A stretch of DNA of 64,000 bases from a virus. Within the stretch, counting starts at the first letter, position 1. The number at the start of each line of letters is the position of its first letter. The DNA lies in the IMG/VR virus record IMGVR_UViG_3300036715_001368, positions 1 to 64,000 of that record; one strand, 5' to 3'. The notes under the pieces were generated by a model. That model ran no database searches, was not told the origin of the DNA, and saw only the letters and a list, made by a program, of their open reading frames with translations. The position numbers and the translations under genes are program-made. Positions 1 through 64,000 of this stretch are shown in pieces.

Positions 1-1
1 C

Positions 2-1348
2 ACGGCTTCGCGTTCGCGCCATGGCATCGAGATGGACATCGGCAAGGTGTACTCGGAGCTGATCACGCGCTTGAAGTCACGATTCGGTCGCGTCGGAAAG
101 TTACCAGGCCTGTTCCTCCTGGACAGCTCGAAGAAGGACCAGTCCGACTTCACCGAGACGCACATGATCGAGGTGAAGGACGATCCGTTCGTCTTCGTGC
201 GCGACTACGCCATGTGGGATGTACAGCCAGCCGACCGCTTCTCGAAGAAGAAGTTTCGCGTCTTCGTGGGTGACGAGAAGGTGAGCTCACGCATTCTGGG
301 TCCGGACGAGGATGTTCATCCGATTCCTGGAAGCGCGCAGCAGATCATCGAGGTCCCGGATAACTGGCGCCTCCAGTTCGAACGCAACCTGGATGCTGCC
401 ATTCGCAACGTGGCCGGTATCGCAACGATCTCCATCGATCGCCTCTTCAGCACCATGCAGAACATCCGCGATTCGATGGACCGTGCAAAGAAGCTGATGC
501 CGTCTCCATTCGCGGCCGATACCGTCGTGTTCGAGAACGATGTGGCTGTGGACTGGACAAAGATCTCGCACATCGTCGATGGCGCATGGGCCCTGAAATA
601 TGATCCGAGGGCCGAGCACGCAGTCCACTTCGACATCGCGTTCCGACGCGATCGGTTTGGTATGGCTTTCGGCTACCTGGCCGGCGTGAAGATGGTCGAA
701 CGAGTCATCGGCGGAGAGATCGTCCTTGAGCGAGCGCCGATCATCGTCATTCGGGCCGTCCTCGGCATCGAGGCGCCTCGCGACGGAGAAGTGAAGATCG
801 GCATCGGTAGAGCCGTGCTCTGGTCAGCCATGAAGCACGGGCTCCGAGTGCGCTGGGGATCGTGTGATCAGTATCAGTCTGTCGAAACGCTCCAGAAAAT
901 GGAGGCAAAGGGCATCGACACTGATCAGATCAGTGTCGAGGGCGAAGAGGCGTACTTGATGCTTCGCGACGCGTTCATGGAGGACAGGCTCTTGTGCGTC
1001 GACAACTCGGTCTTGTACGACGAGTTGAAGCACCTCGTGCACGACAAGGCAAGAGGCAAGGTCGATCACCCACCTGGCAAGTCCAAGGACATCGCAGACG
1101 GCATCTGCGGCGTCGTCTACAGGCTGACCAAGATGTTCTTGGCCGACGAAGCAAGACCGCTCATCGGAGATCCGACCATCGGTGTCAGCGAGCTGTACCA
1201 GGCAGAGGACGAGGACGAGGAGACATGGGTTCTGGATGGGACGGCGCGCCCACTGGAGCATGGAGAGCAGAAGGGCCGCCTTGTTGGAGGGTCTGCGGGG
1301 GCCACCGACGTGAATCCGAAGCGTCGCAAGAACTTCATATTGAGGTGA
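2..1348 (+). CDS. terL: Terminase large subunit, C-terminal part (5' end outside window)
   Basis: This is the DNA-packaging motor subunit; the part seen here carries the nuclease domain that cuts concatemeric DNA at the start and end of head filling. The frame is open to the left edge with no stop, so the N-terminal ATPase lies upstream. The ATG at 32 is an internal Met. Numbering from that Met, an acidic VHFDIAFRRDR block (D201), an SCDQYQS block (about 278-284) and KVDHPPGKSKDIAD (about 343-356, D353/D356) match the TerL RNase H-like nuclease, with candidate metal-binding Asp residues. The C-terminal tail of about 70 residues is acidic, then basic. The gene precedes the portal gene by two short genes, the usual T4-like order. 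The family assignment is secure; active-site residues are by analogy. Confidence 0.9.
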   Translation, partial: TASRSRHGIEMDIGKVYSELITRLKSRFGRVGKLPGLFLLDSSKKDQSDFTETHMIEVKDDPFVFVRDYAMWDVQPADRFSKKKFRVFVGDEKVSSRILGPDEDVHPIPGSAQQIIEVPDNWRLQFERNLDAAIRNVAGIATISIDRLFSTMQNIRDSMDRAKKLMPSPFAADTVVFENDVAVDWTKISHIVDGAWALKYDPRAEHAVHFDIAFRRDRFGMAFGYLAGVKMVERVIGGEIVLERAPIIVIRAVLGIEAPRDGEVKIGIGRAVLWSAMKHGLRVRWGSCDQYQSVETLQKMEAKGIDTDQISVEGEEAYLMLRDAFMEDRLLCVDNSVLYDELKHLVHDKARGKVDHPPGKSKDIADGICGVVYRLTKMFLADEARPLIGDPTIGVSELYQAEDEDEETWVLDGTARPLEHGEQKGRLVGGSAGATDVNPKRRKNFILR

Positions 1349-1351
1349 TCG

Positions 1352-1798
1352 ATGCTCCTGGTCCCCTCATGCTTCTGTGGTGGTGAGCTTGGCTCGATGG
1401 AGAAGAAAGCATCGCAGGCTTTCACGCGTATTCAGTTTCGAAGCCTTGGCTACACGGACAAGGACGCGCTCGCGCAAGCGATTGCGATAGATGACCGAAG
1501 AATCAGGCTCGTTTGTGAAAAGTGTGAGCAGAAGTACATCGTTGCCGGCGACAAGAAGACCTTCGTTGCCTGCTTGTGCGATGAGCCAATGACGTTCTTG
1601 GCAGAGAACAAGAACGTCCGATCCTGGCAGTGGCTCGAACAGAGGTGGTATTGCAAGGAATGTGACTACACGGCGACGATAGGTCGGCTTCTTGAGCGCG
1701 GCTCGATATTCGTGTGGCATGAAAAGGGTGGCGCGTTGCGGCGAAGAGCCATCTCGGCCCGATCGATCAAAGAAAGAGATGTAAGGAGGACGCGATGA
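1352..1798 (+). CDS. Hypothetical Cys-rich zinc-ribbon-like protein
   Basis: I do not recognise this 148-aa protein. It has four Cys clusters (CFCGG near residue 7, CEKCEQK near 56, CLC near 75, CKECD near 100), which suggests one or two structural zinc ribbons. The CEKCEQK block resembles the zinc-ribbon block of the C39-like gene at 28311. It starts 3 nt after the terminase stop; an in-frame ATG at 1397 is an alternative start. Its TGA overlaps the ATG of the next gene. The C-terminus is strongly basic. A role in packaging is possible from position only. Confidence 0.65.
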   Translation: MLLVPSCFCGGELGSMEKKASQAFTRIQFRSLGYTDKDALAQAIAIDDRRIRLVCEKCEQKYIVAGDKKTFVACLCDEPMTFLAENKNVRSWQWLEQRWYCKECDYTATIGRLLERGSIFVWHEKGGALRRRAISARSIKERDVRRTR

Positions 1799-2523
1799 AC
1801 CATCAGAGAATCCATTCGGCCAAAGCACTCGGTGCGTATCTGGAGTCCGTTCTCGACGGTCCGCTACCCGGTACCAAGGAAGACGACATCGAGCGAGCTG
1901 CCGGCGGTCCTGGTCAGAACCAGAAGAACACGACCGATGAAGAGATGGGCATGGGCGAGGGCGACCTCGACGAGCCGCAGGACGAGACAGACGACAACGA
2001 ACTGAAGCCGAAACAGGAGTCGACCATGAGTGGTGTGCGCGAGCTGACAGGCATGTTCGAGAGCGTGATGGGCGAGGCGGGAAAGAAGGGGTACAAGCAG
2101 GTCGAAATCGCAGACCTCAAGAAGCTCGTGCCGGAGGCAAAGCTCCTCAAGTGCAAGACCTCTCGCGAGGCGTATGAGATGCTGATCAATGCAGAGAAGA
2201 AGCTGGTCGACGACTGGTCGAAGCAGTATGCCGAGGTCGGCGAGGCAGACCACACGAAGATGATGGACTACGTGGACAATCTGTTCGCGAAGAACAACAA
2301 GGACAGCGGTGACAAGTACTGGGAGGGCCTGCGCAGCGGCAACCTGCTCAGAAGCTTCAGCATGAGCGATCGCGTTGGCGTCGACATGGCCATCAAGAAG
2401 CTTCGCATCTTCGCAGACGATCCGGTTGAAGCGCCAGAGTGGAAGGCGTTTCTGAAGTACGCGGAAGAAGAGGGCGTGTCCAAGCAAGCGATCTCGAAGC
2501 TGGTGGCCTGGGAGAAGTCGTAA
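1795..2523 (+). CDS. Hypothetical acidic/helical protein
   Basis: This is a 242-aa protein of unknown function. A strong ribosome site (AAGGAGG, 7 nt upstream) sets the ATG, which overlaps the previous stop. Residues 20-75 are acidic and low in complexity (E, D, Q, G). The remainder (about 80-242) looks alpha-helical with many charged residues and no recognisable catalytic motif. It sits between terminase and portal, so a head-assembly or packaging accessory role is plausible but not shown. Confidence 0.7.
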   Translation: MNHQRIHSAKALGAYLESVLDGPLPGTKEDDIERAAGGPGQNQKNTTDEEMGMGEGDLDEPQDETDDNELKPKQESTMSGVRELTGMFESVMGEAGKKGYKQVEIADLKKLVPEAKLLKCKTSREAYEMLINAEKKLVDDWSKQYAEVGEADHTKMMDYVDNLFAKNNKDSGDKYWEGLRSGNLLRSFSMSDRVGVDMAIKKLRIFADDPVEAPEWKAFLKYAEEEGVSKQAISKLVAWEKS

Positions 2524-2555
2524 CCAGGCTTGAAGTAACCGCTTCCGAAGTAAGG

Positions 2556-2561
2556 TAGGCT
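2556..2561 (+). promoter_or_regulatory. Possible -10 hexamer TAGGCT, leaderless arrangement
   Basis: TAGGCT is followed by exactly 6 nt and then the ATG at 2568, which would make a leaderless transcript. The same geometry recurs at 11285 and 52191. No convincing -35 is present, so this is weak. Confidence 0.2.
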
Positions 2562-2567
2562 CCAGAA

Positions 2568-2633
2568 ATGGCCATCGGTCGACCTCCCGTTCATGGACGG
2601 AGCAAAACTCCGGAACATATTGCATAGGTTGCG
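2568..2633 (+). pseudogene. N-terminal remnant of homing-endonuclease gene, amber at 2625
   Basis: An ATG at 2568 opens a 19-codon frame (MAIGRPPVHGRSKTPEHIA) that ends at TAG 2625-2627. It is in the same frame as the 129-aa ORF beginning at 2634. In this phage endonuclease family the conserved MKQRCYN block is normally preceded by about 20 residues of this type and an aromatic, usually Trp, at the position of the stop. One TGG-to-TAG change would explain the break. TAG is a normal stop elsewhere in the window (for example 4892-4894). Confidence 0.6.
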
Positions 2634-3023
2634 ATGAAGCAGCGCTGTTACAACGTCAACCATGCTGACTATGCCAGGTATGTCGGTCGCGGAATCAGGG
2701 TCCATGCACGCTGGCTCGAAAGTTTCGAGGCGTTCCTCGAAGACATGGTGGCGAGACCAAGTCGAAGGCACTACTTGGATCGAAAGAAGAATGACGAGAA
2801 CTACTCTCCAGAGAATTGTCGATGGGCGACGTCCATCGAACAGAACAACAACACCAGACTCAATCGTTCGCTGACGTTCAATGGTGTGATGCGCACTCTT
2901 GCTGAATGGGCTCGGGAGTTGGGCATTCCGTGGAACACGATTCGAAATCGCGTGCGAAGAAATTGGAGCACCGAGCGCGTGCTTACAACTCCGAAGGGTA
3001 GGTACTCGTGGCAGAACGGCTGA
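2634..3023 (+). CDS. HNH/AP2-type homing endonuclease-like protein (N-terminally truncated)
   Basis: This 129-aa ORF carries MKQRCYNxNH, YxxRGIxVxxRW, DRKKNDENY and NCRWATxxEQNNN, the signature order of a mobile phage family usually annotated as HNH endonuclease. A C-terminal helix-turn-helix-like segment (about 88-120) would bind DNA. Such genes are free-standing selfish elements that spread by cutting alleles lacking them. No good ribosome site precedes 2634, and the original start appears to be the ATG at 2568, cut off by an amber codon, so the gene may be inactive or restart internally. Its 3' end overlaps the portal start by 16 nt. The domain call is fairly sure; activity is doubtful. 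Confidence 0.7.
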   Translation: MKQRCYNVNHADYARYVGRGIRVHARWLESFEAFLEDMVARPSRRHYLDRKKNDENYSPENCRWATSIEQNNNTRLNRSLTFNGVMRTLAEWARELGIPWNTIRNRVRRNWSTERVLTTPKGRYSWQNG

Positions 3024-4894
3024 GTCAGAAGGCGCTGGGATGGATTCGAAAGTCGTTCCAGCGCGAGCAGGAGGTCCGCCGCGAACTGGGCCCGCGGCGC
3101 CCTTACTTCGATCCATCAGGGCGCGACTTCAACCTGATGTCGATGTACGGGTACGACGTCGTCGGCGACTACCTGAAGCTCGACCACGATCTGTTCACGC
3201 GCTTCTACGACTACGAGGAGATGGACGACTACCCGGACCTCGCCGCCGCCCTCGACATCTACGCGGACGACTCCACGTGCATGGACGCGGAGAAGAAGAA
3301 GTCCATCTGGATCGAAGGCGATGACGCTGACGTTGTCGATGGCCTCAACTCGATGCTGGGGCGCACCCGAGCAGAAGAGCAGGTCTGGGAGCAGGCCCGG
3401 AGTCTCTGCAAGTACGGGAACAACTACGAGGAGATGCTCGTCAACGATCAGGGCGTGCAGGCGCTTGCGTTCATGCCGCCGGCCACCGTTCGTCGTATTG
3501 ATGGGATCAAGGGCGAGAACCTTGGATTCGTGCAGTCGTTCTCGGGAGACTTTACGGTCGATCCGACTCAGTTCGGCGATCTGCTGAACTCCCCAGACAT
3601 GCAATCAGGTGGTGAGTCCGCGATCGCGCTCGAGGGCTGGCGTATCTCGCACATGCGCATCAGGAGCAAGTACCGAGCTGCGATGTATGGACACTCGGTC
3701 CTAGATCCGGCCAGATGGATCTGGAAGCGACTCATGCTGCTCGAGGACGCGGTTCTGATCTACAAGCTGACTCGCTCCCCAAGCCGATACGCGTTCTACA
3801 TCGACACCGGACGCCTTCAGGGAGACGAAGCGCTCGCGTACACAAATCGCGTGGCGCAGATGTACAAGAAGAAGAAGTTCGTGAACCCGAAGACGGGGCA
3901 GCTCGATCTTCAGTTCAACCCACTTGGCTACGACGAGGACTTCTTCCTGCCAGTCGGAACGGACGGCCGCGGTTCGAAGATCGAAGTGTTGTCGGGTCCG
4001 ACATTCCAGTCGATGGAAGACGTCGAGTACTTCTTGAAGAAGCTCTTCGCAGCGATCAAGATCCCGCGTGCGTACCTCGGATTCAGCGAGGACATCGCAG
4101 CGAAGGCGACCCTGTCTCAGCAGGACGTTCGTTTTGCGCGCACCGTTCTTCGCATCCAGAGGGAGATCAGAAACGGTTGGAGGAAGATCGCGGAAGTCGA
4201 TCTGGCTGCACGCAACATCGATCCGCAGCACGCGAAGTTCGACGTCATGATGAGCGTTCCGAGCTCGCTCTTTGAGATGGGCCAGATGGAGGTCCGCAAC
4301 TCGCGAGCTGCACTCGCATCGGCCATGGAGCGAAACGTCTCCCAGTACTGGATCCTCCAGAACGTCTACGGGATGAGCGACGACGAGATCAAGGTCATCA
4401 TCAAGCAGCGCCGTCAGGAGAAGCTCGAAGATGCGAAATGGGACGCCGAAGTCCAGCGCGCCATGCAGCTCGGCATGGAAGGTCAGCCAATCCTTGCGGT
4501 AAGCAAAGAGGGTGAGCCTGTTCCGAACATCCCGCTGCCGTCTGCGCAGGCGGACATGGCCTCCGCGGATTCGAGAGAAACCCAGATCGGTGGCGGCTCT
4601 GCACCGAAGCAGCTGATGCCGCATGGGTTCGCTTCGGAGTCGCGTCGTCAGCGCACGGTGACGATCCATCCGCTTGCCCGATCCAACCTGAGCATGCTTC
4701 CCCGCCGTGGCAACGGTGTGATCACAGAGCGCGAGCTGATGTCGGGTCGGCCCGGGGATGAGCGCGACGCGCGAGCCGAGCTGGAGCGCGTCATGAGTCG
4801 GAATCCGACCCTCGTGGCATCGATCGAAGAGTCACGAAAACTGCTGAAAGAGCTGGCCGCAAGCCAGCGCTACCAGCGACACGACCGCAGGTAG
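3008..4894 (+). CDS. Portal vertex protein
   Basis: This 628-aa protein matches the T4 gp20 type of portal, the dodecameric ring at one capsid vertex through which DNA enters and to which the tail attaches. The block YEEMDDYPDLAAALDIYADD (about 75-94) is the family hallmark, followed by a long portal body with helical stem and wing regions and an Arg-rich C-terminus. It is longer than T4 gp20 (about 524 aa), mostly through C-terminal residues 510-628, which look flexible. The start is GTG at 3008, inside the end of the endonuclease ORF. It lies just downstream of terminase and upstream of the prohead protease, as expected. Confidence 0.92.
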   Translation: MAERLSQKALGWIRKSFQREQEVRRELGPRRPYFDPSGRDFNLMSMYGYDVVGDYLKLDHDLFTRFYDYEEMDDYPDLAAALDIYADDSTCMDAEKKKSIWIEGDDADVVDGLNSMLGRTRAEEQVWEQARSLCKYGNNYEEMLVNDQGVQALAFMPPATVRRIDGIKGENLGFVQSFSGDFTVDPTQFGDLLNSPDMQSGGESAIALEGWRISHMRIRSKYRAAMYGHSVLDPARWIWKRLMLLEDAVLIYKLTRSPSRYAFYIDTGRLQGDEALAYTNRVAQMYKKKKFVNPKTGQLDLQFNPLGYDEDFFLPVGTDGRGSKIEVLSGPTFQSMEDVEYFLKKLFAAIKIPRAYLGFSEDIAAKATLSQQDVRFARTVLRIQREIRNGWRKIAEVDLAARNIDPQHAKFDVMMSVPSSLFEMGQMEVRNSRAALASAMERNVSQYWILQNVYGMSDDEIKVIIKQRRQEKLEDAKWDAEVQRAMQLGMEGQPILAVSKEGEPVPNIPLPSAQADMASADSRETQIGGGSAPKQLMPHGFASESRRQRTVTIHPLARSNLSMLPRRGNGVITERELMSGRPGDERDARAELERVMSRNPTLVASIEESRKLLKELAASQRYQRHDRR

Positions 4895-5054
4895 CCGTTC
4901 GCTCAAGGTAGTGTGGTTCAGAAGCCGTACTGTGCATCCGTCGTGTGCACGCGGTTTCTGTAAGATCGCGTCTTCTTGACTATCGAGCCAGGTTACGAAT
5001 ACTCGTTTCTGACGATGCTTGGTCACAACCGACTAAGCCACATCGGAGGATTCG

Positions 5055-6620
5055 ATGAACGCTAACGGTCGGAACATGACCTCTCTCGCTGAAGACTTCC
5101 GCCAGCTCGGCATGGACCCGACAGGCAAACCGCTCAACCAGCTCCGTGAGGATGTTCAGACCTCTGGTCACGGGACGAGCTACCCGTCCCCCGGCCAGGT
5201 CATCAAGCCCGGCGTCCGCAACCCGGACGATTCGAAGGGCGAGACGGACCCGAATCACGCCGAGGCATTCGCGACCCTGGAGCGCCGTCTCCGTCGTTCG
5301 ACCCTTCGTCGCGAGGGTGCGGATGCGGACATGGAGCTGAAGCCGGAGGATGATGCGGATGGCGATCCGGAGAACGAGGGGGACGAGGAGATGCCCAAGG
5401 CAGAGTCTCGCCGCCGCGCTCGCCGCGTGCGTGCCGAGGGAGCATTCCCGGGCGCCGCACCGCCGTTCGAGGATGACATGGATCAGGAAGAGGGCGACGA
5501 AGAAGAGCCCGAGGATGAGGACGACGATGAGATGGAGGGTGATGAGCCCGAAGTCGAGGGCCGTCATGCCGAAGGCGACGAAGAGGAGCCTAAGGACGAA
5601 GACGACGAAGAGGAGCCCAAGGGCGAAGACGACATGCCGCCCGAGAAGGTGGACGTCGGCGAAGTCCGCATCGTGATGCCGAAGGGCAAGAAGATCGCCG
5701 AGTGCCGTCGCGCAGCGTACCGCGGTGCGAAGTCGATCTCGGAGAGCCTGAAGCGTGATCGCCTGGTCCAGGCATCCCGCCGGCGCATCGGCAAGATCGT
5801 CGAGTCGGTCTTCGGCGTCAGCCGCAAGAACACGAAAGACGCGCGCCTTGCCGAGATCCGCGCCCTCACGGAGGCGATCAAGGCACCGACCACCCGCTTC
5901 GACGACTTCGTCGATCGGTTCAACGCGATGGCCAACCTCGACGAAGCCCTCGTTGTGAAGTTCGCCGAGCTCCACGGTGAGCTGGAGATGCCGCGCCGCT
6001 GGCCGGTGTCCTTCAAGACGCTTGCCGAGGCGAGCCTGTCTCGTGCCGCTGACTCTGCGCACACGCTACGCGAGATGAGCCGCATCCGTTCGAAGCGCCT
6101 CACCCGCGCCGAGTCGAACCTGCTCGAGGAGCGCCTCGTCAAGTTCGGCAAGGAGCAGCGTGTCGCCTTCGGGGCGCTTACCGCTTCGCTTGCCAGCGCT
6201 CGCATGCTGGAGAGCGTCGATGATCTTCCTGGCGTCGAGCATGAAGACGATGACGAGGACCAGGAGGAGTCGGCCGATGCCGCCGGCAAGAACATCGGCA
6301 CCATGGGCGACGTTCCCGAGGATGACGATGAAATCCATGCCGAGAGCGCCTCCGATGACGGCAAGCCGTACGCAGAGATGGACGGCGACGAGATCCAGAA
6401 GGAGATGACCGCGCTCTCCAAGAAGATGGAGGCGGCCAAGGCTCGCATGAAGGAGTGCGGTCCCGGCATGAAGGAAGACGGTCGCATGCCGACCGACGAC
6501 CATCTCCATGACGAGGCGAGCCGTCGTAACCGATACGAGGACACCGAGGAGCCGATCAATCCGGAGCTGCCGTATGGCGAGAGCCGCCTGCGCCCTCGCA
6601 CGACCCCTCGGCGTCGCTGA
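5055..6620 (+). CDS. Acidic head-region protein, possible prohead core component
   Basis: This 521-aa protein sits where T4 places small core genes (gp67/gp68), between portal and protease. Its start has a clear ribosome site (GGAGG, 6 nt upstream). Residues 95-200 are extremely rich in Asp and Glu, with short repeats of the type EEPKDEDDEEEP. A basic helical segment (about 210-400) follows, then a second acidic stretch (about 410-450). Highly charged, low-complexity proteins here often act as internal scaffold or are ejected with DNA, but that is inference. A perfect 10-bp hairpin follows the gene. Confidence 0.7.
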   Translation: MNANGRNMTSLAEDFRQLGMDPTGKPLNQLREDVQTSGHGTSYPSPGQVIKPGVRNPDDSKGETDPNHAEAFATLERRLRRSTLRREGADADMELKPEDDADGDPENEGDEEMPKAESRRRARRVRAEGAFPGAAPPFEDDMDQEEGDEEEPEDEDDDEMEGDEPEVEGRHAEGDEEEPKDEDDEEEPKGEDDMPPEKVDVGEVRIVMPKGKKIAECRRAAYRGAKSISESLKRDRLVQASRRRIGKIVESVFGVSRKNTKDARLAEIRALTEAIKAPTTRFDDFVDRFNAMANLDEALVVKFAELHGELEMPRRWPVSFKTLAEASLSRAADSAHTLREMSRIRSKRLTRAESNLLEERLVKFGKEQRVAFGALTASLASARMLESVDDLPGVEHEDDDEDQEESADAAGKNIGTMGDVPEDDDEIHAESASDDGKPYAEMDGDEIQKEMTALSKKMEAAKARMKECGPGMKEDGRMPTDDHLHDEASRRNRYEDTEEPINPELPYGESRLRPRTTPRRR

Positions 6621-6670
6621 AACGCGAGGCGTTCGAAGACCCGGCACTTGATCGGATCGAACGCAGCGCA

Positions 6671-6700
6671 GCTCGGAGGGCCCGAAACTCCCCTCCGAGC
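6671..6700 (+). terminator. Strong hairpin after the acidic head gene
   Basis: GCTCGGAGGG and CCCTCCGAGC form a perfect 10-bp stem around a 10-nt loop in the 127-bp gap before the protease gene. There is no U-tract, so it may be a weak terminator, an RNA-stability element or a processing site. Confidence 0.5.
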
Positions 6701-6747
6701 CCGATGGGGCGACTCAAGAAAAAGCGGCCTGTTCCACCTACTCCGAA

Positions 6748-8397
6748 ATGACCATGACCAAGAACATCACCGAGAATCGTCGTGATCGTCAGGGAGCACT
6801 CCTGATGGATGCGTTCGAGTTCCGTCAGATCGGCCCTCTCACCGAGAGCACCGATTCGGCAGGGCAGCGGAAGGTTACTGGCAAGGGCACCTTCGGAATG
6901 GTGGACGTTCCCACCGCCAACGGACGCCTCTATCGGCGGACGTTGATGGATCGGGAGATCAACCGGCTTCGAGAACAGATCTCGGCTCGCAAGGTATACG
7001 GCGAGCTCGATCATCCCGCAGACGGAAAGACCCTCATGCAGAGGGTCAGCCACCTGATCACGTCTCTGGAGATTCGTCCGGACGGCGTCATCTACGGCGA
7101 GATGGAAGTCATCCCGGGTACGCAGCAGGGCCAGAACCTGCTTGCCATCCTGGAGGCGAAGGGTGCAGTGGGCGTGTCGTCGCGAGGCTTTGGCACAACG
7201 ACCAAGGATGCGAACGGCAACGACGTCGTCAACGACGACTACACGCTCATGACGTTCGATGCGGTCGGTGATCCGGCAGCGGCGAGCGCCTATCCAGAGT
7301 TCAAAGGTGTTGGTGGCGCGTCGTCATACGGCGAGAGCAAGGAGTTCGATCAGATGGACATGCAGGAGCTGAAGCAGAAGCACCCCGCTCTCTACGAGAG
7401 CATCAAGAAGGAGGCGATCTCCGCTTCTGCCACCGCGATCGCGGAGGCTCGCAAGGACGAGCGCGCGAAGGTGGAGAAGGAGGCTCAGGAGGAGATCAAG
7501 AAGATCGCCCCCTCGATGGTGTCCGAGGCTCGCAAGAAGATCGAAGCCCAGTTCAAGAGCGACCCGAAGCTCGCTGGTGCACTCGGTCTGGTCGAGGCGC
7601 TGAAGCCCATCATGGCCCCCTTCGTCGTCGGCGGGGACGCCGCGAAGGCGCTTGCGGAGAAGGACGAAGAGATCGTCGAACTCCAGGCTCGCCTTCAGGA
7701 GTCGAACGAGAAGATCGTCAACCTGACCGAGGAGCGCGACATGGCGGTGAAGATCGGCAAGCGCTCCGTTCTGCACCTCCACATGGAGAAGCGCCTCGGT
7801 GACTCGGGACAGGGTGCACATCCCTGCGCGGTTCAGCTCCGGTCGATGATCGGTCGGATCGACGAGTCGACCACGCTCGAAGGTCTTGATCGCAAGATGG
7901 AGACGGTCGCCGGTTCGCTTCTCGAAGAGCGGGTTGCGCAGCGTGCGCAGAACCAGGAGATCGTCCGTCTTCGCGAGAAGCTCGAAGAGAAGAACCGCAC
8001 GGTCGTCGAATCCCAGGAGCTCGCTCTTCAGATGGCGCTCTCCGGCTACATCGCCAAGAAGTGTGCGCGGCATCCGGCTTCGTCAATGCTCGAAGAGGCG
8101 ATCGCGGGTCGTAATCCGCGCTCGAAGGTCGATATCGACACGCTCTTCGACGAGCTGAAGGAGTCGTTCCGCGGAAGCGAGACGCTTCGGAACGTCCAGG
8201 CTGGCGTGAGCCGAGAGGTTCCTCAGCGGCGCTCGATGGGACCGTCTGGCGTCAACAACGGAGGCAACCGTCTCCTGAGCGAGGGTCGTCGCGGCCCGGC
8301 GCCCAAGGGCAAGAACACGCAACCGAAGCAGCAGATCTTCGGCGTGCAGCTCGAAGAGATCCAGAAGCTGGCCGGCGTCACCGGCCTCAACGGGTAA
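6748..8397 (+). CDS. Prohead protease fused to scaffold-like coiled coil
   Basis: The N-terminal part of this 549-aa protein is a T4 gp21-like (U9/S77-type) serine protease that matures the capsid. GELDHP gives the catalytic His (H89) and VSSRGFG the nucleophile (S144 or S145), followed by the FDAVGDPAA strand. From about residue 200 to 430 the sequence is Glu/Lys/Arg/Ala-rich and predicted coiled coil, like the T4 gp22 scaffold, which is a separate gene in T4. The fusion would deliver protease and scaffold in one chain, cut after assembly. The ATG at 6748 lacks a good ribosome site; ATG 6805 (residue 20) with GGGAG upstream is a credible alternative. The major capsid gene follows. Confidence 0.88.
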   Translation: MTMTKNITENRRDRQGALLMDAFEFRQIGPLTESTDSAGQRKVTGKGTFGMVDVPTANGRLYRRTLMDREINRLREQISARKVYGELDHPADGKTLMQRVSHLITSLEIRPDGVIYGEMEVIPGTQQGQNLLAILEAKGAVGVSSRGFGTTTKDANGNDVVNDDYTLMTFDAVGDPAAASAYPEFKGVGGASSYGESKEFDQMDMQELKQKHPALYESIKKEAISASATAIAEARKDERAKVEKEAQEEIKKIAPSMVSEARKKIEAQFKSDPKLAGALGLVEALKPIMAPFVVGGDAAKALAEKDEEIVELQARLQESNEKIVNLTEERDMAVKIGKRSVLHLHMEKRLGDSGQGAHPCAVQLRSMIGRIDESTTLEGLDRKMETVAGSLLEERVAQRAQNQEIVRLREKLEEKNRTVVESQELALQMALSGYIAKKCARHPASSMLEEAIAGRNPRSKVDIDTLFDELKESFRGSETLRNVQAGVSREVPQRRSMGPSGVNNGGNRLLSEGRRGPAPKGKNTQPKQQIFGVQLEEIQKLAGVTGLNG

Positions 8398-8460
8398 CGC
8401 GCGAAGGTCGAACGTTACCGCAACAGGCCGAAGAGAATAGTCAGCAGGAGGTAAGTCAAG

Positions 8461-9984
8461 ATGGAAGCACGTGAGATCGCTCGGATGCGTTCGCTCGCAC
8501 AGAACCAGGGAAACGGTCAGCCGCAGCTGCTCGATGAGCAGTATGCGAACCACCTCGTCGGGAAGTGGAACTGGCTCACGAAGGGCATGGGCCTCGACAA
8601 GTGGACCAAGCTCTGCGTCTCGCGCCTCTGCGAGAACCAAATGGAGGAGTTCAAGCGCGCTGCGTCGCGTCGCGGGACCGTCCTCTCGGAGGACACCTCG
8701 GCCGCGAACATCCCGGACTACGTCCGCTTCATCTTCCCGGTCATCCGCCGCGTGTGGAACAACCTGATCGCTCCAGGGCTGGTCTCGGTCCAGCCGATGA
8801 CGGCGCCTGTCGGAGGCGTCTTCGGCTGGGAGTACAAGTACGGCACGTCCAAGGGAACGGTGACCGCGGGTCAGAACATGATCCAGAACTTCGACCGGAA
8901 CTACTCCTCGGAGTATGTCGAGAACGAGCTGATCGGAACCGGCGACGGTGCGACCACCACGTTCAACGACACGATCTCGTTCCTCCCGGTCAAGGCGACG
9001 AGCCTCGCGCAGCAGGGCCTCGCGCTGACCTTCACGGTCGGTGGCGTCACGACCACCAAGCTCCTCGCTGACAAGGGCGACGGAACCCTCATCGCCGGCT
9101 CGGGCATCACGAGCGGCACGATCAGCTACACGGGTGGTGCAATCCACGTCGTGTTCACGACCGCGCCCGACAATGCGACGCCGATCTACGTGTCGTACTA
9201 CTTCAGCATGGAGTCCAGCTCCACGAACGTTCCGCAGGTGAACGTCGACATCCAGCTCCAGGAGCTCAAGGCCCAGAGCCGCAAGCTTCGCTTCAACTGG
9301 AACAGCGAGTCGGCGGACGACATGCGGGCGATGCTTGGCATGGACATCGAGTCCGAGCTGGTCTCCGGCGTTGCGAGCGAGATGTCGCTCGAAATCGATC
9401 GCGAGATCATCCAGGAATGCCGCAACTCCGGCACGACGATCCTCCAGTCGTTCGACGCCACGGTGCCGCCTGCGATCACCGCGGTCGAGCACTACCGCAA
9501 CATCCTGACGCCGCTTACGCGCGTCTCGATGGACATCGCGTCGAAGACGAAGCGCGGGCCTGGCAACTGGCTCGTCATCCCGACCGACGTCGCGGCGATC
9601 CTGAGCCAGCTCGAGACCCACGGCTTCTTCAAGTCGGTGTTCTCGCCTGGTGCGTCTCCGGCAGGCATGGGCGTCCTCGGACGTCCAGGCTTCCCGGTCC
9701 CCGCTGGCCCATCGGGCTACGGCGTGTACCAGCTCGGCGTGCTCCAGAACCGCTGGAACGTTTTCCTCGACCAGTACTACCAGTCTGGCGAGATCCTCGT
9801 CGGTCTCAAGGGTTCGACGTTCGTCGACGCGGGCTTCGTCTACGCCCCGTATGTCCCCATGCAGGTCACGCCGACCTTCCTGGAGCCCGCGGACTTCACG
9901 CTCCGCAAGGGTATGCGTACCCGCTACGCGAAGAAGCTGCTGAACGCGGACTTCTACGGTCGCGTGACGGTCGCCGGTCTCTGA
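8461..9984 (+). CDS. Major capsid protein (T4 gp23-like)
   Basis: This 507-aa HK97-fold capsid protein of the T4 type builds the head shell. The start follows a near-perfect ribosome site (AGGAGGT). The N-terminal region (about 1-65) is helical and is the expected segment removed by the upstream protease. SVQPMTAPVGGVFGWEYKYG (about 117-136) is typical of the family. Residues about 157-249 hold an extra beta domain (GDGATTTF ... GTISYTGGAIHVVFTTAP ... VSYY) that also occurs in the sheath and baseplate proteins of this window; in the capsid it probably lies on the outer surface. A perfect 11-bp terminator hairpin follows at 10004, as expected for a very highly expressed gene. Confidence 0.93.
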   Translation: MEAREIARMRSLAQNQGNGQPQLLDEQYANHLVGKWNWLTKGMGLDKWTKLCVSRLCENQMEEFKRAASRRGTVLSEDTSAANIPDYVRFIFPVIRRVWNNLIAPGLVSVQPMTAPVGGVFGWEYKYGTSKGTVTAGQNMIQNFDRNYSSEYVENELIGTGDGATTTFNDTISFLPVKATSLAQQGLALTFTVGGVTTTKLLADKGDGTLIAGSGITSGTISYTGGAIHVVFTTAPDNATPIYVSYYFSMESSSTNVPQVNVDIQLQELKAQSRKLRFNWNSESADDMRAMLGMDIESELVSGVASEMSLEIDREIIQECRNSGTTILQSFDATVPPAITAVEHYRNILTPLTRVSMDIASKTKRGPGNWLVIPTDVAAILSQLETHGFFKSVFSPGASPAGMGVLGRPGFPVPAGPSGYGVYQLGVLQNRWNVFLDQYYQSGEILVGLKGSTFVDAGFVYAPYVPMQVTPTFLEPADFTLRKGMRTRYAKKLLNADFYGRVTVAGL

Positions 9985-10003
9985 TCCGACTGAGGGTTGA
10001 GTA

Positions 10004-10028
10004 GGGGTCGAGCATGGTGCTCGACCCC
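10004..10028 (+). terminator. Terminator hairpin after major capsid gene
   Basis: GGGGTCGAGCA, a 3-nt loop and TGCTCGACCCC form a perfect 11-bp GC-rich stem 20 nt after the capsid stop, followed by a CT-rich tract (GCTCTCTCTCTCTC). Confidence 0.7.
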
Positions 10029-10069
10029 GCTCTCTCTCTCTCACCAAGCTCCAAGGAGAACGGATCAAC

Positions 10070-10621
10070 ATGAAGGCCACTGTCATCAACGCATCGCAAG
10101 CTCCGGTGTACCTGTCCATCACGGCACAGCAGGTCAATGCTGGCGCATCCAAGGTCCTCTCGGGCCTTCGCATGGATCAGGTCAAGCAGCTGCAAGCCCT
10201 GTCCAGCAAGGACATCCAGGTTCAGACTGAGCTGGAGATGATCGACAAAGAGCCGATCGCCAGCACCATGAACACGCCCGCCAACCCGGTCGGCGGCGTC
10301 AAGCTCCTGGCGGGCTCTGGTCTCGTCCTCAAGGATGATGGCGTTGCCATCGCCTATGCGGAGAAGATCGGGCTCGGCGTCTACGACGATGCAGCGTGCA
10401 CGATTCCGAGCACGACCGCGACGTTCGACACGGCAACCCAGGGCACCATCGACAAGGGGACCGGCACCAACCGGATCGAAGGCACGACCGATACGTCGGG
10501 CCGCCTCACGCTCCGGCTCAACGTCGGCGTGGCGCGTACCGTGTACACGAAAGCGTTTCCTCTCGCCGCGACCTCTCGCGTCGTGGACTGCGCAGACAAG
10601 CACACGACCGTCTTCTCTTGA
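10070..10621 (+). CDS. Putative head decoration protein, paralogue 1
   Basis: This 183-aa protein has a tandem paralogue of identical length at 10714. Both share the MK(A/V)TV start, LKD near residue 105, GVYDDAACT near 125 and a STTAT(F/L)xTA block, and end in a beta-rich domain closing with VFS or TFS. Position directly after the capsid gene, the good ribosome site (AAGGAG) and flanking terminators suggest an abundant virion protein such as a capsid decoration or head-fibre subunit. No enzymatic motif is visible. The role is inferred from position and composition. Confidence 0.75.
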   Translation: MKATVINASQAPVYLSITAQQVNAGASKVLSGLRMDQVKQLQALSSKDIQVQTELEMIDKEPIASTMNTPANPVGGVKLLAGSGLVLKDDGVAIAYAEKIGLGVYDDAACTIPSTTATFDTATQGTIDKGTGTNRIEGTTDTSGRLTLRLNVGVARTVYTKAFPLAATSRVVDCADKHTTVFS

Positions 10622-10643
10622 TCGGGAAGTGGTCCGAGTGAGT

Positions 10644-10677
10644 AGAGCGGTCTCGAAAGGGGCCGCTCTTTCTTTTT
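10644..10677 (+). terminator. Rho-independent terminator
   Basis: AGAGCGGTC pairs with GGCCGCTCT (one G-U wobble) and is followed by TTCTTTTT, a classic intrinsic terminator between the two decoration-like paralogues. Confidence 0.8.
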
Positions 10678-10713
10678 GAGCAGGATTGGGCAGACTGAGC
10701 GAAGGAGAACGTC

Positions 10714-11265
10714 ATGAAGGTCACCGTCACGAACAGCAGCCAGGTGGGCGCGGACATCTCGTCGATCAGCCTCTTCCTGAAGCCAGGAACGAAGAAGGTG
10801 GCGTACGGGTGCTCACTTGCTCAAGCAGCGGATGCCCAACGTCACGCGTCCGCTCTTGTTCGAGTCGAGGTGGAGCAGGACCCGTCAGACAGGCCCATCG
10901 CATTCACCACGATGGCTGCTACCGCCGATCCTGCTGCCTTGGCGACAACGTCGGCCGCCCAAGGCTTCACGCTCAAAGACTCCGCATCCGCCACGATCTC
11001 CATCGCAGAGCCTGTCGGACTCGCAGTCTACGATGATGCGGCGTGCACGATCCTGAGCACGACGGCAACCCTGAACACGGCCTCGGTCGGTACCATCACC
11101 TCTGGTGCCGGTACGAACAAGGTTGAGATGGTGACCGCCGCCGGCCAGGTTGCGCTGACCGTGACGAAGACGACCGTGGGAGCTGTCTATCTGAAAGCGT
11201 ATTCGTTGGCTGGCGCAACTCGAATTCTCGATAGTAGCGGAACACACAAGATCACGTTCTCCTGA
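10714..11265 (+). CDS. Putative head decoration protein, paralogue 2
   Basis: This is the second 183-aa member of a tandem duplicated pair. It shares the order MKVTV ... LKD ... AVYDDAACT ... STTATLNTA with the gene at 10070 but has diverged strongly in the first 100 residues. The likely fold is beta-rich, probably a virion surface protein. It has its own ribosome site (GAAGGAGA) after a terminator, so it needs its own promoter or readthrough. Confidence 0.72.
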   Translation: MKVTVTNSSQVGADISSISLFLKPGTKKVAYGCSLAQAADAQRHASALVRVEVEQDPSDRPIAFTTMAATADPAALATTSAAQGFTLKDSASATISIAEPVGLAVYDDAACTILSTTATLNTASVGTITSGAGTNKVEMVTAAGQVALTVTKTTVGAVYLKAYSLAGATRILDSSGTHKITFS

Positions 11266-11284
11266 TCTTGAGCCAGTTCGCTGG

Positions 11285-11290
11285 TAGGCT
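11285..11290 (+). promoter_or_regulatory. Possible extended -10 (TGGTAGGCT), leaderless arrangement
   Basis: TGG-TAGGCT has the extended -10 TG dinucleotide and is followed by exactly 6 nt before the ATG at 11297, which has no clear ribosome site. No good -35 is seen. Confidence 0.25.
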
Positions 11291-11296
11291 CAGCGC

Positions 11297-12007
11297 ATGG
11301 CCCGTTACTACACGCTGAACCCCAAGAACCATTTGAACCACGCTCCGAACGGTGTCTCGTTCGCGAAGCAGAATCGCAAGCTGGGCGACGTCTTTCAGGC
11401 GCCGCCCGGAAAGGACTACGACGACTTCTGCGAACGCGGCAAGAACGGGTCGTTGCCCATTCTTGTTCGAGCTTCGGGTCCGAGCGTCGTGCCCACTGGC
11501 AAATGTCCTCGTTGCGGAGAGGGAACGAACGCCGAAGTGCCGTGCTCGGTCGAGTGCTTCGTGAAGGCCGGGTACGAGGCAGAGAACTTCGAGACCTTTG
11601 TCTCGCGTTCACGAGAAGAGATCGCAGCCAGAAACGCACGAGCGTCGGCGGATGCCCCAGACATGTCGAAGCAGTTCGAGTTCGAACCGCGCCAGCCAGC
11701 CGGACCTCCGGTAAACCCTCGGGCCCCAGCGTCGGTGACGGCGCCCGAGTCGCTCGTGAACAAGGAGCTCGCCTCTGTCTTGAAGCCCGCCTACAAGCCC
11801 AAGACGGACGAGGGGCAGGATGAACAAAAACAGGTCACGCAATCGCTTGCGGATGACTCCACCCCACCCTCCAACCCGGCGGACCAAACTGGTCACGGAG
11901 CCATCACGGAAGCCTACGGGGCCACCTCCACGAACCCCACCACCACTGCGACGGCGAGGACTCAAGAAGTTGCCAAGGGTGGCTCTTCGGGCAAGACTCG
12001 TAAGTGA
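11297..12007 (+). CDS. Hypothetical protein with CPRCG zinc knuckle
   Basis: This is a 236-aa protein I do not recognise. The N-terminal half (1-70) begins MARYYTLNPKNHLNHAPNG; a CPRCGEG ... CSVEC cluster (about 70-85) suggests a zinc knuckle. The C-terminal half is Pro/Thr/Ala-rich and probably disordered. It lies between capsid-associated genes and connector candidates, so a small virion or assembly protein is plausible. Confidence 0.65.
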   Translation: MARYYTLNPKNHLNHAPNGVSFAKQNRKLGDVFQAPPGKDYDDFCERGKNGSLPILVRASGPSVVPTGKCPRCGEGTNAEVPCSVECFVKAGYEAENFETFVSRSREEIAARNARASADAPDMSKQFEFEPRQPAGPPVNPRAPASVTAPESLVNKELASVLKPAYKPKTDEGQDEQKQVTQSLADDSTPPSNPADQTGHGAITEAYGATSTNPTTTATARTQEVAKGGSSGKTRK

Positions 12008-12010
12008 TCC

Positions 12011-12775
12011 ATGACGAACGATGACCTTGCCCAGTACGTCCTTCGCTACTTTGGCAAGGAGGTCGTTGATGTCGAACTGTCAGCTCGACAGCTCGTGGAC
12101 ATCCAGGGGGACGCGTTCCGATGGTTCAACGATCGGAAGGGCCTGCGCTGTAATGCGGGTCTGATCCTTACGGGCGCTCCGCAGTACGATCTAAGCTCGC
12201 TGAATCCAGCGGTGCAGGAGGTGCTGAGCGTGGCCTTTCCGCACGCAACGGACGTTGACCTTCGAGCCATCTATGGGGACGACCTCGCGCTACCCGGTGT
12301 CCCCTGGGGCATGTTCCCGTACGGAGCACTACAGGGAGGCGTCTACTCGTCTCTTGTCCAGGCGGTTCAGTACCGAAAGACGGCCTCCAAGGTGATCTCC
12401 GCGGATCTCGATTGGGAGTTTCGACGGGTGATCGACCCGCTGACGCCGGGTGCGGCTCCGAAGCCGATGCTTGGGGTCACACCTGGGTTCAACGGTCCGC
12501 AGGGTCAGGCGATCATTCGCTACAAGGCGAAGCTCACTTCGATGGACCAGTTAGCGAACGATGACCGCGGTGAAGATTTTGTCGTCCGAAGAGCGGTCAT
12601 CGCTGCCAAGGCTCGCCTCGGTCAGATCCGAGGAAAATGGCAAACGTTGCCGACAGCGCGCGGCGAACGGTCGATGAATGGCTCTGAGCTCCTGTCTTCA
12701 GCTGCCGAGGAGCTGAAGGATTTGAACGACGACATGGCATCAACGAACATGCCCATCCCGTTCTTCACGGCATAG
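12011..12775 (+). CDS. Putative neck/head-completion protein
   Basis: This 254-aa protein starts 3 nt after the previous gene. The N-terminal part (LAQYVLRYFGKEVVDVELS ... AFRWFNDRKG) resembles the start of neck or connector proteins of large myoviruses, where a helical domain packs beneath the portal. A Gly/Pro-rich middle (about 95-120) and helical C-terminus follow. I see no catalytic residues. The neck assignment rests on position between capsid and tail genes and on general character. Confidence 0.6.
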   Translation: MTNDDLAQYVLRYFGKEVVDVELSARQLVDIQGDAFRWFNDRKGLRCNAGLILTGAPQYDLSSLNPAVQEVLSVAFPHATDVDLRAIYGDDLALPGVPWGMFPYGALQGGVYSSLVQAVQYRKTASKVISADLDWEFRRVIDPLTPGAAPKPMLGVTPGFNGPQGQAIIRYKAKLTSMDQLANDDRGEDFVVRRAVIAAKARLGQIRGKWQTLPTARGERSMNGSELLSSAAEELKDLNDDMASTNMPIPFFTA

Positions 12776-12777
12776 TC

Positions 12778-13098
12778 ATGAAGTCGAAATTCGAGCTACT
12801 GCGCGAATCGTCCATGATGCCGCGCCCCGCACACGTGTCTCCGGGAGACCCGGTATTCGTACCGTCGATGGGCAAGGGTCGTGTGACGGCCGTGACCGCG
12901 GGGAGCTGCTGGATTCACTTCGATAAGACGGTCGACGACTCTGGTCAGTCTTCGAGCACGTGGACGTCTACCGCCGCGCTGATCGCCGACCTCGAATGGA
13001 GAGATGGTCGTTGGTACATGGAGCCCAACAAACTCGGCTCCTCTGGCGACGGACCTGGAGCGGAACGATTCTGGGGCGCACTACCTCCAGGTCAGTAA
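12778..13098 (+). CDS. Hypothetical small beta-rich protein
   Basis: This 106-aa protein has a segment (about 21-60: SPGDPVFVPSMGKGRVTAV ... CWIHFD) resembling a small SH3-like or KOW-type beta barrel. It starts 2 nt after the previous stop. Function unknown. Confidence 0.6.
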   Translation: MKSKFELLRESSMMPRPAHVSPGDPVFVPSMGKGRVTAVTAGSCWIHFDKTVDDSGQSSSTWTSTAALIADLEWRDGRWYMEPNKLGSSGDGPGAERFWGALPPGQ

Positions 13099-13185
13099 GA
13101 CCGCTTCGCTACCCTGCATCCGAAACCTGGTATGGTTGGGCCATTGCAACCTGTCTGGTAAGGTCATCTCTAGGAGACGTTCTCG

Positions 13186-13746
13186 ATGAAGAACCTTTCG
13201 GCGCTCAAGAATCTGGTCGAACGAGGTGAAGCGGTCCCGACCGATGAGGACGAGGTGCCGAAGAAGCCATCGTCACGCTACATTGGCGACGTTCTCGACA
13301 CGCTCATCGCAAGCCGTCATCTTGGCGTCGACGAGGTCGATGATGCTGCCTCCGCGATTGCAAGCAACGCGGAAGACGGATACGAAGCCGTCGTCGATGC
13401 GCTGATCAAGAAGGGCCATGTCCCCGGAAGCAAGCTGATCGACGGTGGTCATCGACGTCTTCGCGAGAAGGTCCGCGGCGCGATGCGTGAGATGGTCGAG
13501 CGCGGTGCCCGCTCGATGCTGGAAGAGGCTCGTGGTCGTCGCAACATGACCGAGCGTCAGCGGACCATCGCCGAACGAATCGAGGAAGCGTTCCGAGAGA
13601 GCGTTCACGACGTTCTCAAGGCGGAGGGGTACGCTCCGCTGGATGTGGATCAGATGACGGCCGAGGTTCGTTCGCGCATCCGCGGGATCGCCAACCGGAT
13701 TGCGGTCGAGAGTGGCAAGCGCAGCATGCGTCCGTTGAGGGACTGA
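13186..13746 (+). CDS. Hypothetical helical charged protein
   Basis: This 186-aa protein is rich in Arg, Glu and Ala and looks almost entirely alpha-helical, with heptad-like patterns from about residue 85 to 150. The start has a ribosome site (AGGAGA) and an 87-bp gap upstream. It directly precedes the Dps-like gene by 3 nt, so the two are probably translated together. Function unknown. Confidence 0.65.
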   Translation: MKNLSALKNLVERGEAVPTDEDEVPKKPSSRYIGDVLDTLIASRHLGVDEVDDAASAIASNAEDGYEAVVDALIKKGHVPGSKLIDGGHRRLREKVRGAMREMVERGARSMLEEARGRRNMTERQRTIAERIEEAFRESVHDVLKAEGYAPLDVDQMTAEVRSRIRGIANRIAVESGKRSMRPLRD

Positions 13747-13749
13747 TCC

Positions 13750-14250
13750 ATGAAGAGTTTGTTCGAGAGCGCGATGGGCCTCGTCGAAGAGATCGTCGGC
13801 GCCAAGTCGATGGACGAGAAGACGCAGCTCGCTGTGCTTCGTGTCGTCGTGTCTCTCCGTGTCGCGTACATGATCCACCAGAACAACCACTGGGTCTCGA
13901 TGGGTCCGAACTCCTATGGTGACCACCGGCTCTTCGAGCGCCTGTACAAGATGTCTCAGGAGGACGCCGACTCCATGGCAGAGCGACTCGTTGGTCTTGC
14001 AGGGACGGAAGCGATTTCGTTCTCGAAGCAGATCAAGATGATCGACAAGGCACTCGAAGGCGCATCGAACGTCGACCCGGCCTCATCGTCGCTGCAAATC
14101 GAGAAGCAATGCGTCGATGTCATCGACGATGCGCTCAAGGTCGCAGCGGAGGCGAAGGGCCTGACGACCGGGCTCGACGACCTCTTGCGTGGACTGAGCA
14201 GCAACCGAGAGCAGGCGCTCTATCTGCTCAAGCAAAGGAGTCCCGGGTGA
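13750..14250 (+). CDS. Dps-like ferritin-family protein
   Basis: This 166-aa protein matches the Dps family, dodecameric cages that oxidise Fe(II) with peroxide and often coat DNA. H47-W48, H59, D74 and E78 have the same spacing (12, 15, 4) as the ferroxidase ligands H51, H63, D78 and E82 of E. coli Dps, and the HWVSMGPNSYGDH segment keeps the family pattern. Helices before and after fit a four-helix bundle. Length is normal for Dps. The N-terminus lacks an obvious Lys/Arg-rich DNA-binding tail. It is translated with its neighbours (GTGA overlap downstream). A phage-encoded Dps inside a head-tail block could protect DNA or be packaged; that part is speculation. Confidence 0.82.
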   Translation: MKSLFESAMGLVEEIVGAKSMDEKTQLAVLRVVVSLRVAYMIHQNNHWVSMGPNSYGDHRLFERLYKMSQEDADSMAERLVGLAGTEAISFSKQIKMIDKALEGASNVDPASSSLQIEKQCVDVIDDALKVAAEAKGLTTGLDDLLRGLSSNREQALYLLKQRSPG

Positions 14251-14588
14251 GCGCACTCGATGATCTCGCAGAGCTGGAGAAGCTGACGAAGTCGCCGAAG
14301 ACCTCGCGTCGTCCATGCTCTGCTCGAACGATCGAATCTCGGAGAGCGGCCCGTGCCAAGACGTCGGTGTCTCTGGAGTCGCTCATCGAAGACCTTGATG
14401 ACAGGGCTGCGCCGATGACGGTCCTGCGCATGGTGGAGGCTGCTGGCGTAAAGTTGTCGAAGCCGCTTACGGAAGCGATTCGTCGAGGCGACACGGACAT
14501 GGCCCGCGTGCTGAAGAGATTCACCGACAAGATTCGGGAGGCCGTGTCATCGGCCGCCGAAGAGACGATAGACGAGCTGACGAAATGA
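14247..14588 (+). CDS. Hypothetical helical protein
   Basis: The start is taken as GTG 14247, overlapping the Dps-like gene's stop (GTGA) with AAAGGAG upstream; a longer frame to 14109 exists but would overlap the upstream gene by 140 nt. The product is 113 aa, charged and helical, with a Ser/Arg-rich segment at about 20-40. Function unknown. Confidence 0.65.
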   Translation: MSALDDLAELEKLTKSPKTSRRPCSARTIESRRAARAKTSVSLESLIEDLDDRAAPMTVLRMVEAAGVKLSKPLTEAIRRGDTDMARVLKRFTDKIREAVSSAAEETIDELTK

Positions 14589-15088
14589 GCGCGTTCGAGA
14601 ATCTGCGCGCGAACGACAAGAGCGAGTTCCAGTTCGAAACACTGGCCCTTCGCTATCGACGTCTCGCTCGAGACTATGCGTCGGTGTGCAGGTCGGCCTT
14701 GTCCGATGGAGCTATCTGGGACGGGGTCGGCAAAGGTGCGTCGCAGGCGTTCTGGTTGAAGATGCTGGAGCTGGAGCACAAGCGCGAAGGTGTTCGTGTT
14801 GGCGTTCTTGGAGACATGCTCAACTCTATCGAGACAGCGAGCGAAGACGACGACCTGGTGGAGCTCGTCATCCGGTTCGCCGAAGACCAGCACCTTGGAC
14901 CAGAGAATGCGCAGATCGCACTTCAGGCGGAGATGCTTCGGCAGCTTGCTGTCACCGGGATTTCGCTCCTGAAGAAGGAGGCGTACGGGGACGTCATGGG
15001 TCCGTACTCGGACCGCGGCCCAAGCGAGAGCGCGCTTCTGAAGGCGAAAGAAGTCCTGCGGAAAGCCGTGGAGCTCGATCAGCGATGA
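14585..15088 (+). CDS. Hypothetical helical protein
   Basis: This 167-aa protein has an ATGA overlap with the preceding gene. It is predicted all-helical and acidic to neutral, without catalytic motifs. It is part of a five-gene translationally coupled run from 13186 to 15432, which suggests one assembly task. Function unknown. Confidence 0.65.
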   Translation: MSAFENLRANDKSEFQFETLALRYRRLARDYASVCRSALSDGAIWDGVGKGASQAFWLKMLELEHKREGVRVGVLGDMLNSIETASEDDDLVELVIRFAEDQHLGPENAQIALQAEMLRQLAVTGISLLKKEAYGDVMGPYSDRGPSESALLKAKEVLRKAVELDQR

Positions 15089-15432
15089 GAATGCCGAAGG
15101 GTTTCCATCCGCTTGATGAGTCGACAGCCGGAGCTGTCGATGATCTGTGGGCGCATCCGTACCCGTCCTATACGCCTGATCCACGCAAGAAGCTGGGGCT
15201 CGGGAGCGTCGACTGGTTTCAGAATGTCGTCGGATTACCGGGTGGTGTGGGCTTCGCCGCCGAAGACGATGATCCGGTCGAGCGCTTACGAGCCGAGGCC
15301 GATGCATGGGGACTTGCGTACGGTCAAGAACCGGAGGACCAAGTTTCTGTTCAGAAACGAGAACGCGAAAACTCGAAGGTTGAGTTACTCCGAAGTAAGG
15401 TGAAGAACATCAAGTACAACCAACCGTACTGA
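15085..15432 (+). CDS. Hypothetical protein
   Basis: ATG 15085 overlaps the previous TGA. The 115-aa product begins MRMPKGFHPLDES and contains WAHPYPSYTPDPRKK and an acidic middle, then a Lys/Arg-rich C-terminus. It could be a short linker or capsid-associated protein; nothing specific is recognised. Confidence 0.6.
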   Translation: MRMPKGFHPLDESTAGAVDDLWAHPYPSYTPDPRKKLGLGSVDWFQNVVGLPGGVGFAAEDDDPVERLRAEADAWGLAYGQEPEDQVSVQKRERENSKVELLRSKVKNIKYNQPY

Positions 15433-15454
15433 TCAACCAGGAGAGAGAGCGATC

Positions 15455-16396
15455 ATGAGCACGACAGTCAATTGGATTTCCGGTGACGACATCAAGATGT
15501 TTGGATCGACGCTCGGCCTGAGCAACCAGTCCGTCTCGGTGAGCACGGCACGCCTTCAGGCAGCCATCCTCGGTACGTCGAAGAAGGACGCAGAAGACCT
15601 CCAGAACCTGAAGGTTCACCTCAACAGGTCTCTGTTGACGGTGACCGTCAACGGTGTGTCGTGCGCCACGAAGGGTGCGTTCCTCGCCGCCATCGCGAAT
15701 CTCGACCAGGCGGAGGCGACTGACCTCGCGTCCCAGGTCGCAGGCGAGGGCGCGAACAAGGTCGGCGTCGCGAACGTCGACAAGCTGTACGTGTCGATGG
15801 AGGTCGAGGATGCGATTGCCGAGGTCGCTCGTCAGAATCGCCTTCGCAACGTGCGCGCCGTGGTCCAGTCGAACGTGGCTTCCCTCGCCGCGTGCTCGAC
15901 GACCCAGGACGGCATCACCCTCGTCGCGGGCGACACCGTTCTCCTCGTCGGGCAGACCACGGCCGCGGAGAACGGCCCTTACTTGGTCGGTACGCCGACC
16001 GCCGGCAACGCTGCGCTGACACGTCCGGGTTGGTGGAAGGCCGGGTACTCGGTTCCGGATGGCTTTGAGTTCATCGTGGCAACGGACGCGACCAGCGCCA
16101 CCGCGATGGCGAAGTGGAAGGCCACCGGGCACGGCAAGGTCGTTGGCACCAACGATCCGCTGATCTATCCGGTCCAGATCAAGGGCTCGGTTGCGCTGAC
16201 CTCGGCGACACCGTCGACCGCGTCTGTCGCTTCGCTGTTCATCGCCGCTGGTGCGAAGGCGTACCTCACGGAGACCACGAACCAGGCAAACAGCACCCTC
16301 AAGGCGGTTCTCTCGGTTGGTCAGGGCAACGGCTCCCTCGCCATCACCGGCGCCGCGACGAACACGGACACGATCGGCTACCTCATCGTCAACTGA
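15455..16396 (+). CDS. Virion structural protein with tail-fibre-type beta domain
   Basis: Residues about 125-230 of this 313-aa protein (VRAVV ... DGITLVAGDTVLLVGQTT ... ENGPYLV) match a beta domain common in phage fibre and structural proteins, usually seen as DGVTLxxGDRVLVKxQTxxxxNGIYVV. The N-terminal 120 residues look like an anchoring domain and the C-terminus is Thr/Ala/Ser-rich beta. It has its own ribosome site (AGGAGAG). It may be a head fibre, decoration or whisker component. Confidence 0.75.
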   Translation: MSTTVNWISGDDIKMFGSTLGLSNQSVSVSTARLQAAILGTSKKDAEDLQNLKVHLNRSLLTVTVNGVSCATKGAFLAAIANLDQAEATDLASQVAGEGANKVGVANVDKLYVSMEVEDAIAEVARQNRLRNVRAVVQSNVASLAACSTTQDGITLVAGDTVLLVGQTTAAENGPYLVGTPTAGNAALTRPGWWKAGYSVPDGFEFIVATDATSATAMAKWKATGHGKVVGTNDPLIYPVQIKGSVALTSATPSTASVASLFIAAGAKAYLTETTNQANSTLKAVLSVGQGNGSLAITGAATNTDTIGYLIVN

Positions 16397-17359
16397 ATGC
16401 AACTCGCCTCTCTCCTCGTTCTCGAAGCCATGGTGCTTCCGAATCCACCTCCGGACTCGGAAGTGGTCAAGAAGCGCCGTGGCTTCATGGTTGCGCTCGT
16501 GGTGCCACCGGAGATGGAGGAGGAGGTTGCTCGTGCAGGCGGATGGGCGGGTGGAGAGCGTACTTGGTCGGATCCTCTCCACTGCACGGTCGCGTACGTC
16601 ATGGATCCGGATCGAAATCTCGCCGCGACCACGGAGATCGTCCGTCGCGTTGCGAAGCAGATCCCGAGCTTCAGTCTGGTGACGACTCGAGCGGGGTTTT
16701 TCCGGAACGAGGAGAAGGATGGCGCCCTCGTTCACTACTGCGGGTGTGCGGCCCCCGAGCTCGATGCGTTCGTCGGGCTTCTCAGGCGAGAGCTTGATGC
16801 TGCGCACATCGAGCACGACACGAACCACCCGCTCTACGTTCCACACATCACGCTGGAGTACGTCGAGAGTCCTGATGAGATGGAACTGAGAGAGCGACTC
16901 CTTCGCTCTACGCAATCGCTAGCGACTCGGTTCGTCCCGACACTGGCCGTCGTGAACGACGATCAGCGGGACGACATTTCATTCTCGTCTGAAAGTTCGA
17001 CGCCGAACTGGCAGGGGTCTCCGGACATGGGGTCGTTGGTCACTGGGCTCGGCGAGGCGCTCGATGCTGTTCTGGAGGCGGACCCGGTGACCGGGAGAAG
17101 CTCGCTCCACAAGCACATGGTCGCCGCTGTCTACAAGTCGCTGAGGAAGCGCGGATCGGCCACGAAGGATGCCGCCACCGGAGCCTTCAAGATCACGAAC
17201 TCGAACCTGAAGAAGAACGGCTATCAGGGCAAGGGTGATTCGGGTCGTCTCACCGGAAGTGGTGCGAACCGATCGAAGAATCACGCCGCCGAACCTGCTG
17301 GCGAACGCGCGAAGAAGGACAAGGACTACGCAGCGGTCAAGAAGCTCGCGACCGCGTGA
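16397..17359 (+). CDS. 2H phosphoesterase (LigT/2'-5' RNA ligase-like; possible Acb1-type)
   Basis: This 320-aa protein has both histidine motifs of the 2H superfamily: H62-C-T64 in LHCTVAYV and H150-I-T152 in HITLEYV. These enzymes open cyclic phosphates or cleave 2'-5'/3'-5' nucleotide bonds. The phage T4 member 57B (Acb1) cuts CBASS cyclic nucleotides, so anti-defence activity is a reasonable hypothesis, though RNA repair is equally possible. The domain covers about 28-195. Residues 195-320 are an extra basic region (KHMVAAVYKSLRKR ... LKKNGYQGKG) of unknown role. It starts directly after the previous stop without a good ribosome site. Its position amid structural genes is unusual. Confidence 0.82.
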   Translation: MQLASLLVLEAMVLPNPPPDSEVVKKRRGFMVALVVPPEMEEEVARAGGWAGGERTWSDPLHCTVAYVMDPDRNLAATTEIVRRVAKQIPSFSLVTTRAGFFRNEEKDGALVHYCGCAAPELDAFVGLLRRELDAAHIEHDTNHPLYVPHITLEYVESPDEMELRERLLRSTQSLATRFVPTLAVVNDDQRDDISFSSESSTPNWQGSPDMGSLVTGLGEALDAVLEADPVTGRSSLHKHMVAAVYKSLRKRGSATKDAATGAFKITNSNLKKNGYQGKGDSGRLTGSGANRSKNHAAEPAGERAKKDKDYAAVKKLATA

Positions 17360-17475
17360 CGTAGCTACCAGGTAGTGATACTCGTAGATGAGCGGTGGTT
17401 CGGTTGCTGGCGTGTACCGAGACTACGGTGGTAGGTTTAGAAAACGCGTTGGCAGTCGCATCAGGAGAGAAAAAA

Positions 17476-17835
17476 ATGAACCTTCGTATCGGTGGAACCC
17501 TCTCAAGTCGTTCGAGTCAGGCTCGTGGTCGTCAGACGGTCGCGAAGCGCCGTACGGCACAGGTCGAGAACAGCAGGGTGCCCCACGGCTTCCCGGGCAA
17601 TGAGGAGCTGTACAACCAGTTCTGTGCGCGCTCCGGGATCTCCGATCAGCGCGTCGAGCAGGCGGAGACAGCTGCGGCCATAAAGCGGCTCACGGCACGA
17701 ATGGAGCGCCTACACGAGGGCATGGAGGCTGCTCGTAAGTCGGGCAACGTCAAGAAGGCCCAGCACCTCTTCGTCAAGCTCAGCGAGTGCATGGTCGCGT
17801 ACGGCGCATCTCTGGAGACGATGCTCATAGGTTGA
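17476..17835 (+). CDS. Hypothetical basic, coiled-coil protein
   Basis: Start chosen at ATG 17476 because AGGAGAG lies just upstream; in-frame starts further up (17395) have none. The 119-aa product has an Arg/Ser-rich N-terminus (about 1-35) and a helical C-terminus with heptads (about 65-110). Function unknown. The 116-bp gap before it contains nothing clear. Confidence 0.6.
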   Translation: MNLRIGGTLSSRSSQARGRQTVAKRRTAQVENSRVPHGFPGNEELYNQFCARSGISDQRVEQAETAAAIKRLTARMERLHEGMEAARKSGNVKKAQHLFVKLSECMVAYGASLETMLIG

Positions 17836-17839
17836 GCCG

Positions 17840-18355
17840 ATGGGTACGCTCATCGGCGACAAGGATGCGGACTTCTTCGACGCGCGAGTCCGAGAGATCA
17901 ACCGGCTCGCGGGAACGTGTGCGATCACGTACTACGCGCTCAACTTCGAAGCGACCCCGAAGGATCCGCTCTACGGTGAGCCGATTGAAGAGATTCATGT
18001 CAGAGACCCGCTGAGAGACACGCTCGGGATCGCCTTCAGTGGGCTCCTGGAGTATCCGGAGCAAAGCGTTCGGACTGGCGAAGAAGGACAGCACGCGGAC
18101 TACGACGCGTCCCTCTGGCTTGCGCGCAAGGACTTCGAGGAAAAGTTCCCGATCCCCAACGCACCAAAGGGCACGCCCTGCGCACGACAGCCAAAGGTCG
18201 GAGACGTCATCCAGGTCCAGGATCGCTACTACGACGTCATGGCGATTGACGCGCAGGGCCAGTTCAACGACACCATCGCGCGACACGCCAACTGGCTATT
18301 GAAGTTGAAGCATCGCACGGAGTTTGATGCCCGCCGCCGGCTGGAAGGAAAGTAG
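17840..18355 (+). CDS. Putative head-tail connector/neck protein
   Basis: This 171-aa protein contains DPLYGEP near residue 42, followed by a beta-rich region, and CARQPKVGDVIQVQDRYYDVM (about 113-133). The ...LYGEP... pattern followed by a beta-barrel and GDxIxVxxxxYxV strand is typical of small neck or stopper proteins of myoviruses in my recollection. Position between capsid and tail genes agrees. Moderate to low certainty. Confidence 0.55.
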   Translation: MGTLIGDKDADFFDARVREINRLAGTCAITYYALNFEATPKDPLYGEPIEEIHVRDPLRDTLGIAFSGLLEYPEQSVRTGEEGQHADYDASLWLARKDFEEKFPIPNAPKGTPCARQPKVGDVIQVQDRYYDVMAIDAQGQFNDTIARHANWLLKLKHRTEFDARRRLEGK

Positions 18356-18357
18356 TC

Positions 18358-19803
18358 GTGCCGTCAGATGCCTTCGTCAATATCGTGCCTCGCAAGGCCG
18401 ATGATCGATCGTCGCAGTCGTTCCAGACTCGCGCGAAGGTGATCTTGTCGCACGTCTCTTGGCTCCTTCAGCAGAAGGGGATCCGCGAAGTCGGAGACGT
18501 CGAGTACGGAGAAGACGGGTTTGTTCAGAGGTTCGGAAGCCCTTCAGGCATCGGCATCGAGATTGTATCGACCCCGAAGGAGCCGGCAGAGATTCGCGTA
18601 GCGATCAGGACCTCGCCTCCGTCGCGATTTCGTGTCGATACATCTGGCGAAGATGGCAAGACGATGGACGTGTCGCTGCTGTCACAACGCATCGCCGATG
18701 GCGTGTTCCACTTGGCTCACGCCATCAAGGCAGACAAGCCGAAGCCGACCTCCCCTGTCGAAGGCGATGGAGACTTTGGATCGACACCCAGGACAGACCT
18801 GAATCCTAAGGCGCATCACGGTGGCGCACCGTCGAAGGTGACGCCCACCAAGACCGCTCACGGCAACGTGACCCATCAGGTGAAGGAGCGTTCGCAGGAA
18901 ACGCAGGTTGGTCACAAGGAACCGAAGGCAAAGGATGAGGACGAGTTCGAACACGCTCTCGTTCCGACTCAGATCATCGCTCAGCTTACTGCGCTTTGGA
19001 CACGGGTCCGTAATCTGCCTCTGACCACCAAGATTGCTCCGCGGGTCCTGGAAACGATCTACTTCGCGAAGCGCAGCGACTGGAAGAAGCTGAAGTCGTC
19101 GCTGAACCAGGTCCAGGACGCCATCGAGCGTCACATGGTCAAGCCGGACGATAAGGTTCTCGTCAATGGGCTGTGGCGCGAGTGCAACTCAATCGAACAG
19201 CAGCTACGAGCCGTTCACGACACGCGTGACAAGAGCGCGAAGGGTGGCGAGCTCAACACGGCGATGGATCGTCTTCGTGCTGTATCGAAGCCGGAGTCAG
19301 CCAAGGCACCGTTCATGGCCGGCGGGTCCGGACAGAAGTTCATCGGCTCGCGTTCGCGTGGTGCCGTCGATGAGTCCTTGTTGGAGGCGCTTCGTACTAC
19401 GCTCCCGGATAACGATGGGTTCGTGAACCACTTGTCCGATCGCGAGATGCGTGATTTTCAGGATGTGTTCAAGAAGGCCCTGTCCTTCTATGTGCCGAAC
19501 CAGCGTTTTGCATTTCGATACGCGCCGCATCTCAAGGCATGGTCGGTAAAGGGTGAGGATTGGGCAGCATCGCTTCGATGCGAGTTCAGGTCCGACGATT
19601 CGGTTGTGGGGTACATGGACATGGCCAGGGCTACTCCGCCCACGTTCCTGCGATCTGGAAAGATCGAATACGTCGATCGGTTCGATCTGGTGACGAGTCG
19701 GTACGACGACCTCGCAATCAAGGTCGCGCAGAGAATCGCCTCGGTGATCAAAAAGTATAAGCTCGGTCGAGACGACAGGCAGGTTCCGCGTGACCAGCGG
19801 TAA
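18358..19803 (+). CDS. Hypothetical protein
   Basis: The start is GTG 18358 with GGAAGGAAAG upstream, 2 nt after the previous stop. The 481-aa product has an N-terminal alpha/beta domain (1-125), a Lys/Thr/Pro-rich linker (about 128-190), a helical region (about 195-300) and a C-terminal alpha/beta domain. I recognise no motif. Size and position suggest a virion or tail-assembly protein. Confidence 0.65.
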   Translation: MPSDAFVNIVPRKADDRSSQSFQTRAKVILSHVSWLLQQKGIREVGDVEYGEDGFVQRFGSPSGIGIEIVSTPKEPAEIRVAIRTSPPSRFRVDTSGEDGKTMDVSLLSQRIADGVFHLAHAIKADKPKPTSPVEGDGDFGSTPRTDLNPKAHHGGAPSKVTPTKTAHGNVTHQVKERSQETQVGHKEPKAKDEDEFEHALVPTQIIAQLTALWTRVRNLPLTTKIAPRVLETIYFAKRSDWKKLKSSLNQVQDAIERHMVKPDDKVLVNGLWRECNSIEQQLRAVHDTRDKSAKGGELNTAMDRLRAVSKPESAKAPFMAGGSGQKFIGSRSRGAVDESLLEALRTTLPDNDGFVNHLSDREMRDFQDVFKKALSFYVPNQRFAFRYAPHLKAWSVKGEDWAASLRCEFRSDDSVVGYMDMARATPPTFLRSGKIEYVDRFDLVTSRYDDLAIKVAQRIASVIKKYKLGRDDRQVPRDQR

Positions 19804-20242
19804 GGGCCTACAGATCATCATCCCGAAGAAGAAGCCGCTCTTCAGGGTCATGACGTCGATCGATCCGTCGAAACTGGAGGCGGTGGCTCTCGAGCCTGTG
19901 GGCATTGGTCCCATGGATCCGCTGACCGTCGAAGCACACAAGGCGAAGTACAAGCTGTCGATGGTGTGTGCGAACTGCACCCATTGGTACGAGGGCGCGG
20001 AACGTCAGTCCAAGGTGTCCAACGGAGATCCAAGATGCTCGGCCACGAGCCCGTGTGGCGGCCTTGCTGTTCGACGCGGCTACCCTGAGTACAAGGGGCC
20101 GATGACGGACGAGTATCTGGAGCGTCATTGTGTTGTGTGTGAAGAAGAGGCTCCGAGGTCGGTCTCAACGCCTGATGGAAAGCGTCGCGGCTACTGCACA
20201 AGGCACCTCGAATCGGCGATGAAGCTTCTTGGAGGCATGTGA
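19790..20242 (+). CDS. Hypothetical Cys-rich zinc-binding protein
   Basis: GTG 19790 overlaps the previous gene by 14 nt. The 150-aa product has Cys pairs CANC (about 61), CSATSPC (about 83), CVVC (about 113) and a CTRH segment (about 133), consistent with two zinc sites. Beyond that it is unrecognised. Confidence 0.6.
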   Translation: MTSGKGLQIIIPKKKPLFRVMTSIDPSKLEAVALEPVGIGPMDPLTVEAHKAKYKLSMVCANCTHWYEGAERQSKVSNGDPRCSATSPCGGLAVRRGYPEYKGPMTDEYLERHCVVCEEEAPRSVSTPDGKRRGYCTRHLESAMKLLGGM

Positions 20243-20643
20243 TGTCGAACGCGCGCTTTGGACGAATCACCCTTGGTCTCGACTTCGGTACGACGCTCGC
20301 GCGATCGCAGAAGCAGTTCTATCGAGACAAGTTTCTGGACGCGCAAATGGTCAACGACTCGCTGGAGTCCGGTGACGTAGCACCGTCGTCGTCGGTTTCG
20401 GTCAGTCTTGGCAAGCTCACCACTGTGAACGCGCTGTTCATCGAGGTCTCTGGGCCGCTCGAGGTTCGTCTCAATGGCGCAGGAGCAGGCCCTGTTCTTC
20501 AGGCGCTTCCTGGGGCAACGATAGATGGTGCGGTGTCCACCATGGCACGCCTGTACCTGGAGGGAGCGATCACTGGAATCACGTTGGTGAATGCGTCATC
20601 GACCGAGCCCGTGGACTTCACCGTCTATATGGCAGGAGGCTGA
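20242..20643 (+). CDS. Putative small beta-rich virion protein
   Basis: ATG 20242 is preferred because GGAGG sits 6 nt upstream; an adjacent GTG 20239 is possible. The 133-aa protein is rich in Val, Ser, Thr and Gly with alternating strands, typical of a small structural beta-sandwich. It overlaps the previous stop by one base. Confidence 0.6.
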   Translation: MSNARFGRITLGLDFGTTLARSQKQFYRDKFLDAQMVNDSLESGDVAPSSSVSVSLGKLTTVNALFIEVSGPLEVRLNGAGAGPVLQALPGATIDGAVSTMARLYLEGAITGITLVNASSTEPVDFTVYMAGG

Positions 20644-20645
20644 TC

Positions 20646-21008
20646 ATGAACAATCTTCGAGAGACGGCGTTTGCGTTACTGGACGAAGAGATTCGCACGA
20701 TCTCTCCAGTGCCAAAGAAGCGTGAAGCGGACATGGGCGGGTCTGGCGATGCGCACGAGGTCGACTGGGCCGACGTAAGCGACGTCGTCAAAGAGTCGAC
20801 CAAGCAGGCATTCGAGAACACCGTACAGGAGTCGCTTTCGAAGCTGGAGATGGATCAAGTCGACGAGGCTCACATGCCGATCAAGGACCTGCCCGAGTAC
20901 CGATTGGCCCAGGAGGCGTCCGAGGAGCTTGGTAAGGCGGTCACCGCTCTGATCAAGAAGGCGCACGACGAAGGCATGATCACGAAGATGGGACAGACGG
21001 AGATCTGA
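20646..21008 (+). CDS. Hypothetical acidic helical protein
   Basis: This 120-aa protein starts 2 nt after the preceding gene. It is acidic and helical (EEIRTISPVPKKRE ... VKESTKQAFENTVQESLSK). No motif is recognised. Confidence 0.6.
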   Translation: MNNLRETAFALLDEEIRTISPVPKKREADMGGSGDAHEVDWADVSDVVKESTKQAFENTVQESLSKLEMDQVDEAHMPIKDLPEYRLAQEASEELGKAVTALIKKAHDEGMITKMGQTEI

Positions 21009-21010
21009 AC

Positions 21011-21571
21011 ATGTCCTCGATGGAAGAGTTGAGGCGTCTCAGCGTGTACGAGGGTCCGCTCGACCAGTCGATGACGGCCAAGACCCTGTACCAACAGCTC
21101 TCGACCTTTGGTCCGTTCAAGGGCTGGAAGGAGAAGAAGTGGTTCGAGTTCGCTCAGGACGTGAAGTCGAACGACCTCTTGCCCCAGGTCTTCTCGGGGG
21201 CGTTTGCTGCATTTGTGAGGTGGATGGGGCCGAACGCAGGGAAGCTGCCGGCTACCACCGCGGTGCTCGCGCAGACGGGTCTTCGCAGCGACAGGTACGA
21301 TGCCGAGAAGCTGGCGGGAATCATGTCGAGCTCAGAGGTTCTGGAGCCGATGGAGGTCATCGGATCCAAGGTTCTGAAGTACGGCTACTCGACGACGCCC
21401 GCAGAGGCGAAGCGAATCGCTGCGGATCCGAAGTTGAAGGTCGTGATCTGGATGCCAGGTGAAGGCGCACGACAGTTCATCGCTCTTCTCAGCAAGTATG
21501 GGATCAGCGCTCACCTGAAAGAGGGATCGACTGCGCTCCCGCCGTTCCTGTCGCGATGGGACGAGAGATGA
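21011..21571 (+). CDS. Hypothetical protein
   Basis: This 186-aa alpha/beta protein is rich in Trp and Phe in its first third (GPFKGWKEKKWFEFAQDV). It lies 2 nt after the previous stop and 1 nt before the gp10-like gene, inside the head-to-tail joining block. No specific family is recognised. Confidence 0.6.
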   Translation: MSSMEELRRLSVYEGPLDQSMTAKTLYQQLSTFGPFKGWKEKKWFEFAQDVKSNDLLPQVFSGAFAAFVRWMGPNAGKLPATTAVLAQTGLRSDRYDAEKLAGIMSSSEVLEPMEVIGSKVLKYGYSTTPAEAKRIAADPKLKVVIWMPGEGARQFIALLSKYGISAHLKEGSTALPPFLSRWDER

Positions 21572-21572
21572 G

Positions 21573-22385
21573 ATGTTCGACGTCAAGGCCACCGGAACTG
21601 CGGAGCTGAAGAAGCTGATCAAGGAGTACGAGAAGCGCTCCGAATTCGTGCGTGAGTCGATCGTTCGAGCAATGGCAGAGGACATGCTCGAAAACATCAA
21701 GAGAAGTCTTCCGTCGAGCTTGGGTTCAGAGGTGAAGGAGTACGTCAGCTCGCTCGAGATCTGCGAGTACAGAACGAACCCGAATCAGCGAAAGTCGATT
21801 GTCTCGATCAGGTCGAATCCAAAGAAGGTGAAGCTGAGCGAGAAGCCGGAAGACAAGACGGCGGTCTATGTGGCTCCGAAGGCAGAAAGCAATGGGCGCG
21901 TGTCCGCGGTGACGATGTTCTTGTTCAAGAACGGTCCGTGGACCAAGGACACTCTCCCTATGAAGCCGCCAGCGGATGCCCGTGTCTTCTACATGGTCGC
22001 CTCGAAGGAGGAGATCGGACACCTGAGGGAGAGGATCAGGGTCAACGAACCGAGCTGGAGGCCACTGCTGTCCAGAATGGGCGTGAAGATGTCGAAGCCG
22101 TCCGACGTCGACAATATCGAAGCGCTTCCGAGCGTCGCGATGGTTGGTCTGCGACTGGAGTTCGGGTTGGCCGGGTATCCGTTCAAGCCCCACTGGCGTC
22201 CTGCGATCCGCAAGCTTCAGCAAAACCTGAAGAAACTCTTCGACAAGAACAAGGATCGCAGGAGGTCTTTGACGGATTCGAAGTTCAAGGGATGGAACAA
22301 GACCTTCACGAAACTGCCGGTGATAGACCTTAGCGACCGGGCGATGTATTCTGACTTTGCAAAGAAAGTGGTGTCCCAGCAATGA
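21573..22385 (+). CDS. HK97 gp10-like tail-completion/neck protein
   Basis: The 270-aa protein has the pattern of the HK97-gp10-like family: an N-terminal helix with ELKKLIKEYEKR, an A..ML.NIKRSLP segment, and LEFGLAGYPFKPHWRPAI (about 192-209), where members normally show FGT ... PFL.PA. These proteins act at the head-tail interface or tail terminus. The C-terminal 60 residues are Lys/Arg-rich. It overlaps the next gene by 4 nt (ATGA). Confidence 0.68.
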   Translation: MFDVKATGTAELKKLIKEYEKRSEFVRESIVRAMAEDMLENIKRSLPSSLGSEVKEYVSSLEICEYRTNPNQRKSIVSIRSNPKKVKLSEKPEDKTAVYVAPKAESNGRVSAVTMFLFKNGPWTKDTLPMKPPADARVFYMVASKEEIGHLRERIRVNEPSWRPLLSRMGVKMSKPSDVDNIEALPSVAMVGLRLEFGLAGYPFKPHWRPAIRKLQQNLKKLFDKNKDRRRSLTDSKFKGWNKTFTKLPVIDLSDRAMYSDFAKKVVSQQ

Positions 22386-22855
22386 ACGCGAACAAGCGAA
22401 CCGGCGTTATGAACGTAGCTGCAAGCAGACTGCGACGCGGCCTCTTCGAGGACTCGCGCGACAGTGCGGAGCCGATGCCACGTGACATCGTTCAGCAAGT
22501 GCTTGCGGACATCGCTCGCGGCGCGACTGCTCCGATCATCGACCAGGACATCAGGGTCGGCCTTGGCGGCGCAGCGTCGGGCACGATGGTGACAGGCGTA
22601 CCGGGTGGCCTCGACGGTTCAGAAGCCTCGATCGAGGTGAGGGTCGAAGTTGGTGGCGGCAACATCGAGTTCATGGTCAACGGAGCTGTCGTGGCCACGT
22701 GCCGCTCGAGCCTCCAGGGGTACAACCGCGCGCTCTCGGATGTGCAGAAGGCCATCGAACTCGCGCGCATCGACGCTACGGACCAGTCGAATCGACTCTC
22801 GGCCACCCCGAACTACGGGAACATGTTGCGGGGGCGGCTCGGCGGCTCGTACTGA
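22382..22855 (+). CDS. Hypothetical protein of the head-tail joining block
   Basis: This 157-aa protein has a Gly-rich beta middle (about 55-105: GLGGAASGTMVTGVPGG ... VRVEVGGGNIEFMVNG) followed by a helix. It is coupled to the gp10-like gene. Function unknown. Confidence 0.6.
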   Translation: MNANKRTGVMNVAASRLRRGLFEDSRDSAEPMPRDIVQQVLADIARGATAPIIDQDIRVGLGGAASGTMVTGVPGGLDGSEASIEVRVEVGGGNIEFMVNGAVVATCRSSLQGYNRALSDVQKAIELARIDATDQSNRLSATPNYGNMLRGRLGGSY

Positions 22856-22858
22856 TCG

Positions 22859-23632
22859 ATGCCGAAGCTCTCTCCCGAAACCCCTGACCATCTCGTAGGA
22901 GACACGTTCGTTCGTGACTACGACCTCGGGATCGTGCAGAGGCTCGGCGGGGTCGTCACCGGAGAGCATTTCTTCACCAAGGTGACAGGTGTCGAGTATC
23001 CGGACTTTCCGGACGACTTTCCTGTAGTCGCTCTGCGCCGGACCATGATGCCGGGCGTTCCTATCACGTTGGCTGCACCGAACGATGCGACCGAGTACTG
23101 GGTGAACCCCAGCATCATCGTGCGACGCCAGGATCCTGTACCGGCCATGGAGAGATGGCAGGCCGGTCAGAAGCTGAAGTACGTGCGACCTGCGCCCGGT
23201 GCCGCCCCTGTGACCGTTGTGCTCTCCAAGGGCATGGATCGCAAGACGGGCAAGGTTGTTCAGAGGACAGCTACCGGGTACGACGCCTACGAGACGAAGC
23301 CGCAGCCGTGGCCGTTCGACATTCCGTACACGATTCTATGTCGCGCAGAAGGAAACAGGGCTGAGTCCCAGGCTCAGAGCCTGCTTAGGCACATCATGAA
23401 GCGGTTCCCGCCAAGGGATAATCTGGACGTTACCGATTCACTTGATAGCGTAGACGGATACGGGATGTTCGTGGATGGCCCAACCAGCCTCTCAGAGGCG
23501 ATGGACATCGCGCATCGAGTACGTGGATGGTCGTGGTCGGTTCGTGTTCTGGGTTATCTTGACATTGACGACCCGACAGTTGAGAAAGCAGTTACGAAGC
23601 CTGCGACCGTAAACCCGGCCCAGCAAAAGTGA
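22859..23632 (+). CDS. Putative tail terminator / sheath-stabilising protein
   Basis: This 257-aa protein lies two genes before the sheath. It has a Pro-rich alpha/beta N-terminus, a central PFDIPYTI strand and a helix (about 167-180) before RFPPRDNLDVTD, then a WSWSVRVLGYLDI strand near the C-terminus. This resembles small tail-terminator folds, but it could be another neck protein. Confidence 0.5.
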   Translation: MPKLSPETPDHLVGDTFVRDYDLGIVQRLGGVVTGEHFFTKVTGVEYPDFPDDFPVVALRRTMMPGVPITLAAPNDATEYWVNPSIIVRRQDPVPAMERWQAGQKLKYVRPAPGAAPVTVVLSKGMDRKTGKVVQRTATGYDAYETKPQPWPFDIPYTILCRAEGNRAESQAQSLLRHIMKRFPPRDNLDVTDSLDSVDGYGMFVDGPTSLSEAMDIAHRVRGWSWSVRVLGYLDIDDPTVEKAVTKPATVNPAQQK

Positions 23633-23647
23633 TCGAAGGAGCTGACG

Positions 23648-24139
23648 ATGGCAGACGAGAACCAGGTTGCGGCGCCCAAGACAGACGAGAAGCCGAAGAA
23701 AGAGCGTACGGATTGGCCGCGGAAGTTCCGAAACTTCGCGCCCGGCCCTCTTGCTCTGGAGACCGTCACGCATGGCGGCATCTCGCTCGGTGGCAAGCAG
23801 ACCATCTGGCTCTGGTCGGACGACTACGCGATGGAGCTCGTTCAGCATCACATCAGGCAGGAGCTTCTGGCCCCCTGGGAAGATGGTGAGGAGCAGCCGA
23901 AGCGTCCGACCGCGATGCCGTCAAATGGCACCGTCGATCTGTCCAAGCTCGATGCAGTGCCTGGTCTCGTGAAGGGTCCGGATGGAGAAATGGTCCAGGC
24001 GTCTCAGACGCTCGGAGCAGTTCTCACGGAGGAGGGCTCGAAGAACGAGCCGCCTCCCGTGAACTTCGCACCTCCGGGCGGTTCCGGTGGTGGTGAGGAA
24101 GCCGACAGCGGCCCGACTTCCAAAAAGAAGCGGGGATGA
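23648..24139 (+). CDS. Hypothetical protein upstream of sheath
   Basis: This 163-aa protein has Lys/Pro/Asp-rich ends and a short ordered core (about 25-80: FAPGPLALETVTHGGISLGG ... DYAMELVQHHI). It has a ribosome site (AAGGAG). It is probably a small structural or assembly protein; nothing specific is recognised. Confidence 0.6.
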   Translation: MADENQVAAPKTDEKPKKERTDWPRKFRNFAPGPLALETVTHGGISLGGKQTIWLWSDDYAMELVQHHIRQELLAPWEDGEEQPKRPTAMPSNGTVDLSKLDAVPGLVKGPDGEMVQASQTLGAVLTEEGSKNEPPPVNFAPPGGSGGGEEADSGPTSKKKRG

Positions 24140-24189
24140 CGCGCGGCGAGTTCTGAGAATCCTGGCGGATCACAGGGCGGAGGAGAGTC

Positions 24190-26403
24190 ATGGCTAACAA
24201 GAGCGCGAAGGTTACGATCGAAGAGCTGCCGGCGGCACCGGGAGCGATTGAGGGCGTTTCGACGTCCACTGTCATCACTGCTGGGTGGACGAAGCGAGGC
24301 CGCACCGACGTCATCGTCAGGGCAGGAAGCTACGCCGAGGTCGAACAGAAGACGGGGACGTTCTGGAAGAACTCGTACATCGCCTATGCGCTGAACGGCT
24401 TCTTCAACAACGACGGTCAGAGCGCGTACATCCGTCGCGTGACGCCGTCTGACGCAGTAGCCGCGAACCTTACGTTGGCCGATGCCGCAACTGCGGCCGT
24501 GTTCATCGGACGCACCTTCGCGACGACTTCGATCACGACCCTGTCGGCGTCAAAGTACAACATGAAGTTCACGGTGAACGCCTTCACACCGACCACGGTC
24601 GACGTGACTTCGAATGCTGGCGTGTCTGGCTCATACCTGTTGTCGGCGATTGTCACGAACATCAACACGGCGATGGCTCTCGTGGACGTGTCGCTCTCCA
24701 ACTTCGCGTCGCTGATCACGCAGGTCACGAGCGCTGGCGTGCGGTACCGCATCCAGCTCACATCTCCGACGACTGGCGCCGCATCGCAGATCGCATTCAC
24801 TGCCCCGGTCTCGGGCGGGTGCAGCCTGGAGCTGTTCGGGATCGTCTCGACGGACCTACCGAAGACTGTCCTCGGCCAAGCTGCCGTGGCGAGTCGCTTC
24901 ACGGTCACTGCGCTCGGCGCAGGTCTTTGGGGCAACGACATCCAGATCCAGATCGTCGGTGACCCGAACTGGAAGACCTCGACTGGTGGCTGGACCAAGT
25001 TCGACGCCATCATCAACGAGGAGCTGGACGGCAACAACAAGTTCACCACGCGCGAGACCTATTCGGAAGTCGTCCTCGATGTCGACACCGACCCGGCGTT
25101 CATCGCTGGGTACATCGGAGCTCGCTCGAGCTACGTGACGGTGACGGAAGGTGTCGGGTACGGCATCCCACGCACCCTCGTACCCGTGTCGATCACGAAG
25201 GAGTTCCTTGGTGACGCAGTCGGCAACGCGTCGCTCACGACCTTTACTGGTCGCCTGATGAACCTGCCGAACCGCAAGAACGTCACCATCACCACGACCC
25301 TCACCGGTGCGATCAGCGTGAACGTGACCGACAACGGTACTGGGTCCTTCTCCGGAACGGGCGTGTCGTCTGGCACGGTCGACTACATGACCGGCGAGAT
25401 CAGTATCACGTTCTCCGCAGCTCCGACTGCTGGAACCCCCGTCTACGTGGCGTACACGACCACGGCTAGCGACACAGTCACGTACGATCTGGCAAGCGGT
25501 ACGGATGGCACTGGTCCTCTGGGTCGTTCAGACGTCACCGATCCGTCGCTAGCCGCGACGAAGGGTGGCATCTATCTGTTCAACGACATCACGGATGAAG
25601 TGCTCAACGTCATCCTGCCTGACTTCGCAGGCGTGCTGTCGGTGCACAACGACCTGATCTCCTGGGCAGAGACGAGGAAGGACATCTTCGTCATCCTGGA
25701 TCCGGCGGCCGGGCTCGATGCCGCCGGCGTGGTCACGTACCGCAGGGACACGGGCGCGTTCAATACGTCCTACGCCGCGCTGTACTGGCCGTGGATCAAG
25801 ACCGCAGACAGCCTCGCGAATGGAGCGCCCAAGAACGTGCCGCCCTCTGGACACGTGGCGGGCGTCTACGCACGGACCGACTCTACGCGCAACGTCGCCA
25901 AGGCGCCCGCTGGCGTCACGGATGGTCGACTCGTCGGAACCCTCGGGTTCGAGCGAACGATCTCCGAGACCGATCGTGACACGGTCTACCCGACTGGCGT
26001 CAACCCAATGATCGGCGAGCGCCAGACGGGCCGAGCTGTCTGGGGCGCCAGGACGCTCTCGCTCGACAAGCGCTGGCGCTACATCCAAGCGCGCAGATTC
26101 TTTCTGTTCGTCGAGAAGAGCATCTTCGTCAACTCGTGGTGGACGGTCTTCGAGACGATCGGTCCGGAGCTGTTCAGTCGAATCCAGACGAACGTCCGCG
26201 GTTTCCTCCGCGGCCTGCTTGCTCAGGGGTACTTCCCAACCAAGAAGGAGGAGGACGCGTTCGCGGTCGTGGTCGACAACACGAACAACGACGACAACTC
26301 CTCGCAGAACGGCGAAGTCATCATCGACACGTTCCTCGCAACCACGACCCCAGGCGAGTTCATTCGCTTCCGGTTCCGTCAGAAGATCGCCCTCGCGGCG
26401 TGA
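24190..26403 (+). CDS. Tail sheath protein
   Basis: This 737-aa protein forms the contractile sheath that shortens to drive the tube through the envelope. The N-terminal segment (TIEELPAAPGAIEGVSTS ... GRTDVIVRAGSYAEVEQ) and C-terminal third (SWAETRKDIFVILDP ... LSLDKRWRYIQARRFFLFVEKS) carry the sheath hallmarks. Between about 340 and 430 lies a beta module (GTVDYMTGEISITFSAAPTAG) that also occurs in the capsid and three baseplate proteins here, probably a surface insertion. The ribosome site is good (GGAGGAGAG) and a terminator follows the gene. Confidence 0.93.
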   Translation: MANKSAKVTIEELPAAPGAIEGVSTSTVITAGWTKRGRTDVIVRAGSYAEVEQKTGTFWKNSYIAYALNGFFNNDGQSAYIRRVTPSDAVAANLTLADAATAAVFIGRTFATTSITTLSASKYNMKFTVNAFTPTTVDVTSNAGVSGSYLLSAIVTNINTAMALVDVSLSNFASLITQVTSAGVRYRIQLTSPTTGAASQIAFTAPVSGGCSLELFGIVSTDLPKTVLGQAAVASRFTVTALGAGLWGNDIQIQIVGDPNWKTSTGGWTKFDAIINEELDGNNKFTTRETYSEVVLDVDTDPAFIAGYIGARSSYVTVTEGVGYGIPRTLVPVSITKEFLGDAVGNASLTTFTGRLMNLPNRKNVTITTTLTGAISVNVTDNGTGSFSGTGVSSGTVDYMTGEISITFSAAPTAGTPVYVAYTTTASDTVTYDLASGTDGTGPLGRSDVTDPSLAATKGGIYLFNDITDEVLNVILPDFAGVLSVHNDLISWAETRKDIFVILDPAAGLDAAGVVTYRRDTGAFNTSYAALYWPWIKTADSLANGAPKNVPPSGHVAGVYARTDSTRNVAKAPAGVTDGRLVGTLGFERTISETDRDTVYPTGVNPMIGERQTGRAVWGARTLSLDKRWRYIQARRFFLFVEKSIFVNSWWTVFETIGPELFSRIQTNVRGFLRGLLAQGYFPTKKEEDAFAVVVDNTNNDDNSSQNGEVIIDTFLATTTPGEFIRFRFRQKIALAA

Positions 26404-26418
26404 TGAAGCGGTCGACTG

Positions 26419-26448
26419 GAGGCGGGTCATAACGGCCCGCCTCTGTTT
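26419..26448 (+). terminator. Terminator after sheath gene
   Basis: GAGGCGGG pairs with CCCGCCTC across a 9-nt loop, then TGTTT follows. It is consistent with an intrinsic terminator 16 nt after the sheath stop. Confidence 0.65.
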
Positions 26449-26466
26449 GATCGACAATGAGGAACG

Positions 26467-27105
26467 ATGAGCAACCTGGAAGCACTGCGTCAGTTCGTGG
26501 AGTCGTCGAAGTACTCGAAGTCGTACACGGACTACGCACGCCAGCAAGCGGACAAGGCGATGGAACTCGCCAAGCAGCGCGCCCCAGCACCGTTTCATGG
26601 AAAGTCGGCGATCCCAAGTGCGCCGGTCAAAAGCAAGGCGTCGAAGTACGACGTCATCGCGGAGCTCGAAGAGGAGGCTCCCGATCCGTACAAGTTCATC
26701 GTAAAGTGTGGGATCAAGAACGGAGGCGCCCGCGGCTGGATCTCGCTGACTATCGTCGGGCACCACGACACGAATCCCAAGGATCTGCTTCAGTGGCTGA
26801 AGGAGGTCTACGAACTGAGTGGTGCCGCAACACTTCCCAGCCCCGGCTCTACGATCGCTCTCCCGTACCGTGAGCTGACATCGAAGGGCAAGTACGGCCC
26901 CGCCATGAAGGCCGCCAACTGCTCCGAAGTTACGAAGCTGTTCGACGAGGTCGATGCGTTCGTGACCATGATGGAGCGACGACCGGACCTCGCAAAGGAG
27001 CTGGCCGACGAAGTCGATGGTGAACTCCTGAACTCTGGGGACCTTCGCTGGACGTTCTTGGGTGTGCTGAACAAGCCGCCGCCGAAGTCAAAGGATCCGT
27101 GGTGA
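26467..27105 (+). CDS. Hypothetical tail-region protein
   Basis: This 212-aa protein lies between sheath and tube. The N-terminal 60 residues are helical and basic; residues 70-205 are alpha/beta (VKCGIKNGGARGWISLTIVG, then helices). It lacks recognisable motifs. Location suggests tail assembly. Confidence 0.62.
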   Translation: MSNLEALRQFVESSKYSKSYTDYARQQADKAMELAKQRAPAPFHGKSAIPSAPVKSKASKYDVIAELEEEAPDPYKFIVKCGIKNGGARGWISLTIVGHHDTNPKDLLQWLKEVYELSGAATLPSPGSTIALPYRELTSKGKYGPAMKAANCSEVTKLFDEVDAFVTMMERRPDLAKELADEVDGELLNSGDLRWTFLGVLNKPPPKSKDPW

Positions 27106-27143
27106 GGCGTTATCTGGACCTGATTCGTCTTTCTGAAGTAGAT

Positions 27144-27172
27144 TTGGCTCGTAGGTCACCAGCGGGTAGAAT
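27144..27172 (+). promoter_or_regulatory. Candidate sigma70-like promoter before tail tube
   Basis: TTGGCT (27144-27149), a 17-nt spacer and TAGAAT (27167-27172) lie in the 100-bp gap upstream of the first tube gene at 27206. Four of six bases fit the -35 and five of six the -10. Confidence 0.4.
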
Positions 27173-27205
27173 GAACCGGGCTAGGAACCGAGAGGAGTAA
27201 CGAGG

Positions 27206-27670
27206 ATGGCGCGCAAGAGGCAAGACGACTTCATCCAGAGTTTCCGGTTCCACGTGGTGGAGCCAACGGGGACGTTCCTGACGGCGACTGCTGGGTTCAA
27301 GACTGTCACCGTGCCCGACAAGAGCCTCGCTCCTGCCGAGTATCGCGATGGCCTCACGCTCTACACGGTGAAGCAACCGGGTATCCCGACAATTGGTACT
27401 GCGACGTTGGCCCAGGGCGCGACCAAGAAGCAGTCCGAGTTCTTCAAGTGGATGAAAGCGTGTGCCGAGGGTGCCGAGTACCGAGCGGACCTCCAGATCG
27501 TCGTCCACGACAACTCGAACGTCTCGCCGCCGAACGTCGTCAAGGAGATCGATCTGTTCGAGTGCTTCCCGCTTCGCAACAAGCCGATTGGCGACCTCGA
27601 CTCCACGAACTCCGAGATCAACGTCCGCGAGCTCGAAGTTGCTGTCGAGCAGTGGGAAGAGAAGACCTAA
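27206..27670 (+). CDS. Tail tube protein (T4 gp19-like), copy 1
   Basis: This 154-aa protein matches the gp19-type tube subunit, stacked as hexameric rings inside the sheath. It shows the N-terminal FRFHVVE strand, a central EYRDGLTLYTVKQPG, a TLAQGATKKQSEFFKWM helix and a C-terminal INVRELEVAVEQ strand, in the family order and normal length. It has a good ribosome site (GAGGAG) and a candidate promoter upstream. A second tube-like gene follows. Confidence 0.88.
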   Translation: MARKRQDDFIQSFRFHVVEPTGTFLTATAGFKTVTVPDKSLAPAEYRDGLTLYTVKQPGIPTIGTATLAQGATKKQSEFFKWMKACAEGAEYRADLQIVVHDNSNVSPPNVVKEIDLFECFPLRNKPIGDLDSTNSEINVRELEVAVEQWEEKT

Positions 27671-27696
27671 CGGCACTCGTGCCCTGAAAGGGTGAC

Positions 27697-28311
27697 GTGG
27701 CCAAGAAACGCGACCTCGATCTCCTCCAGGATTTTCGGTTCCATCTGTTCGATGTGAGTCCGAAGATCCCAAGCCTGTTCCCGTTCGTGCTGAACCCGTC
27801 GATCGGGTTCTCGATGGTGACGGCTCCGTTGCTCAGCCTTGACAAGGCGACTATCACGCCAGGCAACGCGTACTACCCGCACAAAGTCATCAAGCGCGGC
27901 ACGCCGAACACGCTTGTCTGTCAGCGTGGCGCGTACCTCGAAGACGGAGACTTCTGGCGCTGGTACCTGGCAGCGTTGACGGGCGAGAGCGGGTCGCTGA
28001 ATGCGATTTCGGGGGCGCGCCGAAACCTGCTGCTCGTTCACTTCTCGCTGAAGGGCAACGGGATCCTGTCGTCGTACAACCCGGCACGCGTCGCAAGTAC
28101 CGCCAACCTGGCTGGCGCGGGCCTGAGCCTCGCCTCGGCGGAAGCGTTCGGCTTCATCGGTCGCATCCCATCGCGAGCCTGGCTACTGTACGACTGCCAG
28201 CCGGCCGGGTACCGTCCAGCGAGCGATCTCTCCGCATCGAGTCCGGCCATCTCGCTCCGCGAGCTTCAGCTCGACTACTCTGACATCGACGAGATCGACC
28301 TGGGGTTCTGA
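27697..28311 (+). CDS. Tail tube-like protein, copy 2
   Basis: GTG 27697 starts a 204-aa protein related to the tube gene just upstream. They share MA(R/K)KR ... Q.FRFH at the N-terminus, a GDFWRWYLAAL helix in the equivalent place and an ISLREL strand near the C-terminus. It is about 50 residues longer, mostly in loops. It may form a specialised ring, such as a tube initiator or terminator (compare T4 gp54 or gp3), or be a second tube subunit. Confidence 0.75.
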   Translation: MAKKRDLDLLQDFRFHLFDVSPKIPSLFPFVLNPSIGFSMVTAPLLSLDKATITPGNAYYPHKVIKRGTPNTLVCQRGAYLEDGDFWRWYLAALTGESGSLNAISGARRNLLLVHFSLKGNGILSSYNPARVASTANLAGAGLSLASAEAFGFIGRIPSRAWLLYDCQPAGYRPASDLSASSPAISLRELQLDYSDIDEIDLGF

Positions 28312-29189
28312 TGAAGATAGATCTGAAAGCGACCGTGCTCGAGGAAACCAAGCGAGCCCTTCGTGATGAGGATGGGTTTGGCGCAGGGACAATGTCCGCC
28401 AACGTCGCGCCAGACGTTTTGGTGGCGCCGTCGACCCCGAAGAGTCGCAAGGATGAGGAAGAGGGCAAGAGTCCGATTCTCGGCATCGTTCGTCGCACGT
28501 TCCCTGAAGCCATCGACGGAATGGTCGGCGAGGTGGAGTGTCCGAGCTGTCATGCGGTGCAGGGCTTTCCGGACGACACCCAGGACGAGGTGGCTTGCGA
28601 GAAGTGTGAGCAGAAGTTCTTCGTGCCCGAGAGTGTGTCTACGCAAGCGATTGCGAGCGTGAAAGAGTCGCTGGGCGACATCGATCTGGCTGGGAAGCTT
28701 CCACCGAACACGCTCAAGGTTGACCCGGTACAGCAGACGACCCAGTTCTGTGGCCCGGCTGCCCTCGCATGTCTCCTGAATTTTCTCGGCCTCCACACGA
28801 CCGAACTGGAAGTGTCGGCCGCTGCCGGCGTGACTGCCGACAAGGGCTGCACACCAGAGGGCCTGGTGGATGCAGCAAAGTCCTTTGGGCTCGATGCTGA
28901 GTACAAGCAGAACGGCACGAGCGCCGACGTGGAGCGCTTTGTGGAGCAGGAGCGTCTCCCGCTTCTGTTTTTCTGGTGGGGACATGGCCGGCGTGGCGAT
29001 GGTCTGCACGTGAGCCTGGTGGTCGGTTGTGATGACAAGAGCGTGATCATTATGGATCCGGAGCCGGGCCTGGTTTTGCCGAAGCTTTGGACGAGCTTCC
29101 TGGAGACATGGTTCACCTTTTCGACGCCGACACCATCGGCGGACGGACTTCGTCTCGGCGAGTACCTCGTCATCAAACCGAAGCCATGA
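28311..29189 (+). CDS. C39-like cysteine peptidase with zinc ribbon
   Basis: The C-terminal 155 residues of this 292-aa protein match the papain-like C39/C39_2 fold: oxyanion Gln Q141, catalytic Cys C147 (QQTTQFCGPAALACLL), His H233 (GLHVSLVVG) and Asp D249 (IIMDPE). All are present with family spacing, so activity is plausible. Upstream, CPSC (77-80) and CEKC (96-99) form a zinc ribbon. Bacterial C39 domains cut after double-Gly in peptide exporters; phage copies are poorly described. It is coupled (TGATG) to the tube-like gene and precedes the tail chaperone. It could process a tail protein or act on host peptides. Confidence 0.75.
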   Translation: MKIDLKATVLEETKRALRDEDGFGAGTMSANVAPDVLVAPSTPKSRKDEEEGKSPILGIVRRTFPEAIDGMVGEVECPSCHAVQGFPDDTQDEVACEKCEQKFFVPESVSTQAIASVKESLGDIDLAGKLPPNTLKVDPVQQTTQFCGPAALACLLNFLGLHTTELEVSAAAGVTADKGCTPEGLVDAAKSFGLDAEYKQNGTSADVERFVEQERLPLLFFWWGHGRRGDGLHVSLVVGCDDKSVIIMDPEPGLVLPKLWTSFLETWFTFSTPTPSADGLRLGEYLVIKPKP

Positions 29190-29227
29190 AGCAAGCTCAC
29201 TAGACTTCTGAGCGAGCCTGCGCTCGG

Positions 29228-29611
29228 ATGTACACTGTGAGCGTGAAAGACGACCCGATTACGAACCGCGCATCGAAGATTGCGTCTCGAAGAGTCTCTA
29301 CGAATGGCGAGGTTCAGGTTCGGCTCGGAGCATGGGTTCGCGAGGAGCTCGTCGACGAGTTCAAGAAGATCGCTGTCGGCAAGCAGATCGACATGAGCGA
29401 CGTGATCCGCAACGCGATCCAGTCCTTCGTCTCTCAGAGCCGTGAAGAGTCATCTACGGCGCGGGGTGGCAAGGAGAACAAGCTTGCTCGCCGCATCTTC
29501 CGCGTCTTGCTCACGACGATGAGTCCAAAGGATGTTCTGGAGGACTGCCTTCGACTCATCCCAGCACACCAGGTCGATCAACTGATCGCAAAGCACCGAG
29601 GAGAGAAGTGA
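29228..29611 (+). CDS. Ribbon-helix-helix-like DNA-binding protein
   Basis: This 127-aa protein contains a segment (about 28-68: VQVRLGAWVREELVDEF ... DMSDVIRNAIQSFV) that fits the CopG/Arc ribbon-helix-helix fold, one strand followed by two helices. The C-terminal part is helical and charged. RHH proteins usually repress transcription; a regulator lodged between tail genes is unusual and might tune late expression, but no operator is identified. Confidence 0.65.
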   Translation: MYTVSVKDDPITNRASKIASRRVSTNGEVQVRLGAWVREELVDEFKKIAVGKQIDMSDVIRNAIQSFVSQSREESSTARGGKENKLARRIFRVLLTTMSPKDVLEDCLRLIPAHQVDQLIAKHRGEK

Positions 29612-29614
29612 CAC

Positions 29615-30460
29615 ATGGCAATGGACAACAGTGACACGCAGATCATCGTGGATTGGCCGAGGGAGATCTCGCTCCTCAGTGGATACGTGTCGAAGGAGGG
29701 CATCCTCTACGACCGCGTCCTTGTGCGAGAGATCGGCGGAGAAGAAGAGGAGCTGATCGCGAAGAAGGATATCCCGCCGCGAGCACGTGTCGAAGGCATC
29801 GTCATCAACTGCGTGGAGAAGCTCCTGCCCGCGGTTGGCCAGACGATCGGCGGAGAGCCAGGAGGTCCGATGCCGGAGCCGCTCGAAGATCGTCGCGCGA
29901 TCCGTCAGGCGGTGATCGAGATGCCGGCCAATGATCGCCCGCACATACTCATCGAGCTGCGGAAGCTCTCACCTGGTCCGATCTTCTGGTACGACGTCGA
30001 ATGCCCACGCGAGCGCTGTCAGGGGCAGCTGAAGAAGTTCACCGACCTGCGCACGCTCAAGCTGACGCGACCAAAGGATCCGATGCTTCGTACGTACGAC
30101 GTCGACCTCGGTGGCGGCAATGTCGCGAAGATGAAGATCATGCTCGGCACCGATGAGGCTCTGCTCGAGAAGCTACAGGAAGAGCATGGCGATCAGTTCA
30201 CGCCTGCGATTGCGGTGAGGACGCTCCTGATCAACGGCAAGCCGGTCGAGTACGATGACATCAAGAAGATGGGCACCAGCAAGCGCATGAAGATGCGCTG
30301 GGCGTACGAGCGCAACGAGTGCGATGTCGAGACGGCGGTTCGGCACCGTTGCACCCTGTGCGACAAGGAATTCACCGTGAACCTGTCGATCGGGTCGCCT
30401 GATTTTTTCTTCCCGTCGGAGACCTCGAATCCCTGGAGTACGAGCTTGGTCTCTGGCTAG
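29615..30460 (+). CDS. Tail assembly chaperone, short (zero-frame) product
   Basis: This 281-aa protein lies immediately upstream of the tape measure, the place of tail assembly chaperones (lambda G, or T4-like gp26/gp51-type proteins). It has an alpha/beta N-terminus and a zinc site made by CPRERC (about 131-136) and CTLC (about 247-250). Near its 3' end is a T-TTT-TTC slippery heptamer (30403-30409); without slippage translation stops at TAG 30458-30460. A -1 shift would add 68 residues. Confidence 0.75.
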   Translation: MAMDNSDTQIIVDWPREISLLSGYVSKEGILYDRVLVREIGGEEEELIAKKDIPPRARVEGIVINCVEKLLPAVGQTIGGEPGGPMPEPLEDRRAIRQAVIEMPANDRPHILIELRKLSPGPIFWYDVECPRERCQGQLKKFTDLRTLKLTRPKDPMLRTYDVDLGGGNVAKMKIMLGTDEALLEKLQEEHGDQFTPAIAVRTLLINGKPVEYDDIKKMGTSKRMKMRWAYERNECDVETAVRHRCTLCDKEFTVNLSIGSPDFFFPSETSNPWSTSLVSG

Positions 30461-30612
30461 AAGCGTTCGGTGGAGACTACTACGCGGCCAAAAAGGTGCC
30501 GTGGGCGCGTCGGGTTCGGATGCTCAACCAGTGGCTGGACAGGCAGCGGAGCAACGACAAGAACTGGTCCGAGTTCTTCGCGAAGCTGATGGGAGCGAGG
30601 CTTTCTGGATAG
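29615..30612 (+). CDS. Tail assembly chaperone, -1 frameshift extended product
   Basis: The -1 frame is closed by TGA at 30400-30402 and opens exactly at the slippery heptamer TTTTTTC (30403-30409), which lies in the correct phase (T TTT TTC). It stays open to TAG 30610-30612 and encodes a typical soluble segment (LESLEYELGLWLEAFGG ... NQWLDRQRSNDKNWSEFF). Its first in-frame ATG is only near 30520, so independent initiation would lose half the segment. A fused G-GT-like chaperone made by programmed slippage is the simplest reading: residues 1-265 from the zero frame plus about 68 from the -1 frame. This segment fills the 205-bp gap to the tape measure. Confidence 0.8.
30403..30409 (+). promoter_or_regulatory. 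Programmed -1 ribosomal frameshift slippery site TTTTTTC
   Basis: The heptamer has the X XXY YYZ form in the zero frame of the chaperone gene (codons GAT TTT TTC), directly after a -1-frame stop. I have not verified a downstream stimulatory RNA structure. Confidence 0.75.
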
Positions 30613-30665
30613 GAACCTCGCTTCCTAAGCTGTGTGCACCACGTGTGTTATAGTCAGGTTTGTAA

Positions 30666-33600
30666 ATGGGCAACGGACTCGCAGGCGCAGGCAGCAACGA
30701 TCAGGGGACGTTGAACGTCGACCTTCAAGCGCGAGACTCTGGTCTCGTTTCCAAGCTGAAGGAAGTCTTCAAGGCCACCGAGCAGACCGATGCTGCATTC
30801 AAGAGGCTGAGCGAGGGCGCGGGGAAGTGGGGCAAGGCCTTCATCGACAAGGTCGGCTCCATGTCGTCGAGGGCGACGGGGCTCATGGGAAACATCGCCG
30901 GTCGAGTCGACAGCATGGTCGACCGAGCAATGAACCCTGACATCCCATATGACTCTGCACTGGCCGAGTTCAACAAGTCGTTCGCTGCGATGAACGTTGG
31001 CATGAACGTCAACGAGAAGGAGACGAACAAGTGGAAGAACTCGATCATCGCAGCTCACTTCCGTACGGGCGAGTCGCTCGATGGGATGGCCAAGGGCCTG
31101 ACGGAGATGCGCAAGCAGGGCGTCGACGTCGAGAAGGCCATGGGCACCAAGGGGATGAGCGGAACGATGACGCGCATGGCAAAGGTCATGAGCGTCTTCG
31201 AGCTCGATGGCGGAAAGCTCGCCACCACATTCTCGACGCTCAAGAAGACGTTCAACATGGACGAGATGGCCGCCAAGACCCTTGGAGATCGCATCTTCAC
31301 GATCGGCAAAGTCTTCAACATCGGTCGAGAGGCTGTCCAGGCGTGGCCTGACATTGTCAACGATCTCTCGAAAGAGTTCGCCGACATGGGCAAGAAGGCG
31401 AAGCCGGAGGACATCCAGAAGTTCGCCGAATCGATCGTCACCCTCGGCGGTGCCATCACCGAAGGACTTGGCAAGCCGGCCGAGGAGAGCCTGGGCCTCT
31501 CGCGTCAGATCTTCTCCGTCCTCGCGGGCGAGAAGAAAGACATCCAGAACATGTTTCGCGGCATGGGTGGCGAGATCGGCAAGCTCGGCATGCAGCTCGC
31601 CGAGACGGGCGCGTCTGCCGACGAGATGTTCGCGCTCATCCAGAAGGATCCGCAGAAGTTCATGGAAGGGCTCCAGAACCTCGCCAAGAACGCGGAGGCG
31701 TCAGGTGGGCGCATGGGCCCCGCATTCCAGCGCCTTGCCGGAACCGTGAACTCGGTACTCGGTAGCGATGCCACGAATCTGATGCAGGCCAACTGGGGGA
31801 AGATCAACGACAAGCTGAAGCAGCTACCCGGTGCCCTTGCGAAGTCGGGCGACGCCATGGGTAAGGCGGCCGAGGCGGCTCACAAGTTCGTGGGTTCCGG
31901 AAATCCCGTCCAGGCGATGATCGACCGCTTCCACATGAAGACGTTTTCCCTCGTGCAGACGGACTTCAATGCCTGGTTCGGCAACCTCCAGAAGGGGTTC
32001 GAAGGAACGAGCACGAAGCTGTCGGAGCTTGCCGACCCGGCCGTTCATGGAAAATCCGTCGCCGGCCTCACGCACCGCTTGCTCCTCATGCAACGCGTCG
32101 GCCTCTCCGGCTTGTTCACACAGACGAGCAAGGCGGGTAACGCATTCGGCGTGTTCGCGACCCAGGCGACCGGAGCGCTCGGCGCGATGTCGAAGCTCGG
32201 CATCAGCCTTCGCGATCTGCCGACCCTGATTGGTGCTGGTGGACCCGTTCTTCTCGCAATGGCCCTCTTCGACAAGGGCCTTCGTCAGGACGTCATCGGT
32301 AGCGTCAAGAAAGCGTCCGAGTGGTTCAAGGGAGAAGGGCCCAAGGCCTTCAACACGTTCAAGGAGAAGATGGGCGAGGTCTGGACAGACATCGGACCGA
32401 TGATCGACGACTTCGTCAGCGCAATCGAAGCAGCAGGTCCCAGCATCATGGAAGGCATCGCCGGGATGCTGAGCAAGGTCGACTGGGAGGGAGGAGCGTC
32501 GAAGCTGGGCGAGTTCGCAACCCGCGGAGCCACCGCCATCGGCAAGCTCATCGTCGATGCGATTGGCGGGTTCTTCGACAGCGACGGTGTTCACGTCACC
32601 CTGGGAGGCTCCATCGGCTCTGCACTGTACAAGTCGGGCAAGGGTGCGCTCGAGGGGCTGTGGAAGGGCATCTGGGACAACAAGGCGACGTTCGGCTCGA
32701 ACCTACGCACGCTCGGCAAGTTCGCCATCGGCGCACTGGTTATCGCCATGCTCCTGTCATCGTCGGCTCGCGCTATCGTTGGCAAGGCTGCTCTCGGCAT
32801 GGGCAAGGCGATGTTTGCACCCATCTACAAGGCGGGCGCGGCGGTGGCTTCGAAGCTCGGGAAGAAGTTCGAGACGCTTGCTGGCAAGATCAAGGATTCG
32901 TTCGACAAGCACAAGAAGGACATCGGGAACACGGCGATCGCGGTGTTCAGCGCGTACATGTGGCTGAAGGACAACATGGTCGAGGAGAACGCTGAGCTCT
33001 CGAAGAGCTGGAACGACACAAACAAGTCGTTCGCAGACAAGTCGACCGACACGTTCGAGTACATCCTCACGGCTGCTGGCAAGTTCGCGGACCAGTTCAC
33101 CGGCGGCGCGCTGGGGGACATGATCGGGGGCTGGACGAACATGCACAAGAAGTTCTCCATCACGTGGAGAGGCTTCTTGCTCATGGTCACTGAGGGCATG
33201 GGCTTCATCGTCAAGCACGTGGACATCGGCTTCACGAAGATGTGGGGCGGAGTGAAGATGGGCGCGTATGCGGCCTCGGGCCTCATCGCTACTGTCGTGA
33301 ACGCGTTGGTCGCCAAGATCAGCTCCACGCTCGCCGATATGCTCGACAAGATCGGAGCACCGAGCGCTCTTGTCAATTCGCTCAAAGACATGGCGAGAGA
33401 CAGGCTCAAGGACAACGATGCGATGACGTCAGAGCTTCATCGCATGCAGTGGGAGACCGATCTGGAGGTCGCATCCAAGGAGAAGAGCTACGCCGCAGCG
33501 GACAAGGAGATTGATCGTCAGAAGGGTCAGCTCGCGAACGAAGACTATGCGATCAAGATGGACGATCTGACCAAGAAGTACGCGAAGCCCAAGGCGTCCG

Positions 33601-33908
33601 TTACTCCTGCCGATGCTGCCGATGGTGTCGGGACTCGTTCTCCTGCGGCTGGTGCCAAAGGTCGCAAGCTCCCGAACGTCGACAAGGCATCGCCGGCCGC
33701 CCAGGTGGCCAGCGCCTCAGACATCGCTGCCGCGAACGCGATGATGTCCCAGCAGCTCGCTCAGATGAACGCGAACATCGCCTCCATGTCTCAGCGTCCG
33801 ATGGTCGCTGAGGTCAACCTCGATGGGCGAAAGTTCGGGCAGGCCATGTTCCAGTATCAGCTGAGCGGTGCCGTGCAGACCGCCGGCAACGCCGTTGGAC
33901 CAAGGTGA
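30666..33908 (+). CDS. Tape measure protein
   Basis: This 1080-aa protein sets tail length and is threaded inside the tube before being ejected. It is long, mostly helical, Lys/Ala/Gly-rich, with hydrophobic segments near 510-535 and 680-705 (FAIGALVIAMLLSSSARAIV) and a coiled N-terminus. At roughly 0.15 nm per residue it predicts a tail of about 160 nm. No peptidoglycan hydrolase domain is evident. It follows the chaperone gene, as in nearly all long-tailed phages. A TGT-TATAGT extended -10-like sequence (30649-30654) lies 11 nt before the ATG. Confidence 0.92.
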   Translation: MGNGLAGAGSNDQGTLNVDLQARDSGLVSKLKEVFKATEQTDAAFKRLSEGAGKWGKAFIDKVGSMSSRATGLMGNIAGRVDSMVDRAMNPDIPYDSALAEFNKSFAAMNVGMNVNEKETNKWKNSIIAAHFRTGESLDGMAKGLTEMRKQGVDVEKAMGTKGMSGTMTRMAKVMSVFELDGGKLATTFSTLKKTFNMDEMAAKTLGDRIFTIGKVFNIGREAVQAWPDIVNDLSKEFADMGKKAKPEDIQKFAESIVTLGGAITEGLGKPAEESLGLSRQIFSVLAGEKKDIQNMFRGMGGEIGKLGMQLAETGASADEMFALIQKDPQKFMEGLQNLAKNAEASGGRMGPAFQRLAGTVNSVLGSDATNLMQANWGKINDKLKQLPGALAKSGDAMGKAAEAAHKFVGSGNPVQAMIDRFHMKTFSLVQTDFNAWFGNLQKGFEGTSTKLSELADPAVHGKSVAGLTHRLLLMQRVGLSGLFTQTSKAGNAFGVFATQATGALGAMSKLGISLRDLPTLIGAGGPVLLAMALFDKGLRQDVIGSVKKASEWFKGEGPKAFNTFKEKMGEVWTDIGPMIDDFVSAIEAAGPSIMEGIAGMLSKVDWEGGASKLGEFATRGATAIGKLIVDAIGGFFDSDGVHVTLGGSIGSALYKSGKGALEGLWKGIWDNKATFGSNLRTLGKFAIGALVIAMLLSSSARAIVGKAALGMGKAMFAPIYKAGAAVASKLGKKFETLAGKIKDSFDKHKKDIGNTAIAVFSAYMWLKDNMVEENAELSKSWNDTNKSFADKSTDTFEYILTAAGKFADQFTGGALGDMIGGWTNMHKKFSITWRGFLLMVTEGMGFIVKHVDIGFTKMWGGVKMGAYAASGLIATVVNALVAKISSTLADMLDKIGAPSALVNSLKDMARDRLKDNDAMTSELHRMQWETDLEVASKEKSYAAADKEIDRQKGQLANEDYAIKMDDLTKKYAKPKASVTPADAADGVGTRSPAAGAKGRKLPNVDKASPAAQVASASDIAAANAMMSQQLAQMNANIASMSQRPMVAEVNLDGRKFGQAMFQYQLSGAVQTAGNAVGPR

Positions 33909-33911
33909 TCA

Positions 33912-34232
33912 ATGTCTGTTCGAATCCCCCCTCGCAGCCGCCTCCAGTTCGCAAACCTCGTCAGTGTGAGTGACACCGAGTTCTGGGATGTTCCGATCAT
34001 CCCCGCGATCGATCCGCAGCCGGACGATGAGCTGTACCAATGGGACGAGCTTGATCGCATCGAGGATCTTGCGTTCGAGTACTACAGAGACTCCACGCTT
34101 TGGTGGGTGATCGCGAAGCGAAACAACCTCCAAGACCTGCCGTTCAGCATCGCGACAGGTGACAAGATCTACATCCCGTCGCGGACGTTTGTCTTCGAGA
34201 AGCTCTTCACGCAGCAGTCGACGGGAGGCTAG
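33912..34232 (+). CDS. LysM-like baseplate protein (T4 gp53-like)
   Basis: This 106-aa protein ends in a LysM-like segment (YQWDELDRIEDLAFEYY ... WWVIAKRNN ... GDKIYIPS) as in T4 gp53 and related baseplate wedge or tube-junction proteins. It starts 3 nt after the tape measure and 2 nt before the hub gene, so the baseplate genes are one transcription unit. Confidence 0.8.
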   Translation: MSVRIPPRSRLQFANLVSVSDTEFWDVPIIPAIDPQPDDELYQWDELDRIEDLAFEYYRDSTLWWVIAKRNNLQDLPFSIATGDKIYIPSRTFVFEKLFTQQSTGG

Positions 34233-34234
34233 CC

Positions 34235-35659
34235 ATGCCGCAACCGTTCGCGTTCCGTGCTGCGTGGGTGAACATCATGGTCTACAACCCCGAGACGGGA
34301 CAGACTCAGCGCTTCGATGCGGGACAGACCCGCGGTGAAGGGAAGTACCTTCCGTACTTCAGCAGCATGACTGTCAAGACTGGCCTCGCGCACAACTCGG
34401 AGGTCGCTGTTGTTCTGTGTCCGCCGCGGTACGAGGACTTCATCGATCTGATCGAGAGCCCATGGGTCCGGCTGTACAACTCGCTCGGCGTGCGCTGGGG
34501 CTACACGGACGATCCGTCACACGTATCGCCTTGGTACTGGTCGTTCATGAAGCCGCCGACGATTGGGATCGACGTCGAGAGTTTTTCGATCACGCTGAAC
34601 GGTACCGGGTTCGAGTTTTCGATGATGCGGAAGGGGTCGGCGAAGGTGTGGGCGTCCGAGGGCGGAACGCCGGGACCACGTTCGTTGATGGACGTTATCA
34701 AGGAGATCGTCTCTGTGTACGGAATGCCGATTGTCTTGAACAACGGCAAGCCATTCCCGAAGATCATCGCAGACGCGCTCAACGAGCCTCGCAAGTCGCT
34801 CGTACAAAGTGGCGTCAACGACTGGGCCTTCATTCGAAAGTCGATTGAGCCCCTGGGTCTCTGGATGTTCGTCGCGAAGGGCTTCGAGATCCACATCCTG
34901 AAGGGCAACGATCCGGAGCCGCCCAGCCGAATCTTCCGCGTCTATGGCAAGTCGAACCCGGCAGATGGCATTTGGCCTGCATGGGGGTACTCGACGGAGA
35001 CCAATGCGATGTTCCTTCCCGGCCGCGGTGTCGCAGCGACAACCTTCGGTCCCAACGCCGATCGAACGCAGAAGGTTTCGACGGTCGAGGAGAATGTCCT
35101 CAAGATCGACTGGAGCAAGGTCAAGACGAAGGGAACGCTTGGCACAATCGTGACCGATGTCGGATCGTCAGGCATCACCATTCCACGCGACGCGAAGGAC
35201 CAGTCCACGCTGCCGCAGGACATCCCTGCTCATCCGGATGCTGGTGGAGCCAAGGCGAGCGTAGCTGCTGCCGGCAACGAGTCGACAGAGCGCATGCCGC
35301 TGTCGAGTCAGCAGGAGGACGGTCAGGCCATTGCGTTCGGCAAGAGCGACAACAACGTCGAGAAGACGGGCCAGACGGCCGAGTTCGAGTCGATCGACGA
35401 TCCGACGCTGCTACCTGGTGACCTTGTGCGCATGGAGATGACAGGGAAGCCCTTCGAAGGAAACCACCGAGTTCAGTTCATTGAACACCGCATCGGTGGG
35501 GGAGAGTTCGGCGTGATGCACCTCACGGTGATGGCCAGCGGCATCATCGGCGCGTTCGCGAATCCGAAGAATGTGACTGACGCAGCGAGCGCTGGCGACA
35601 AGCCTGCGACCAACGATGACAGCGACGACAAGTCGGCGGACAAGGGAGCAGGCGTATGA
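34235..35659 (+). CDS. Baseplate hub protein (gp27/gpD-like)
   Basis: This 474-aa protein fits the hub that connects the tube to the central spike. It has beta domains with IESPWVRLYNSLGVRWGY and a VDVESFSITLNGTG-like strand, followed by RSLMDVIKEIVSVYGMP, SGVNDWAFIRKSIEPLGLWM and GFEIHILKG, the order seen in gp27/gpD/VgrG N-terminal hub domains. The C-terminal 120 residues include a linker and a DDPTLLPGDLVRMEMTG barrel strand. It overlaps the spike gene by 4 nt. Confidence 0.82.
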   Translation: MPQPFAFRAAWVNIMVYNPETGQTQRFDAGQTRGEGKYLPYFSSMTVKTGLAHNSEVAVVLCPPRYEDFIDLIESPWVRLYNSLGVRWGYTDDPSHVSPWYWSFMKPPTIGIDVESFSITLNGTGFEFSMMRKGSAKVWASEGGTPGPRSLMDVIKEIVSVYGMPIVLNNGKPFPKIIADALNEPRKSLVQSGVNDWAFIRKSIEPLGLWMFVAKGFEIHILKGNDPEPPSRIFRVYGKSNPADGIWPAWGYSTETNAMFLPGRGVAATTFGPNADRTQKVSTVEENVLKIDWSKVKTKGTLGTIVTDVGSSGITIPRDAKDQSTLPQDIPAHPDAGGAKASVAAAGNESTERMPLSSQQEDGQAIAFGKSDNNVEKTGQTAEFESIDDPTLLPGDLVRMEMTGKPFEGNHRVQFIEHRIGGGEFGVMHLTVMASGIIGAFANPKNVTDAASAGDKPATNDDSDDKSADKGAGV

Positions 35660-36633
35660 ACGATCCCTCCTACAAGGGCATGATCGACCATGGTCTGGAG
35701 AAGACCCACGATCGCTGGTACGGCAACTACCGTGGCATCGTCGTCGACAACAAGGATCCGCAGGGCCTTGGTCGTATCAAGGTGCGCGTACCGGTCGTTG
35801 CGGGGAACGACACGCTTCCCATCTGGTGCTATCCCGAGTCACTCGGTGCCGGGCAGAAGAGTGGCTTCTTCTGGCCTCCGGATGAGGGCGATGGCGTCAA
35901 CGTTTGGTTCGAGATGGGCGATACCCGGTTCCCGAACTACACGGGCGGCTGGTTTGGCGACGTAGACGGAGTCTCCGATGTGCCGGACGAGTTTGCGCCT
36001 GAGAAGGGCAAGTCACCCACCCGTCGTGGCTTCCGCCTGAAGAACGGCATGTTCATGCTGTTTGAGACCAAGGAGGGAGAGGAGCTCGTTCAGATCGCAT
36101 GGTCCAACGGCGACACCGCAGATGCCAAGAAGGCCGTGTTCGCGATGGACAAGAACGGGTCCATCTCGATGGTCTCGAAGAGCGGTCGCCGTCTTCAGCT
36201 CGACGAAGAAAACAAGCAGTTTTTCTACTCGGACGTGGACGACGGCGGCAACGCCATCAACACGCTCAGCGCAGATCTGTCCAAGGGGTGGGTGATCAGC
36301 GCAGCTGGCGGAGGGACCGTGGCATGCACCATTGCCATGGACCCGAGCAGCCAGAAGATCGCACTCCAGGCCCAGGGAGAGGTGAACGTCTCGGCTCCCA
36401 GCGCATCGTTCGAGTGCGGTACGGTCGCCATCGGCGGCTCGAAGGCGATCTTCTCTCAGGTGCTTGGTGAGCCGCTGATGCTGATCCTGACCCAGTTCAT
36501 CACGCAGGTCGCTGCGATCACAGTGAACACCGGAGTCGGGCCCAGCTCGCCACCGAACAATGCCGACCAGATCTCTGCTCTGTCTGCTCAACTCATCACG
36601 ATGCTCAGCATCGGGCACAAGGTTTCGCCCTGA
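35656..36633 (+). CDS. Central spike protein (gp5/gpV/VgrG-like)
   Basis: This 325-aa protein begins with an OB-fold domain (YRGIVVDNKDPQGLGRIKVRVP ... WCYPESLGAGQKSGFFWPP ... VNVWFEMGD), the signature of gp5/gpV spikes. Residues 140-240 (GSISMVSKSGRRLQLDE ... GWVISAAGGG) look like the beginning of the triple beta-helix. There is no lysozyme domain between them, unlike T4 gp5. A short hydrophobic helical C-terminus follows. The spike punctures the outer membrane during contraction. Confidence 0.85.
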   Translation: MNDPSYKGMIDHGLEKTHDRWYGNYRGIVVDNKDPQGLGRIKVRVPVVAGNDTLPIWCYPESLGAGQKSGFFWPPDEGDGVNVWFEMGDTRFPNYTGGWFGDVDGVSDVPDEFAPEKGKSPTRRGFRLKNGMFMLFETKEGEELVQIAWSNGDTADAKKAVFAMDKNGSISMVSKSGRRLQLDEENKQFFYSDVDDGGNAINTLSADLSKGWVISAAGGGTVACTIAMDPSSQKIALQAQGEVNVSAPSASFECGTVAIGGSKAIFSQVLGEPLMLILTQFITQVAAITVNTGVGPSSPPNNADQISALSAQLITMLSIGHKVSP

Positions 36634-36642
36634 AAGGTCGCA

Positions 36643-37044
36643 GTGTCTCTTCCGTGCGTAGTCATCAAGTTCCCAACGATTGCGCTGCCGATCCCGAGCA
36701 TCAAGTTCCCGGGACTGCCGTCGTTGCCGAGCCTCACGCTGCCGAGCCTCACGCTCATCGGCGTCACGATGCCTTCGCTCAAGCTGCCCGGGTTCTCGTT
36801 GCCGATTCCAAGCATCAAGTTTCCTGGGCTTCCGAGCTTGCCCTCGCTCAGTCTGCCGTCGCTCAACCTGATCGGCGTCAAGATGCCATCGGTCAAGTTG
36901 CCCGGCTTCAGTCTTCCGATCCCGAGCATCAAGTTCCCGAGCATCCCCAAGCTTCCGAGCTTTCCGCCTCCGATGCCGCTCTGCGTCGGTGCGGGAGAGA
37001 ATCCGAACCTCGCCGCGAACGACGCGACGGCACTGGCGGCATGA
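36643..37044 (+). CDS. Proline/leucine 38-residue repeat protein, possible spike tip or baseplate factor
   Basis: GTG 36643 (AAAGG upstream) starts a 133-aa protein made of two full 38-residue repeats (15-52 and 53-90, more than 85% identical) and a partial third (91-113). Each has LPIPSIKFPGLPSLPSL, then LPSL(T/N)LIGV.MPS(L/V)KLPGFS. Apart from the repeats there is only a short Cys-containing tail. The pattern of Pro every 3-4 residues with alternating hydrophobics suggests an extended or solenoid rod. It is placed directly after the spike gene, where other phages encode a PAAR tip; no PAAR motif is seen, so this is inference. Confidence 0.7.
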   Translation: MSLPCVVIKFPTIALPIPSIKFPGLPSLPSLTLPSLTLIGVTMPSLKLPGFSLPIPSIKFPGLPSLPSLSLPSLNLIGVKMPSVKLPGFSLPIPSIKFPSIPKLPSFPPPMPLCVGAGENPNLAANDATALAA

Positions 37045-37051
37045 GGTCAGC

Positions 37052-37519
37052 ATGCCCCTGAATCCCATCCAGCTCGGCGCAGACTTCGAGAAGGTGTTCA
37101 ATTCGAAGCCGCCCACCGCTATGAAGGCGGCCAAGGCGCTTGCTCAGGCGTACGACAAATACGCATCGCAAGCACTTGCGGGAGCGTGCATGCCGACGAC
37201 ACCAGGAAACGTGGCTGCCATGGTGCCCGTCCTGGCAGCGGTCATGGCTCCGTCCCCAGTACCTGGTCTCCTGGAGCTCGGTTGGGCTACCGCTATCGCG
37301 CTCTACTGGATGACCGTTGTCTTTGTGGGTCCGCCAGTACCTCCATCGGTCGCGCCCACCGTGAGCGTATCGATCTCGTTCATTCCTCCAGGTCCGCTAC
37401 TCGCGGTCTTGATGCTGCCTGTCCCTGGTGGAGCTGGGCTGAAACTTGCGATCGCTTGCCACGCATATACCGTCAGTGGTCAGGTAGCTTCTAACGGAGG
37501 TCCGCTCACTCTCGTGTGA
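37052..37519 (+). CDS. Hypothetical hydrophobic baseplate-region protein
   Basis: Start chosen at ATG 37052 (GAGG upstream), since the longer frame to 36989 overlaps the repeat gene. The 155-aa protein has a helical N-terminus (ADFEKVF ... AKALAQAYDKYA) and a Pro/Val/Gly-rich hydrophobic C-terminal half (about 55-150). It lies between spike and gp25-like genes. A baseplate or membrane-contacting role is possible. Confidence 0.65.
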   Translation: MPLNPIQLGADFEKVFNSKPPTAMKAAKALAQAYDKYASQALAGACMPTTPGNVAAMVPVLAAVMAPSPVPGLLELGWATAIALYWMTVVFVGPPVPPSVAPTVSVSISFIPPGPLLAVLMLPVPGGAGLKLAIACHAYTVSGQVASNGGPLTLV

Positions 37520-37529
37520 AGGAACCAGC

Positions 37530-37922
37530 ATGCCCGTAATTGGTACAGGAAAAAGCGTGACTGGTATCGCTTGGCCGTGGGTTCCTTCTTCCGGAGGAAT
37601 TCCTGCTCAGGTCAGCGACCAAGAAGCCGTGGCAGCGAACCTGCTCATCCTGTATTCGACACAACCTGGTGACGACAAGACGGCACCCACGTTCGGTCTG
37701 AACTTGAACAGCTTCGTCTTCGAGACGACGGGGGCCTTGCTTGATAACCTCGTGAAGGTGGAAGTCATCCGGTCTACAGAACTTTGGGAGCCAAGAGTCC
37801 AAGTAATCGACGTTGTGACCGTCGCCGACAACACCGATGACGGAACCGTGGTGACGATCACGGTCGACTACTACTTCATCGGCGTCAGCAGCCAGATCAC
37901 TTTCCAGCGGAGTACGGCATGA
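37530..37922 (+). CDS. Baseplate wedge protein (gp25-like)
   Basis: This 130-aa protein matches the gp25/GPW family: APTFGLNLNSFVFE near residue 52, a helix, then ELWEPRVQVIDVVTV (about 84-98) with the conserved EPR motif, and a final VTITVDYYF strand. gp25 links wedge to sheath and triggers contraction. It overlaps the J-like gene by 4 nt. Confidence 0.88.
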   Translation: MPVIGTGKSVTGIAWPWVPSSGGIPAQVSDQEAVAANLLILYSTQPGDDKTAPTFGLNLNSFVFETTGALLDNLVKVEVIRSTELWEPRVQVIDVVTVADNTDDGTVVTITVDYYFIGVSSQITFQRSTA

Positions 37923-40645
37923 TCCTCTCGGCACCTGAGCTTGCAGACTTCCCGGTGTCCCCGAGCAACGGAGACATCGTCTTCAACACATCGCTGGATG
38001 CTGCTTACGTGTGGGCGCCTGGTGCTCCTGGCGTCGTCAATGGTGGCTGGCTGTTTCTGACCAGCGGGAGCATCTTGCGTTCGTCGGAGCGCGTGACTGA
38101 CACGCTGACGCGCAGCGCCTACGCTGGGCGCGACTACCAGACTTTCCTCGACGAGGTGTCTGCGAACATCAAGTCGAACTTCGGTTCGGTCTACAACGAC
38201 TTCCTGACGGCCGCACCTGGCCGCATGCTGATGCGATTCATCAGCGCCGCCCTCGACACCCTCTCGTTCAACATGGACCAGAGATCGGTCGAGGCGTACA
38301 TGTTCCTGGCAACGCTTCGTTCGAGCATCGCGCGCAACGCGCATCAGCAAGGATACAAGCCCAACAGGGCGACGGCAGCGAGCCTCGATCTCACGCTCAC
38401 GCTCCCCGATGGACCGTACGCGTTCGACGTTTCGATCAAGGCAGGGTTCCAGTTCGATGGACCGAACGGACTTGTGTTCGAGCAGAGCTCAGACACGGTC
38501 ATCCCGTCTGGCTCCACTGTCGCCAGCAACGTTGGATACCACCAGGGCGAGACGGTCATCGAGGTCTTCACAAGCAACGGAACCGCCAACCAGCGGTTCA
38601 AGCTTCGCCGTGTCGGTGCGGATCGCGAGATCGCACGAGACACCGTCACCTGTCTCGTGAACGGCACGACCTGGAACGAAAACGATTTCCTTCCGTTCGC
38701 TCCGGTCAACGAGTTCGAGGTGAGCTACGACACGAGCCCTCCATTCGTGAGGTTCGGCGACAGCGTTCTCGGGAACATTCCTGCTGCTGGTGTCGAGATT
38801 CGAATTAAGTACGTCGCAACCAAGGGAGAGCTTGGAAATTCGGTCCCGGTGAACACCGTGACCCAACCGAAGACTGCTCTGGTGGCGAACTTCCAGGACA
38901 TCACAGTGGTTGGCTCACACACGGGCTCGAGTTCTGGAGGAGCGCCAGCAGAGGATTCGCGTTCGGTGCAGGCAAACTCGCCGCGCTTTTTCTCGACAGC
39001 GAATCGCGCGGTGTCCCAGCCAGACTGGGACGCGTTGCTGAACGTATTCTCCGATGGGTTCGTCGGCACGGTGGCCAAGGGCCGTGCGCAGGTTATCCGT
39101 GGCGTGAAGAAGGAGCTGACGATTCAGAGCCTACTGGCTGCCATCAAGGCCGCCTCTTCTCCGACCGCCGGTCTTGCCACGATCACGGCTGCCAACGTCA
39201 CCATTCGTTCGAAGACGAACGCCGTCAGGGCAAAGGTCGTCGACATCGGCGCTCAGCATGATGCTGTGGCCGCCAAAAAGGCGCTCCTGGACACGTCGCT
39301 TGCAGGATCGCTCACCGACACGAGCAATGCGAAGACGGTTGTCGCCACGCTGAAGGCGGAGCTTGGCGATCTTCCGTACCAAGAGCTTCTCGGCGTGTCG
39401 GACGGCTCGACGACGGTCTTTGCATCCGGGCTGTCCAAGCTGCCGGTTGTACCTGGCACCGTCGCGGTGCTCGTGTCGCCCATGAACACGGTCGCGTCCG
39501 ATTCGAATGGTGACGCGAACTCGTTTCCTGGACAGATCTCCATCGGAGCGTCGGTTTTCACGTCCGACATGGTCGGTCAGATCATCAAGATTGGAGCCGA
39601 CTACAGAAGGATCATCGCCTTCGCGAGCGGCACGCTGGTCACGTACAGTGGACCGAAGATTTCGGGAACGACCCTCCATGTCTACGTCTATGGAAAGACC
39701 ATCCAGGCGTTCGACGATGGAGCCGGCGCGATCGTTGGTGCCGGGATCACAACGGGCACGATCAACTACGCGACTGGGTCCGTCTCGATCACCTTCGCAG
39801 CTGCTCCTTCTGGCGATCCGGGATTTGGTGGTCATCCCGTCATGTGCTCGTACCGATACAAGGACGCGCACATGCGCGGAGAGACGGACTCGATCAACAC
39901 GTACATCGTGGATGCGGAGACCAAGATTGCAACCGCCCAGGCGGACTCCACGGCGATGGCGGCTCTCCTTGCGCTGATCGATGCGGACGAAGCCGCGATC
40001 AATGGTCTTTGCACCAACATCGACACGTCGACAGCAACAAGCGACGGAGGAGTCGGAACGGCCCAGCTGGTTCAGGAAGCCGTAGGGATCGCAGCCGACA
40101 ACCTGGAGTCGTACCTCGACACGGTCATCAGTGGCGAGTGCAAGGCAAACATCGTCCAGTGCAAGATTCTGACGTTGGATGCAAACGACGACTATGCCCC
40201 TCCGACCCAGGCGCTCTGTACGGCCGTGAAGGCGTACTTCGATCCGCTAAAGATCATCACGACCACGTGCTCCGTCGTGAGCGGATACAGGGATCTCATC
40301 GCCGTGAACATCACGATCAAGATCGAGGTGGAGAGAAACTTCCTGTACGCCAAGGTCCGGCCACTCGTCGATGCTGTCGTGACGCCGCTCCTCAAGAAGC
40401 GGGACTACAACGTTCCGCTCTTGGTCTCCACCCTGTACCGCACCATCGTGCCGTTCAACGGCGTGGGTGGCGTGACGGGTGTAGCGAGCGCCATCGTCAA
40501 GATCACGGACACGACCTGGAAGGATCCGTCCAACACGGATCCGGTCGTGATGCCGAACGCGGACGGGGACCTCATCCCGCCGGATGGGACCGCCATCGTC
40601 CGCGGAACGATCACGTACAGCGAGCTCGTTCGAGCGTCGAGCTAG
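37919..40645 (+). CDS. Baseplate wedge protein (gp6/gpJ-like)
   Basis: This 908-aa protein fits Baseplate_J/gp6. It has RDYQTFLDEVSANIKSNF and DFLTAAPGRMLMRFISAALDTL near the N-terminus, a barrel domain (VEIRIKYVATKGELGNSVPVN, about 295-320), and a C-terminal region (VVSGYRDLIAVNITIKIEVE ... YNVPLLVSTLYRTI). Residues about 480-650 are an insertion with the recurring beta module (GTINYATGSVSITFAAAP) interrupted by another small domain (about 530-585). It is larger than T4 gp6 (about 660 aa) largely because of this insertion. Confidence 0.88.
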   Translation: MILSAPELADFPVSPSNGDIVFNTSLDAAYVWAPGAPGVVNGGWLFLTSGSILRSSERVTDTLTRSAYAGRDYQTFLDEVSANIKSNFGSVYNDFLTAAPGRMLMRFISAALDTLSFNMDQRSVEAYMFLATLRSSIARNAHQQGYKPNRATAASLDLTLTLPDGPYAFDVSIKAGFQFDGPNGLVFEQSSDTVIPSGSTVASNVGYHQGETVIEVFTSNGTANQRFKLRRVGADREIARDTVTCLVNGTTWNENDFLPFAPVNEFEVSYDTSPPFVRFGDSVLGNIPAAGVEIRIKYVATKGELGNSVPVNTVTQPKTALVANFQDITVVGSHTGSSSGGAPAEDSRSVQANSPRFFSTANRAVSQPDWDALLNVFSDGFVGTVAKGRAQVIRGVKKELTIQSLLAAIKAASSPTAGLATITAANVTIRSKTNAVRAKVVDIGAQHDAVAAKKALLDTSLAGSLTDTSNAKTVVATLKAELGDLPYQELLGVSDGSTTVFASGLSKLPVVPGTVAVLVSPMNTVASDSNGDANSFPGQISIGASVFTSDMVGQIIKIGADYRRIIAFASGTLVTYSGPKISGTTLHVYVYGKTIQAFDDGAGAIVGAGITTGTINYATGSVSITFAAAPSGDPGFGGHPVMCSYRYKDAHMRGETDSINTYIVDAETKIATAQADSTAMAALLALIDADEAAINGLCTNIDTSTATSDGGVGTAQLVQEAVGIAADNLESYLDTVISGECKANIVQCKILTLDANDDYAPPTQALCTAVKAYFDPLKIITTTCSVVSGYRDLIAVNITIKIEVERNFLYAKVRPLVDAVVTPLLKKRDYNVPLLVSTLYRTIVPFNGVGGVTGVASAIVKITDTTWKDPSNTDPVVMPNADGDLIPPDGTAIVRGTITYSELVRASS

Positions 40646-40653
40646 GAGATCCT

Positions 40654-41070
40654 ATGTCCAAGACACCGCTTTTGCAGTTCGACAAGCCGACCGAGGAACA
40701 GGAGCCTTGGTGGGACTTCCGCGACGCCCTCGATGATGCGTTCGACCGAGCCATCTACTCCGTCTTGGAGATGGAAAACACGGTTCTCGTTGGAGGAGGC
40801 ACGCTGGCGTTCGACGGAACGAACTTCTCCTGGAACGCCGCTCTGGAGCTGCTGAACCTGGTGACAGGCATCGTCATCACGATCCCGGCTGGGTCGATCG
40901 CCGTACCGGATGGAACGATTCTCTACGTGTCTGTCGCCAGGCCGCTGACCGCGAACGTGCCGGCGGCCCCCATCCTGACAGCGAACACGCTCAGTGCCGA
41001 CTTCAGCAAACAGTGGTTCGCCGTCCGTCGTGGAGCACATGTCTACCTGCTTAATGGAACCAAGGTCTGA
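40654..41070 (+). CDS. Baseplate/tail structural protein
   Basis: ATG 40654 with AGGAG upstream gives 138 aa; a longer frame to 39844 overlaps the J-like gene and is rejected. It has a helical start (PTEEQEPWWDFRDALDDAFD) and a beta domain (GGGTLAFDGTNFSWNAALELL ... IPAGSIAVPDGTILYVSV). It lies between the J-like and I-like genes. It may be a small wedge or fibre-attachment protein. Confidence 0.68.
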   Translation: MSKTPLLQFDKPTEEQEPWWDFRDALDDAFDRAIYSVLEMENTVLVGGGTLAFDGTNFSWNAALELLNLVTGIVITIPAGSIAVPDGTILYVSVARPLTANVPAAPILTANTLSADFSKQWFAVRRGAHVYLLNGTKV

Positions 41071-41552
41071 TGGCAAAGGGAGCTGGATATGGGTATGGGA
41101 GGTACGGTCATGGACCGTACGGTCATGCCGATTGGACGTACTTCGTTCTTTATAAGGAGCTGCCGCCGCGCATGCAGCAGCAGGACGCGGACTCGGGTGG
41201 CTACTACGAGAAGTTTGTTCGCGCGCTCTGCCTTCCGATGAACCGCCTTCGGGTGCTGATAAACAACTTCTCGTCGCTCACGAATCCGCTCGAGGTCCGC
41301 CTGGATCTGCTCAGGTACTACAGCGCAAGCTTCGGATTGGAGACCGATACGGTCGAGGCTGAGACGTTCCAGCGTTCAGCCGCGGACATCTACGGGCGCT
41401 TTCGTTTCATCAAGGGCGTGTCGCAGAGCTTCGTGGTCCTTGCTCGGGTCCACGGTTTCGAGGCGACCGTGCAAGAGCTTTGGTTCGACGGCACCAGTCT
41501 CTCGGCAACGCAGACAGGCGTGGTCGATGAGGTTGTGGGGGAGATCCTGTGA
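41070..41552 (+). CDS. Tail protein I-like wedge protein
   Basis: The 160-aa protein begins with a Gly/Tyr-rich stretch (GYGYGRYGHGPYGHADW), common at the start of phage tail proteins, followed by helices (YYEKFVRALCLPMNRLRVLI ... LRLDLLRYYSASFG) and RFIKGVSQSFVVLARVHGFE, as in P2 gpI-like proteins that follow gpJ. It probably completes the wedge. Its ATG shares one base with the previous TGA. Confidence 0.68.
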   Translation: MAKGAGYGYGRYGHGPYGHADWTYFVLYKELPPRMQQQDADSGGYYEKFVRALCLPMNRLRVLINNFSSLTNPLEVRLDLLRYYSASFGLETDTVEAETFQRSAADIYGRFRFIKGVSQSFVVLARVHGFEATVQELWFDGTSLSATQTGVVDEVVGEIL

Positions 41553-42115
41553 CAACGAACACGGTTCCCAACACAAGCGGCCAGTACGGCATCACACCGT
41601 ATGGAGACGGCGAGTATGGCGGGCACGACTCGTCCATTCCGGCGTTCTCTGGAGCGCTGAACTGTCCACCGATCACCCCAGGCACCGTGGAGATTTTCAC
41701 GGCGACGAACACGGTCACGGACGACGGAGAAGGCAACCTCATCGGCCAAGGTGCTGGGACGCTCGACTACAGGACAGGCGAGTTTAGCGTGTCTTTCTCC
41801 ACGCAAGAGATCGGCGCGGTGGTCAAGGCCACGTATATGCCACAAGAAGGCGGGTGCGACTGCGGCTCGTGCAAGACCCACAAGTTCAGGCTCCTCGTCG
41901 TACCGGGTACCAACATCGGGCAGAACCAGATCGCGGTCTCCGACGCTTTTGCTCGGCTGATTCACAAGCTGAAGACGATCACGCCGATCCATGCAGTTTG
42001 GGAGCCGCTGCTCATCAGCGAAAGTATCGAGATTCAGGTCACGACTCTCTTCGATAGAACGTCCGGCGATGCCGTCAATGTGGACGGAACCGGGCTCAGG
42101 GTGGAGGTCACATGA
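41549..42115 (+). CDS. Tail/baseplate protein with recurring beta module
   Basis: GTG 41549 overlaps the previous stop. The 188-aa protein has another QYGITPYGDGEYGG start, then the recurring beta module (about 45-97: GTLDYRTGEFSVSFS), a CDCGSC cluster (about 102-107) and a C-terminal alpha/beta part (HKFRLLVVPG ... SIEIQVTTLFD). Probably a baseplate periphery or fibre-attachment component. Confidence 0.7.
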   Translation: MTTNTVPNTSGQYGITPYGDGEYGGHDSSIPAFSGALNCPPITPGTVEIFTATNTVTDDGEGNLIGQGAGTLDYRTGEFSVSFSTQEIGAVVKATYMPQEGGCDCGSCKTHKFRLLVVPGTNIGQNQIAVSDAFARLIHKLKTITPIHAVWEPLLISESIEIQVTTLFDRTSGDAVNVDGTGLRVEVT

Positions 42116-42825
42116 GCATCCAGGGTGTACTGACAGACGCTGGCCGAAAGGCGATGGGTCGAGGCTGGGCTGGACTCATCAAGAACGTGGCCTCGTACTT
42201 CGTCGTTGGCGAAGGTGGAGCTAACTCGGTGAACGTTCCATCGGAGACGGGAGCCACCGGCAACGGTGTGCTCAAGAACTTCTCGTTCACGATCTCTCAG
42301 GTGCCCATCGTCCGCGGATCGGTGACGATCGTAGCGGGAGCGGTCACGGGTACAGACAACGGAAATGGAAACATCTCCGGTGCAGGCGTGTCTGGATCGA
42401 TCAACTACAAGACTGGGCTCGTGAACATCACGTACACGGTGGCGGTACCGAACCTGACCGCCATCGTGGTGAGCTACCACTACCGGGCGACACCAAAAGC
42501 TCCGGACGTGGCGCTGGTTGCCCTGGAGGCCGAGTCGACGTCCTCAACGCCCGGCGACATTGGATACCTCGCTCGCTACAAGAAGCACTTCGGAGTCGAC
42601 ATCACGACCACGGCTGTCTACACGGACTCGCCGTCGCCTCGCGTGGTTTGCACGTGCTTCTTGGACCTGCCGGAGTTCATCGACGACGGTCGTGGCGACT
42701 CGCCGGTGGTCTGGGAGCTCGGCGTCTACGATTCCGAGGACAATCTGATCGCGTACTGTACGCTTACGAAGGAGAACAAGAACGGGTCTACCCAGTTTAG
42801 TCACACCGTCTCGCTTCTCTGGTAG
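42112..42825 (+). CDS. Fibre/tail-collar-type protein with beta module
   Basis: The 237-aa protein starts GVLTDAGRKAMGRGWAG, the N-terminal pattern of many phage tail-fibre attachment proteins (LTxAGxxAxxxA), followed by the recurring beta module (about 48-125: GSINYKTGLVNITYT) and a C-terminal domain ending in VWELGVYDSEDNLIAYCT. It overlaps its upstream neighbour by 4 nt. Confidence 0.72.
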   Translation: MSIQGVLTDAGRKAMGRGWAGLIKNVASYFVVGEGGANSVNVPSETGATGNGVLKNFSFTISQVPIVRGSVTIVAGAVTGTDNGNGNISGAGVSGSINYKTGLVNITYTVAVPNLTAIVVSYHYRATPKAPDVALVALEAESTSSTPGDIGYLARYKKHFGVDITTTAVYTDSPSPRVVCTCFLDLPEFIDDGRGDSPVVWELGVYDSEDNLIAYCTLTKENKNGSTQFSHTVSLLW

Positions 42826-42834
42826 GAGTACGTA

Positions 42835-43527
42835 ATGGGTTTCGGTGGCGTAGTTGCATCCCTGGTTGGAAAGAAGTCGTCGGCCGAGGAGCTGGCGCAG
42901 GTCTACATCGTGCCCCTGAACTCGGACGGCGGGATCTCGCCAGTCGGTGATTACCCGCTTCAGTACTGGCCTGATTCGATCACCTGGTCGAACTCCCCAG
43001 GTTGGGCGTCCAAGACGGTGCACGGAGGATCGCACCCGCTCTACCAGTGGTTCTCTGGCGGCGAGCGCGTTCTCTCGTTCAACGCTGAGTTTTCTCGTGA
43101 TCTACAGGGAGAGATCGTTGGCAAGTCGCTGATCGTCCCCCCTGGTTCGGTGCCGCGCGATCGGTACAACGTGGACATCGTTGCAGCCGTCCAGTGGCTG
43201 GAGTCGCTGGGGATGGGTCGCTACCAGGCGTTTTCTCCGGGTGGTGTGGACCCGCCTCCCACGCTCTATGTCGTGATCCCGAATAGTGGGATCGGTCGCA
43301 CCAAGGGCGGCGCTCCGAGCGACTACTTTCAGTCGGTCATGGTGGGCTGCAACCCCACGATCGATGCCTGGTTCCCAGATGGTACGCCGAGGCACGCGAC
43401 CGTCGCACTCTCGTTTGCGGAGGTGGCGCAGTCCTCGGACGGCATCGTCTGGGCAGACCGTAAGAGGTACGAGCGTGGCAAGGCGGGTGGCCAGAAGTAC
43501 GGGGTACCGATTGCCAAGAAGGTTTGA
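42835..43527 (+). CDS. Contractile tube-initiator-like protein (CIS tube/gp48-54 type)
   Basis: This 230-aa protein has the layout of contractile-injection-system tube-adaptor proteins: LQYWPDSITWSNSPGWASK (about 42-60), RVLSFNAEFSRDLQG, DIVAAVQWLESLG, PPPTLYVVIPNSGI, YFQSVMVGCNPTIDAWFPDGTPRHATVALSFAEV. These proteins sit between baseplate hub and tube and nucleate tube growth. Family recognition is moderate. Confidence 0.65.
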   Translation: MGFGGVVASLVGKKSSAEELAQVYIVPLNSDGGISPVGDYPLQYWPDSITWSNSPGWASKTVHGGSHPLYQWFSGGERVLSFNAEFSRDLQGEIVGKSLIVPPGSVPRDRYNVDIVAAVQWLESLGMGRYQAFSPGGVDPPPTLYVVIPNSGIGRTKGGAPSDYFQSVMVGCNPTIDAWFPDGTPRHATVALSFAEVAQSSDGIVWADRKRYERGKAGGQKYGVPIAKKV

Positions 43528-43529
43528 GC

Positions 43530-43727
43530 ATGGGCAAGCAGGTCGATTTCGAGTCAAAGCCAAACGGGACCATGTCGCTCATGGTCGTGGACTCAACCGT
43601 CGTGAACCTCCTCGGGAAGATCGGCGCAGAGAGGGGTCTGCGTGTCGAGGAGGCGCTCAGCGAAGCTGTCACCGATTACCTCGTGAAGAGCGGGTACGAC
43701 CCGGCAACAGGAGAGAAGATCCGATGA
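43530..43727 (+). CDS. Small RHH-like hypothetical protein
   Basis: ATG 43530 gives 65 aa. Residues 22-56 (VDSTVVNLLGKIGAERG ... ALSEAVTDYLVKSG) resemble a ribbon-helix-helix dimer, but no basic strand is obvious. It overlaps the next gene by 4 nt. Confidence 0.55.
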   Translation: MGKQVDFESKPNGTMSLMVVDSTVVNLLGKIGAERGLRVEEALSEAVTDYLVKSGYDPATGEKIR

Positions 43728-44263
43728 AGAAGGTGCTGTCGTTTCCAGGGTTCATCGTGTTCGGGTTGTTCGTTCTCACGATCTCGCTGTTCGTGCTCAC
43801 CACGTGCGAGCGCGATGCCCTTGCGCAAGCGAGTGCGCAGTGTGAAGGCCCGAAGGACATGTGCGACAAGATCGCGCAGCTCCAGGGACAGCTTGCTGCC
43901 AAGGATCAGGCGACTGTTCCGACAGATCGGATCGCGTGGCTCATTGCCTCGGCAGGGACGATCTCCGTCTTGCTGAAGATGCTCATCAGCGGACTGACGA
44001 ACTGGTCCAAGTTCTTTCGCTTCTCGGATCGAAGCGGCGCCGTGATTCGTCTCCTCACGATCGCAGCAGGTCTCCTGAGTGGCCTGTTCGCGAACCTCGC
44101 GTTCCACATCCCGTGGTGGCAGGCCATCATCGTGATGGCAGGCGGACCCGGTGCGATTGCGTTCCACGAGCTCCTCCAGATCATCCCGGCATTGCGTGGA
44201 ACCGGACCCCTTCCGGCAGAAGAGGCTGTTGCGGCTGTGAACGTCGCTGACAGCTCGAAGTGA
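43724..44263 (+). CDS. Polytopic membrane protein, possible holin
   Basis: ATG 43724 gives 179 aa with four likely membrane segments (about 6-27, 70-92, 108-126, 130-152). A CERDALAQASAQC stretch after the first could lie in the periplasm. Size and topology suit a holin or other inner-membrane phage protein. It is separated from the candidate lysis cassette by 8 kb, so the role is uncertain. Confidence 0.6.
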   Translation: MKKVLSFPGFIVFGLFVLTISLFVLTTCERDALAQASAQCEGPKDMCDKIAQLQGQLAAKDQATVPTDRIAWLIASAGTISVLLKMLISGLTNWSKFFRFSDRSGAVIRLLTIAAGLLSGLFANLAFHIPWWQAIIVMAGGPGAIAFHELLQIIPALRGTGPLPAEEAVAAVNVADSSK

Positions 44264-44270
44264 GGCTTCG

Positions 44271-44606
44271 ATGAGCTGCGAAACACCGTACTGCTACGTC
44301 GGAACGGCCCAGCCGGAATACGTCACGTTGCAGATCGCGGACGATACTGGCGTCGATCTGACCACTGTCACGGCAGTGAACCTGATGGTGACCCGTGGTG
44401 ACGCGACGACATCGACATGGGCCTGCGACATCGTCTCGAAGACGAAGAAGCTCATCGTGGTGTCACACACGTTCGCGGCGGATGGCAGCGATGTCCCCGT
44501 CGTCGATACACTCTCGCTTGCTCCGATCATGACGGTGTCAGCGGGGTTCATTCATGGCGATCCGGTCCTGTTCGAGGTCCGCTCGCTCGTAGCCAGCAGG
44601 GACTAG
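44271..44606 (+). CDS. Putative small beta-rich tail protein
   Basis: This 111-aa protein looks like an Ig-like beta-sandwich (EYVTLQIADDTGVDLTTVTAV ... LIVVSHTFAADGS) as found in baseplate upper or fibre-support proteins. It contains three Cys residues. Function is inferred from neighbours. Confidence 0.6.
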   Translation: MSCETPYCYVGTAQPEYVTLQIADDTGVDLTTVTAVNLMVTRGDATTSTWACDIVSKTKKLIVVSHTFAADGSDVPVVDTLSLAPIMTVSAGFIHGDPVLFEVRSLVASRD

Positions 44607-44614
44607 GAGTTCAG

Positions 44615-45049
44615 ATGCGAAAAGTCATGGCGATGACATGTATTGCGGTTCCTTCTGCGTCGCTCATCGGTCGCCTGGGAGGCATGTACGGCGAGAAGAT
44701 GGCGCCGGACTCCAGGACGGTCGGCGGCATCCTGGACGACATCGTCAAGACTGATGCTTTCGCCAGGCTCATCTCGGAAGGGTTCACCAAGTACCTCAAG
44801 GCTGGCGGCGCCATCGACTGGGTCGACTTCGGCCACTTCGTTCTTGGTCACATGCTGGGAGATGGGGCGACCACCCTGACCGGACGAGCCCTCGCCACGG
44901 CGGCAGACGTCATGGCAGCCAGGGAGCTAGGGCAGCTTCTGATGCAGGCTACAGAAGCGGTGCAACATAAGAAAACTGGGAAAGTCGACTCAACCCGGGT
45001 TGCAGAGTATGTTCTTCGGAGGATCAAGAAAGCGAGAGAGGGACGATGA
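44615..45049 (+). CDS. Hypothetical helical protein
   Basis: ATG 44615 (AGGAG upstream) gives 144 aa. It is mostly helical with an amphipathic N-terminus (MRKVMAMTCIAVPSASLIG) that could be a weak signal or membrane anchor, and a Gly-rich middle. It overlaps the next gene by 4 nt. Function unknown. Confidence 0.6.
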   Translation: MRKVMAMTCIAVPSASLIGRLGGMYGEKMAPDSRTVGGILDDIVKTDAFARLISEGFTKYLKAGGAIDWVDFGHFVLGHMLGDGATTLTGRALATAADVMAARELGQLLMQATEAVQHKKTGKVDSTRVAEYVLRRIKKAREGR

Positions 45050-45483
45050 AGCGCGAAGAAGTCAAAGCCGCCATCGAAGCTGAGATCGGGAAGTTCTCCG
45101 CTTCGCTCAACAAGGTTCCGCTCGAGCAGGTTCGTAGCCTGTATGCGAAGATGGTTTCTGAGAACGGTCCGGGCCGTGTTGCTCTCCAGGGGCTCCGCGT
45201 CGAGGTCTCCGCTGCCATTCAGGCGCTGAACCCGCCTCCGCACACGCACGATCCGGAGGACGCCGCCGGCAGCCTGACCGAGGAGGAGCGCGACGCTCTC
45301 CACGAAGCGTCGGCCGAAGGGGTCGCGGACCATCACCGCACTCTCGCAGATCGCGCCCGCCGCCTCGATCCGAACCACTCGGACGCACACCACTTCGTTC
45401 AAAAGCTCCACGGCACGGCGGTGTGGCGCGAGGTGGACCGTGTCATCGCAGAAGCCGGGATCGGCGCTGGAGGTGCATCATGA
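45046..45483 (+). CDS. Hypothetical His/Asp-rich helical protein
   Basis: This 145-aa helical protein has a His/Asp-rich C-terminal half (PPHTHDPEDAAG ... VADHHRTLADRARRLDPNHSDAHH). The histidines could bind metal but no known motif is complete. It precedes a fibre protein with a 4-nt overlap. Confidence 0.6.
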   Translation: MKREEVKAAIEAEIGKFSASLNKVPLEQVRSLYAKMVSENGPGRVALQGLRVEVSAAIQALNPPPHTHDPEDAAGSLTEEERDALHEASAEGVADHHRTLADRARRLDPNHSDAHHFVQKLHGTAVWREVDRVIAEAGIGAGGAS

Positions 45484-45932
45484 GCGGGCAGTTGAACAAC
45501 ACGGCGCAGTCGGACCTGCTGATCCTCGTTTTCCAGAACACGAACTGGGCGAACATCGGTGATGCGACTGGACTGCGTGGAAGCACCACCGCCGGCAGCT
45601 TCTACATCCAGCTCCACACGGCTGACCCAACAGCCACGGGCAACCAGACCTCGTTCGAGTCGGCGTACACGAACTACGCTCGTCAGGCCGTGGCGAGGAG
45701 CTCGGGCGGTTGGACGGTGACGGGTTCGTCTCCGACCATCGCAGAGAACGCAGCGGCGATCACGTTCCCGCAGTCCGGCTCTTCGGAGACGGAGACGCAC
45801 TCCAGCCTCGGTCGTGCATCGTCGTCCACCGGAGAGATCCTCTGGTACGGGCCGCTTGGAGCCAGCCTTGCGGTCGCGTCCCTCATCACCCCATCGTTCG
45901 CGATCAACGCGTGGCAGGCGAAGATCATCTGA
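45480..45932 (+). CDS. Tail fibre-type structural protein
   Basis: ATG 45480 gives 150 aa matching a common phage tail family: LILVFQNTNWANIGDATGLRGS ... SFYIQLHTADPTATGNQTSFES ... YARQAVARSSGGWTV ... AAAITFPQSGSS. The pattern is widespread in myovirus and siphovirus fibre regions and forms a small beta domain. Confidence 0.8.
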   Translation: MSGQLNNTAQSDLLILVFQNTNWANIGDATGLRGSTTAGSFYIQLHTADPTATGNQTSFESAYTNYARQAVARSSGGWTVTGSSPTIAENAAAITFPQSGSSETETHSSLGRASSSTGEILWYGPLGASLAVASLITPSFAINAWQAKII

Positions 45933-45954
45933 GCCGATTCGGTAGGAGACCAGC

Positions 45955-46386
45955 ATGCCGATTTCATCACTCGCGCAACGTACGACGACGTTCACTACAA
46001 CCACGGCGGCGAACGTCGAGTACCGAACGCCTGCCACGGGGCGCGTCAGGCTCCTCGAATGGTCGTTCATCAATGCGACCACGGCGACAGCGCAGAGCAT
46101 TGGCCTGGGGCGTCCTCAGGCCATCGGCTTGACCCCGGTCAACGTCCTGTTCCAGCGCGACGACCCAGGCGAGCCGGCGTCGAACATGAACGGCTCGCTC
46201 TCGTGGGCCACCTCGCCCACGGTGCCGCTCATCTTCCATCGTCGCTGGTCGGGAACGAACGTCGTCGGTGTCGGCGTCGTGTGGACCTTCCCTCGCGGTC
46301 TCACGATCCCGATCTCGTCCAGCCTCGTGTGCTGGAACATCACGGCCACAGTCGCCGCGGACGTCAACGCAATCGTCGACGAGTAA
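45955..46386 (+). CDS. Putative fibre/tail protein, paralogue A
   Basis: The 143-aa product is a tandem paralogue of the next gene. Shared elements are MxISSL.xRT at the start, SIGLGRP.(A/S)IG(L/V)TPV, LFQRD.P..PAS, LSWATSPT-type and NITATVAAD.N.IVD at the C-terminus. Beta-rich, Thr-rich; probably a virion surface protein. Confidence 0.7.
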   Translation: MPISSLAQRTTTFTTTTAANVEYRTPATGRVRLLEWSFINATTATAQSIGLGRPQAIGLTPVNVLFQRDDPGEPASNMNGSLSWATSPTVPLIFHRRWSGTNVVGVGVVWTFPRGLTIPISSSLVCWNITATVAADVNAIVDE

Positions 46387-46401
46387 AGGGGCGATCGCGA
46401 T

Positions 46402-46830
46402 ATGTCGATCAGCTCCCTTGGTCTCAGGACCGGCAACTTCACCGCGTCTCAGGCGTGTCAGGAGATTCGCTCGGTGGCGGCGGTAGCGCCAAAGCTGATC
46501 GAGTTCTCCTTCGTCGTCCAGGGCACTGGTACGGCGTTGTCGATTGGGCTCGGGCGTCCAGCGTCAATCGGCGTGACTCCGGTGAGCACGCTCTTCCAGC
46601 GCGACATCCCGACCGATCCTGCTTCGACGACCAACGGGGCTCTGGCGTGGGCTACGTCACCTACGTCACCGGCCATTTTCTTCCGTCGATGGTCATGCGG
46701 AGCGTTCTCTGGTGTTGGCGTGGTCTTTGTCTTCCCTCGCGGCGTCGTGATCCCAGTGGCCTCGAGCTTTGTCTGTTTCAACATCACGGCCACGGTTGCC
46801 GCAGACACCAACACGATTGTCGACGACTAG
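46402..46830 (+). CDS. Putative fibre/tail protein, paralogue B
   Basis: This is the 142-aa tandem copy of the gene at 45955. The C-terminal half is clearly homologous while the N-terminal 45 residues differ. Two related subunits might form a heteromeric structure or diversify a surface. Confidence 0.7.
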   Translation: MSISSLGLRTGNFTASQACQEIRSVAAVAPKLIEFSFVVQGTGTALSIGLGRPASIGVTPVSTLFQRDIPTDPASTTNGALAWATSPTSPAIFFRRWSCGAFSGVGVVFVFPRGVVIPVASSFVCFNITATVAADTNTIVDD

Positions 46831-46839
46831 GAGAGCTTC

Positions 46840-47013
46840 ATGGGCGAGATCGAGGAGAGCAAGGTGTGTGGCGACTGCCAGGGCACTGGCCTCGATGAGG
46901 CCTCGGGCGAGGCCTGTCTCTGCACCTTGTCTCCGCTGGAGCGTGCGCTCGCAGATCGGCGTATCCTGAACGGCGGGTCGTACACGCGACTCGTTGGAGG
47001 ATCACAGGCATGA
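46840..47013 (+). CDS. Small zinc-finger-like protein (57 aa)
   Basis: A 57-codon ORF with ribosome site GGAGAG and ATG 46840 contains CGDCQGTG (10-17) and CLC (28-30), like half of a DnaJ-type zinc finger. Its TGA overlaps the next ATG. It is short but supported by coupling on both sides. Confidence 0.6.
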   Translation: MGEIEESKVCGDCQGTGLDEASGEACLCTLSPLERALADRRILNGGSYTRLVGGSQA

Positions 47014-47420
47014 GCAAGGAAATCGAAGCCCTCATCGCAAAGAACCAAGAGCTTCAGTCGAGAATGTCGTTTCTCGAGATGGAGAACGAGAACATGGCCG
47101 TCCAGCTCAACAAGGGGCCAGCCGTGCCTTCGTTGGATTGCGTCGCCTACATCACGATCAAGCACATGAGCAATGGCGGGCTCCAGTTCTCTGGATGCAT
47201 CGGCGACACGGATTGGTGCATCCAGGTGCTCACCGAAGCGCTCGACACGGTCAAGCGTCTTGGCAAGAAGACGAACCTCGATGCTCCGCGACTGGTTGGT
47301 CCTACTGGTCAGCCGGTCGTCTCCATTCCGGCAAGCGAGACGGACGCAAAGCAGACCATTCCCACCCACGCGTTCGGCGACGCGCCTCCGGGTCAACGTG
47401 GAGACATGCCTCCTGCATGA
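47010..47420 (+). CDS. Hypothetical protein with coiled-coil start
   Basis: This 136-aa protein begins with a short coiled coil (IEALIAKNQELQSRMSFLEM), then an alpha/beta segment with three Cys (about 44, 63, 70) and a Pro-rich tail. It overlaps both neighbours by 4 nt. Unknown function. Confidence 0.6.
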   Translation: MSKEIEALIAKNQELQSRMSFLEMENENMAVQLNKGPAVPSLDCVAYITIKHMSNGGLQFSGCIGDTDWCIQVLTEALDTVKRLGKKTNLDAPRLVGPTGQPVVSIPASETDAKQTIPTHAFGDAPPGQRGDMPPA

Positions 47421-47914
47421 GCGGCTTCATCGGACAGAGCGTGATGGGGGGTCTCTCCTTCGACGGCTGGGCAACCAGGTCGGATGATGATCGCGCTCGT
47501 TCCGAGTTTTATCGAGCTGATGTCGAGCTCGTTCCGATAGGATACGAGGAGGCACTTGGTACCTTTCGTTCTCCATGGTGGCCGGGTGCCAGCGGTCTGG
47601 GGGCTGTTTTCGACGGCACCGATGTTGTGGTCCCGCCTCCAGCATGGAGTCGCTACGACATCAACACGGGCGCCGTCTCTCGGTACGGGATGACAGGAGT
47701 TACCAGGGATCAGTTCGGAACGCCGCTTGGTGGCTGCACCGTGAAGCTGTATCGCACGAACACGGACGAAGTGGTCTCGTCGATGACGAGCGACTCCGCC
47801 GGGAACTACCTGGTGACGACTCCGTACTACCCCGACCGTCACTACATCGTGATCTACAGGGCCGGGTTTCCGGACGTGTACGGGACGACTGTCAACACCA
47901 TCATCGGAGCGTAA
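47417..47914 (+). CDS. Tail/adhesion protein with carboxypeptidase-regulatory-like domain
   Basis: ATG 47417 gives 165 aa; a longer frame overlaps the previous gene. Residues 95-160 (GVTRDQFGTPLGGCTVKLYRT ... SMTSDSAGNYLVTTPYYPD ... HYIVIYRAGF) form a CarboxypepD_reg/transthyretin-like beta domain, common in surface adhesins. The N-terminus (1-90) is aromatic-rich and likely attaches it to the virion. Confidence 0.7.
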   Translation: MSGFIGQSVMGGLSFDGWATRSDDDRARSEFYRADVELVPIGYEEALGTFRSPWWPGASGLGAVFDGTDVVVPPPAWSRYDINTGAVSRYGMTGVTRDQFGTPLGGCTVKLYRTNTDEVVSSMTSDSAGNYLVTTPYYPDRHYIVIYRAGFPDVYGTTVNTIIGA

Positions 47915-47920
47915 CGCCCG

Positions 47921-50900
47921 ATGGGTATCGACGTTGGCCTTTCAATCCCGGGAGTCAATGCCGGTGACGTAGTCGCCAGCAGCAATGGCTTTTCGGCGGT
48001 CGCCAATACGCTCGATGTGCCCGCTGGACAGGACATCGGCACTGCTGCCACGTGGAATATCCCTGCCTACGATGCAACGATCTTTGGCGCGAACATACAA
48101 CGTTGGTATCGAGCTATTGATATTGACGGCAACACGATCACTTCGGGTATCTGGCGAGACTCCGCGCACAACTTCGATTCGATCATCGGTGGCGGCCTCG
48201 TTCTTCCGACGCTTGCGCTGATCAGTGGGAACGCGGCCCTCGAGTTTGTTGGTGGCACGACCGCACCGTTGGTCATTTCCTACGGTGGTAGTGGTAGCGG
48301 ATCACTGACTACGCCACCCATTGGTCAGACGTTCGGTGGCGTCATGACCGTTGGCTTCGTGATTGAAACCACGACGTACAGTAGCGGGACTGGACCACAG
48401 GTCGTGGTCGGACAAAGTTACTACGGCAACGAGTTTGTTTTCGCCGTGGACTGGATCAGCAGCGCTGACGGAAAGCTGTACTTTGTCTACGGCGACGCGG
48501 GTTCGGTGTGGATCGCAAGTGACGCGCCTATCGCGGATGGCCATCCGCATACGGTCGTAGGCACGTGTGATGGGGCCTTCATCCGCCTCTACATTGATGG
48601 CGTCTTGCAATCATCGGTCGTCGCCATCAAGCCACCGGACCTGATCAACGGAACTCGATACGACGCTGACGACGTGAGTGTCGGCGGCACGTCCTTCTTC
48701 GGAAACGCAAGCAACAGCGCCTCGACCCTGTTCGTAGGTCGCGTCACTGAGATCGTTCTCGCGGACACCGCACTCGAGGGCGGTGGCCTTGCCCTGTTCC
48801 AAGCGAAGCTTGCGACGCTCACGACGACGCCGAGCACGCCTGTCCACGCGATCTTCGGTAACAACGTCCGGCACTGGTTCGCGTCTGAATCCACGTACTC
48901 AAGCGGCATCTGGTACGACCTCGCGCTTCAGCGGGACGCAGACCAGGGCATCTTCGGCATGTCCGCACCGTCCCCCGCGACGATCAACGGCAACCGCTGG
49001 TACTCATTCAATGGAACCTCGAACGGGTTCGTGGTTCGCCCATCGACGACTGTCAATCCGTCGAATGCACAGGTCGTCCGCAACAACGCGACGGTCGCGT
49101 GTGTATTTCAGACCTCGGTCGTTGGGTACCAGACACTCGTCGCGCAGCAGTTCTACGTTGCCGGGTTCTGGATCTACATCGACACGAGCGGCTTTCTTAC
49201 CGCGACCTTCACTACTGCTGCCGGCTCTGCGCGGTCGAACGCAACTGTTAATGATGGGCTCCCCCACGCGCTCGTCGTCACGTGGGATGGCACGCTCGGC
49301 ATCGTCACCATCTATCTCGATGGCGTTGTGCAGACGCAGACGCAGACGGGCGCGACCGGCCCGATGGTCATCGGAACATCAGATGATCTGAACATCGGCT
49401 GCGTGACTGCAACCAACGGTAACGCGGGCGCGTACTTCTGGAACGGCTACCTCGGTGAGGTGCTGATCGTCGACACGGTAGCGACCACAGCGCAGCGCAC
49501 CGCTCTCACGACGTACCTGACGAGCTGGTTCTCGGCTTCCGGAAGCACGATCAACGGAACGATCGCGGCTCAGGCAACAACGTCTGTTGTTGCAAACTTG
49601 CTCGGCAATGGTGCGGAGACTGAGCAAGCTACCGCTACAGCTTCTGTCGTCGCGAACCTATTGGGCACCGGAGCTCCGTCCGAGCAGGCAACGGCCACCA
49701 GCTCCCTTGTCGCGAGCTTGCTTGGTAATGGGGCTGAGACGGAACAGGCCACGGCCACAGCGTCCGTCGTTGCCAGCGCGACTGGGGCCGGAGCTCTCTC
49801 TGAACAAGCCACAGCCCTTGGCTCGCTTGTCGCGAACGCGGTCGTCATCATTACTGAGCAGGCAACGGTCACTGGCTCCGTGGTCGCGAACGCAACGGCC
49901 TCGGGCGCCTTGACGGAGACCTCGCAGGCCACCGCTTCTCTGCAAGCGAACATTGTCGCTGCCCTTTCGGAGCAAGCTTCCGCCGCCGCGTCCCTCGTTG
50001 CGAATGCGGCAGGGTCCAGTGCATTGAGCGAACAGGCTACGGCAACAGGTTCGGCTACCCTCGACCTTCGTGGAGCAGTACCAGGTACCGAACAAGCCAC
50101 CGCCGCCGGGTCGTTGGTCGCCAACCTGCTCGGAGCTGGAGCCCTCACTGAGCAAGCTACTGCTATAGCTTCGTTCGTCGGCTCGGCGGCCGCTACGCTG
50201 TCTGGTGGTGAGCAGGCCACCGCCACATCGTCGCTTGTCGCGAACCTGCTGGGGACAGATGCGGCCTCGGAACAAGCCGTGGCAACGACGTCCCTCGTCG
50301 CCAGCGCTCTAGGAAGCGGCCCGGAGACCGAACAAGCCACTGCTACGACGTCCCTTGCCGCGAGCGCTACAGGCGCGGGTGCGCTGACGGAGCAAGCGAC
50401 AGCCACCGGAACGCTGCAAGCGAACATCGTTGCTGCGCTTACCGAGCAGGCGACAGCCACGGGTTCGGTGGTTGCGAATTCTACTGGTGCGGGTGCTCTC
50501 ACAGAGCAGACCGCCGCGACTACGTCAGTGACGGCGACCACTGGAGTTATCGTCACCGAGCAGGCGACCGCAAATACGTCGTTGGTTACCAACGGTGTGG
50601 GCGCCGCTGCGGGGTCCGAGACATCGCAGGCAACGGCATCGGCCGTTCTGGACCTTCGTGGGACCGGAAGTCTGAGTGAACAAGCTGCCGCCACCAGTTC
50701 TGTTGTAGCAGGCGCAACAGGAGCCGAAGCTGGGTCCGAGCAGGCCACTGCGATAACGTCGTTGGTTGCGAGCCTTCTCGGTACTGATGCTGCTTCGGAG
50801 CAGGCCACGGCCACGAGCTCCATGGTCGCGAATGCTCTTGGCAAGGGCGCCATCATGGAGGCGGCCCAGGCAACAGGCTCTCTCCAGGCCACGATTGTCG

Positions 50901-52171
50901 CCGCGGTGACGGAACAAGCCCAGGCGACCGGATCCGCTGTCCTCAATGCAACAGGCAGCGGCGTCCTGACCGATCAGTCCCAGGCCACGACGTCCGTTCA
51001 GGCCAGCATCGTGGCCGCGGTGAGTGAGACGACTCAGGCGAACGCATCCGTCCTTGCGAACGCAGTGGGCGCAGGGGCTCTCACGGTCGCCGCTTCGTCC
51101 ACGACCTCGGTCGTTGCGTCCTCCACGGGATCTCTTGCGGCTACGCAAGCGTCTCAGGCAACAGGATCGACGGTGCTGAGCGCCCTCGCCAAAGGGGCCG
51201 TTACGGAACAGGCTTTGGCGGCAGCCTCTCTCGTCGCCAACCCGTCTGGAGCTGGCGTGCTCACCGAGCAGGCAACTGCTGCGGCATCGACCGATCTGAC
51301 GGGTCAGGCAATCGCCAGCGGCACAGGTGCCATCCAGGCCCAGGCGAACGCTTCGCTCATCGCCAACATGACAGGATTGATTCCTGGAACGATGGCGGCC
51401 ACTGCTACGGCTTCAGTCTCTGTGGTAGACGTCGGTACTGGATTCATGTCTGCCCAGGAGCAGGCCACAACGTCGCTCATCGTGAACGTCCTTGGCAAGG
51501 GAGGTCCGACTTCCGCTTCGCAAGCGCTTGCGTCGATGTCTGGATCGATCTCTGGATCCGATGCGGCCACGATGCAGTCTCTGGTCGCCGCGTCTCTCCT
51601 TGCAACCGGGACAGACACTCTTGCCGGAACGTTCGCAGGGTCTGCCACCAGCTCGGTGATCGCTACCGCCCTCGGTACTGGATCTCCGTCGATGAGCACC
51701 CAGGCATCGGCGTCCGTGGTGCTCGGGCTGGCTGGCGTTGACTCTTCGTTCATCGGGGTGACGGTGACGTCATCGGCAACGATGAATATCGGCGGTCTTC
51801 GCTCCGGAACGCTTCAAGCGCAGGTCACAACGTCAGCAGCAATGCCGCTTGGTGGTATCACGCAAATGACAGCCCAGCTCAACGCAGCTGGATTCGTGAC
51901 TCTCGACATGATCGCGATGGGTGCTCCATCGTTTGCCGCTTCTTCGATCACGGACCTCGTCGCGCTCATCGGAGCCACGCTCGGCACATCGGTCTCGATT
52001 GATGTCATGGCATCTGGCTCGTTCACCATCCACGGCATCGTCGTGTCGAAAGTGAAGAGTGTGGCAGTATTGCTCAGCTCGGTGCATCGCAATCCGATCC
52101 TCTTCACGCAGACTCGGTCCGCACTAGCCAAGATTGGCTATACGAGAACTCGCAAGAAGCCTGGTTCGTAG
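47921..52171 (+). CDS. Long tail fibre: two LamG-like domains plus 20-residue repeat stalk
   Basis: This 1416-aa protein starts with a short N-terminus and two related LamG/concanavalin-like domains (about 60-305 and 310-540). Each has RWYRA or RHWFA followed by SGIW(R/Y)D, then DG.PH(T/A)(V/L)V.(T)(C/W)DG and an LYIDGV or IYLDGV strand; such domains bind glycans. From about residue 550 to 1310 it is a tandem array of about 37 degenerate 20-residue repeats with consensus (L/V)VANxxGxGAxxEQATATxS, some shortened to 18. A unique 100-residue tail ends basic. The repeats suggest a beta-solenoid or trimeric stalk. It is the largest gene in the window and the last of the virion block, probably the receptor-binding fibre or a surface-display fibre. 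Confidence 0.82.
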   Translation: MGIDVGLSIPGVNAGDVVASSNGFSAVANTLDVPAGQDIGTAATWNIPAYDATIFGANIQRWYRAIDIDGNTITSGIWRDSAHNFDSIIGGGLVLPTLALISGNAALEFVGGTTAPLVISYGGSGSGSLTTPPIGQTFGGVMTVGFVIETTTYSSGTGPQVVVGQSYYGNEFVFAVDWISSADGKLYFVYGDAGSVWIASDAPIADGHPHTVVGTCDGAFIRLYIDGVLQSSVVAIKPPDLINGTRYDADDVSVGGTSFFGNASNSASTLFVGRVTEIVLADTALEGGGLALFQAKLATLTTTPSTPVHAIFGNNVRHWFASESTYSSGIWYDLALQRDADQGIFGMSAPSPATINGNRWYSFNGTSNGFVVRPSTTVNPSNAQVVRNNATVACVFQTSVVGYQTLVAQQFYVAGFWIYIDTSGFLTATFTTAAGSARSNATVNDGLPHALVVTWDGTLGIVTIYLDGVVQTQTQTGATGPMVIGTSDDLNIGCVTATNGNAGAYFWNGYLGEVLIVDTVATTAQRTALTTYLTSWFSASGSTINGTIAAQATTSVVANLLGNGAETEQATATASVVANLLGTGAPSEQATATSSLVASLLGNGAETEQATATASVVASATGAGALSEQATALGSLVANAVVIITEQATVTGSVVANATASGALTETSQATASLQANIVAALSEQASAAASLVANAAGSSALSEQATATGSATLDLRGAVPGTEQATAAGSLVANLLGAGALTEQATAIASFVGSAAATLSGGEQATATSSLVANLLGTDAASEQAVATTSLVASALGSGPETEQATATTSLAASATGAGALTEQATATGTLQANIVAALTEQATATGSVVANSTGAGALTEQTAATTSVTATTGVIVTEQATANTSLVTNGVGAAAGSETSQATASAVLDLRGTGSLSEQAAATSSVVAGATGAEAGSEQATAITSLVASLLGTDAASEQATATSSMVANALGKGAIMEAAQATGSLQATIVAAVTEQAQATGSAVLNATGSGVLTDQSQATTSVQASIVAAVSETTQANASVLANAVGAGALTVAASSTTSVVASSTGSLAATQASQATGSTVLSALAKGAVTEQALAAASLVANPSGAGVLTEQATAAASTDLTGQAIASGTGAIQAQANASLIANMTGLIPGTMAATATASVSVVDVGTGFMSAQEQATTSLIVNVLGKGGPTSASQALASMSGSISGSDAATMQSLVAASLLATGTDTLAGTFAGSATSSVIATALGTGSPSMSTQASASVVLGLAGVDSSFIGVTVTSSATMNIGGLRSGTLQAQVTTSAAMPLGGITQMTAQLNAAGFVTLDMIAMGAPSFAASSITDLVALIGATLGTSVSIDVMASGSFTIHGIVVSKVKSVAVLLSSVHRNPILFTQTRSALAKIGYTRTRKKPGS
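49579..51900 (+). repeat. Tandem 60-bp repeats in fibre gene
   Basis: About 37 diverged copies of a 60-bp unit (54 bp in short variants) are tandem in frame. Codons vary between copies, so the array is old or selected at protein level rather than freshly amplified. Long antisense ORFs here are a by-product. Confidence 0.8.
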
Positions 52172-52196
52172 ACTGGCTTCAGACACATGGTATGCT
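52169..52196 (+). promoter_or_regulatory. Candidate promoter, leaderless start at 52203
   Basis: TAGACT (52169-52174), a 16-nt spacer and TGG-TATGCT (52191-52196) precede the GTG at 52203 by exactly 6 nt, where transcription would begin. It overlaps the fibre stop codon. Confidence 0.3.
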
Positions 52197-52202
52197 CCGA
52201 GC

Positions 52203-52550
52203 GTGATCACAACGCTCGCGGTCCTTCGTTGGTTGAGGGCGAACTTCAAGATCCTGCTCTGGTCTCTCATTGCGATCTTGGCGTTCCTGTTCGCCGGATG
52301 GGTCGTTCTCACCAGGAAGAAAACGAAAGATGACGGCGCCTCACCGTCACCAGGTACTCACGACCTCGGCCCGCTACAGAACCTCGCACAAGAACGAATC
52401 GCTGACGCGGAAACGGAATCGCACATCGAGTCCGAGATCGCCAAGGCCCACTCTGAAGAGCAGCGCGCGCAGCTCACGGAGATCAAAAAGGTCCCTGATC
52501 CGAACGAACGGAGAAAGGCGCTCGCATCATGGCTCAACTCGAATCTCTAA
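52203..52550 (+). CDS. Single-pass membrane protein
   Basis: GTG 52203 gives 115 aa; an upstream frame to 52134 overlaps the fibre gene. A membrane segment (about 16-36: FKILLWSLIAILAFLFAGWVV) followed by KKTKDD and a long helical charged domain fits a type II, N-in inner-membrane protein. It is the first gene of a small membrane-protein cluster and could be a lysis accessory; the function is not established. Confidence 0.6.
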   Translation: MITTLAVLRWLRANFKILLWSLIAILAFLFAGWVVLTRKKTKDDGASPSPGTHDLGPLQNLAQERIADAETESHIESEIAKAHSEEQRAQLTEIKKVPDPNERRKALASWLNSNL

Positions 52551-52939
52551 CTACGATGGTGGCTGAAGGAGCAGGAGGTGGGTTCACTGAACCCGTCAGC
52601 AACGCAGCCAACGAGCTCGTAAAGACTGGCATTCTCGGAGCCATGCTTGTGCTCGTGGGTGCGTTCGCCGTCTACTTGCTCATCAAGTTGAACAAGGCTC
52701 ACGAGTCTCGTATCGAAGACCAGAAAGCAACGACGAAGGCAATCCTGGACCTCTCAGTGTCAATGAAGGATGCTGTAAAGGAAATGACTCAGGCAATGGG
52801 TAAGGTTTGCGAGGCGTCCGACGACTCCAAGGTCGCGCTGGATCGCCTAGACCGCACCATCGACAACGTCGTCCGTGACGCGGTTCGTTGGGGCTATCGC
52901 AAACCGACACCTCCGTCTGGTCTACCCCGAGGAGGCTGA
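52529..52939 (+). CDS. Membrane protein with coiled coil, holin-like
   Basis: The 136-aa product has one membrane segment (about 34-54: ILGAMLVLVGAFAVYLLIKL) and a long heptad-rich cytoplasmic or periplasmic helix (about 60-115). Such a layout is common in small phage proteins placed with lysis genes. It overlaps the previous gene by 22 nt. Confidence 0.6.
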   Translation: MAQLESLTTMVAEGAGGGFTEPVSNAANELVKTGILGAMLVLVGAFAVYLLIKLNKAHESRIEDQKATTKAILDLSVSMKDAVKEMTQAMGKVCEASDDSKVALDRLDRTIDNVVRDAVRWGYRKPTPPSGLPRGG

Positions 52940-52942
52940 ATC

Positions 52943-53245
52943 ATGGCTCTGCTGCAATTTCTGTTTGGACGTGGGCGCACGGAAGCGAAGCTTCGCGAAG
53001 CAGAGTTCTCAAGTGCCCTCGAAGAGGCTCGCAAGTCGAACGATGAGATCGGGTCGCTGCGGGACCAACTTCGCTCCGTACAGAAGAGCACTCGTGCAGC
53101 CGCACACGTCGACATGCCGATCCCGGTCTTCGACTCCGATCCGCCGACAGAGATGGATCCGATGCCGGAGCCGACGCTCAAGCTGATTTCGTCACGAGAG
53201 CTGGGAGGAGAATATGGGAGAGAAGCAGTCGTTCGAAAGCGGTGA
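52943..53245 (+). CDS. Hypothetical coiled-coil protein
   Basis: This 100-aa protein has a basic start (MALLQFLFGRGRTEAKLREAE), a coiled coil to about residue 50 and a Pro/Asp-rich tail. It overlaps the next gene by 32 nt. Unknown function. Confidence 0.55.
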   Translation: MALLQFLFGRGRTEAKLREAEFSSALEEARKSNDEIGSLRDQLRSVQKSTRAAAHVDMPIPVFDSDPPTEMDPMPEPTLKLISSRELGGEYGREAVVRKR

Positions 53246-53759
53246 GAATCAGGACGAGTCTCGAGCGACACCGGAAGGCATCGTTCGAGCGCTCGATGGA
53301 CTGGTAACGCCACTGGACAAGATCCTGAAGCTGTTCCAGCGTGCCGCAAAGTTCGGTCATGCCCTCTTGGTCGTACTCGTACTTTTGACCTTGGGGCATT
53401 TGCATGCCATCTGGAAGCTGGACGTTCTGGAGAATCGCATGAGCGAGCTCGTGCAGCGTTCGGAGGCAGCTCGTGAAGCCGCGACCCAGGCGAAGCTGAC
53501 GGCAGAGGACACGAATCAGAAGGTGACGTCTGTCGAGAAGAAGTCCGAGAACGAGCCATCGTTCACCGTGCAAGCCAGCACGGACTCGTCTGGAAAGCCG
53601 ACCGCCGTTCTCGTGATCAAGCCATCGTCAGACAAGGTGACGCATGATGCGGCAGCCTCGAATGCGATCGTGCTTCCTGTGCCGCTTCCCTCCACGGCAC
53701 GAGTCGTGAAAGATGGTGGGCCATGGAACGCCGATGGAGGCGCCCCGAAGCAGGAGTGA
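53214..53759 (+). CDS. Single-pass membrane protein with coiled coil
   Basis: This 181-aa protein has a membrane segment at about 46-66 (FGHALLVVLVLLTLGHLHAI) followed by a coiled coil (about 68-112) and a Ser/Lys/Pro-rich tail. The topology resembles an i-spanin (Rz-like), with the coiled coil in the periplasm, but the N-terminal 45 residues are longer than usual. It is an alternative lysis candidate to the lipoprotein at 54662. Confidence 0.58.
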   Translation: MGEKQSFESGENQDESRATPEGIVRALDGLVTPLDKILKLFQRAAKFGHALLVVLVLLTLGHLHAIWKLDVLENRMSELVQRSEAAREAATQAKLTAEDTNQKVTSVEKKSENEPSFTVQASTDSSGKPTAVLVIKPSSDKVTHDAAASNAIVLPVPLPSTARVVKDGGPWNADGGAPKQE

Positions 53760-53766
53760 GGTCACC

Positions 53767-54183
53767 ATGTCCGAGAAAGTGCCCGTTGCGACCCGTCGAA
53801 CCGTAGACCCGAAGCAGGCGGAGGCGGCCATGGGCATCACCCGGCCCAGGCGCCCTTTCTCCAGCGCCCCCGAGTCGGAGACGGCTGGACCTGCCCCCGC
53901 GGAGTTCGTCATCCCTGTGGGCCGCCTGGGTGAGCTGCGTGGCATCGCAAAGGACATCAGCGAGGACCATATCGCCATCGGTCAGCTCGAGGAGCAGATC
54001 TTTGCACTCCAGACCCAGAAGGGGACGCTGCTCGGTCGCGTCCAGTCCTCACGGAGGAAGTTCGACGAGGTCCAGAACCTCGCCCTCCTCGATGCTGGCG
54101 TCCCGTCCGAGGCCGAGGTGCTATCACTCGATCTCCAGGAGGGTCGATACCTGGTGAACGCGCAAACGATTGCGAAGGAGTAG
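53767..54183 (+). CDS. Hypothetical coiled-coil protein
   Basis: ATG 53767 (GGAGTGAGG upstream) gives 138 aa with a Pro/Arg-rich N-terminus and a coiled coil at about 65-105 (IGQLEEQIFALQTQKGTLL). Unknown function. Confidence 0.6.
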   Translation: MSEKVPVATRRTVDPKQAEAAMGITRPRRPFSSAPESETAGPAPAEFVIPVGRLGELRGIAKDISEDHIAIGQLEEQIFALQTQKGTLLGRVQSSRRKFDEVQNLALLDAGVPSEAEVLSLDLQEGRYLVNAQTIAKE

Positions 54184-54187
54184 GACG

Positions 54188-54439
54188 ATGAGCAGGATCG
54201 GCTGGAACCAGTACTTCTTGAACATCGCCAACACGGTGGCGACGTGAGCCACGATCTGCGTGACCTGTACGCCGTGCCGACTGTGCGCGAAGCTGATCGC
54301 GTCCGCCGGCATCAGTCGCATTTGTTATGGCGAACCATACCGAGGTGACCCGAACGTGGTCTCCGAGCTCATCGCTGCCGGGGTCGAGTTCTTCGACCTC
54401 GGTGATCCGAACGTGGAGCCACCGATCCTGAAGACATGA
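54188..54439 (+). pseudogene. Remnant of dCMP deaminase with internal deletion and TGA
   Basis: The frame from ATG 54188 reads MSRIGWNQYFLNIANTVAT, then TGA 54245-54247, then continues in the same frame as ATICVTCTPCRLCAKLIASA ... RICYGEPYRGDP ... LIAAGVEFFDL to TGA 54437-54439. The first part matches the N-terminus and the second the zinc-site helix and C-terminus of deoxycytidylate deaminase (T4 cd: GATMYVTLSPCPDCAKAI). The stop replaces the Gly codon (GGA to TGA), and about 80 central residues including the catalytic HAE are missing. A once-active nucleotide-metabolism gene has lost its core by deletion. Confidence 0.8.
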
Positions 54440-54777
54440 AGACGACGTCGTCCACAGAAGCACTACGGCGAGTCATACGAGCACTCCCGCGGTGCTGCTC
54501 GTGTGCGGTCGAGCATGCCGTCGTCTGGAACTCGGATCGATGGGGCCTGTGTGAGAAGTGCTTCAAGCAGGTACCGTGCGGTGACTTTGCACCGACGCAC
54601 GACATGAGGAACGAGATCTACCAAGCGCTGACGGTGCTGGCGCAGGAAGAGGCTAAAGACAATGTGTTCGTATCGCTTGACGTCATTCGTGACCTGCATC
54701 GCGCTCACAGCGTGCACGACGACTCCGCAACCGAAACCAGAGATTCCGATCCGGACCTGGGAGGAGAGAGCGGCTGA
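54436..54777 (+). CDS. Hypothetical Cys-rich protein
   Basis: ATG 54436 overlaps the deaminase remnant's stop. The 113-aa product has CCSC (about 20-23), CEKC (about 39-42) and another Cys, forming a likely zinc finger, and an acidic C-terminus. Its last 116 nt overlap the lipoprotein gene in another frame. Confidence 0.6.
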   Translation: MKTTSSTEALRRVIRALPRCCSCAVEHAVVWNSDRWGLCEKCFKQVPCGDFAPTHDMRNEIYQALTVLAQEEAKDNVFVSLDVIRDLHRAHSVHDDSATETRDSDPDLGGESG

Positions 54778-55141
54778 CGCATCGAAGCTTCCTGACGTTT
54801 TGCCGAAGAAGGCGTACCCACCGGGCACGATTGTGGGCTTGTCGAAGGGAGACCCGGTACCGTTCGATGGGATCCTCATGAACGAGGACAGGGCCAACGA
54901 CGTCGCGCAGCTTCGAATCAGTTACGACGAGCTCGTCACCGTAGCCGCGACCAACCAGCGACTCTTCGTGGCGACTGCACGCATCTCGGACGAGGAGCTG
55001 AGGGCTGCGGACGCGAGGGCCAAGTCCCTGGAACCGACGTGGTGGGATCGTCACGCGCTCGCGGTCGGCTTCATTGGTGGCCTGGTACTGAGCGGAGCGT
55101 TCACGGTCGCTGTGCTGGGTGCGACCCAGGGCGTGCGCTAA
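54662..55141 (+). CDS. Candidate unimolecular spanin (lipoprotein with C-terminal membrane segment)
   Basis: The 159-aa product has an N-terminal lipoprotein signal ending in lipobox L15-T16-A17-C18 (FVTCIALTAC) and a C-terminal membrane segment (about 132-153: ALAVGFIGGLVLSGAFTVAVLG). Between them is a periplasmic domain of about 110 residues with helices. A lipid anchor in the outer membrane plus a C-terminal inner-membrane segment is the layout of u-spanins (phage T1 gp11), which fuse the two membranes at lysis. It is embedded in the end of the previous gene, like Rz1 in Rz. This supports a Gram-negative host. Confidence 0.68.
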   Translation: MCSYRLTSFVTCIALTACTTTPQPKPEIPIRTWEERAADASKLPDVLPKKAYPPGTIVGLSKGDPVPFDGILMNEDRANDVAQLRISYDELVTVAATNQRLFVATARISDEELRAADARAKSLEPTWWDRHALAVGFIGGLVLSGAFTVAVLGATQGVR

Positions 55142-55151
55142 ATCTCTGCCC
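55139..55151 (+). repeat. 13-bp direct repeat TAAATCTCTGCCC, copy 1
   Basis: It includes the TAA of the lipoprotein gene; an identical copy includes the TAA of the winged-helix gene at 55744. Followed in both cases by further related TAC/GCCG sequence. Confidence 0.6.
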
Positions 55152-55169
55152 TACGGGACGTATACATTC

Positions 55170-55206
55170 TGCCGTTTGCGGATCACTTACTATGCCTCCA
55201 ACGGCA
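55170..55206 (+). promoter_or_regulatory. Inverted repeat upstream of winged-helix gene
   Basis: TGCCGTT (55170-55176) and AACGGCA (55200-55206) could form a hairpin or a protein-binding site 67 bp before the winged-helix gene. It may be an operator. Confidence 0.35.
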
Positions 55207-55272
55207 AACCTTGGGATACACCTACTCTCTCCCCATCACACCCACTGAGGGTACGAAGAGAGGTCCAAGGAC

Positions 55273-55746
55273 ATGGCGACGAAGAGGATGACGTTCCGAC
55301 AGATGCTTGAGCAAGAGGTTCAGAACACGAAGATCAAGGTTGACTCCAGAAAGACGCTGCCGTGGGATGTGGAGCCGTTCGTTCGCATCCCCATCGCATT
55401 CTTGCTGCTGAAAGCGCGCCCCGAATGCATGGTTCTGTACGCCGCACTCTGTTACCGATGGTGGCGTGGACGAGATACCAGGTACGCCGGGATCACCGTA
55501 GCCTCGCGCCAGGAACTGGCAGAGGAGTCCGGACTCACCTTGAAGCAGGTTCGCAGCGCCGCCGAGGGGCTCGAATCCAATGGCTGGCTCAAGAGAGTGC
55601 CGCGAGGGACGAAGAGGTGCGTCTACGTCGTGAAGAAGATCCCGCCACAGATGATCGCCGAGTCCATCGTGCTGTCGAAACAGGACAGGGAGCACGCGAA
55701 GACCATGTACGTCACGGACGTAGAAGTCTTACTTCGAGGCAAGTAA
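55273..55746 (+). CDS. Winged-helix DNA-binding protein (regulator or replication initiator-like)
   Basis: This 157-aa protein has a central winged helix (about 76-115: SRQELAEESGLTLKQVRSA ... GLESNGWLKRV) preceded by RIPIAFLLLKARPECMVLYAALCYRW, the arrangement of helix-turn-helix domains in phage and plasmid replication or regulatory proteins. A basic N-terminus may add DNA contacts. It stands alone with sizeable gaps on either side and identical 13-bp repeats flanking it, which suggests autoregulation. Confidence 0.7.
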   Translation: MATKRMTFRQMLEQEVQNTKIKVDSRKTLPWDVEPFVRIPIAFLLLKARPECMVLYAALCYRWWRGRDTRYAGITVASRQELAEESGLTLKQVRSAAEGLESNGWLKRVPRGTKRCVYVVKKIPPQMIAESIVLSKQDREHAKTMYVTDVEVLLRGK

Positions 55747-55756
55747 ATCTCTGCCC
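55744..55756 (+). repeat. 13-bp direct repeat TAAATCTCTGCCC, copy 2
   Basis: Identical to 55139-55151; again contains the upstream gene's stop codon. The pair brackets the winged-helix gene. Confidence 0.6.
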
Positions 55757-55807
55757 ACCATGGCAATACTACTGCCGCTTCAGACCCTACACTCTGCCCT
55801 CTATGGG

Positions 55808-55850
55808 TATAATTTCGACTTTGCTCCTTATAAGAGAGATCAGAGAGATC
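55808..55850 (+). promoter_or_regulatory. TATAAT -10 and tandem AGAGAGATC repeats
   Basis: A perfect TATAAT (55808-55813) lies in the 168-bp gap after the winged-helix gene, followed by two exact tandem copies of AGAGAGATC (55833-55850) and a partial third. No good -35 is visible at the normal spacing. The repeats could be operator half-sites. Confidence 0.4.
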
Positions 55851-55914
55851 AGAGAAGGCCGATTCACTACGTTCATCGGCTCGTTTCTTGTGGTACCTCT
55901 CTGTGGCTGATCGG

Positions 55915-56601
55915 ATGAAAGAAAAGCAAACTGGAATTCGAATCGTGGAAACGTCGCTCGTGAGAGTGACGAACTTTGCTGTGTGGTCGTGGACCATGGA
56001 TGTCGAAGACGCTGAAGTCCGCGGCCTTGCAGGCCGAGAACCGTTGCCGCCGTTGGCTCCTGACTACGCAGCCGAGATTGAGCAACTCGACGCCTTGGGC
56101 GAGCGACGAAGTCCCAAGGTCCGGAAGTACAACCCGGCACCCACGCCATGCTCGAAGAAGGCAGGGCTCCCGCACCTCGCCAGGCTGGAGATTCCGGAGA
56201 ACGCGTCGAACGACGCGACGGGCGCCCTGTCCAGAAAGGCAGTGTGCCTGTACTGCGGCGAGCAGGTTCCGCCGATGCGTTCGCAGGGTCGGATCGTGAG
56301 AGACTGGCTCGTGGCCTCGGACGACGGTCTCTGTGTGCCGGGGATGATGATGTATCTGGAGCGTCGCGAGGCCGATGGCCCCCCAAGTCCGCAAGCACTT
56401 ACGTGGAGCTTCATGGCCAAGAGTCACGTCCTCGTGGTCATGCTTCCGGATGAGTCGAAGTGGGACCTGTTCTCCGAGGTCGACGAAGGCGAGGGCTGGA
56501 CCATCACGGGCATGGCTCCGAACATCACCACGACGCCGCTCGTCGACACGGGAAAGTGGAAGGGTCGCATCCTGGACGGCGAGCTGGTGCAAGTGGTTTG
56601 A
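55915..56601 (+). CDS. Hypothetical protein with CxxC zinc site
   Basis: ATG 55915 is chosen; a TTG 55888 extends the frame by 9 codons. The 228-aa product has CLYC (about 118-121) and conserved-looking aromatic segments. No family recognised. It follows the winged-helix gene and its candidate promoter. Confidence 0.6.
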   Translation: MKEKQTGIRIVETSLVRVTNFAVWSWTMDVEDAEVRGLAGREPLPPLAPDYAAEIEQLDALGERRSPKVRKYNPAPTPCSKKAGLPHLARLEIPENASNDATGALSRKAVCLYCGEQVPPMRSQGRIVRDWLVASDDGLCVPGMMMYLERREADGPPSPQALTWSFMAKSHVLVVMLPDESKWDLFSEVDEGEGWTITGMAPNITTTPLVDTGKWKGRILDGELVQVV

Positions 56602-56607
56602 TGCTGA

Positions 56608-57162
56608 GTGTTCCTCATGGTCTACCACTGGAAAGTCTCGACGGGTGGCGTTCACGGCATGGAGAAGTCTCCACACGTTCACGTCCACTTCCTGAACGGC
56701 GTGAGACTGAAGGTCAGAGGTGCCTGGGTAGAGCTTTGCTGCCATGGGTGCGGCGTAGGACAGATCGTTCTCTACGACTCGCCGTCGACGCTCATGGACA
56801 ACGACCAAGTCCTTCCAGTGTCAGCGGTGCCCGAGTTCGTTCGATTCCGAGATGCGTTCGAAGAGATCCATCGGGCCTGTGGCTCAGACGCAGTGGCGGA
56901 GGAGTGCGCCCTGGTACGCGGTATCGTCACGACGATGGACCTTCGGGAGCACGGAGGGCCAGGCGGCCTGTTCGGCGAGTGCGACTGCGCGTGTCACTTC
57001 GCGCCGATCGTGCATGACGACGAATGCTGCAAGCCGTGCAGGTTCTGTCACCAGGACATCGCGCTCTCGTGCTTCGAGGAGCACTGTCAGGGATGCGAAT
57101 CGTTGCCGGCCACGCTTCCTGAGCTACCCGTGTTCGAGCCAGACGCAGGAGACGACGACTGA
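56608..57162 (+). CDS. Hypothetical Cys/His-rich protein
   Basis: This 184-aa protein (GTG 56608; ATG 56617 possible) contains CCHGCG (about 46-51), CDCACHF (about 127-133) and a CC..CRFCHQD..LSCFEEHCQGCES cluster (about 142-167), enough for two or three zinc sites. The C-terminus is acidic. It overlaps the next ATG by one base. Unknown function. Confidence 0.6.
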   Translation: MFLMVYHWKVSTGGVHGMEKSPHVHVHFLNGVRLKVRGAWVELCCHGCGVGQIVLYDSPSTLMDNDQVLPVSAVPEFVRFRDAFEEIHRACGSDAVAEECALVRGIVTTMDLREHGGPGGLFGECDCACHFAPIVHDDECCKPCRFCHQDIALSCFEEHCQGCESLPATLPELPVFEPDAGDDD

Positions 57163-57377
57163 TGAAAGACTCGGAGAGGCAGTGTTTCCTGATCTCGTAC
57201 TCTGGGGATGTCGTTGAGCGAGTGGTAGATGCGAGGCGCGTCCCAAAGATGATTCGTCACGAGAAGGTGAACTACGACCTGATCAGCGACGGCGGCAGCT
57301 ACGAGCTGCTCTACGTCGAGAGGCAGAACCCAAGCCTTCGGTTGCCGGCTGGTCGCCCACCGGCCGCCACGGGCTGA
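57162..57377 (+). CDS. Small hypothetical protein
   Basis: A 71-aa product sharing one base with the previous stop. It looks alpha/beta with no motif. It is the last gene before the 510-bp noncoding region. Confidence 0.55.
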   Translation: MKDSERQCFLISYSGDVVERVVDARRVPKMIRHEKVNYDLISDGGSYELLYVERQNPSLRLPAGRPPAATG

Positions 57378-57394
57378 TTCGGCACGTCGGGGGA

Positions 57395-57586
57395 GACGTC
57401 ACCACGGCCATTCCACGGGCTCACGTCATCGCTCCCACGTTCACCACACGGGGCCACGCTAGACGTCACCACGGCCACCCACGGCTCCCACGCCACCACC
57501 CATGGGGAAAGCCCGCCAACCGACCTGTCTACGGGCTGTCCACGGCTGGTCTTGGATGCATCCTTGGCACCCACGTCACCACGGCC
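57395..57586 (+). repeat. ACGTCACCACGGCC iteron-like repeats
   Basis: Exact 16-bp copies at 57395-57410 and 57462-57477 and a 14-bp copy at 57573-57586, spaced 67 and 111 bp, all in the same orientation. Confidence 0.65.
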
Positions 57587-57627
57587 TTCCATGTCATCCA
57601 CGTCACAAGGCCTGGTCCACGAAGCCC

Positions 57628-57743
57628 AAAACCGATTACTTTCCACACACTTACGTGTGGCCTAAAACCGACCTTGTCGGTCCTGGTTAGTCCACGGTCC
57701 TATGCCCTTTTCTTAAAACCGATATCTTTTCAACCACTTACGT
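57628..57743 (+). repeat. Pair of 29-bp direct repeats
   Basis: 57628-57656 and 57715-57743 share 24 of 29 bases, including AAAACCGAT at the start and CACTTACGT at the end. Hairpins CCACAC/GTGTGG (57643-57660) and ACCGAC/GTCGGT (57667-57681) lie at or between them. Confidence 0.65.
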
Positions 57744-57755
57744 TGCCACATTTCT

Positions 57756-57784
57756 TTGGACTCATGACACACGGTTGGTAGATT
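57756..57784 (+). promoter_or_regulatory. Candidate promoter for the small-gene block
   Basis: TTGGAC (57756-57761), a 17-nt spacer and TAGATT (57779-57784) lie about 100 bp before the first gene of the block at 57888. The match to sigma70 boxes is moderate. Confidence 0.3.
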
Positions 57785-57806
57785 CATTACTCCTCTTTCC
57801 TTCTCC

Positions 57807-57841
57807 AAAAAAAAACGTCCCCCTTGTTTCCACACGGGACG
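57807..57841 (-). terminator. Intrinsic-terminator-like hairpin on the minus strand
   Basis: Read on the minus strand, CGTCCC, a 14-nt loop and GGGACG are followed by nine T residues. No minus-strand gene is seen nearby, so it may stop antisense transcripts, or the A9 tract may serve as bent or melting DNA. Confidence 0.4.
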
Positions 57842-57887
57842 AAATGAGACGGAAAAGAACGAATCGACAGCGAAAAGGACGTACGAC

Positions 57888-58514
57888 ATGAGCAAGGTTG
57901 ACGACATGGAGTGGCTCAAAGGAACGATGTGCAACGCCTCGTTCAAGAAGGTCAAGGATGCACTACTGGCAGGGTCCATCGAATCGTTTCGACAAGCCGT
58001 GGCTGATGGAATCGGAATCGACAAGGACAAGGCGCGCGTCGCCAAGGCAAGGGCAAGGCTCAAGCGTCGACTCAGGGGTGAGGCCCTTGAGGAAGCCAAG
58101 GATGAACTGAAGTGTGCCATCGACGACATGGTCGAGCATGAGAAGCAGTTCCGACAAGCGGTCGCCTCCTTCCTCCCTGACGATGAGGCTGAGACGGATG
58201 ACTCGATCTACGAGTCACAACCACACGAAGTGGTTCGCAAGAAGGAGTTCGAGAAGCAGTTGGGTCGCGACATCGAATGGAAGGAGTACTGGAAGCTCCT
58301 GAACGAGCACTACAAGGAGAAGCTCTCGGTCGAGCAAGAGCGGTACGAGGAATCGGTCGTGGAGTACGTCCACCGATTCGATTGCTCCTCCGACCTCGGG
58401 GGCAAGTACGACAGCGACAAGCATGGGGAGCCGCTTATCACCGACTCGACCTTCATCGACCCCAAGAAGGCGGCGATGCGGCTACTGGCAGCCGACAAGG
58501 CAGCCAAGGGGTGA
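57888..58514 (+). CDS. Hypothetical charged helical protein
   Basis: This 208-aa protein is the first of a run of short genes. It is almost wholly helical and rich in Lys, Glu and Asp (DKDKARVAKARARLKRRLRG). Its start has the leader AAAAGGACGTACGAC shared, with variations, by six other genes of this block. Unknown function. Confidence 0.68.
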   Translation: MSKVDDMEWLKGTMCNASFKKVKDALLAGSIESFRQAVADGIGIDKDKARVAKARARLKRRLRGEALEEAKDELKCAIDDMVEHEKQFRQAVASFLPDDEAETDDSIYESQPHEVVRKKEFEKQLGRDIEWKEYWKLLNEHYKEKLSVEQERYEESVVEYVHRFDCSSDLGGKYDSDKHGEPLITDSTFIDPKKAAMRLLAADKAAKG

Positions 58515-58570
58515 ACCCGGTACCCACCGGATGCACCGGCACGACAACGACATCTGAAAGGACGTGAGAC

Positions 58571-59008
58571 ATGAGCAAGATTGATTCGAAGATGGTGGAC
58601 ATGCGCGCTCTCCTTGCAACCTGCATGAAGACGGAGGATCCGACCGATAGGCTCGACGGCCGCCTCGGACCCACGACGACGGTTCGGTACTATCGGGAGG
58701 GACGCCTCATCGCCACGGCCAAGCGCCACCTGGTTCCGCCTGGCAGCGAGGCCGAGGAGATGTGCAGGGACGTCGACGGCTTCGTCGAGGCCGGATGCAC
58801 GCTCAGGTTCAACGGTGACGTTGCGACCAAGTACGAGGAGGAGGACGCCTGGTACCTGATGAGCGAGTTCGAGTGGCCCAAAGGTCACTGCGCCGAGTGC
58901 GGCACGAAGGATGGCGGGTCGAACCACAGGACCTGCATTGCGTGCAATGCCTACGCGAACGCTGAAGCCGCCGCCGCCGAGAACAAGGCTTGGAGTCGGT
59001 ACGCGTGA
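58571..59008 (+). CDS. Hypothetical protein with zinc finger
   Basis: This 145-aa protein starts MSKIDSK after the shared leader GAAAGGACGTGAGAC. The C-terminal part has CAEC (about 107-110) and CIAC (about 122-125), a likely zinc ribbon. Central region alpha/beta. Unknown function. Confidence 0.65.
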   Translation: MSKIDSKMVDMRALLATCMKTEDPTDRLDGRLGPTTTVRYYREGRLIATAKRHLVPPGSEAEEMCRDVDGFVEAGCTLRFNGDVATKYEEEDAWYLMSEFEWPKGHCAECGTKDGGSNHRTCIACNAYANAEAAAAENKAWSRYA

Positions 59009-59193
59009 AGACGAAGCTCAGGGCCTGCAACTGCGGTCACGACTTCGACTTCTGGTTGCAGCCGTTCCTCGGACTCATGAACAGCGGCACTGACGGCATC
59101 AGGCTCGACGTTCGCAACTGCCCGAACTGCGGGACGACCGTCTCGGAGCCGGTAAAGGATTCGCAGATCGTAAAGCAAGACTCAGCTCGGTGA
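59005..59193 (+). CDS. Small zinc-ribbon protein
   Basis: GTG 59005 overlaps the previous TGA (GTGA). The 62-aa product has CNC (8-10) and CPNC (about 39-42), a compact zinc ribbon. Small proteins of this sort often bind host transcription or repair factors, but nothing specific is known here. Confidence 0.6.
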   Translation: MKTKLRACNCGHDFDFWLQPFLGLMNSGTDGIRLDVRNCPNCGTTVSEPVKDSQIVKQDSAR

Positions 59194-59200
59194 TCGCGGT

Positions 59201-59265
59201 CTGCCTCGATGTACACGCATCGGGGCAGGACGCGGCAACTAAGCCGCGATGTGGAACGGTTCCAC
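59201..59265 (+). other. Three consecutive perfect or near-perfect stem-loops
   Basis: The gap before the 59289 gene contains three adjacent hairpins: CTGCCTCGATG/CATCGGGGCAG (59201-59228, one wobble), CGCGGC/GCCGCG with a 6-nt loop (59231-59248) and GTGGAAC/GTTCCAC (59251-59265). Together they occupy nearly the whole gap. A structured leader RNA, attenuator or small RNA is possible; it does not fold as a tRNA. Confidence 0.5.
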
Positions 59266-59288
59266 TCGAACAACGGAGATTGAACATC

Positions 59289-59759
59289 ATGAACACGACC
59301 AGCAGCAAGTCCCAGTCCGCCTCGACCACCGCCAAGAAGCAGCCGACTGCTCCGCCGAAGTCCGACAAGAACCTCGCGGCGGCAGCGAAGTCCGACAATG
59401 GTGTCGCCGACAAGGCGAGTGACTCGTCCAAGGATCTGGCAGCGGCGGCGAAGAAGAAGGAGTCGGCGCCGAAGGGCTTCAAGGTCGCCGAGAACCCGGA
59501 CCTCGTTTTGTCCCCGAAGCAGGAGAAGATCCGGCTGGCGATGGAGAAGGCTCTCTACGTCTTCCGGAAGGCGAGCAAGGAGGGCATCGCGAGGAAGAAG
59601 GCGTTCATCGAGGCGCTGGGCACCGTCGCGGCCGACAAGGAGATCGACGCGATGATCAAGGAGGCGGTCCACTTCAACAAGGACGTGGACCAGCCGGGCG
59701 CCGACGTCTGGACGGACGCGGAGGACATCCGCGCCTCGTTCATCAAGGCGTACTGCTGA
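59289..59759 (+). CDS. Hypothetical Lys/Ala-rich protein
   Basis: ATG 59289 with GGAG upstream gives 156 aa. Residues 1-65 are Ser/Ala/Lys-rich and repetitive (DKNLAAAAKSD, SKDLAAAAKKK), probably disordered and possibly DNA-binding; 70-156 are helical. A strong terminator follows, so this gene may be separately expressed at high level. Confidence 0.65.
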   Translation: MNTTSSKSQSASTTAKKQPTAPPKSDKNLAAAAKSDNGVADKASDSSKDLAAAAKKKESAPKGFKVAENPDLVLSPKQEKIRLAMEKALYVFRKASKEGIARKKAFIEALGTVAADKEIDAMIKEAVHFNKDVDQPGADVWTDAEDIRASFIKAYC

Positions 59760-59778
59760 GCGACGCTGACCGCGACGT

Positions 59779-59834
59779 AGCGTAAGGAGAAGGCCCTGGG
59801 TCGGATTGAACATCCGGTCTCAGGGCCTCACGCT
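59779..59834 (+). terminator. Long compound terminator hairpin
   Basis: AGCGT/ACGCT outside, AGGCCCTG/CAGGGCCT (8 bp) in the middle and CGGAT/ATCCG inside form one long stem 20 nt after the 59289 gene, followed by TTTG. Confidence 0.65.
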
Positions 59835-59893
59835 TTGATTGACCATGGATCTGGATGCATCCACCGGCATGAAGAAAGGTCACGGATAAGAAG

Positions 59894-60298
59894 ATGAAGA
59901 AGTACCTGGTAGCGATCATGATGCTCGTTTCTGCAACCGCCCACGCGAGCGACGTTCCGCAAGCGCTTGCGCCGAAGTTCGAGTGGAAAACCTCTATGGA
60001 GGTGGTCGCCACCGGGGCGAAGGTCGAGCAGGTCGTAGATGACAACGGTAGAACGCTCGGTGGCCGCATGTACACGAATGCGCCCGAGTGGTACTGCCGA
60101 TACTCGCCAGTCAGGGTCGGTGGAGACTCGGAGACGGTCTCTGTCTCCTGTTACCTGGTGCTTGCTGGTCGGCCGTCGATGTACGGAATGACGACGCGGG
60201 CCACGTGCTCGAAGGATGCGCCGCGTGCGCAGGCCGAGCTGATCGTCGAGAGCTCGATGGCTCCGCAGACGTTGCGCATGACGTGTTGGAAGAAGTGA
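59894..60298 (+). CDS. Secreted (periplasmic) protein with signal peptide
   Basis: This 134-aa protein has a textbook signal peptide (MKKYLVAIMMLVSATAHA, cleavage before SD). The mature part has four Cys (about 68, 86, 104, 131), which could form two disulfides in the periplasm. Exported phage proteins of this size often block superinfection or inhibit envelope functions; that is inference. It follows a strong terminator, so it may have its own promoter. Confidence 0.7.
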   Translation: MKKYLVAIMMLVSATAHASDVPQALAPKFEWKTSMEVVATGAKVEQVVDDNGRTLGGRMYTNAPEWYCRYSPVRVGGDSETVSVSCYLVLAGRPSMYGMTTRATCSKDAPRAQAELIVESSMAPQTLRMTCWKK

Positions 60299-60324
60299 CT
60301 CGAACAACTGAAAGGACGTGGACG

Positions 60325-60648
60325 ATGAAGACGAAGACGTTTCAAGAGATTCTGCAACAGGCTGGGTACAAGGTTCGCGAGTACTCGGGTCGCACCATGG
60401 GAAGAGAGACGTGTCTCTCGGTCGCCGGAGACAACGTCAGCCAAGCGACGCTGCTCGGTGATCTCATCGACTCGGTCGAACATCTGTCGCGCAACGACTG
60501 GTGCGATCACGTCGCTGTCATCGTTGAAGCACTACGCGAAACGAAGGAGGACGCAATGGGCAAAGGCACAGTGACCTACTGGCCCAGGATCAAGTTCGAT
60601 AAGAAGATGTATGTCGACTCCATCAACGACTCGTTTTGCAAAGGCTGA
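60325..60648 (+). CDS. Hypothetical protein
   Basis: ATG 60325 follows the shared leader GAAAGGACGTGGACG; the 107-aa product is alpha/beta with three Cys. Longer upstream frame overlaps the secreted-protein gene and is rejected. Unknown function. Confidence 0.62.
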   Translation: MKTKTFQEILQQAGYKVREYSGRTMGRETCLSVAGDNVSQATLLGDLIDSVEHLSRNDWCDHVAVIVEALRETKEDAMGKGTVTYWPRIKFDKKMYVDSINDSFCKG

Positions 60649-60653
60649 ACATC

Positions 60654-60977
60654 ATGAGCGAACATCATGAGTGCGAGTTCGAAGCGATGGTCGACGGTCA
60701 GGACGTCTACGTCTTTGGGTTCATGGAGCGATACCAGACGTTGGCGCCATGGCACGTGCTGGCCAACGCAGACATGGAAGACCATCTGATCACGCACGAG
60801 TCGTACTGGTTCGACGTGTGTGATCCGAACGAAGTCGATGACGCTTACGGGGACTTCCCGAGGATGTCGATTCCGATTGCGTGGGGCAAGGTGCTGGTCG
60901 AGCGAATCAAGGACAAGTTCTGCGCTCGATTCGAAGCCATGGCAGAGGAAGTAGCCGAGAGGAGGCTGTCACGATGA
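60654..60977 (+). CDS. Hypothetical acidic protein
   Basis: ATG 60654 gives 107 aa rich in Glu, Asp and aromatic residues. Its stop overlaps the next ATG (ATGA). Unknown function; no motif. Confidence 0.6.
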   Translation: MSEHHECEFEAMVDGQDVYVFGFMERYQTLAPWHVLANADMEDHLITHESYWFDVCDPNEVDDAYGDFPRMSIPIAWGKVLVERIKDKFCARFEAMAEEVAERRLSR

Positions 60978-61336
60978 AGCCGAAGAAGTACACGATCGAC
61001 ATGGAGATCGAGCGAGATGGTGAGACCTTCGAGGTCCAGGTCACGGGGGAATGCACCCTGGGTACGCCAGAACGAATTCCGCCAGCCAATCGTCCAGAGG
61101 ACTACGACCCCGGCGCCGATCCCGAGTTCGAGGTCACTCACGTGAAGCGTGTCATGGCTGGCACGAGCATTCGACTCGATCTGGAAGGATGTCTGACGGA
61201 GAAAGAAGAGAAGCTCGCAGGCGACATGCTGCTTCAGAGAGCGGCCGACGAGTTTGCCGACGACGATTCAGGTCCAGACATGGACGACCGAGACGACCGC
61301 GACGATGCTTGGGACGCGGAAGACTGCGATCTCTGA
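60974..61336 (+). CDS. Hypothetical acidic protein
   Basis: The 120-aa product has an N-terminal beta segment (KKYTIDMEIERDGETFEVQV) and ends in a very acidic tail (about 95-120, mostly D). It could mimic DNA or bind basic host proteins, but that is speculation. Confidence 0.62.
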   Translation: MKPKKYTIDMEIERDGETFEVQVTGECTLGTPERIPPANRPEDYDPGADPEFEVTHVKRVMAGTSIRLDLEGCLTEKEEKLAGDMLLQRAADEFADDDSGPDMDDRDDRDDAWDAEDCDL

Positions 61337-61347
61337 AAGGAGAAGGC

Positions 61348-61662
61348 ATGAGAGGCACGAAGGGCGACTACTACGACTATTCGTTCATGACGAAGGAGGC
61401 CGTAGGTGGATGGGTGGCGGATTGGGCCAGGCAGATCCGCGACAAGCGCAACGAGGGAGATACCAGGTACATCGAGCTGGTGGATGCGTACAACGCGCTC
61501 GTCGAGCTCGACAACCTCAAGATCGTTCCGGTCACCCCAGAAGCGATGGACACAGTGCTGAAGTTGGTGAACACGAAGATCGAAGCCGTCTACGACGAGC
61601 TGGAGTCATCGGTCCACTGGGGTCAGCGACCGCACAGACACATTGGCAAGATGGTTTGGTAA
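61348..61662 (+). CDS. Hypothetical helical protein
   Basis: ATG 61348 with a strong ribosome site (AAAGGAGAAGG) gives 104 aa, helical with aromatic N-terminus (KGDYYDYSFMTKEAVGGWV). Unknown function. Confidence 0.62.
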   Translation: MRGTKGDYYDYSFMTKEAVGGWVADWARQIRDKRNEGDTRYIELVDAYNALVELDNLKIVPVTPEAMDTVLKLVNTKIEAVYDELESSVHWGQRPHRHIGKMVW

Positions 61663-61678
61663 CGAAAGGACGTAGATC

Positions 61679-61840
61679 ATGACGAAGAGCAAGAAGGCAA
61701 CGAAGAGCAAGTCGAAGCAGTGTTCATCATGGACAGGGCTGGCGTGTGATGTTTGTCGCATCGAATCGAAGGTGGTGCACAAGAGACGGCGAGCAAAGGG
61801 CAAGCGGCAGCTTCCTGATGCTGATGAGACCCAGCGATGA
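61679..61840 (+). CDS. Very small basic protein (53 aa)
   Basis: ATG 61679 follows the shared leader GAAAGGACGTAGATC. The product is Lys/Ser/Arg-rich (MTKSKKATKSKSKQCSS, KKVVHKRRRAKGKRQ-like tail) with CDVC (about 23-26). The leader makes it credible despite its size. Confidence 0.55.
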   Translation: MTKSKKATKSKSKQCSSWTGLACDVCRIESKVVHKRRRAKGKRQLPDADETQR

Positions 61841-62138
61841 TCGTAAGGCCAAGATTCGAGGCATCGTGCGTCACGTGAAGATGCACCAGATCGGTCACTT
61901 CATGATGGGCACGATGATCGTCGCTGGTCACAAGATCACGCTCAGCGGAACGTACGGATCGGACGGACTCGCGTGTGACGTGCCGCATGAGGTCTATGAG
62001 CTCGGCGTGGATCTGCCTGACGAGCTGTACGAGGCTTGGAACAAAGGGGAAGGTTGGAACGAAGCTGGGAAGGAAGGTCTGGCCATGTTCGATTGGGGCA
62101 AGATCAAGGTCATGAAGCAGCGGAAAGGACGCAAGTGA
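61824..62138 (+). CDS. Hypothetical protein
   Basis: ATG 61824 (or 61818) gives about 104 aa and overlaps the small basic gene by 17 nt. It has His/Met-rich VRHVKMHQIGHFMMG followed by a beta region (IVAGHKITLSGTYGSDG). Unknown function. Confidence 0.55.
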   Translation: MRPSDDRKAKIRGIVRHVKMHQIGHFMMGTMIVAGHKITLSGTYGSDGLACDVPHEVYELGVDLPDELYEAWNKGEGWNEAGKEGLAMFDWGKIKVMKQRKGRK

Positions 62139-62362
62139 TGGCCGAAGTCATTGTCGTTCGAATGAGAGAAGGAAGCGCTGAAGCGTACATGGAGAAAGCC
62201 AGGCGAGTCATCGCTCTCGGCAACGAGACGATGCTCGCTCTTCTCTTTGGAAAGAACCCGATCTCAGACGCCGAGCTTCGGGCGCTGATCAGGAAGCGTC
62301 CAGAAGTGTACGGACGATTCTCAGGATACGTAGGGAAGCAACGGAAAGGACGTGGACGATGA
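62138..62362 (+). CDS. Small hypothetical helical protein
   Basis: ATG 62138 follows the variant leader GAAAGGACGCAAGTG and shares one base with the previous TGA. The 74-aa product is basic and helical. It overlaps the next gene by 4 nt. Confidence 0.58.
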   Translation: MAEVIVVRMREGSAEAYMEKARRVIALGNETMLALLFGKNPISDAELRALIRKRPEVYGRFSGYVGKQRKGRGR

Positions 62363-62898
62363 GTACATGGAAAGACGTGGAGTGTGGCGAGTGTGAGGGT
62401 ACTGGGCACGTCGCAGGCGACGAGGAGTGCGCCAAGTGCAGCGGTCGTGGGTTCGTCTTCCCGTGGGGTCTGACATGCGGCGTGAGGAAGACGGTTGCCT
62501 TGGGCGCTCGTGCCATCTTCCAGGGCTTCGACCAGATCGACATCGTCTGGAATCGCCAGGCCCTGATCGGAGGCACCGAGGAGCAGCGGAACATCCTCGC
62601 CAACTGGCTCGTGGATTGGGGCATCCCACTGCTCAAGAAGCTGTGCAAGGAGGAGAGCCTCCTGACCAGCGACCATCGGCTCGTCAGCACCCAAGTCCAC
62701 GACTGGTGCATCATGGCGAACCCGCGCAAGTCCCTCGGCTACCTGTACATCGGCGTCTGCCCGGTTGACGGGGTCGATATGCCGAAAGCGGTTCCGCCAC
62801 CGCCGCGGGGCAAGGTCGACAACGCGCGCCGATTGATCGACCGAGCAGACCGGGCTGGTGAGCGTACGGGGCTTCGCAAGCTCCGAGGGAGGCTGTGA
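62359..62898 (+). CDS. DnaJ-type zinc-finger protein
   Basis: This 179-aa protein follows the shared leader GAAAGGACGTGGACG. Its first 35 residues carry two CxxCxGxG repeats (CGECEGTG and CAKCSGRG), the hallmark of the DnaJ cysteine-rich domain, without a J domain. The rest is helical with a basic C-terminus (ARRLIDRADRAGERTGLRKL). It may bind host chaperone substrates or act as a small adaptor; uncertain. Confidence 0.65.
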   Translation: MSTWKDVECGECEGTGHVAGDEECAKCSGRGFVFPWGLTCGVRKTVALGARAIFQGFDQIDIVWNRQALIGGTEEQRNILANWLVDWGIPLLKKLCKEESLLTSDHRLVSTQVHDWCIMANPRKSLGYLYIGVCPVDGVDMPKAVPPPPRGKVDNARRLIDRADRAGERTGLRKLRGRL

Positions 62899-63197
62899 TG
62901 CATCGTACGAAGAAGATCTGGCTCATCGACAAAGAGCCGCAGCCGGAGGGTGACAAGGTCTCCTGTTTCGACAACAGCGACAAGGTGCCCAAGGGCTGGT
63001 TCAAGGAAGCTCCGGCCTATGCCGCCGAGCTGTTTGCGCTCGAGCATCACGGTTCCGCTGAATCGTCGAAAGAGTACAAGATCCGAGTGATCGACGAAGC
63101 GGACCAGATCTACGACTTCGTCGTTCGGTGTCGTCGCGAAACCACGGCGAGCGTCTACGACAAGAAAGGCAAGTTCGTCAGTGGAGGCACAGATTAA
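62898..63197 (+). CDS. Hypothetical protein
   Basis: ATG 62898 (GTG 62895 possible) with GGGAGG upstream gives 99 aa, alpha/beta, with KKIWLIDKEPQPEGDKVSCF at the start. It overlaps both neighbours by one base. Unknown function. Confidence 0.6.
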   Translation: MHRTKKIWLIDKEPQPEGDKVSCFDNSDKVPKGWFKEAPAYAAELFALEHHGSAESSKEYKIRVIDEADQIYDFVVRCRRETTASVYDKKGKFVSGGTD

Positions 63198-63445
63198 TGG
63201 CCCCGTTCAAAGATACCGGGTCCAAGACCGGCCTCGTACTCGACAGCTCGCTCGCGGAGTATGTCTCGGCCGAAGAGCACTTCGGACACGCCAACTATGC
63301 TCGCTGGGTCAGCACGTACCACGAGCTGAAGGGGCATGCGGTTCAGCATCGTCTTGCAGGTGACATCACAGAAGCCGTGAAGTACGAAGCTCAGTGTGAT
63401 GAGATCGCCAAGACGATCGAAGAGTACGAGAACAACAACCAGTAG
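63197..63445 (+). CDS. Hypothetical helical protein
   Basis: ATG 63197 shares a base with the previous TAA. The 82-aa product is helical and acidic at the C-terminus. Unknown function. Confidence 0.6.
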   Translation: MAPFKDTGSKTGLVLDSSLAEYVSAEEHFGHANYARWVSTYHELKGHAVQHRLAGDITEAVKYEAQCDEIAKTIEEYENNNQ

Positions 63446-63458
63446 CGGGGCGGGAAAC

Positions 63459-63701
63459 ATGTACATCACGAAGGGAACATCGGCCGGAGCGTTGCAGCAG
63501 ATCCTCAAGGACAGTGGCGTCAAGGAGATGCGCGTCAGGGTCCGAGAGGGTCACTGGCACGTCTCCATGAGCGAGAGCGGTGCAGCATTCTTGAGCGCAA
63601 CGAGCGCCGATCTGATCGAAGCAGCCAACAAGGCCCTGAAGTTGGTGCTGCCTGTTGCGGAGGACGAGGATGCACAGTTGGTACGCGCAATGAACTGGTA
63701 G
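63459..63701 (+). CDS. Small hypothetical alpha/beta protein
   Basis: ATG 63459 gives 80 aa with two beta strands (MRVRVREGHWHVSMSE) and a C-terminal helix (ADLIEAANKALKL). The upstream sequence GGGGCGGGAAAC offers a weak ribosome site. Unknown function. Confidence 0.6.
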   Translation: MYITKGTSAGALQQILKDSGVKEMRVRVREGHWHVSMSESGAAFLSATSADLIEAANKALKLVLPVAEDEDAQLVRAMNW

Positions 63702-63715
63702 AAAGGACGTGGACG

Positions 63716-63937
63716 ATGAGCGAAGATGACAAGAAGCGTAAGTGTGGACTGGCACCGAACCTCGAACACGGTCACGATCACTGCCCGGTCGCGAAGTCGA
63801 TCGCGCAGGCTCTGATCGGAGAGCGTGAGCTCGTTTCGAACTCAACGAGCTCGGGACCAGCGAAGGTCAACTTGGAGGCGTACCGTACGAACTTCGAGAC
63901 CATCTTCGGAGCGAAGCAGAAAGTCTGGACGTCCTGA
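63716..63937 (+). CDS. Small Cys/His protein
   Basis: ATG 63716 follows the shared leader GAAAGGACGTGGACG. The 73-aa product has C10 ... H18-H20-H22-C23 (CGLAPNLEHGHDHC), a possible zinc site. The last 63 bp of the window after it show no complete feature. Confidence 0.58.
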   Translation: MSEDDKKRKCGLAPNLEHGHDHCPVAKSIAQALIGERELVSNSTSSGPAKVNLEAYRTNFETIFGAKQKVWTS

Positions 63938-64000
63938 CGGGCGACAACTACGGCGGCAGGACCGTGCCTGGACGCGAGTCGATCTACGGAGAGACGAGCG

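Follow-up and report, generated by a model that had tools for sequence, protein, structure and literature searches.

The 64,000-nucleotide stretch analysed here (the window, bases 1-64,000 of an IMG/VR virus record of 159,018 bases in total) encodes a Dps-type ferritin, located within a phage morphogenesis operon and carrying an intact set of ferroxidase ligands. On the sequences compared, this protein belongs to a broad, monophyletic viral clade that is separate from cellular Dps. Phage Dps are already known as a kind; new here is the separate viral clade variant, which is apparently undescribed, as judged by a literature search covering few subscription journals. We consider it probable that the protein is a working Dps mini-ferritin, made late in infection, which removes Fe(II) and peroxide.

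Gene, ligands and predicted fold

The ferritin gene, its ligand codons and the surrounding genes are located as follows.

3008: portal (context)
6748: protease (context)
8461 to 9984, + strand: major capsid protein (phrog_138, 2e-58)
12011 to 12775, + strand: head-tail adaptor (phrog_211, 4e-7), conserved in the relatives L004-L007
13186 to 13746, + strand: upstream neighbour ORF of Dps
13750 to 14250, + strand: Dps-type ferritin of 166 aa, ATG start (ORF, Pfam, match to solved Dps, AlphaFold2 model)
13888 to 13890, + strand: H47 codon, first ferroxidase half-site, W48 next (sequence; invariant in the 58-row alignment)
13915 to 13947, + strand: clade signature YGDHRLFERLY, residues 56-66, containing H59 and E63 (sequence, alignment)
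13969 to 13983, + strand: D74-E78 codons, second ferroxidase half-site (sequence, 58-row alignment)
14247 to 14588, + strand: downstream neighbour ORF of Dps
15455 to 16396, + strand: head-decoration-like protein (phrog_2647, 3e-11)
24190 to 26403, + strand: tail sheath (phrog_23, 3e-54)
30666: tape measure
37919 to 40645: baseplate protein

The Dps ORF begins 3 nt past the stop codon of the upstream gene, and its 3′ end overlaps the start of the next gene (GTG at 14247) by 4 nt. Its third-position GC of 0.79 is similar to that of the neighbouring genes. Because many relatives start at the residue corresponding to M21, this methionine is an alternative start; of the two candidates, only the ATG at 13750 is preceded by a Shine-Dalgarno-like GAGGG.

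A sequence-only reading of this DNA had named H47, H59, D74 and E78 as the ferroxidase ligands of a Dps-like ferritin. Their positions are exactly as claimed, and their spacing of 12, 15 and 4 matches Dps. The fifth ligand is E63. At this site E. coli Dps has an Asp, and the Bacillus Dlp proteins, in the alignment with solved Dps, have a Glu. HMM searches against Dps and ferritin families, which the same reading had proposed as a check, placed the protein just over the cut-off of Pfam Ferritin (PF00210, 24.7 bits against 24.5), with phrog_3636 as the nearest PHROG (5e-10). Among solved Dps structures, 1n1q matched by sequence (E 7e-8), and the profile of the viral clade matched Staphylococcus aureus Dps at 1.6e-12. 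Scores against the NCBIfam equivalogs for named cellular Dps (NF052461, NF006975 and NF041388) were 34, 22 and 20 bits, below their cut-offs of 300, 114 and 170.

Structure prediction, here of the monomer, gave the four-helix bundle that the same reading had required. The AlphaFold2 monomer, modelled from a 58-row alignment, is a confident four-helix bundle (pLDDT 93.3). Its predicted helices span residues 23-49, 55-84, 110-134 and 140-163, with a BC helix at 91-102 and no fifth C-terminal helix. Both the short BC helix and the missing fifth helix are Dps traits, and the best 50 matches of a PDB fold search were Dps or Dps-like mini-ferritins (TM about 0.7). Sequence match, ligand conservation and predicted fold all point to a Dps-like ferritin whose ferroxidase site is intact.

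H47, W48, G57, D58, H59, F62, E63, Y66, D74, E78 and Y158 are invariant in the 58-row viral alignment. H59 and E63, like all residues of GDHxxFExxY, belonged to the pattern by which the relatives were found, and HW served as a filter; the conservation of D74, E78 and Y158 is independent of both. Among the 71 viral members of checkable length, 68 keep all five ligands in exact register, and in the other three it is shifted by small indels or an insertion. A further motif, G141, E154 and Y158-L-L-x-Q162, is conserved towards the C-terminus. Pairwise dN/dS was 0.02-0.16 in four clade pairs, dS being saturated in all others, which points to strong purifying selection on the intact site within the clade.

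A viral clade of Dps proteins

Early scans for close relatives, queried with the protein alone or with an alignment of two rows, retrieved only one huge phage and a 100% identical copy of the locus (L001/L003), which is probably from the same population. What gave access to the clade was a degenerate DNA pattern encoding [YF]GDHxxFExxY. It matched 78 stretches in 2.9 million IMG/VR contigs, nearly all of them Dps-like. With all loci pooled, 72 distinct motif ORFs passed the Dps filter, a set that includes the record of a 485-kb phage and the identical copy of the window gene. One metagenome (3300035180) holds both that identical copy and a different phage with another clade Dps (L169/L038). 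Among the contigs carrying clade members, 28/69 exceed 100 kb and 14/69 exceed 200 kb, as raw counts.

Across 84,980 genomes of bacteria and archaea, the same pattern matched 45 stretches, none of them Dps-like. Among 50,697 records of isolated phages, the only clade member was an unannotated 485-kb metagenomic phage; the other matches were distant phage Dps. This phage, the nearest match in the isolate collection, shares YGDHxLFExLY and the C-terminal YLLxQR with the window protein. A search with the clade profile of 61 genomes from the phylum of Brevibacillus gave a top cellular score of 57 bits, for an ordinary Dps.

In the tree, whose cellular part consisted of ten Dps, a branch with an SH-aLRT support of 100 sets the viral clade members apart. 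As a check on signature bias, the signature columns were removed, and the support remained 100. Furthermore, a profile from which the window protein had been left out scored it at 150 bits, the ten cellular Dps at 15-57 bits, and three other phage Dps at 27-51 bits. Since the cellular comparison comprised ten Dps and 61 genomes, "virus-only" means here not found outside viruses by the signature or in this sample.

The closest cellular systems with a name are bacterial Dps (PF00210), for example Nostoc Dps4 (5hjf), Brevibacillus Dps (1n1q) and Bacillus Dlp-1 and Dlp-2. They share with the window protein the four-helix bundle, the BC helix and the equally spaced ligands H, H, D/E, D and E. The viral clade differs by its YGDHLLFERLY, compared with ..F..LHxxFExxY in cellular proteins, and by its C-terminal YLLxQR. 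The viral proteins are also acidic and lack a cationic tail.

Dps of C3 podophages (Privateer, 7-11 and phiEco32 relatives; nearest PHROG phrog_3636) are likewise phage-encoded, but fall outside the viral clade, and their gene lies among nucleotide-metabolism genes. By fold, the nearest named viral proteins are two BFVD entries from uncultured Caudovirales phages, A0A6J5RS28 (36% identity) and A0A6J5LAB8 (33%), which probably belong to the same clade as the window Dps. Both are automatically annotated, and A0A6J5LAB8 is a 754-aa fusion named ParB/Sulfiredoxin.

Genomic setting

The placement of Dps inside the virion gene block, as the sequence-only reading had it, was borne out. The order is portal, an ORF at 5055, protease, major capsid, two tandem paralogues, an ORF at 11297 and the adaptor on one side. 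After two small ORFs comes Dps, and on its other side two small ORFs, the head-decoration-like gene, sheath, tape measure and baseplate. No sigma-70-like site, the sole promoter type scanned, was found in 11000-17400, and the window contains neither a tRNA nor an Rfam element.

Several other features of the window were observed. The capsid (8461-9984), sheath (24190-26403) and baseplate (37919-40645) proteins appear to share an inserted domain with a motif like 'GSGITSGTISYTGGAIHVVFTTAPDNATPIYVSYYF'; BLAST joins the sheath and capsid copies, both of which match phrog_6128 and phrog_1014, and the baseplate copy was recognized by eye. The tandem paralogues immediately 3′ of the capsid gene (10070-10621 and 10714-11265) are about 40% identical and apparently single-copy in relatives. 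An RNA-ligase-like gene lies within the structural block (16397-17359; weak match, phrog_2659 9e-5). The region 47921-52171 encodes a 1416-aa protein bearing many 'EQATATASVVANLLGNGA' type repeats.

Four related contigs (L004-L007), with a capsid protein about 50% identical, have retained the genes for portal, protease, capsid and adaptor, mostly together with a gene like that at 17840. The segment after the adaptor is filled by other genes. Neither Pfam nor the clade profile detected a ferritin in the whole records of these four, two of which are short fragments. Therefore, the Dps gene is here a variable insert in the morphogenesis operon, rather than a core or essential virion part. The region 12775-17840 and its counterparts form a hypervariable segment, whose gene content differs in each related phage.

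Elsewhere in the clade, Dps lies three genes ahead of a sheath gene (L036; phrog_165, 6e-50), adjoins the terminase (L180, L182, L197), or is found in a head block with the portal (L195). In L008 and L176 it adjoins GroEL and fibre-like genes. These GroEL-like genes of large phages are located at L008:5151-6698 (phrog_5725, 5e-82) and L176:11084-12658, and the gene preceding Dps looks SET-domain-like by eye. Two lineages (about 19 and 7 loci) have Dps among non-structural genes. A full-length Volactin (PF25216, 7e-73), of an actin family known from archaea, adjoins Dps at L164:10528-11550, with homologues in about 19 loci of large phage contigs.

In 17 contigs the order is fixed, with Dps 3-4 kb 5′ of a conserved 1430-aa protein. 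We suspect this protein to be a tail sheath and did not count it as evidence: no match came from PDB and PHROG profiles or from comparing its profile with that of the window sheath, and its AlphaFold2 model was unusable (pLDDT 32). Some clade members are parts of larger predicted proteins of 387-1382 aa. In two of these, L172:7166-11311 and L181:38-1693, the Dps domain shares the predicted polypeptide with an inorganic-pyrophosphatase-like domain (PF18823). In BFVD, other phage Dps-like folds occur within proteins named 'Prohead protease', going by names only.

A probable late ferroxidase and its alternatives

In known Dps, the two ferroxidase half-sites come from different subunits. Because both half-sites are conserved, a dimeric ferroxidase is argued for here: H47, H59 and E63 of one subunit would pair with D74 and E78 of the other, and the dimers would build a small hollow cage. 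Late expression is suggested by the position in the operon, consistent with the tight co-directional coupling and the lack of a nearby sigma-70-like site. Dps would then be produced alongside head and tail proteins, oxidize Fe(II), with H2O2 as preferred oxidant, and sequester the iron. Replicated and packaged phage DNA would thereby be spared Fenton damage, as would the host machinery on which the phage depends until lysis. Given the four relatives without the gene, such a benefit would be conditional, and since the members of two lineages lie outside structural blocks, late expression would not be general in the clade.

An oxidative-stress role has been proposed for other phage Dps. Gut 'Gratiaviridae' encode Dps together with Mn-catalases, interpreted as oxidative-stress tolerance (PMC8008677), and the same was proposed for the Dps of Lactobacillus phages, whose gene is near replication genes (PMC6669764), whereas the window gene is in the head-tail block. 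Moreover, phage infection can increase host dps and catalase (PMC7354516).

The main rival is packaging. In this scenario the capsid or neck would incorporate Dps, either as a cage or as a domain fused to head proteins, and the Dps would accompany the DNA into the next host or guard the packaged genome against radicals. We regard packaging as possible, though clearly less probable than a late ferroxidase. The location between adaptor and sheath, the neighbouring sheath, terminase or portal genes in other members, the large fusions and the 'Prohead protease' entries would all fit. The sole positive result in the literature is the Dps of Proteus phage Privateer, found by mass spectrometry in purified virions with which it copurifies, its gene being outside the structural region (PMC7881722). 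However, the Privateer protein is a distant Dps of a different branch (27 bits, compared with 150 for the window protein), no copy was seen in the four relatives, and in about 26 loci of two lineages Dps is apart from structural genes. Somewhat more doubtful still is the specific form in which a virus-specific ferritin lineage is delivered in the particle, with the cage loaded in the capsid or neck and every virion having a ferroxidase and perhaps an iron core. If true, the packaged genome would be protected, or peroxide defused on entry.

The sequence-only reading had also raised DNA binding, including condensation of host DNA, and this part was not supported for the window protein. A Dps coating or compacting host or phage DNA, in the style of E. 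coli Dps, would agree with the family membership and with the label 'DNA binding protein' of phrog_3636, but this label is a transferred annotation. The window Dps is acidic (pI 5.4, clade median 5.3; charge -4.2 at pH 7), including its N-terminal tail (about -2.5 over 22 residues). The cationic tail of E. coli-type DNA-binding Dps is absent, the clade median N-tail charge is 0, and a tail charge of at least +3 occurs in just 7 of 56 members. Because the protein is acidic and has no cationic tail, E. coli-type DNA binding is unlikely as a selected trait.

Least likely, by a narrow step, is a metal site that is structural only, clamping a scaffold or assembly factor with no turnover as a ferroxidase: the fusions, the location in the morphogenesis block and the C-terminal motif, which is unrecognized in cellular Dps and suggests an added virus-specific interaction, would suit it, but all five redox ligands and the neighbouring Trp are retained, and a structural metal would need fewer.

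Phage Dps genes were earlier viewed as sporadic borrowings that aid the oxygen tolerance of the host. Here many of them fall into a single deep viral branch, marked by a signature of its own and recurrently placed beside head, packaging and tail genes. With a late ferroxidase as the favoured function, this clade would make the control of iron and peroxide a recurrent need of large phages. The signature can serve as a short tag by which the family is annotated, and iron within phage particles becomes a question open to proteomics and metal analysis.
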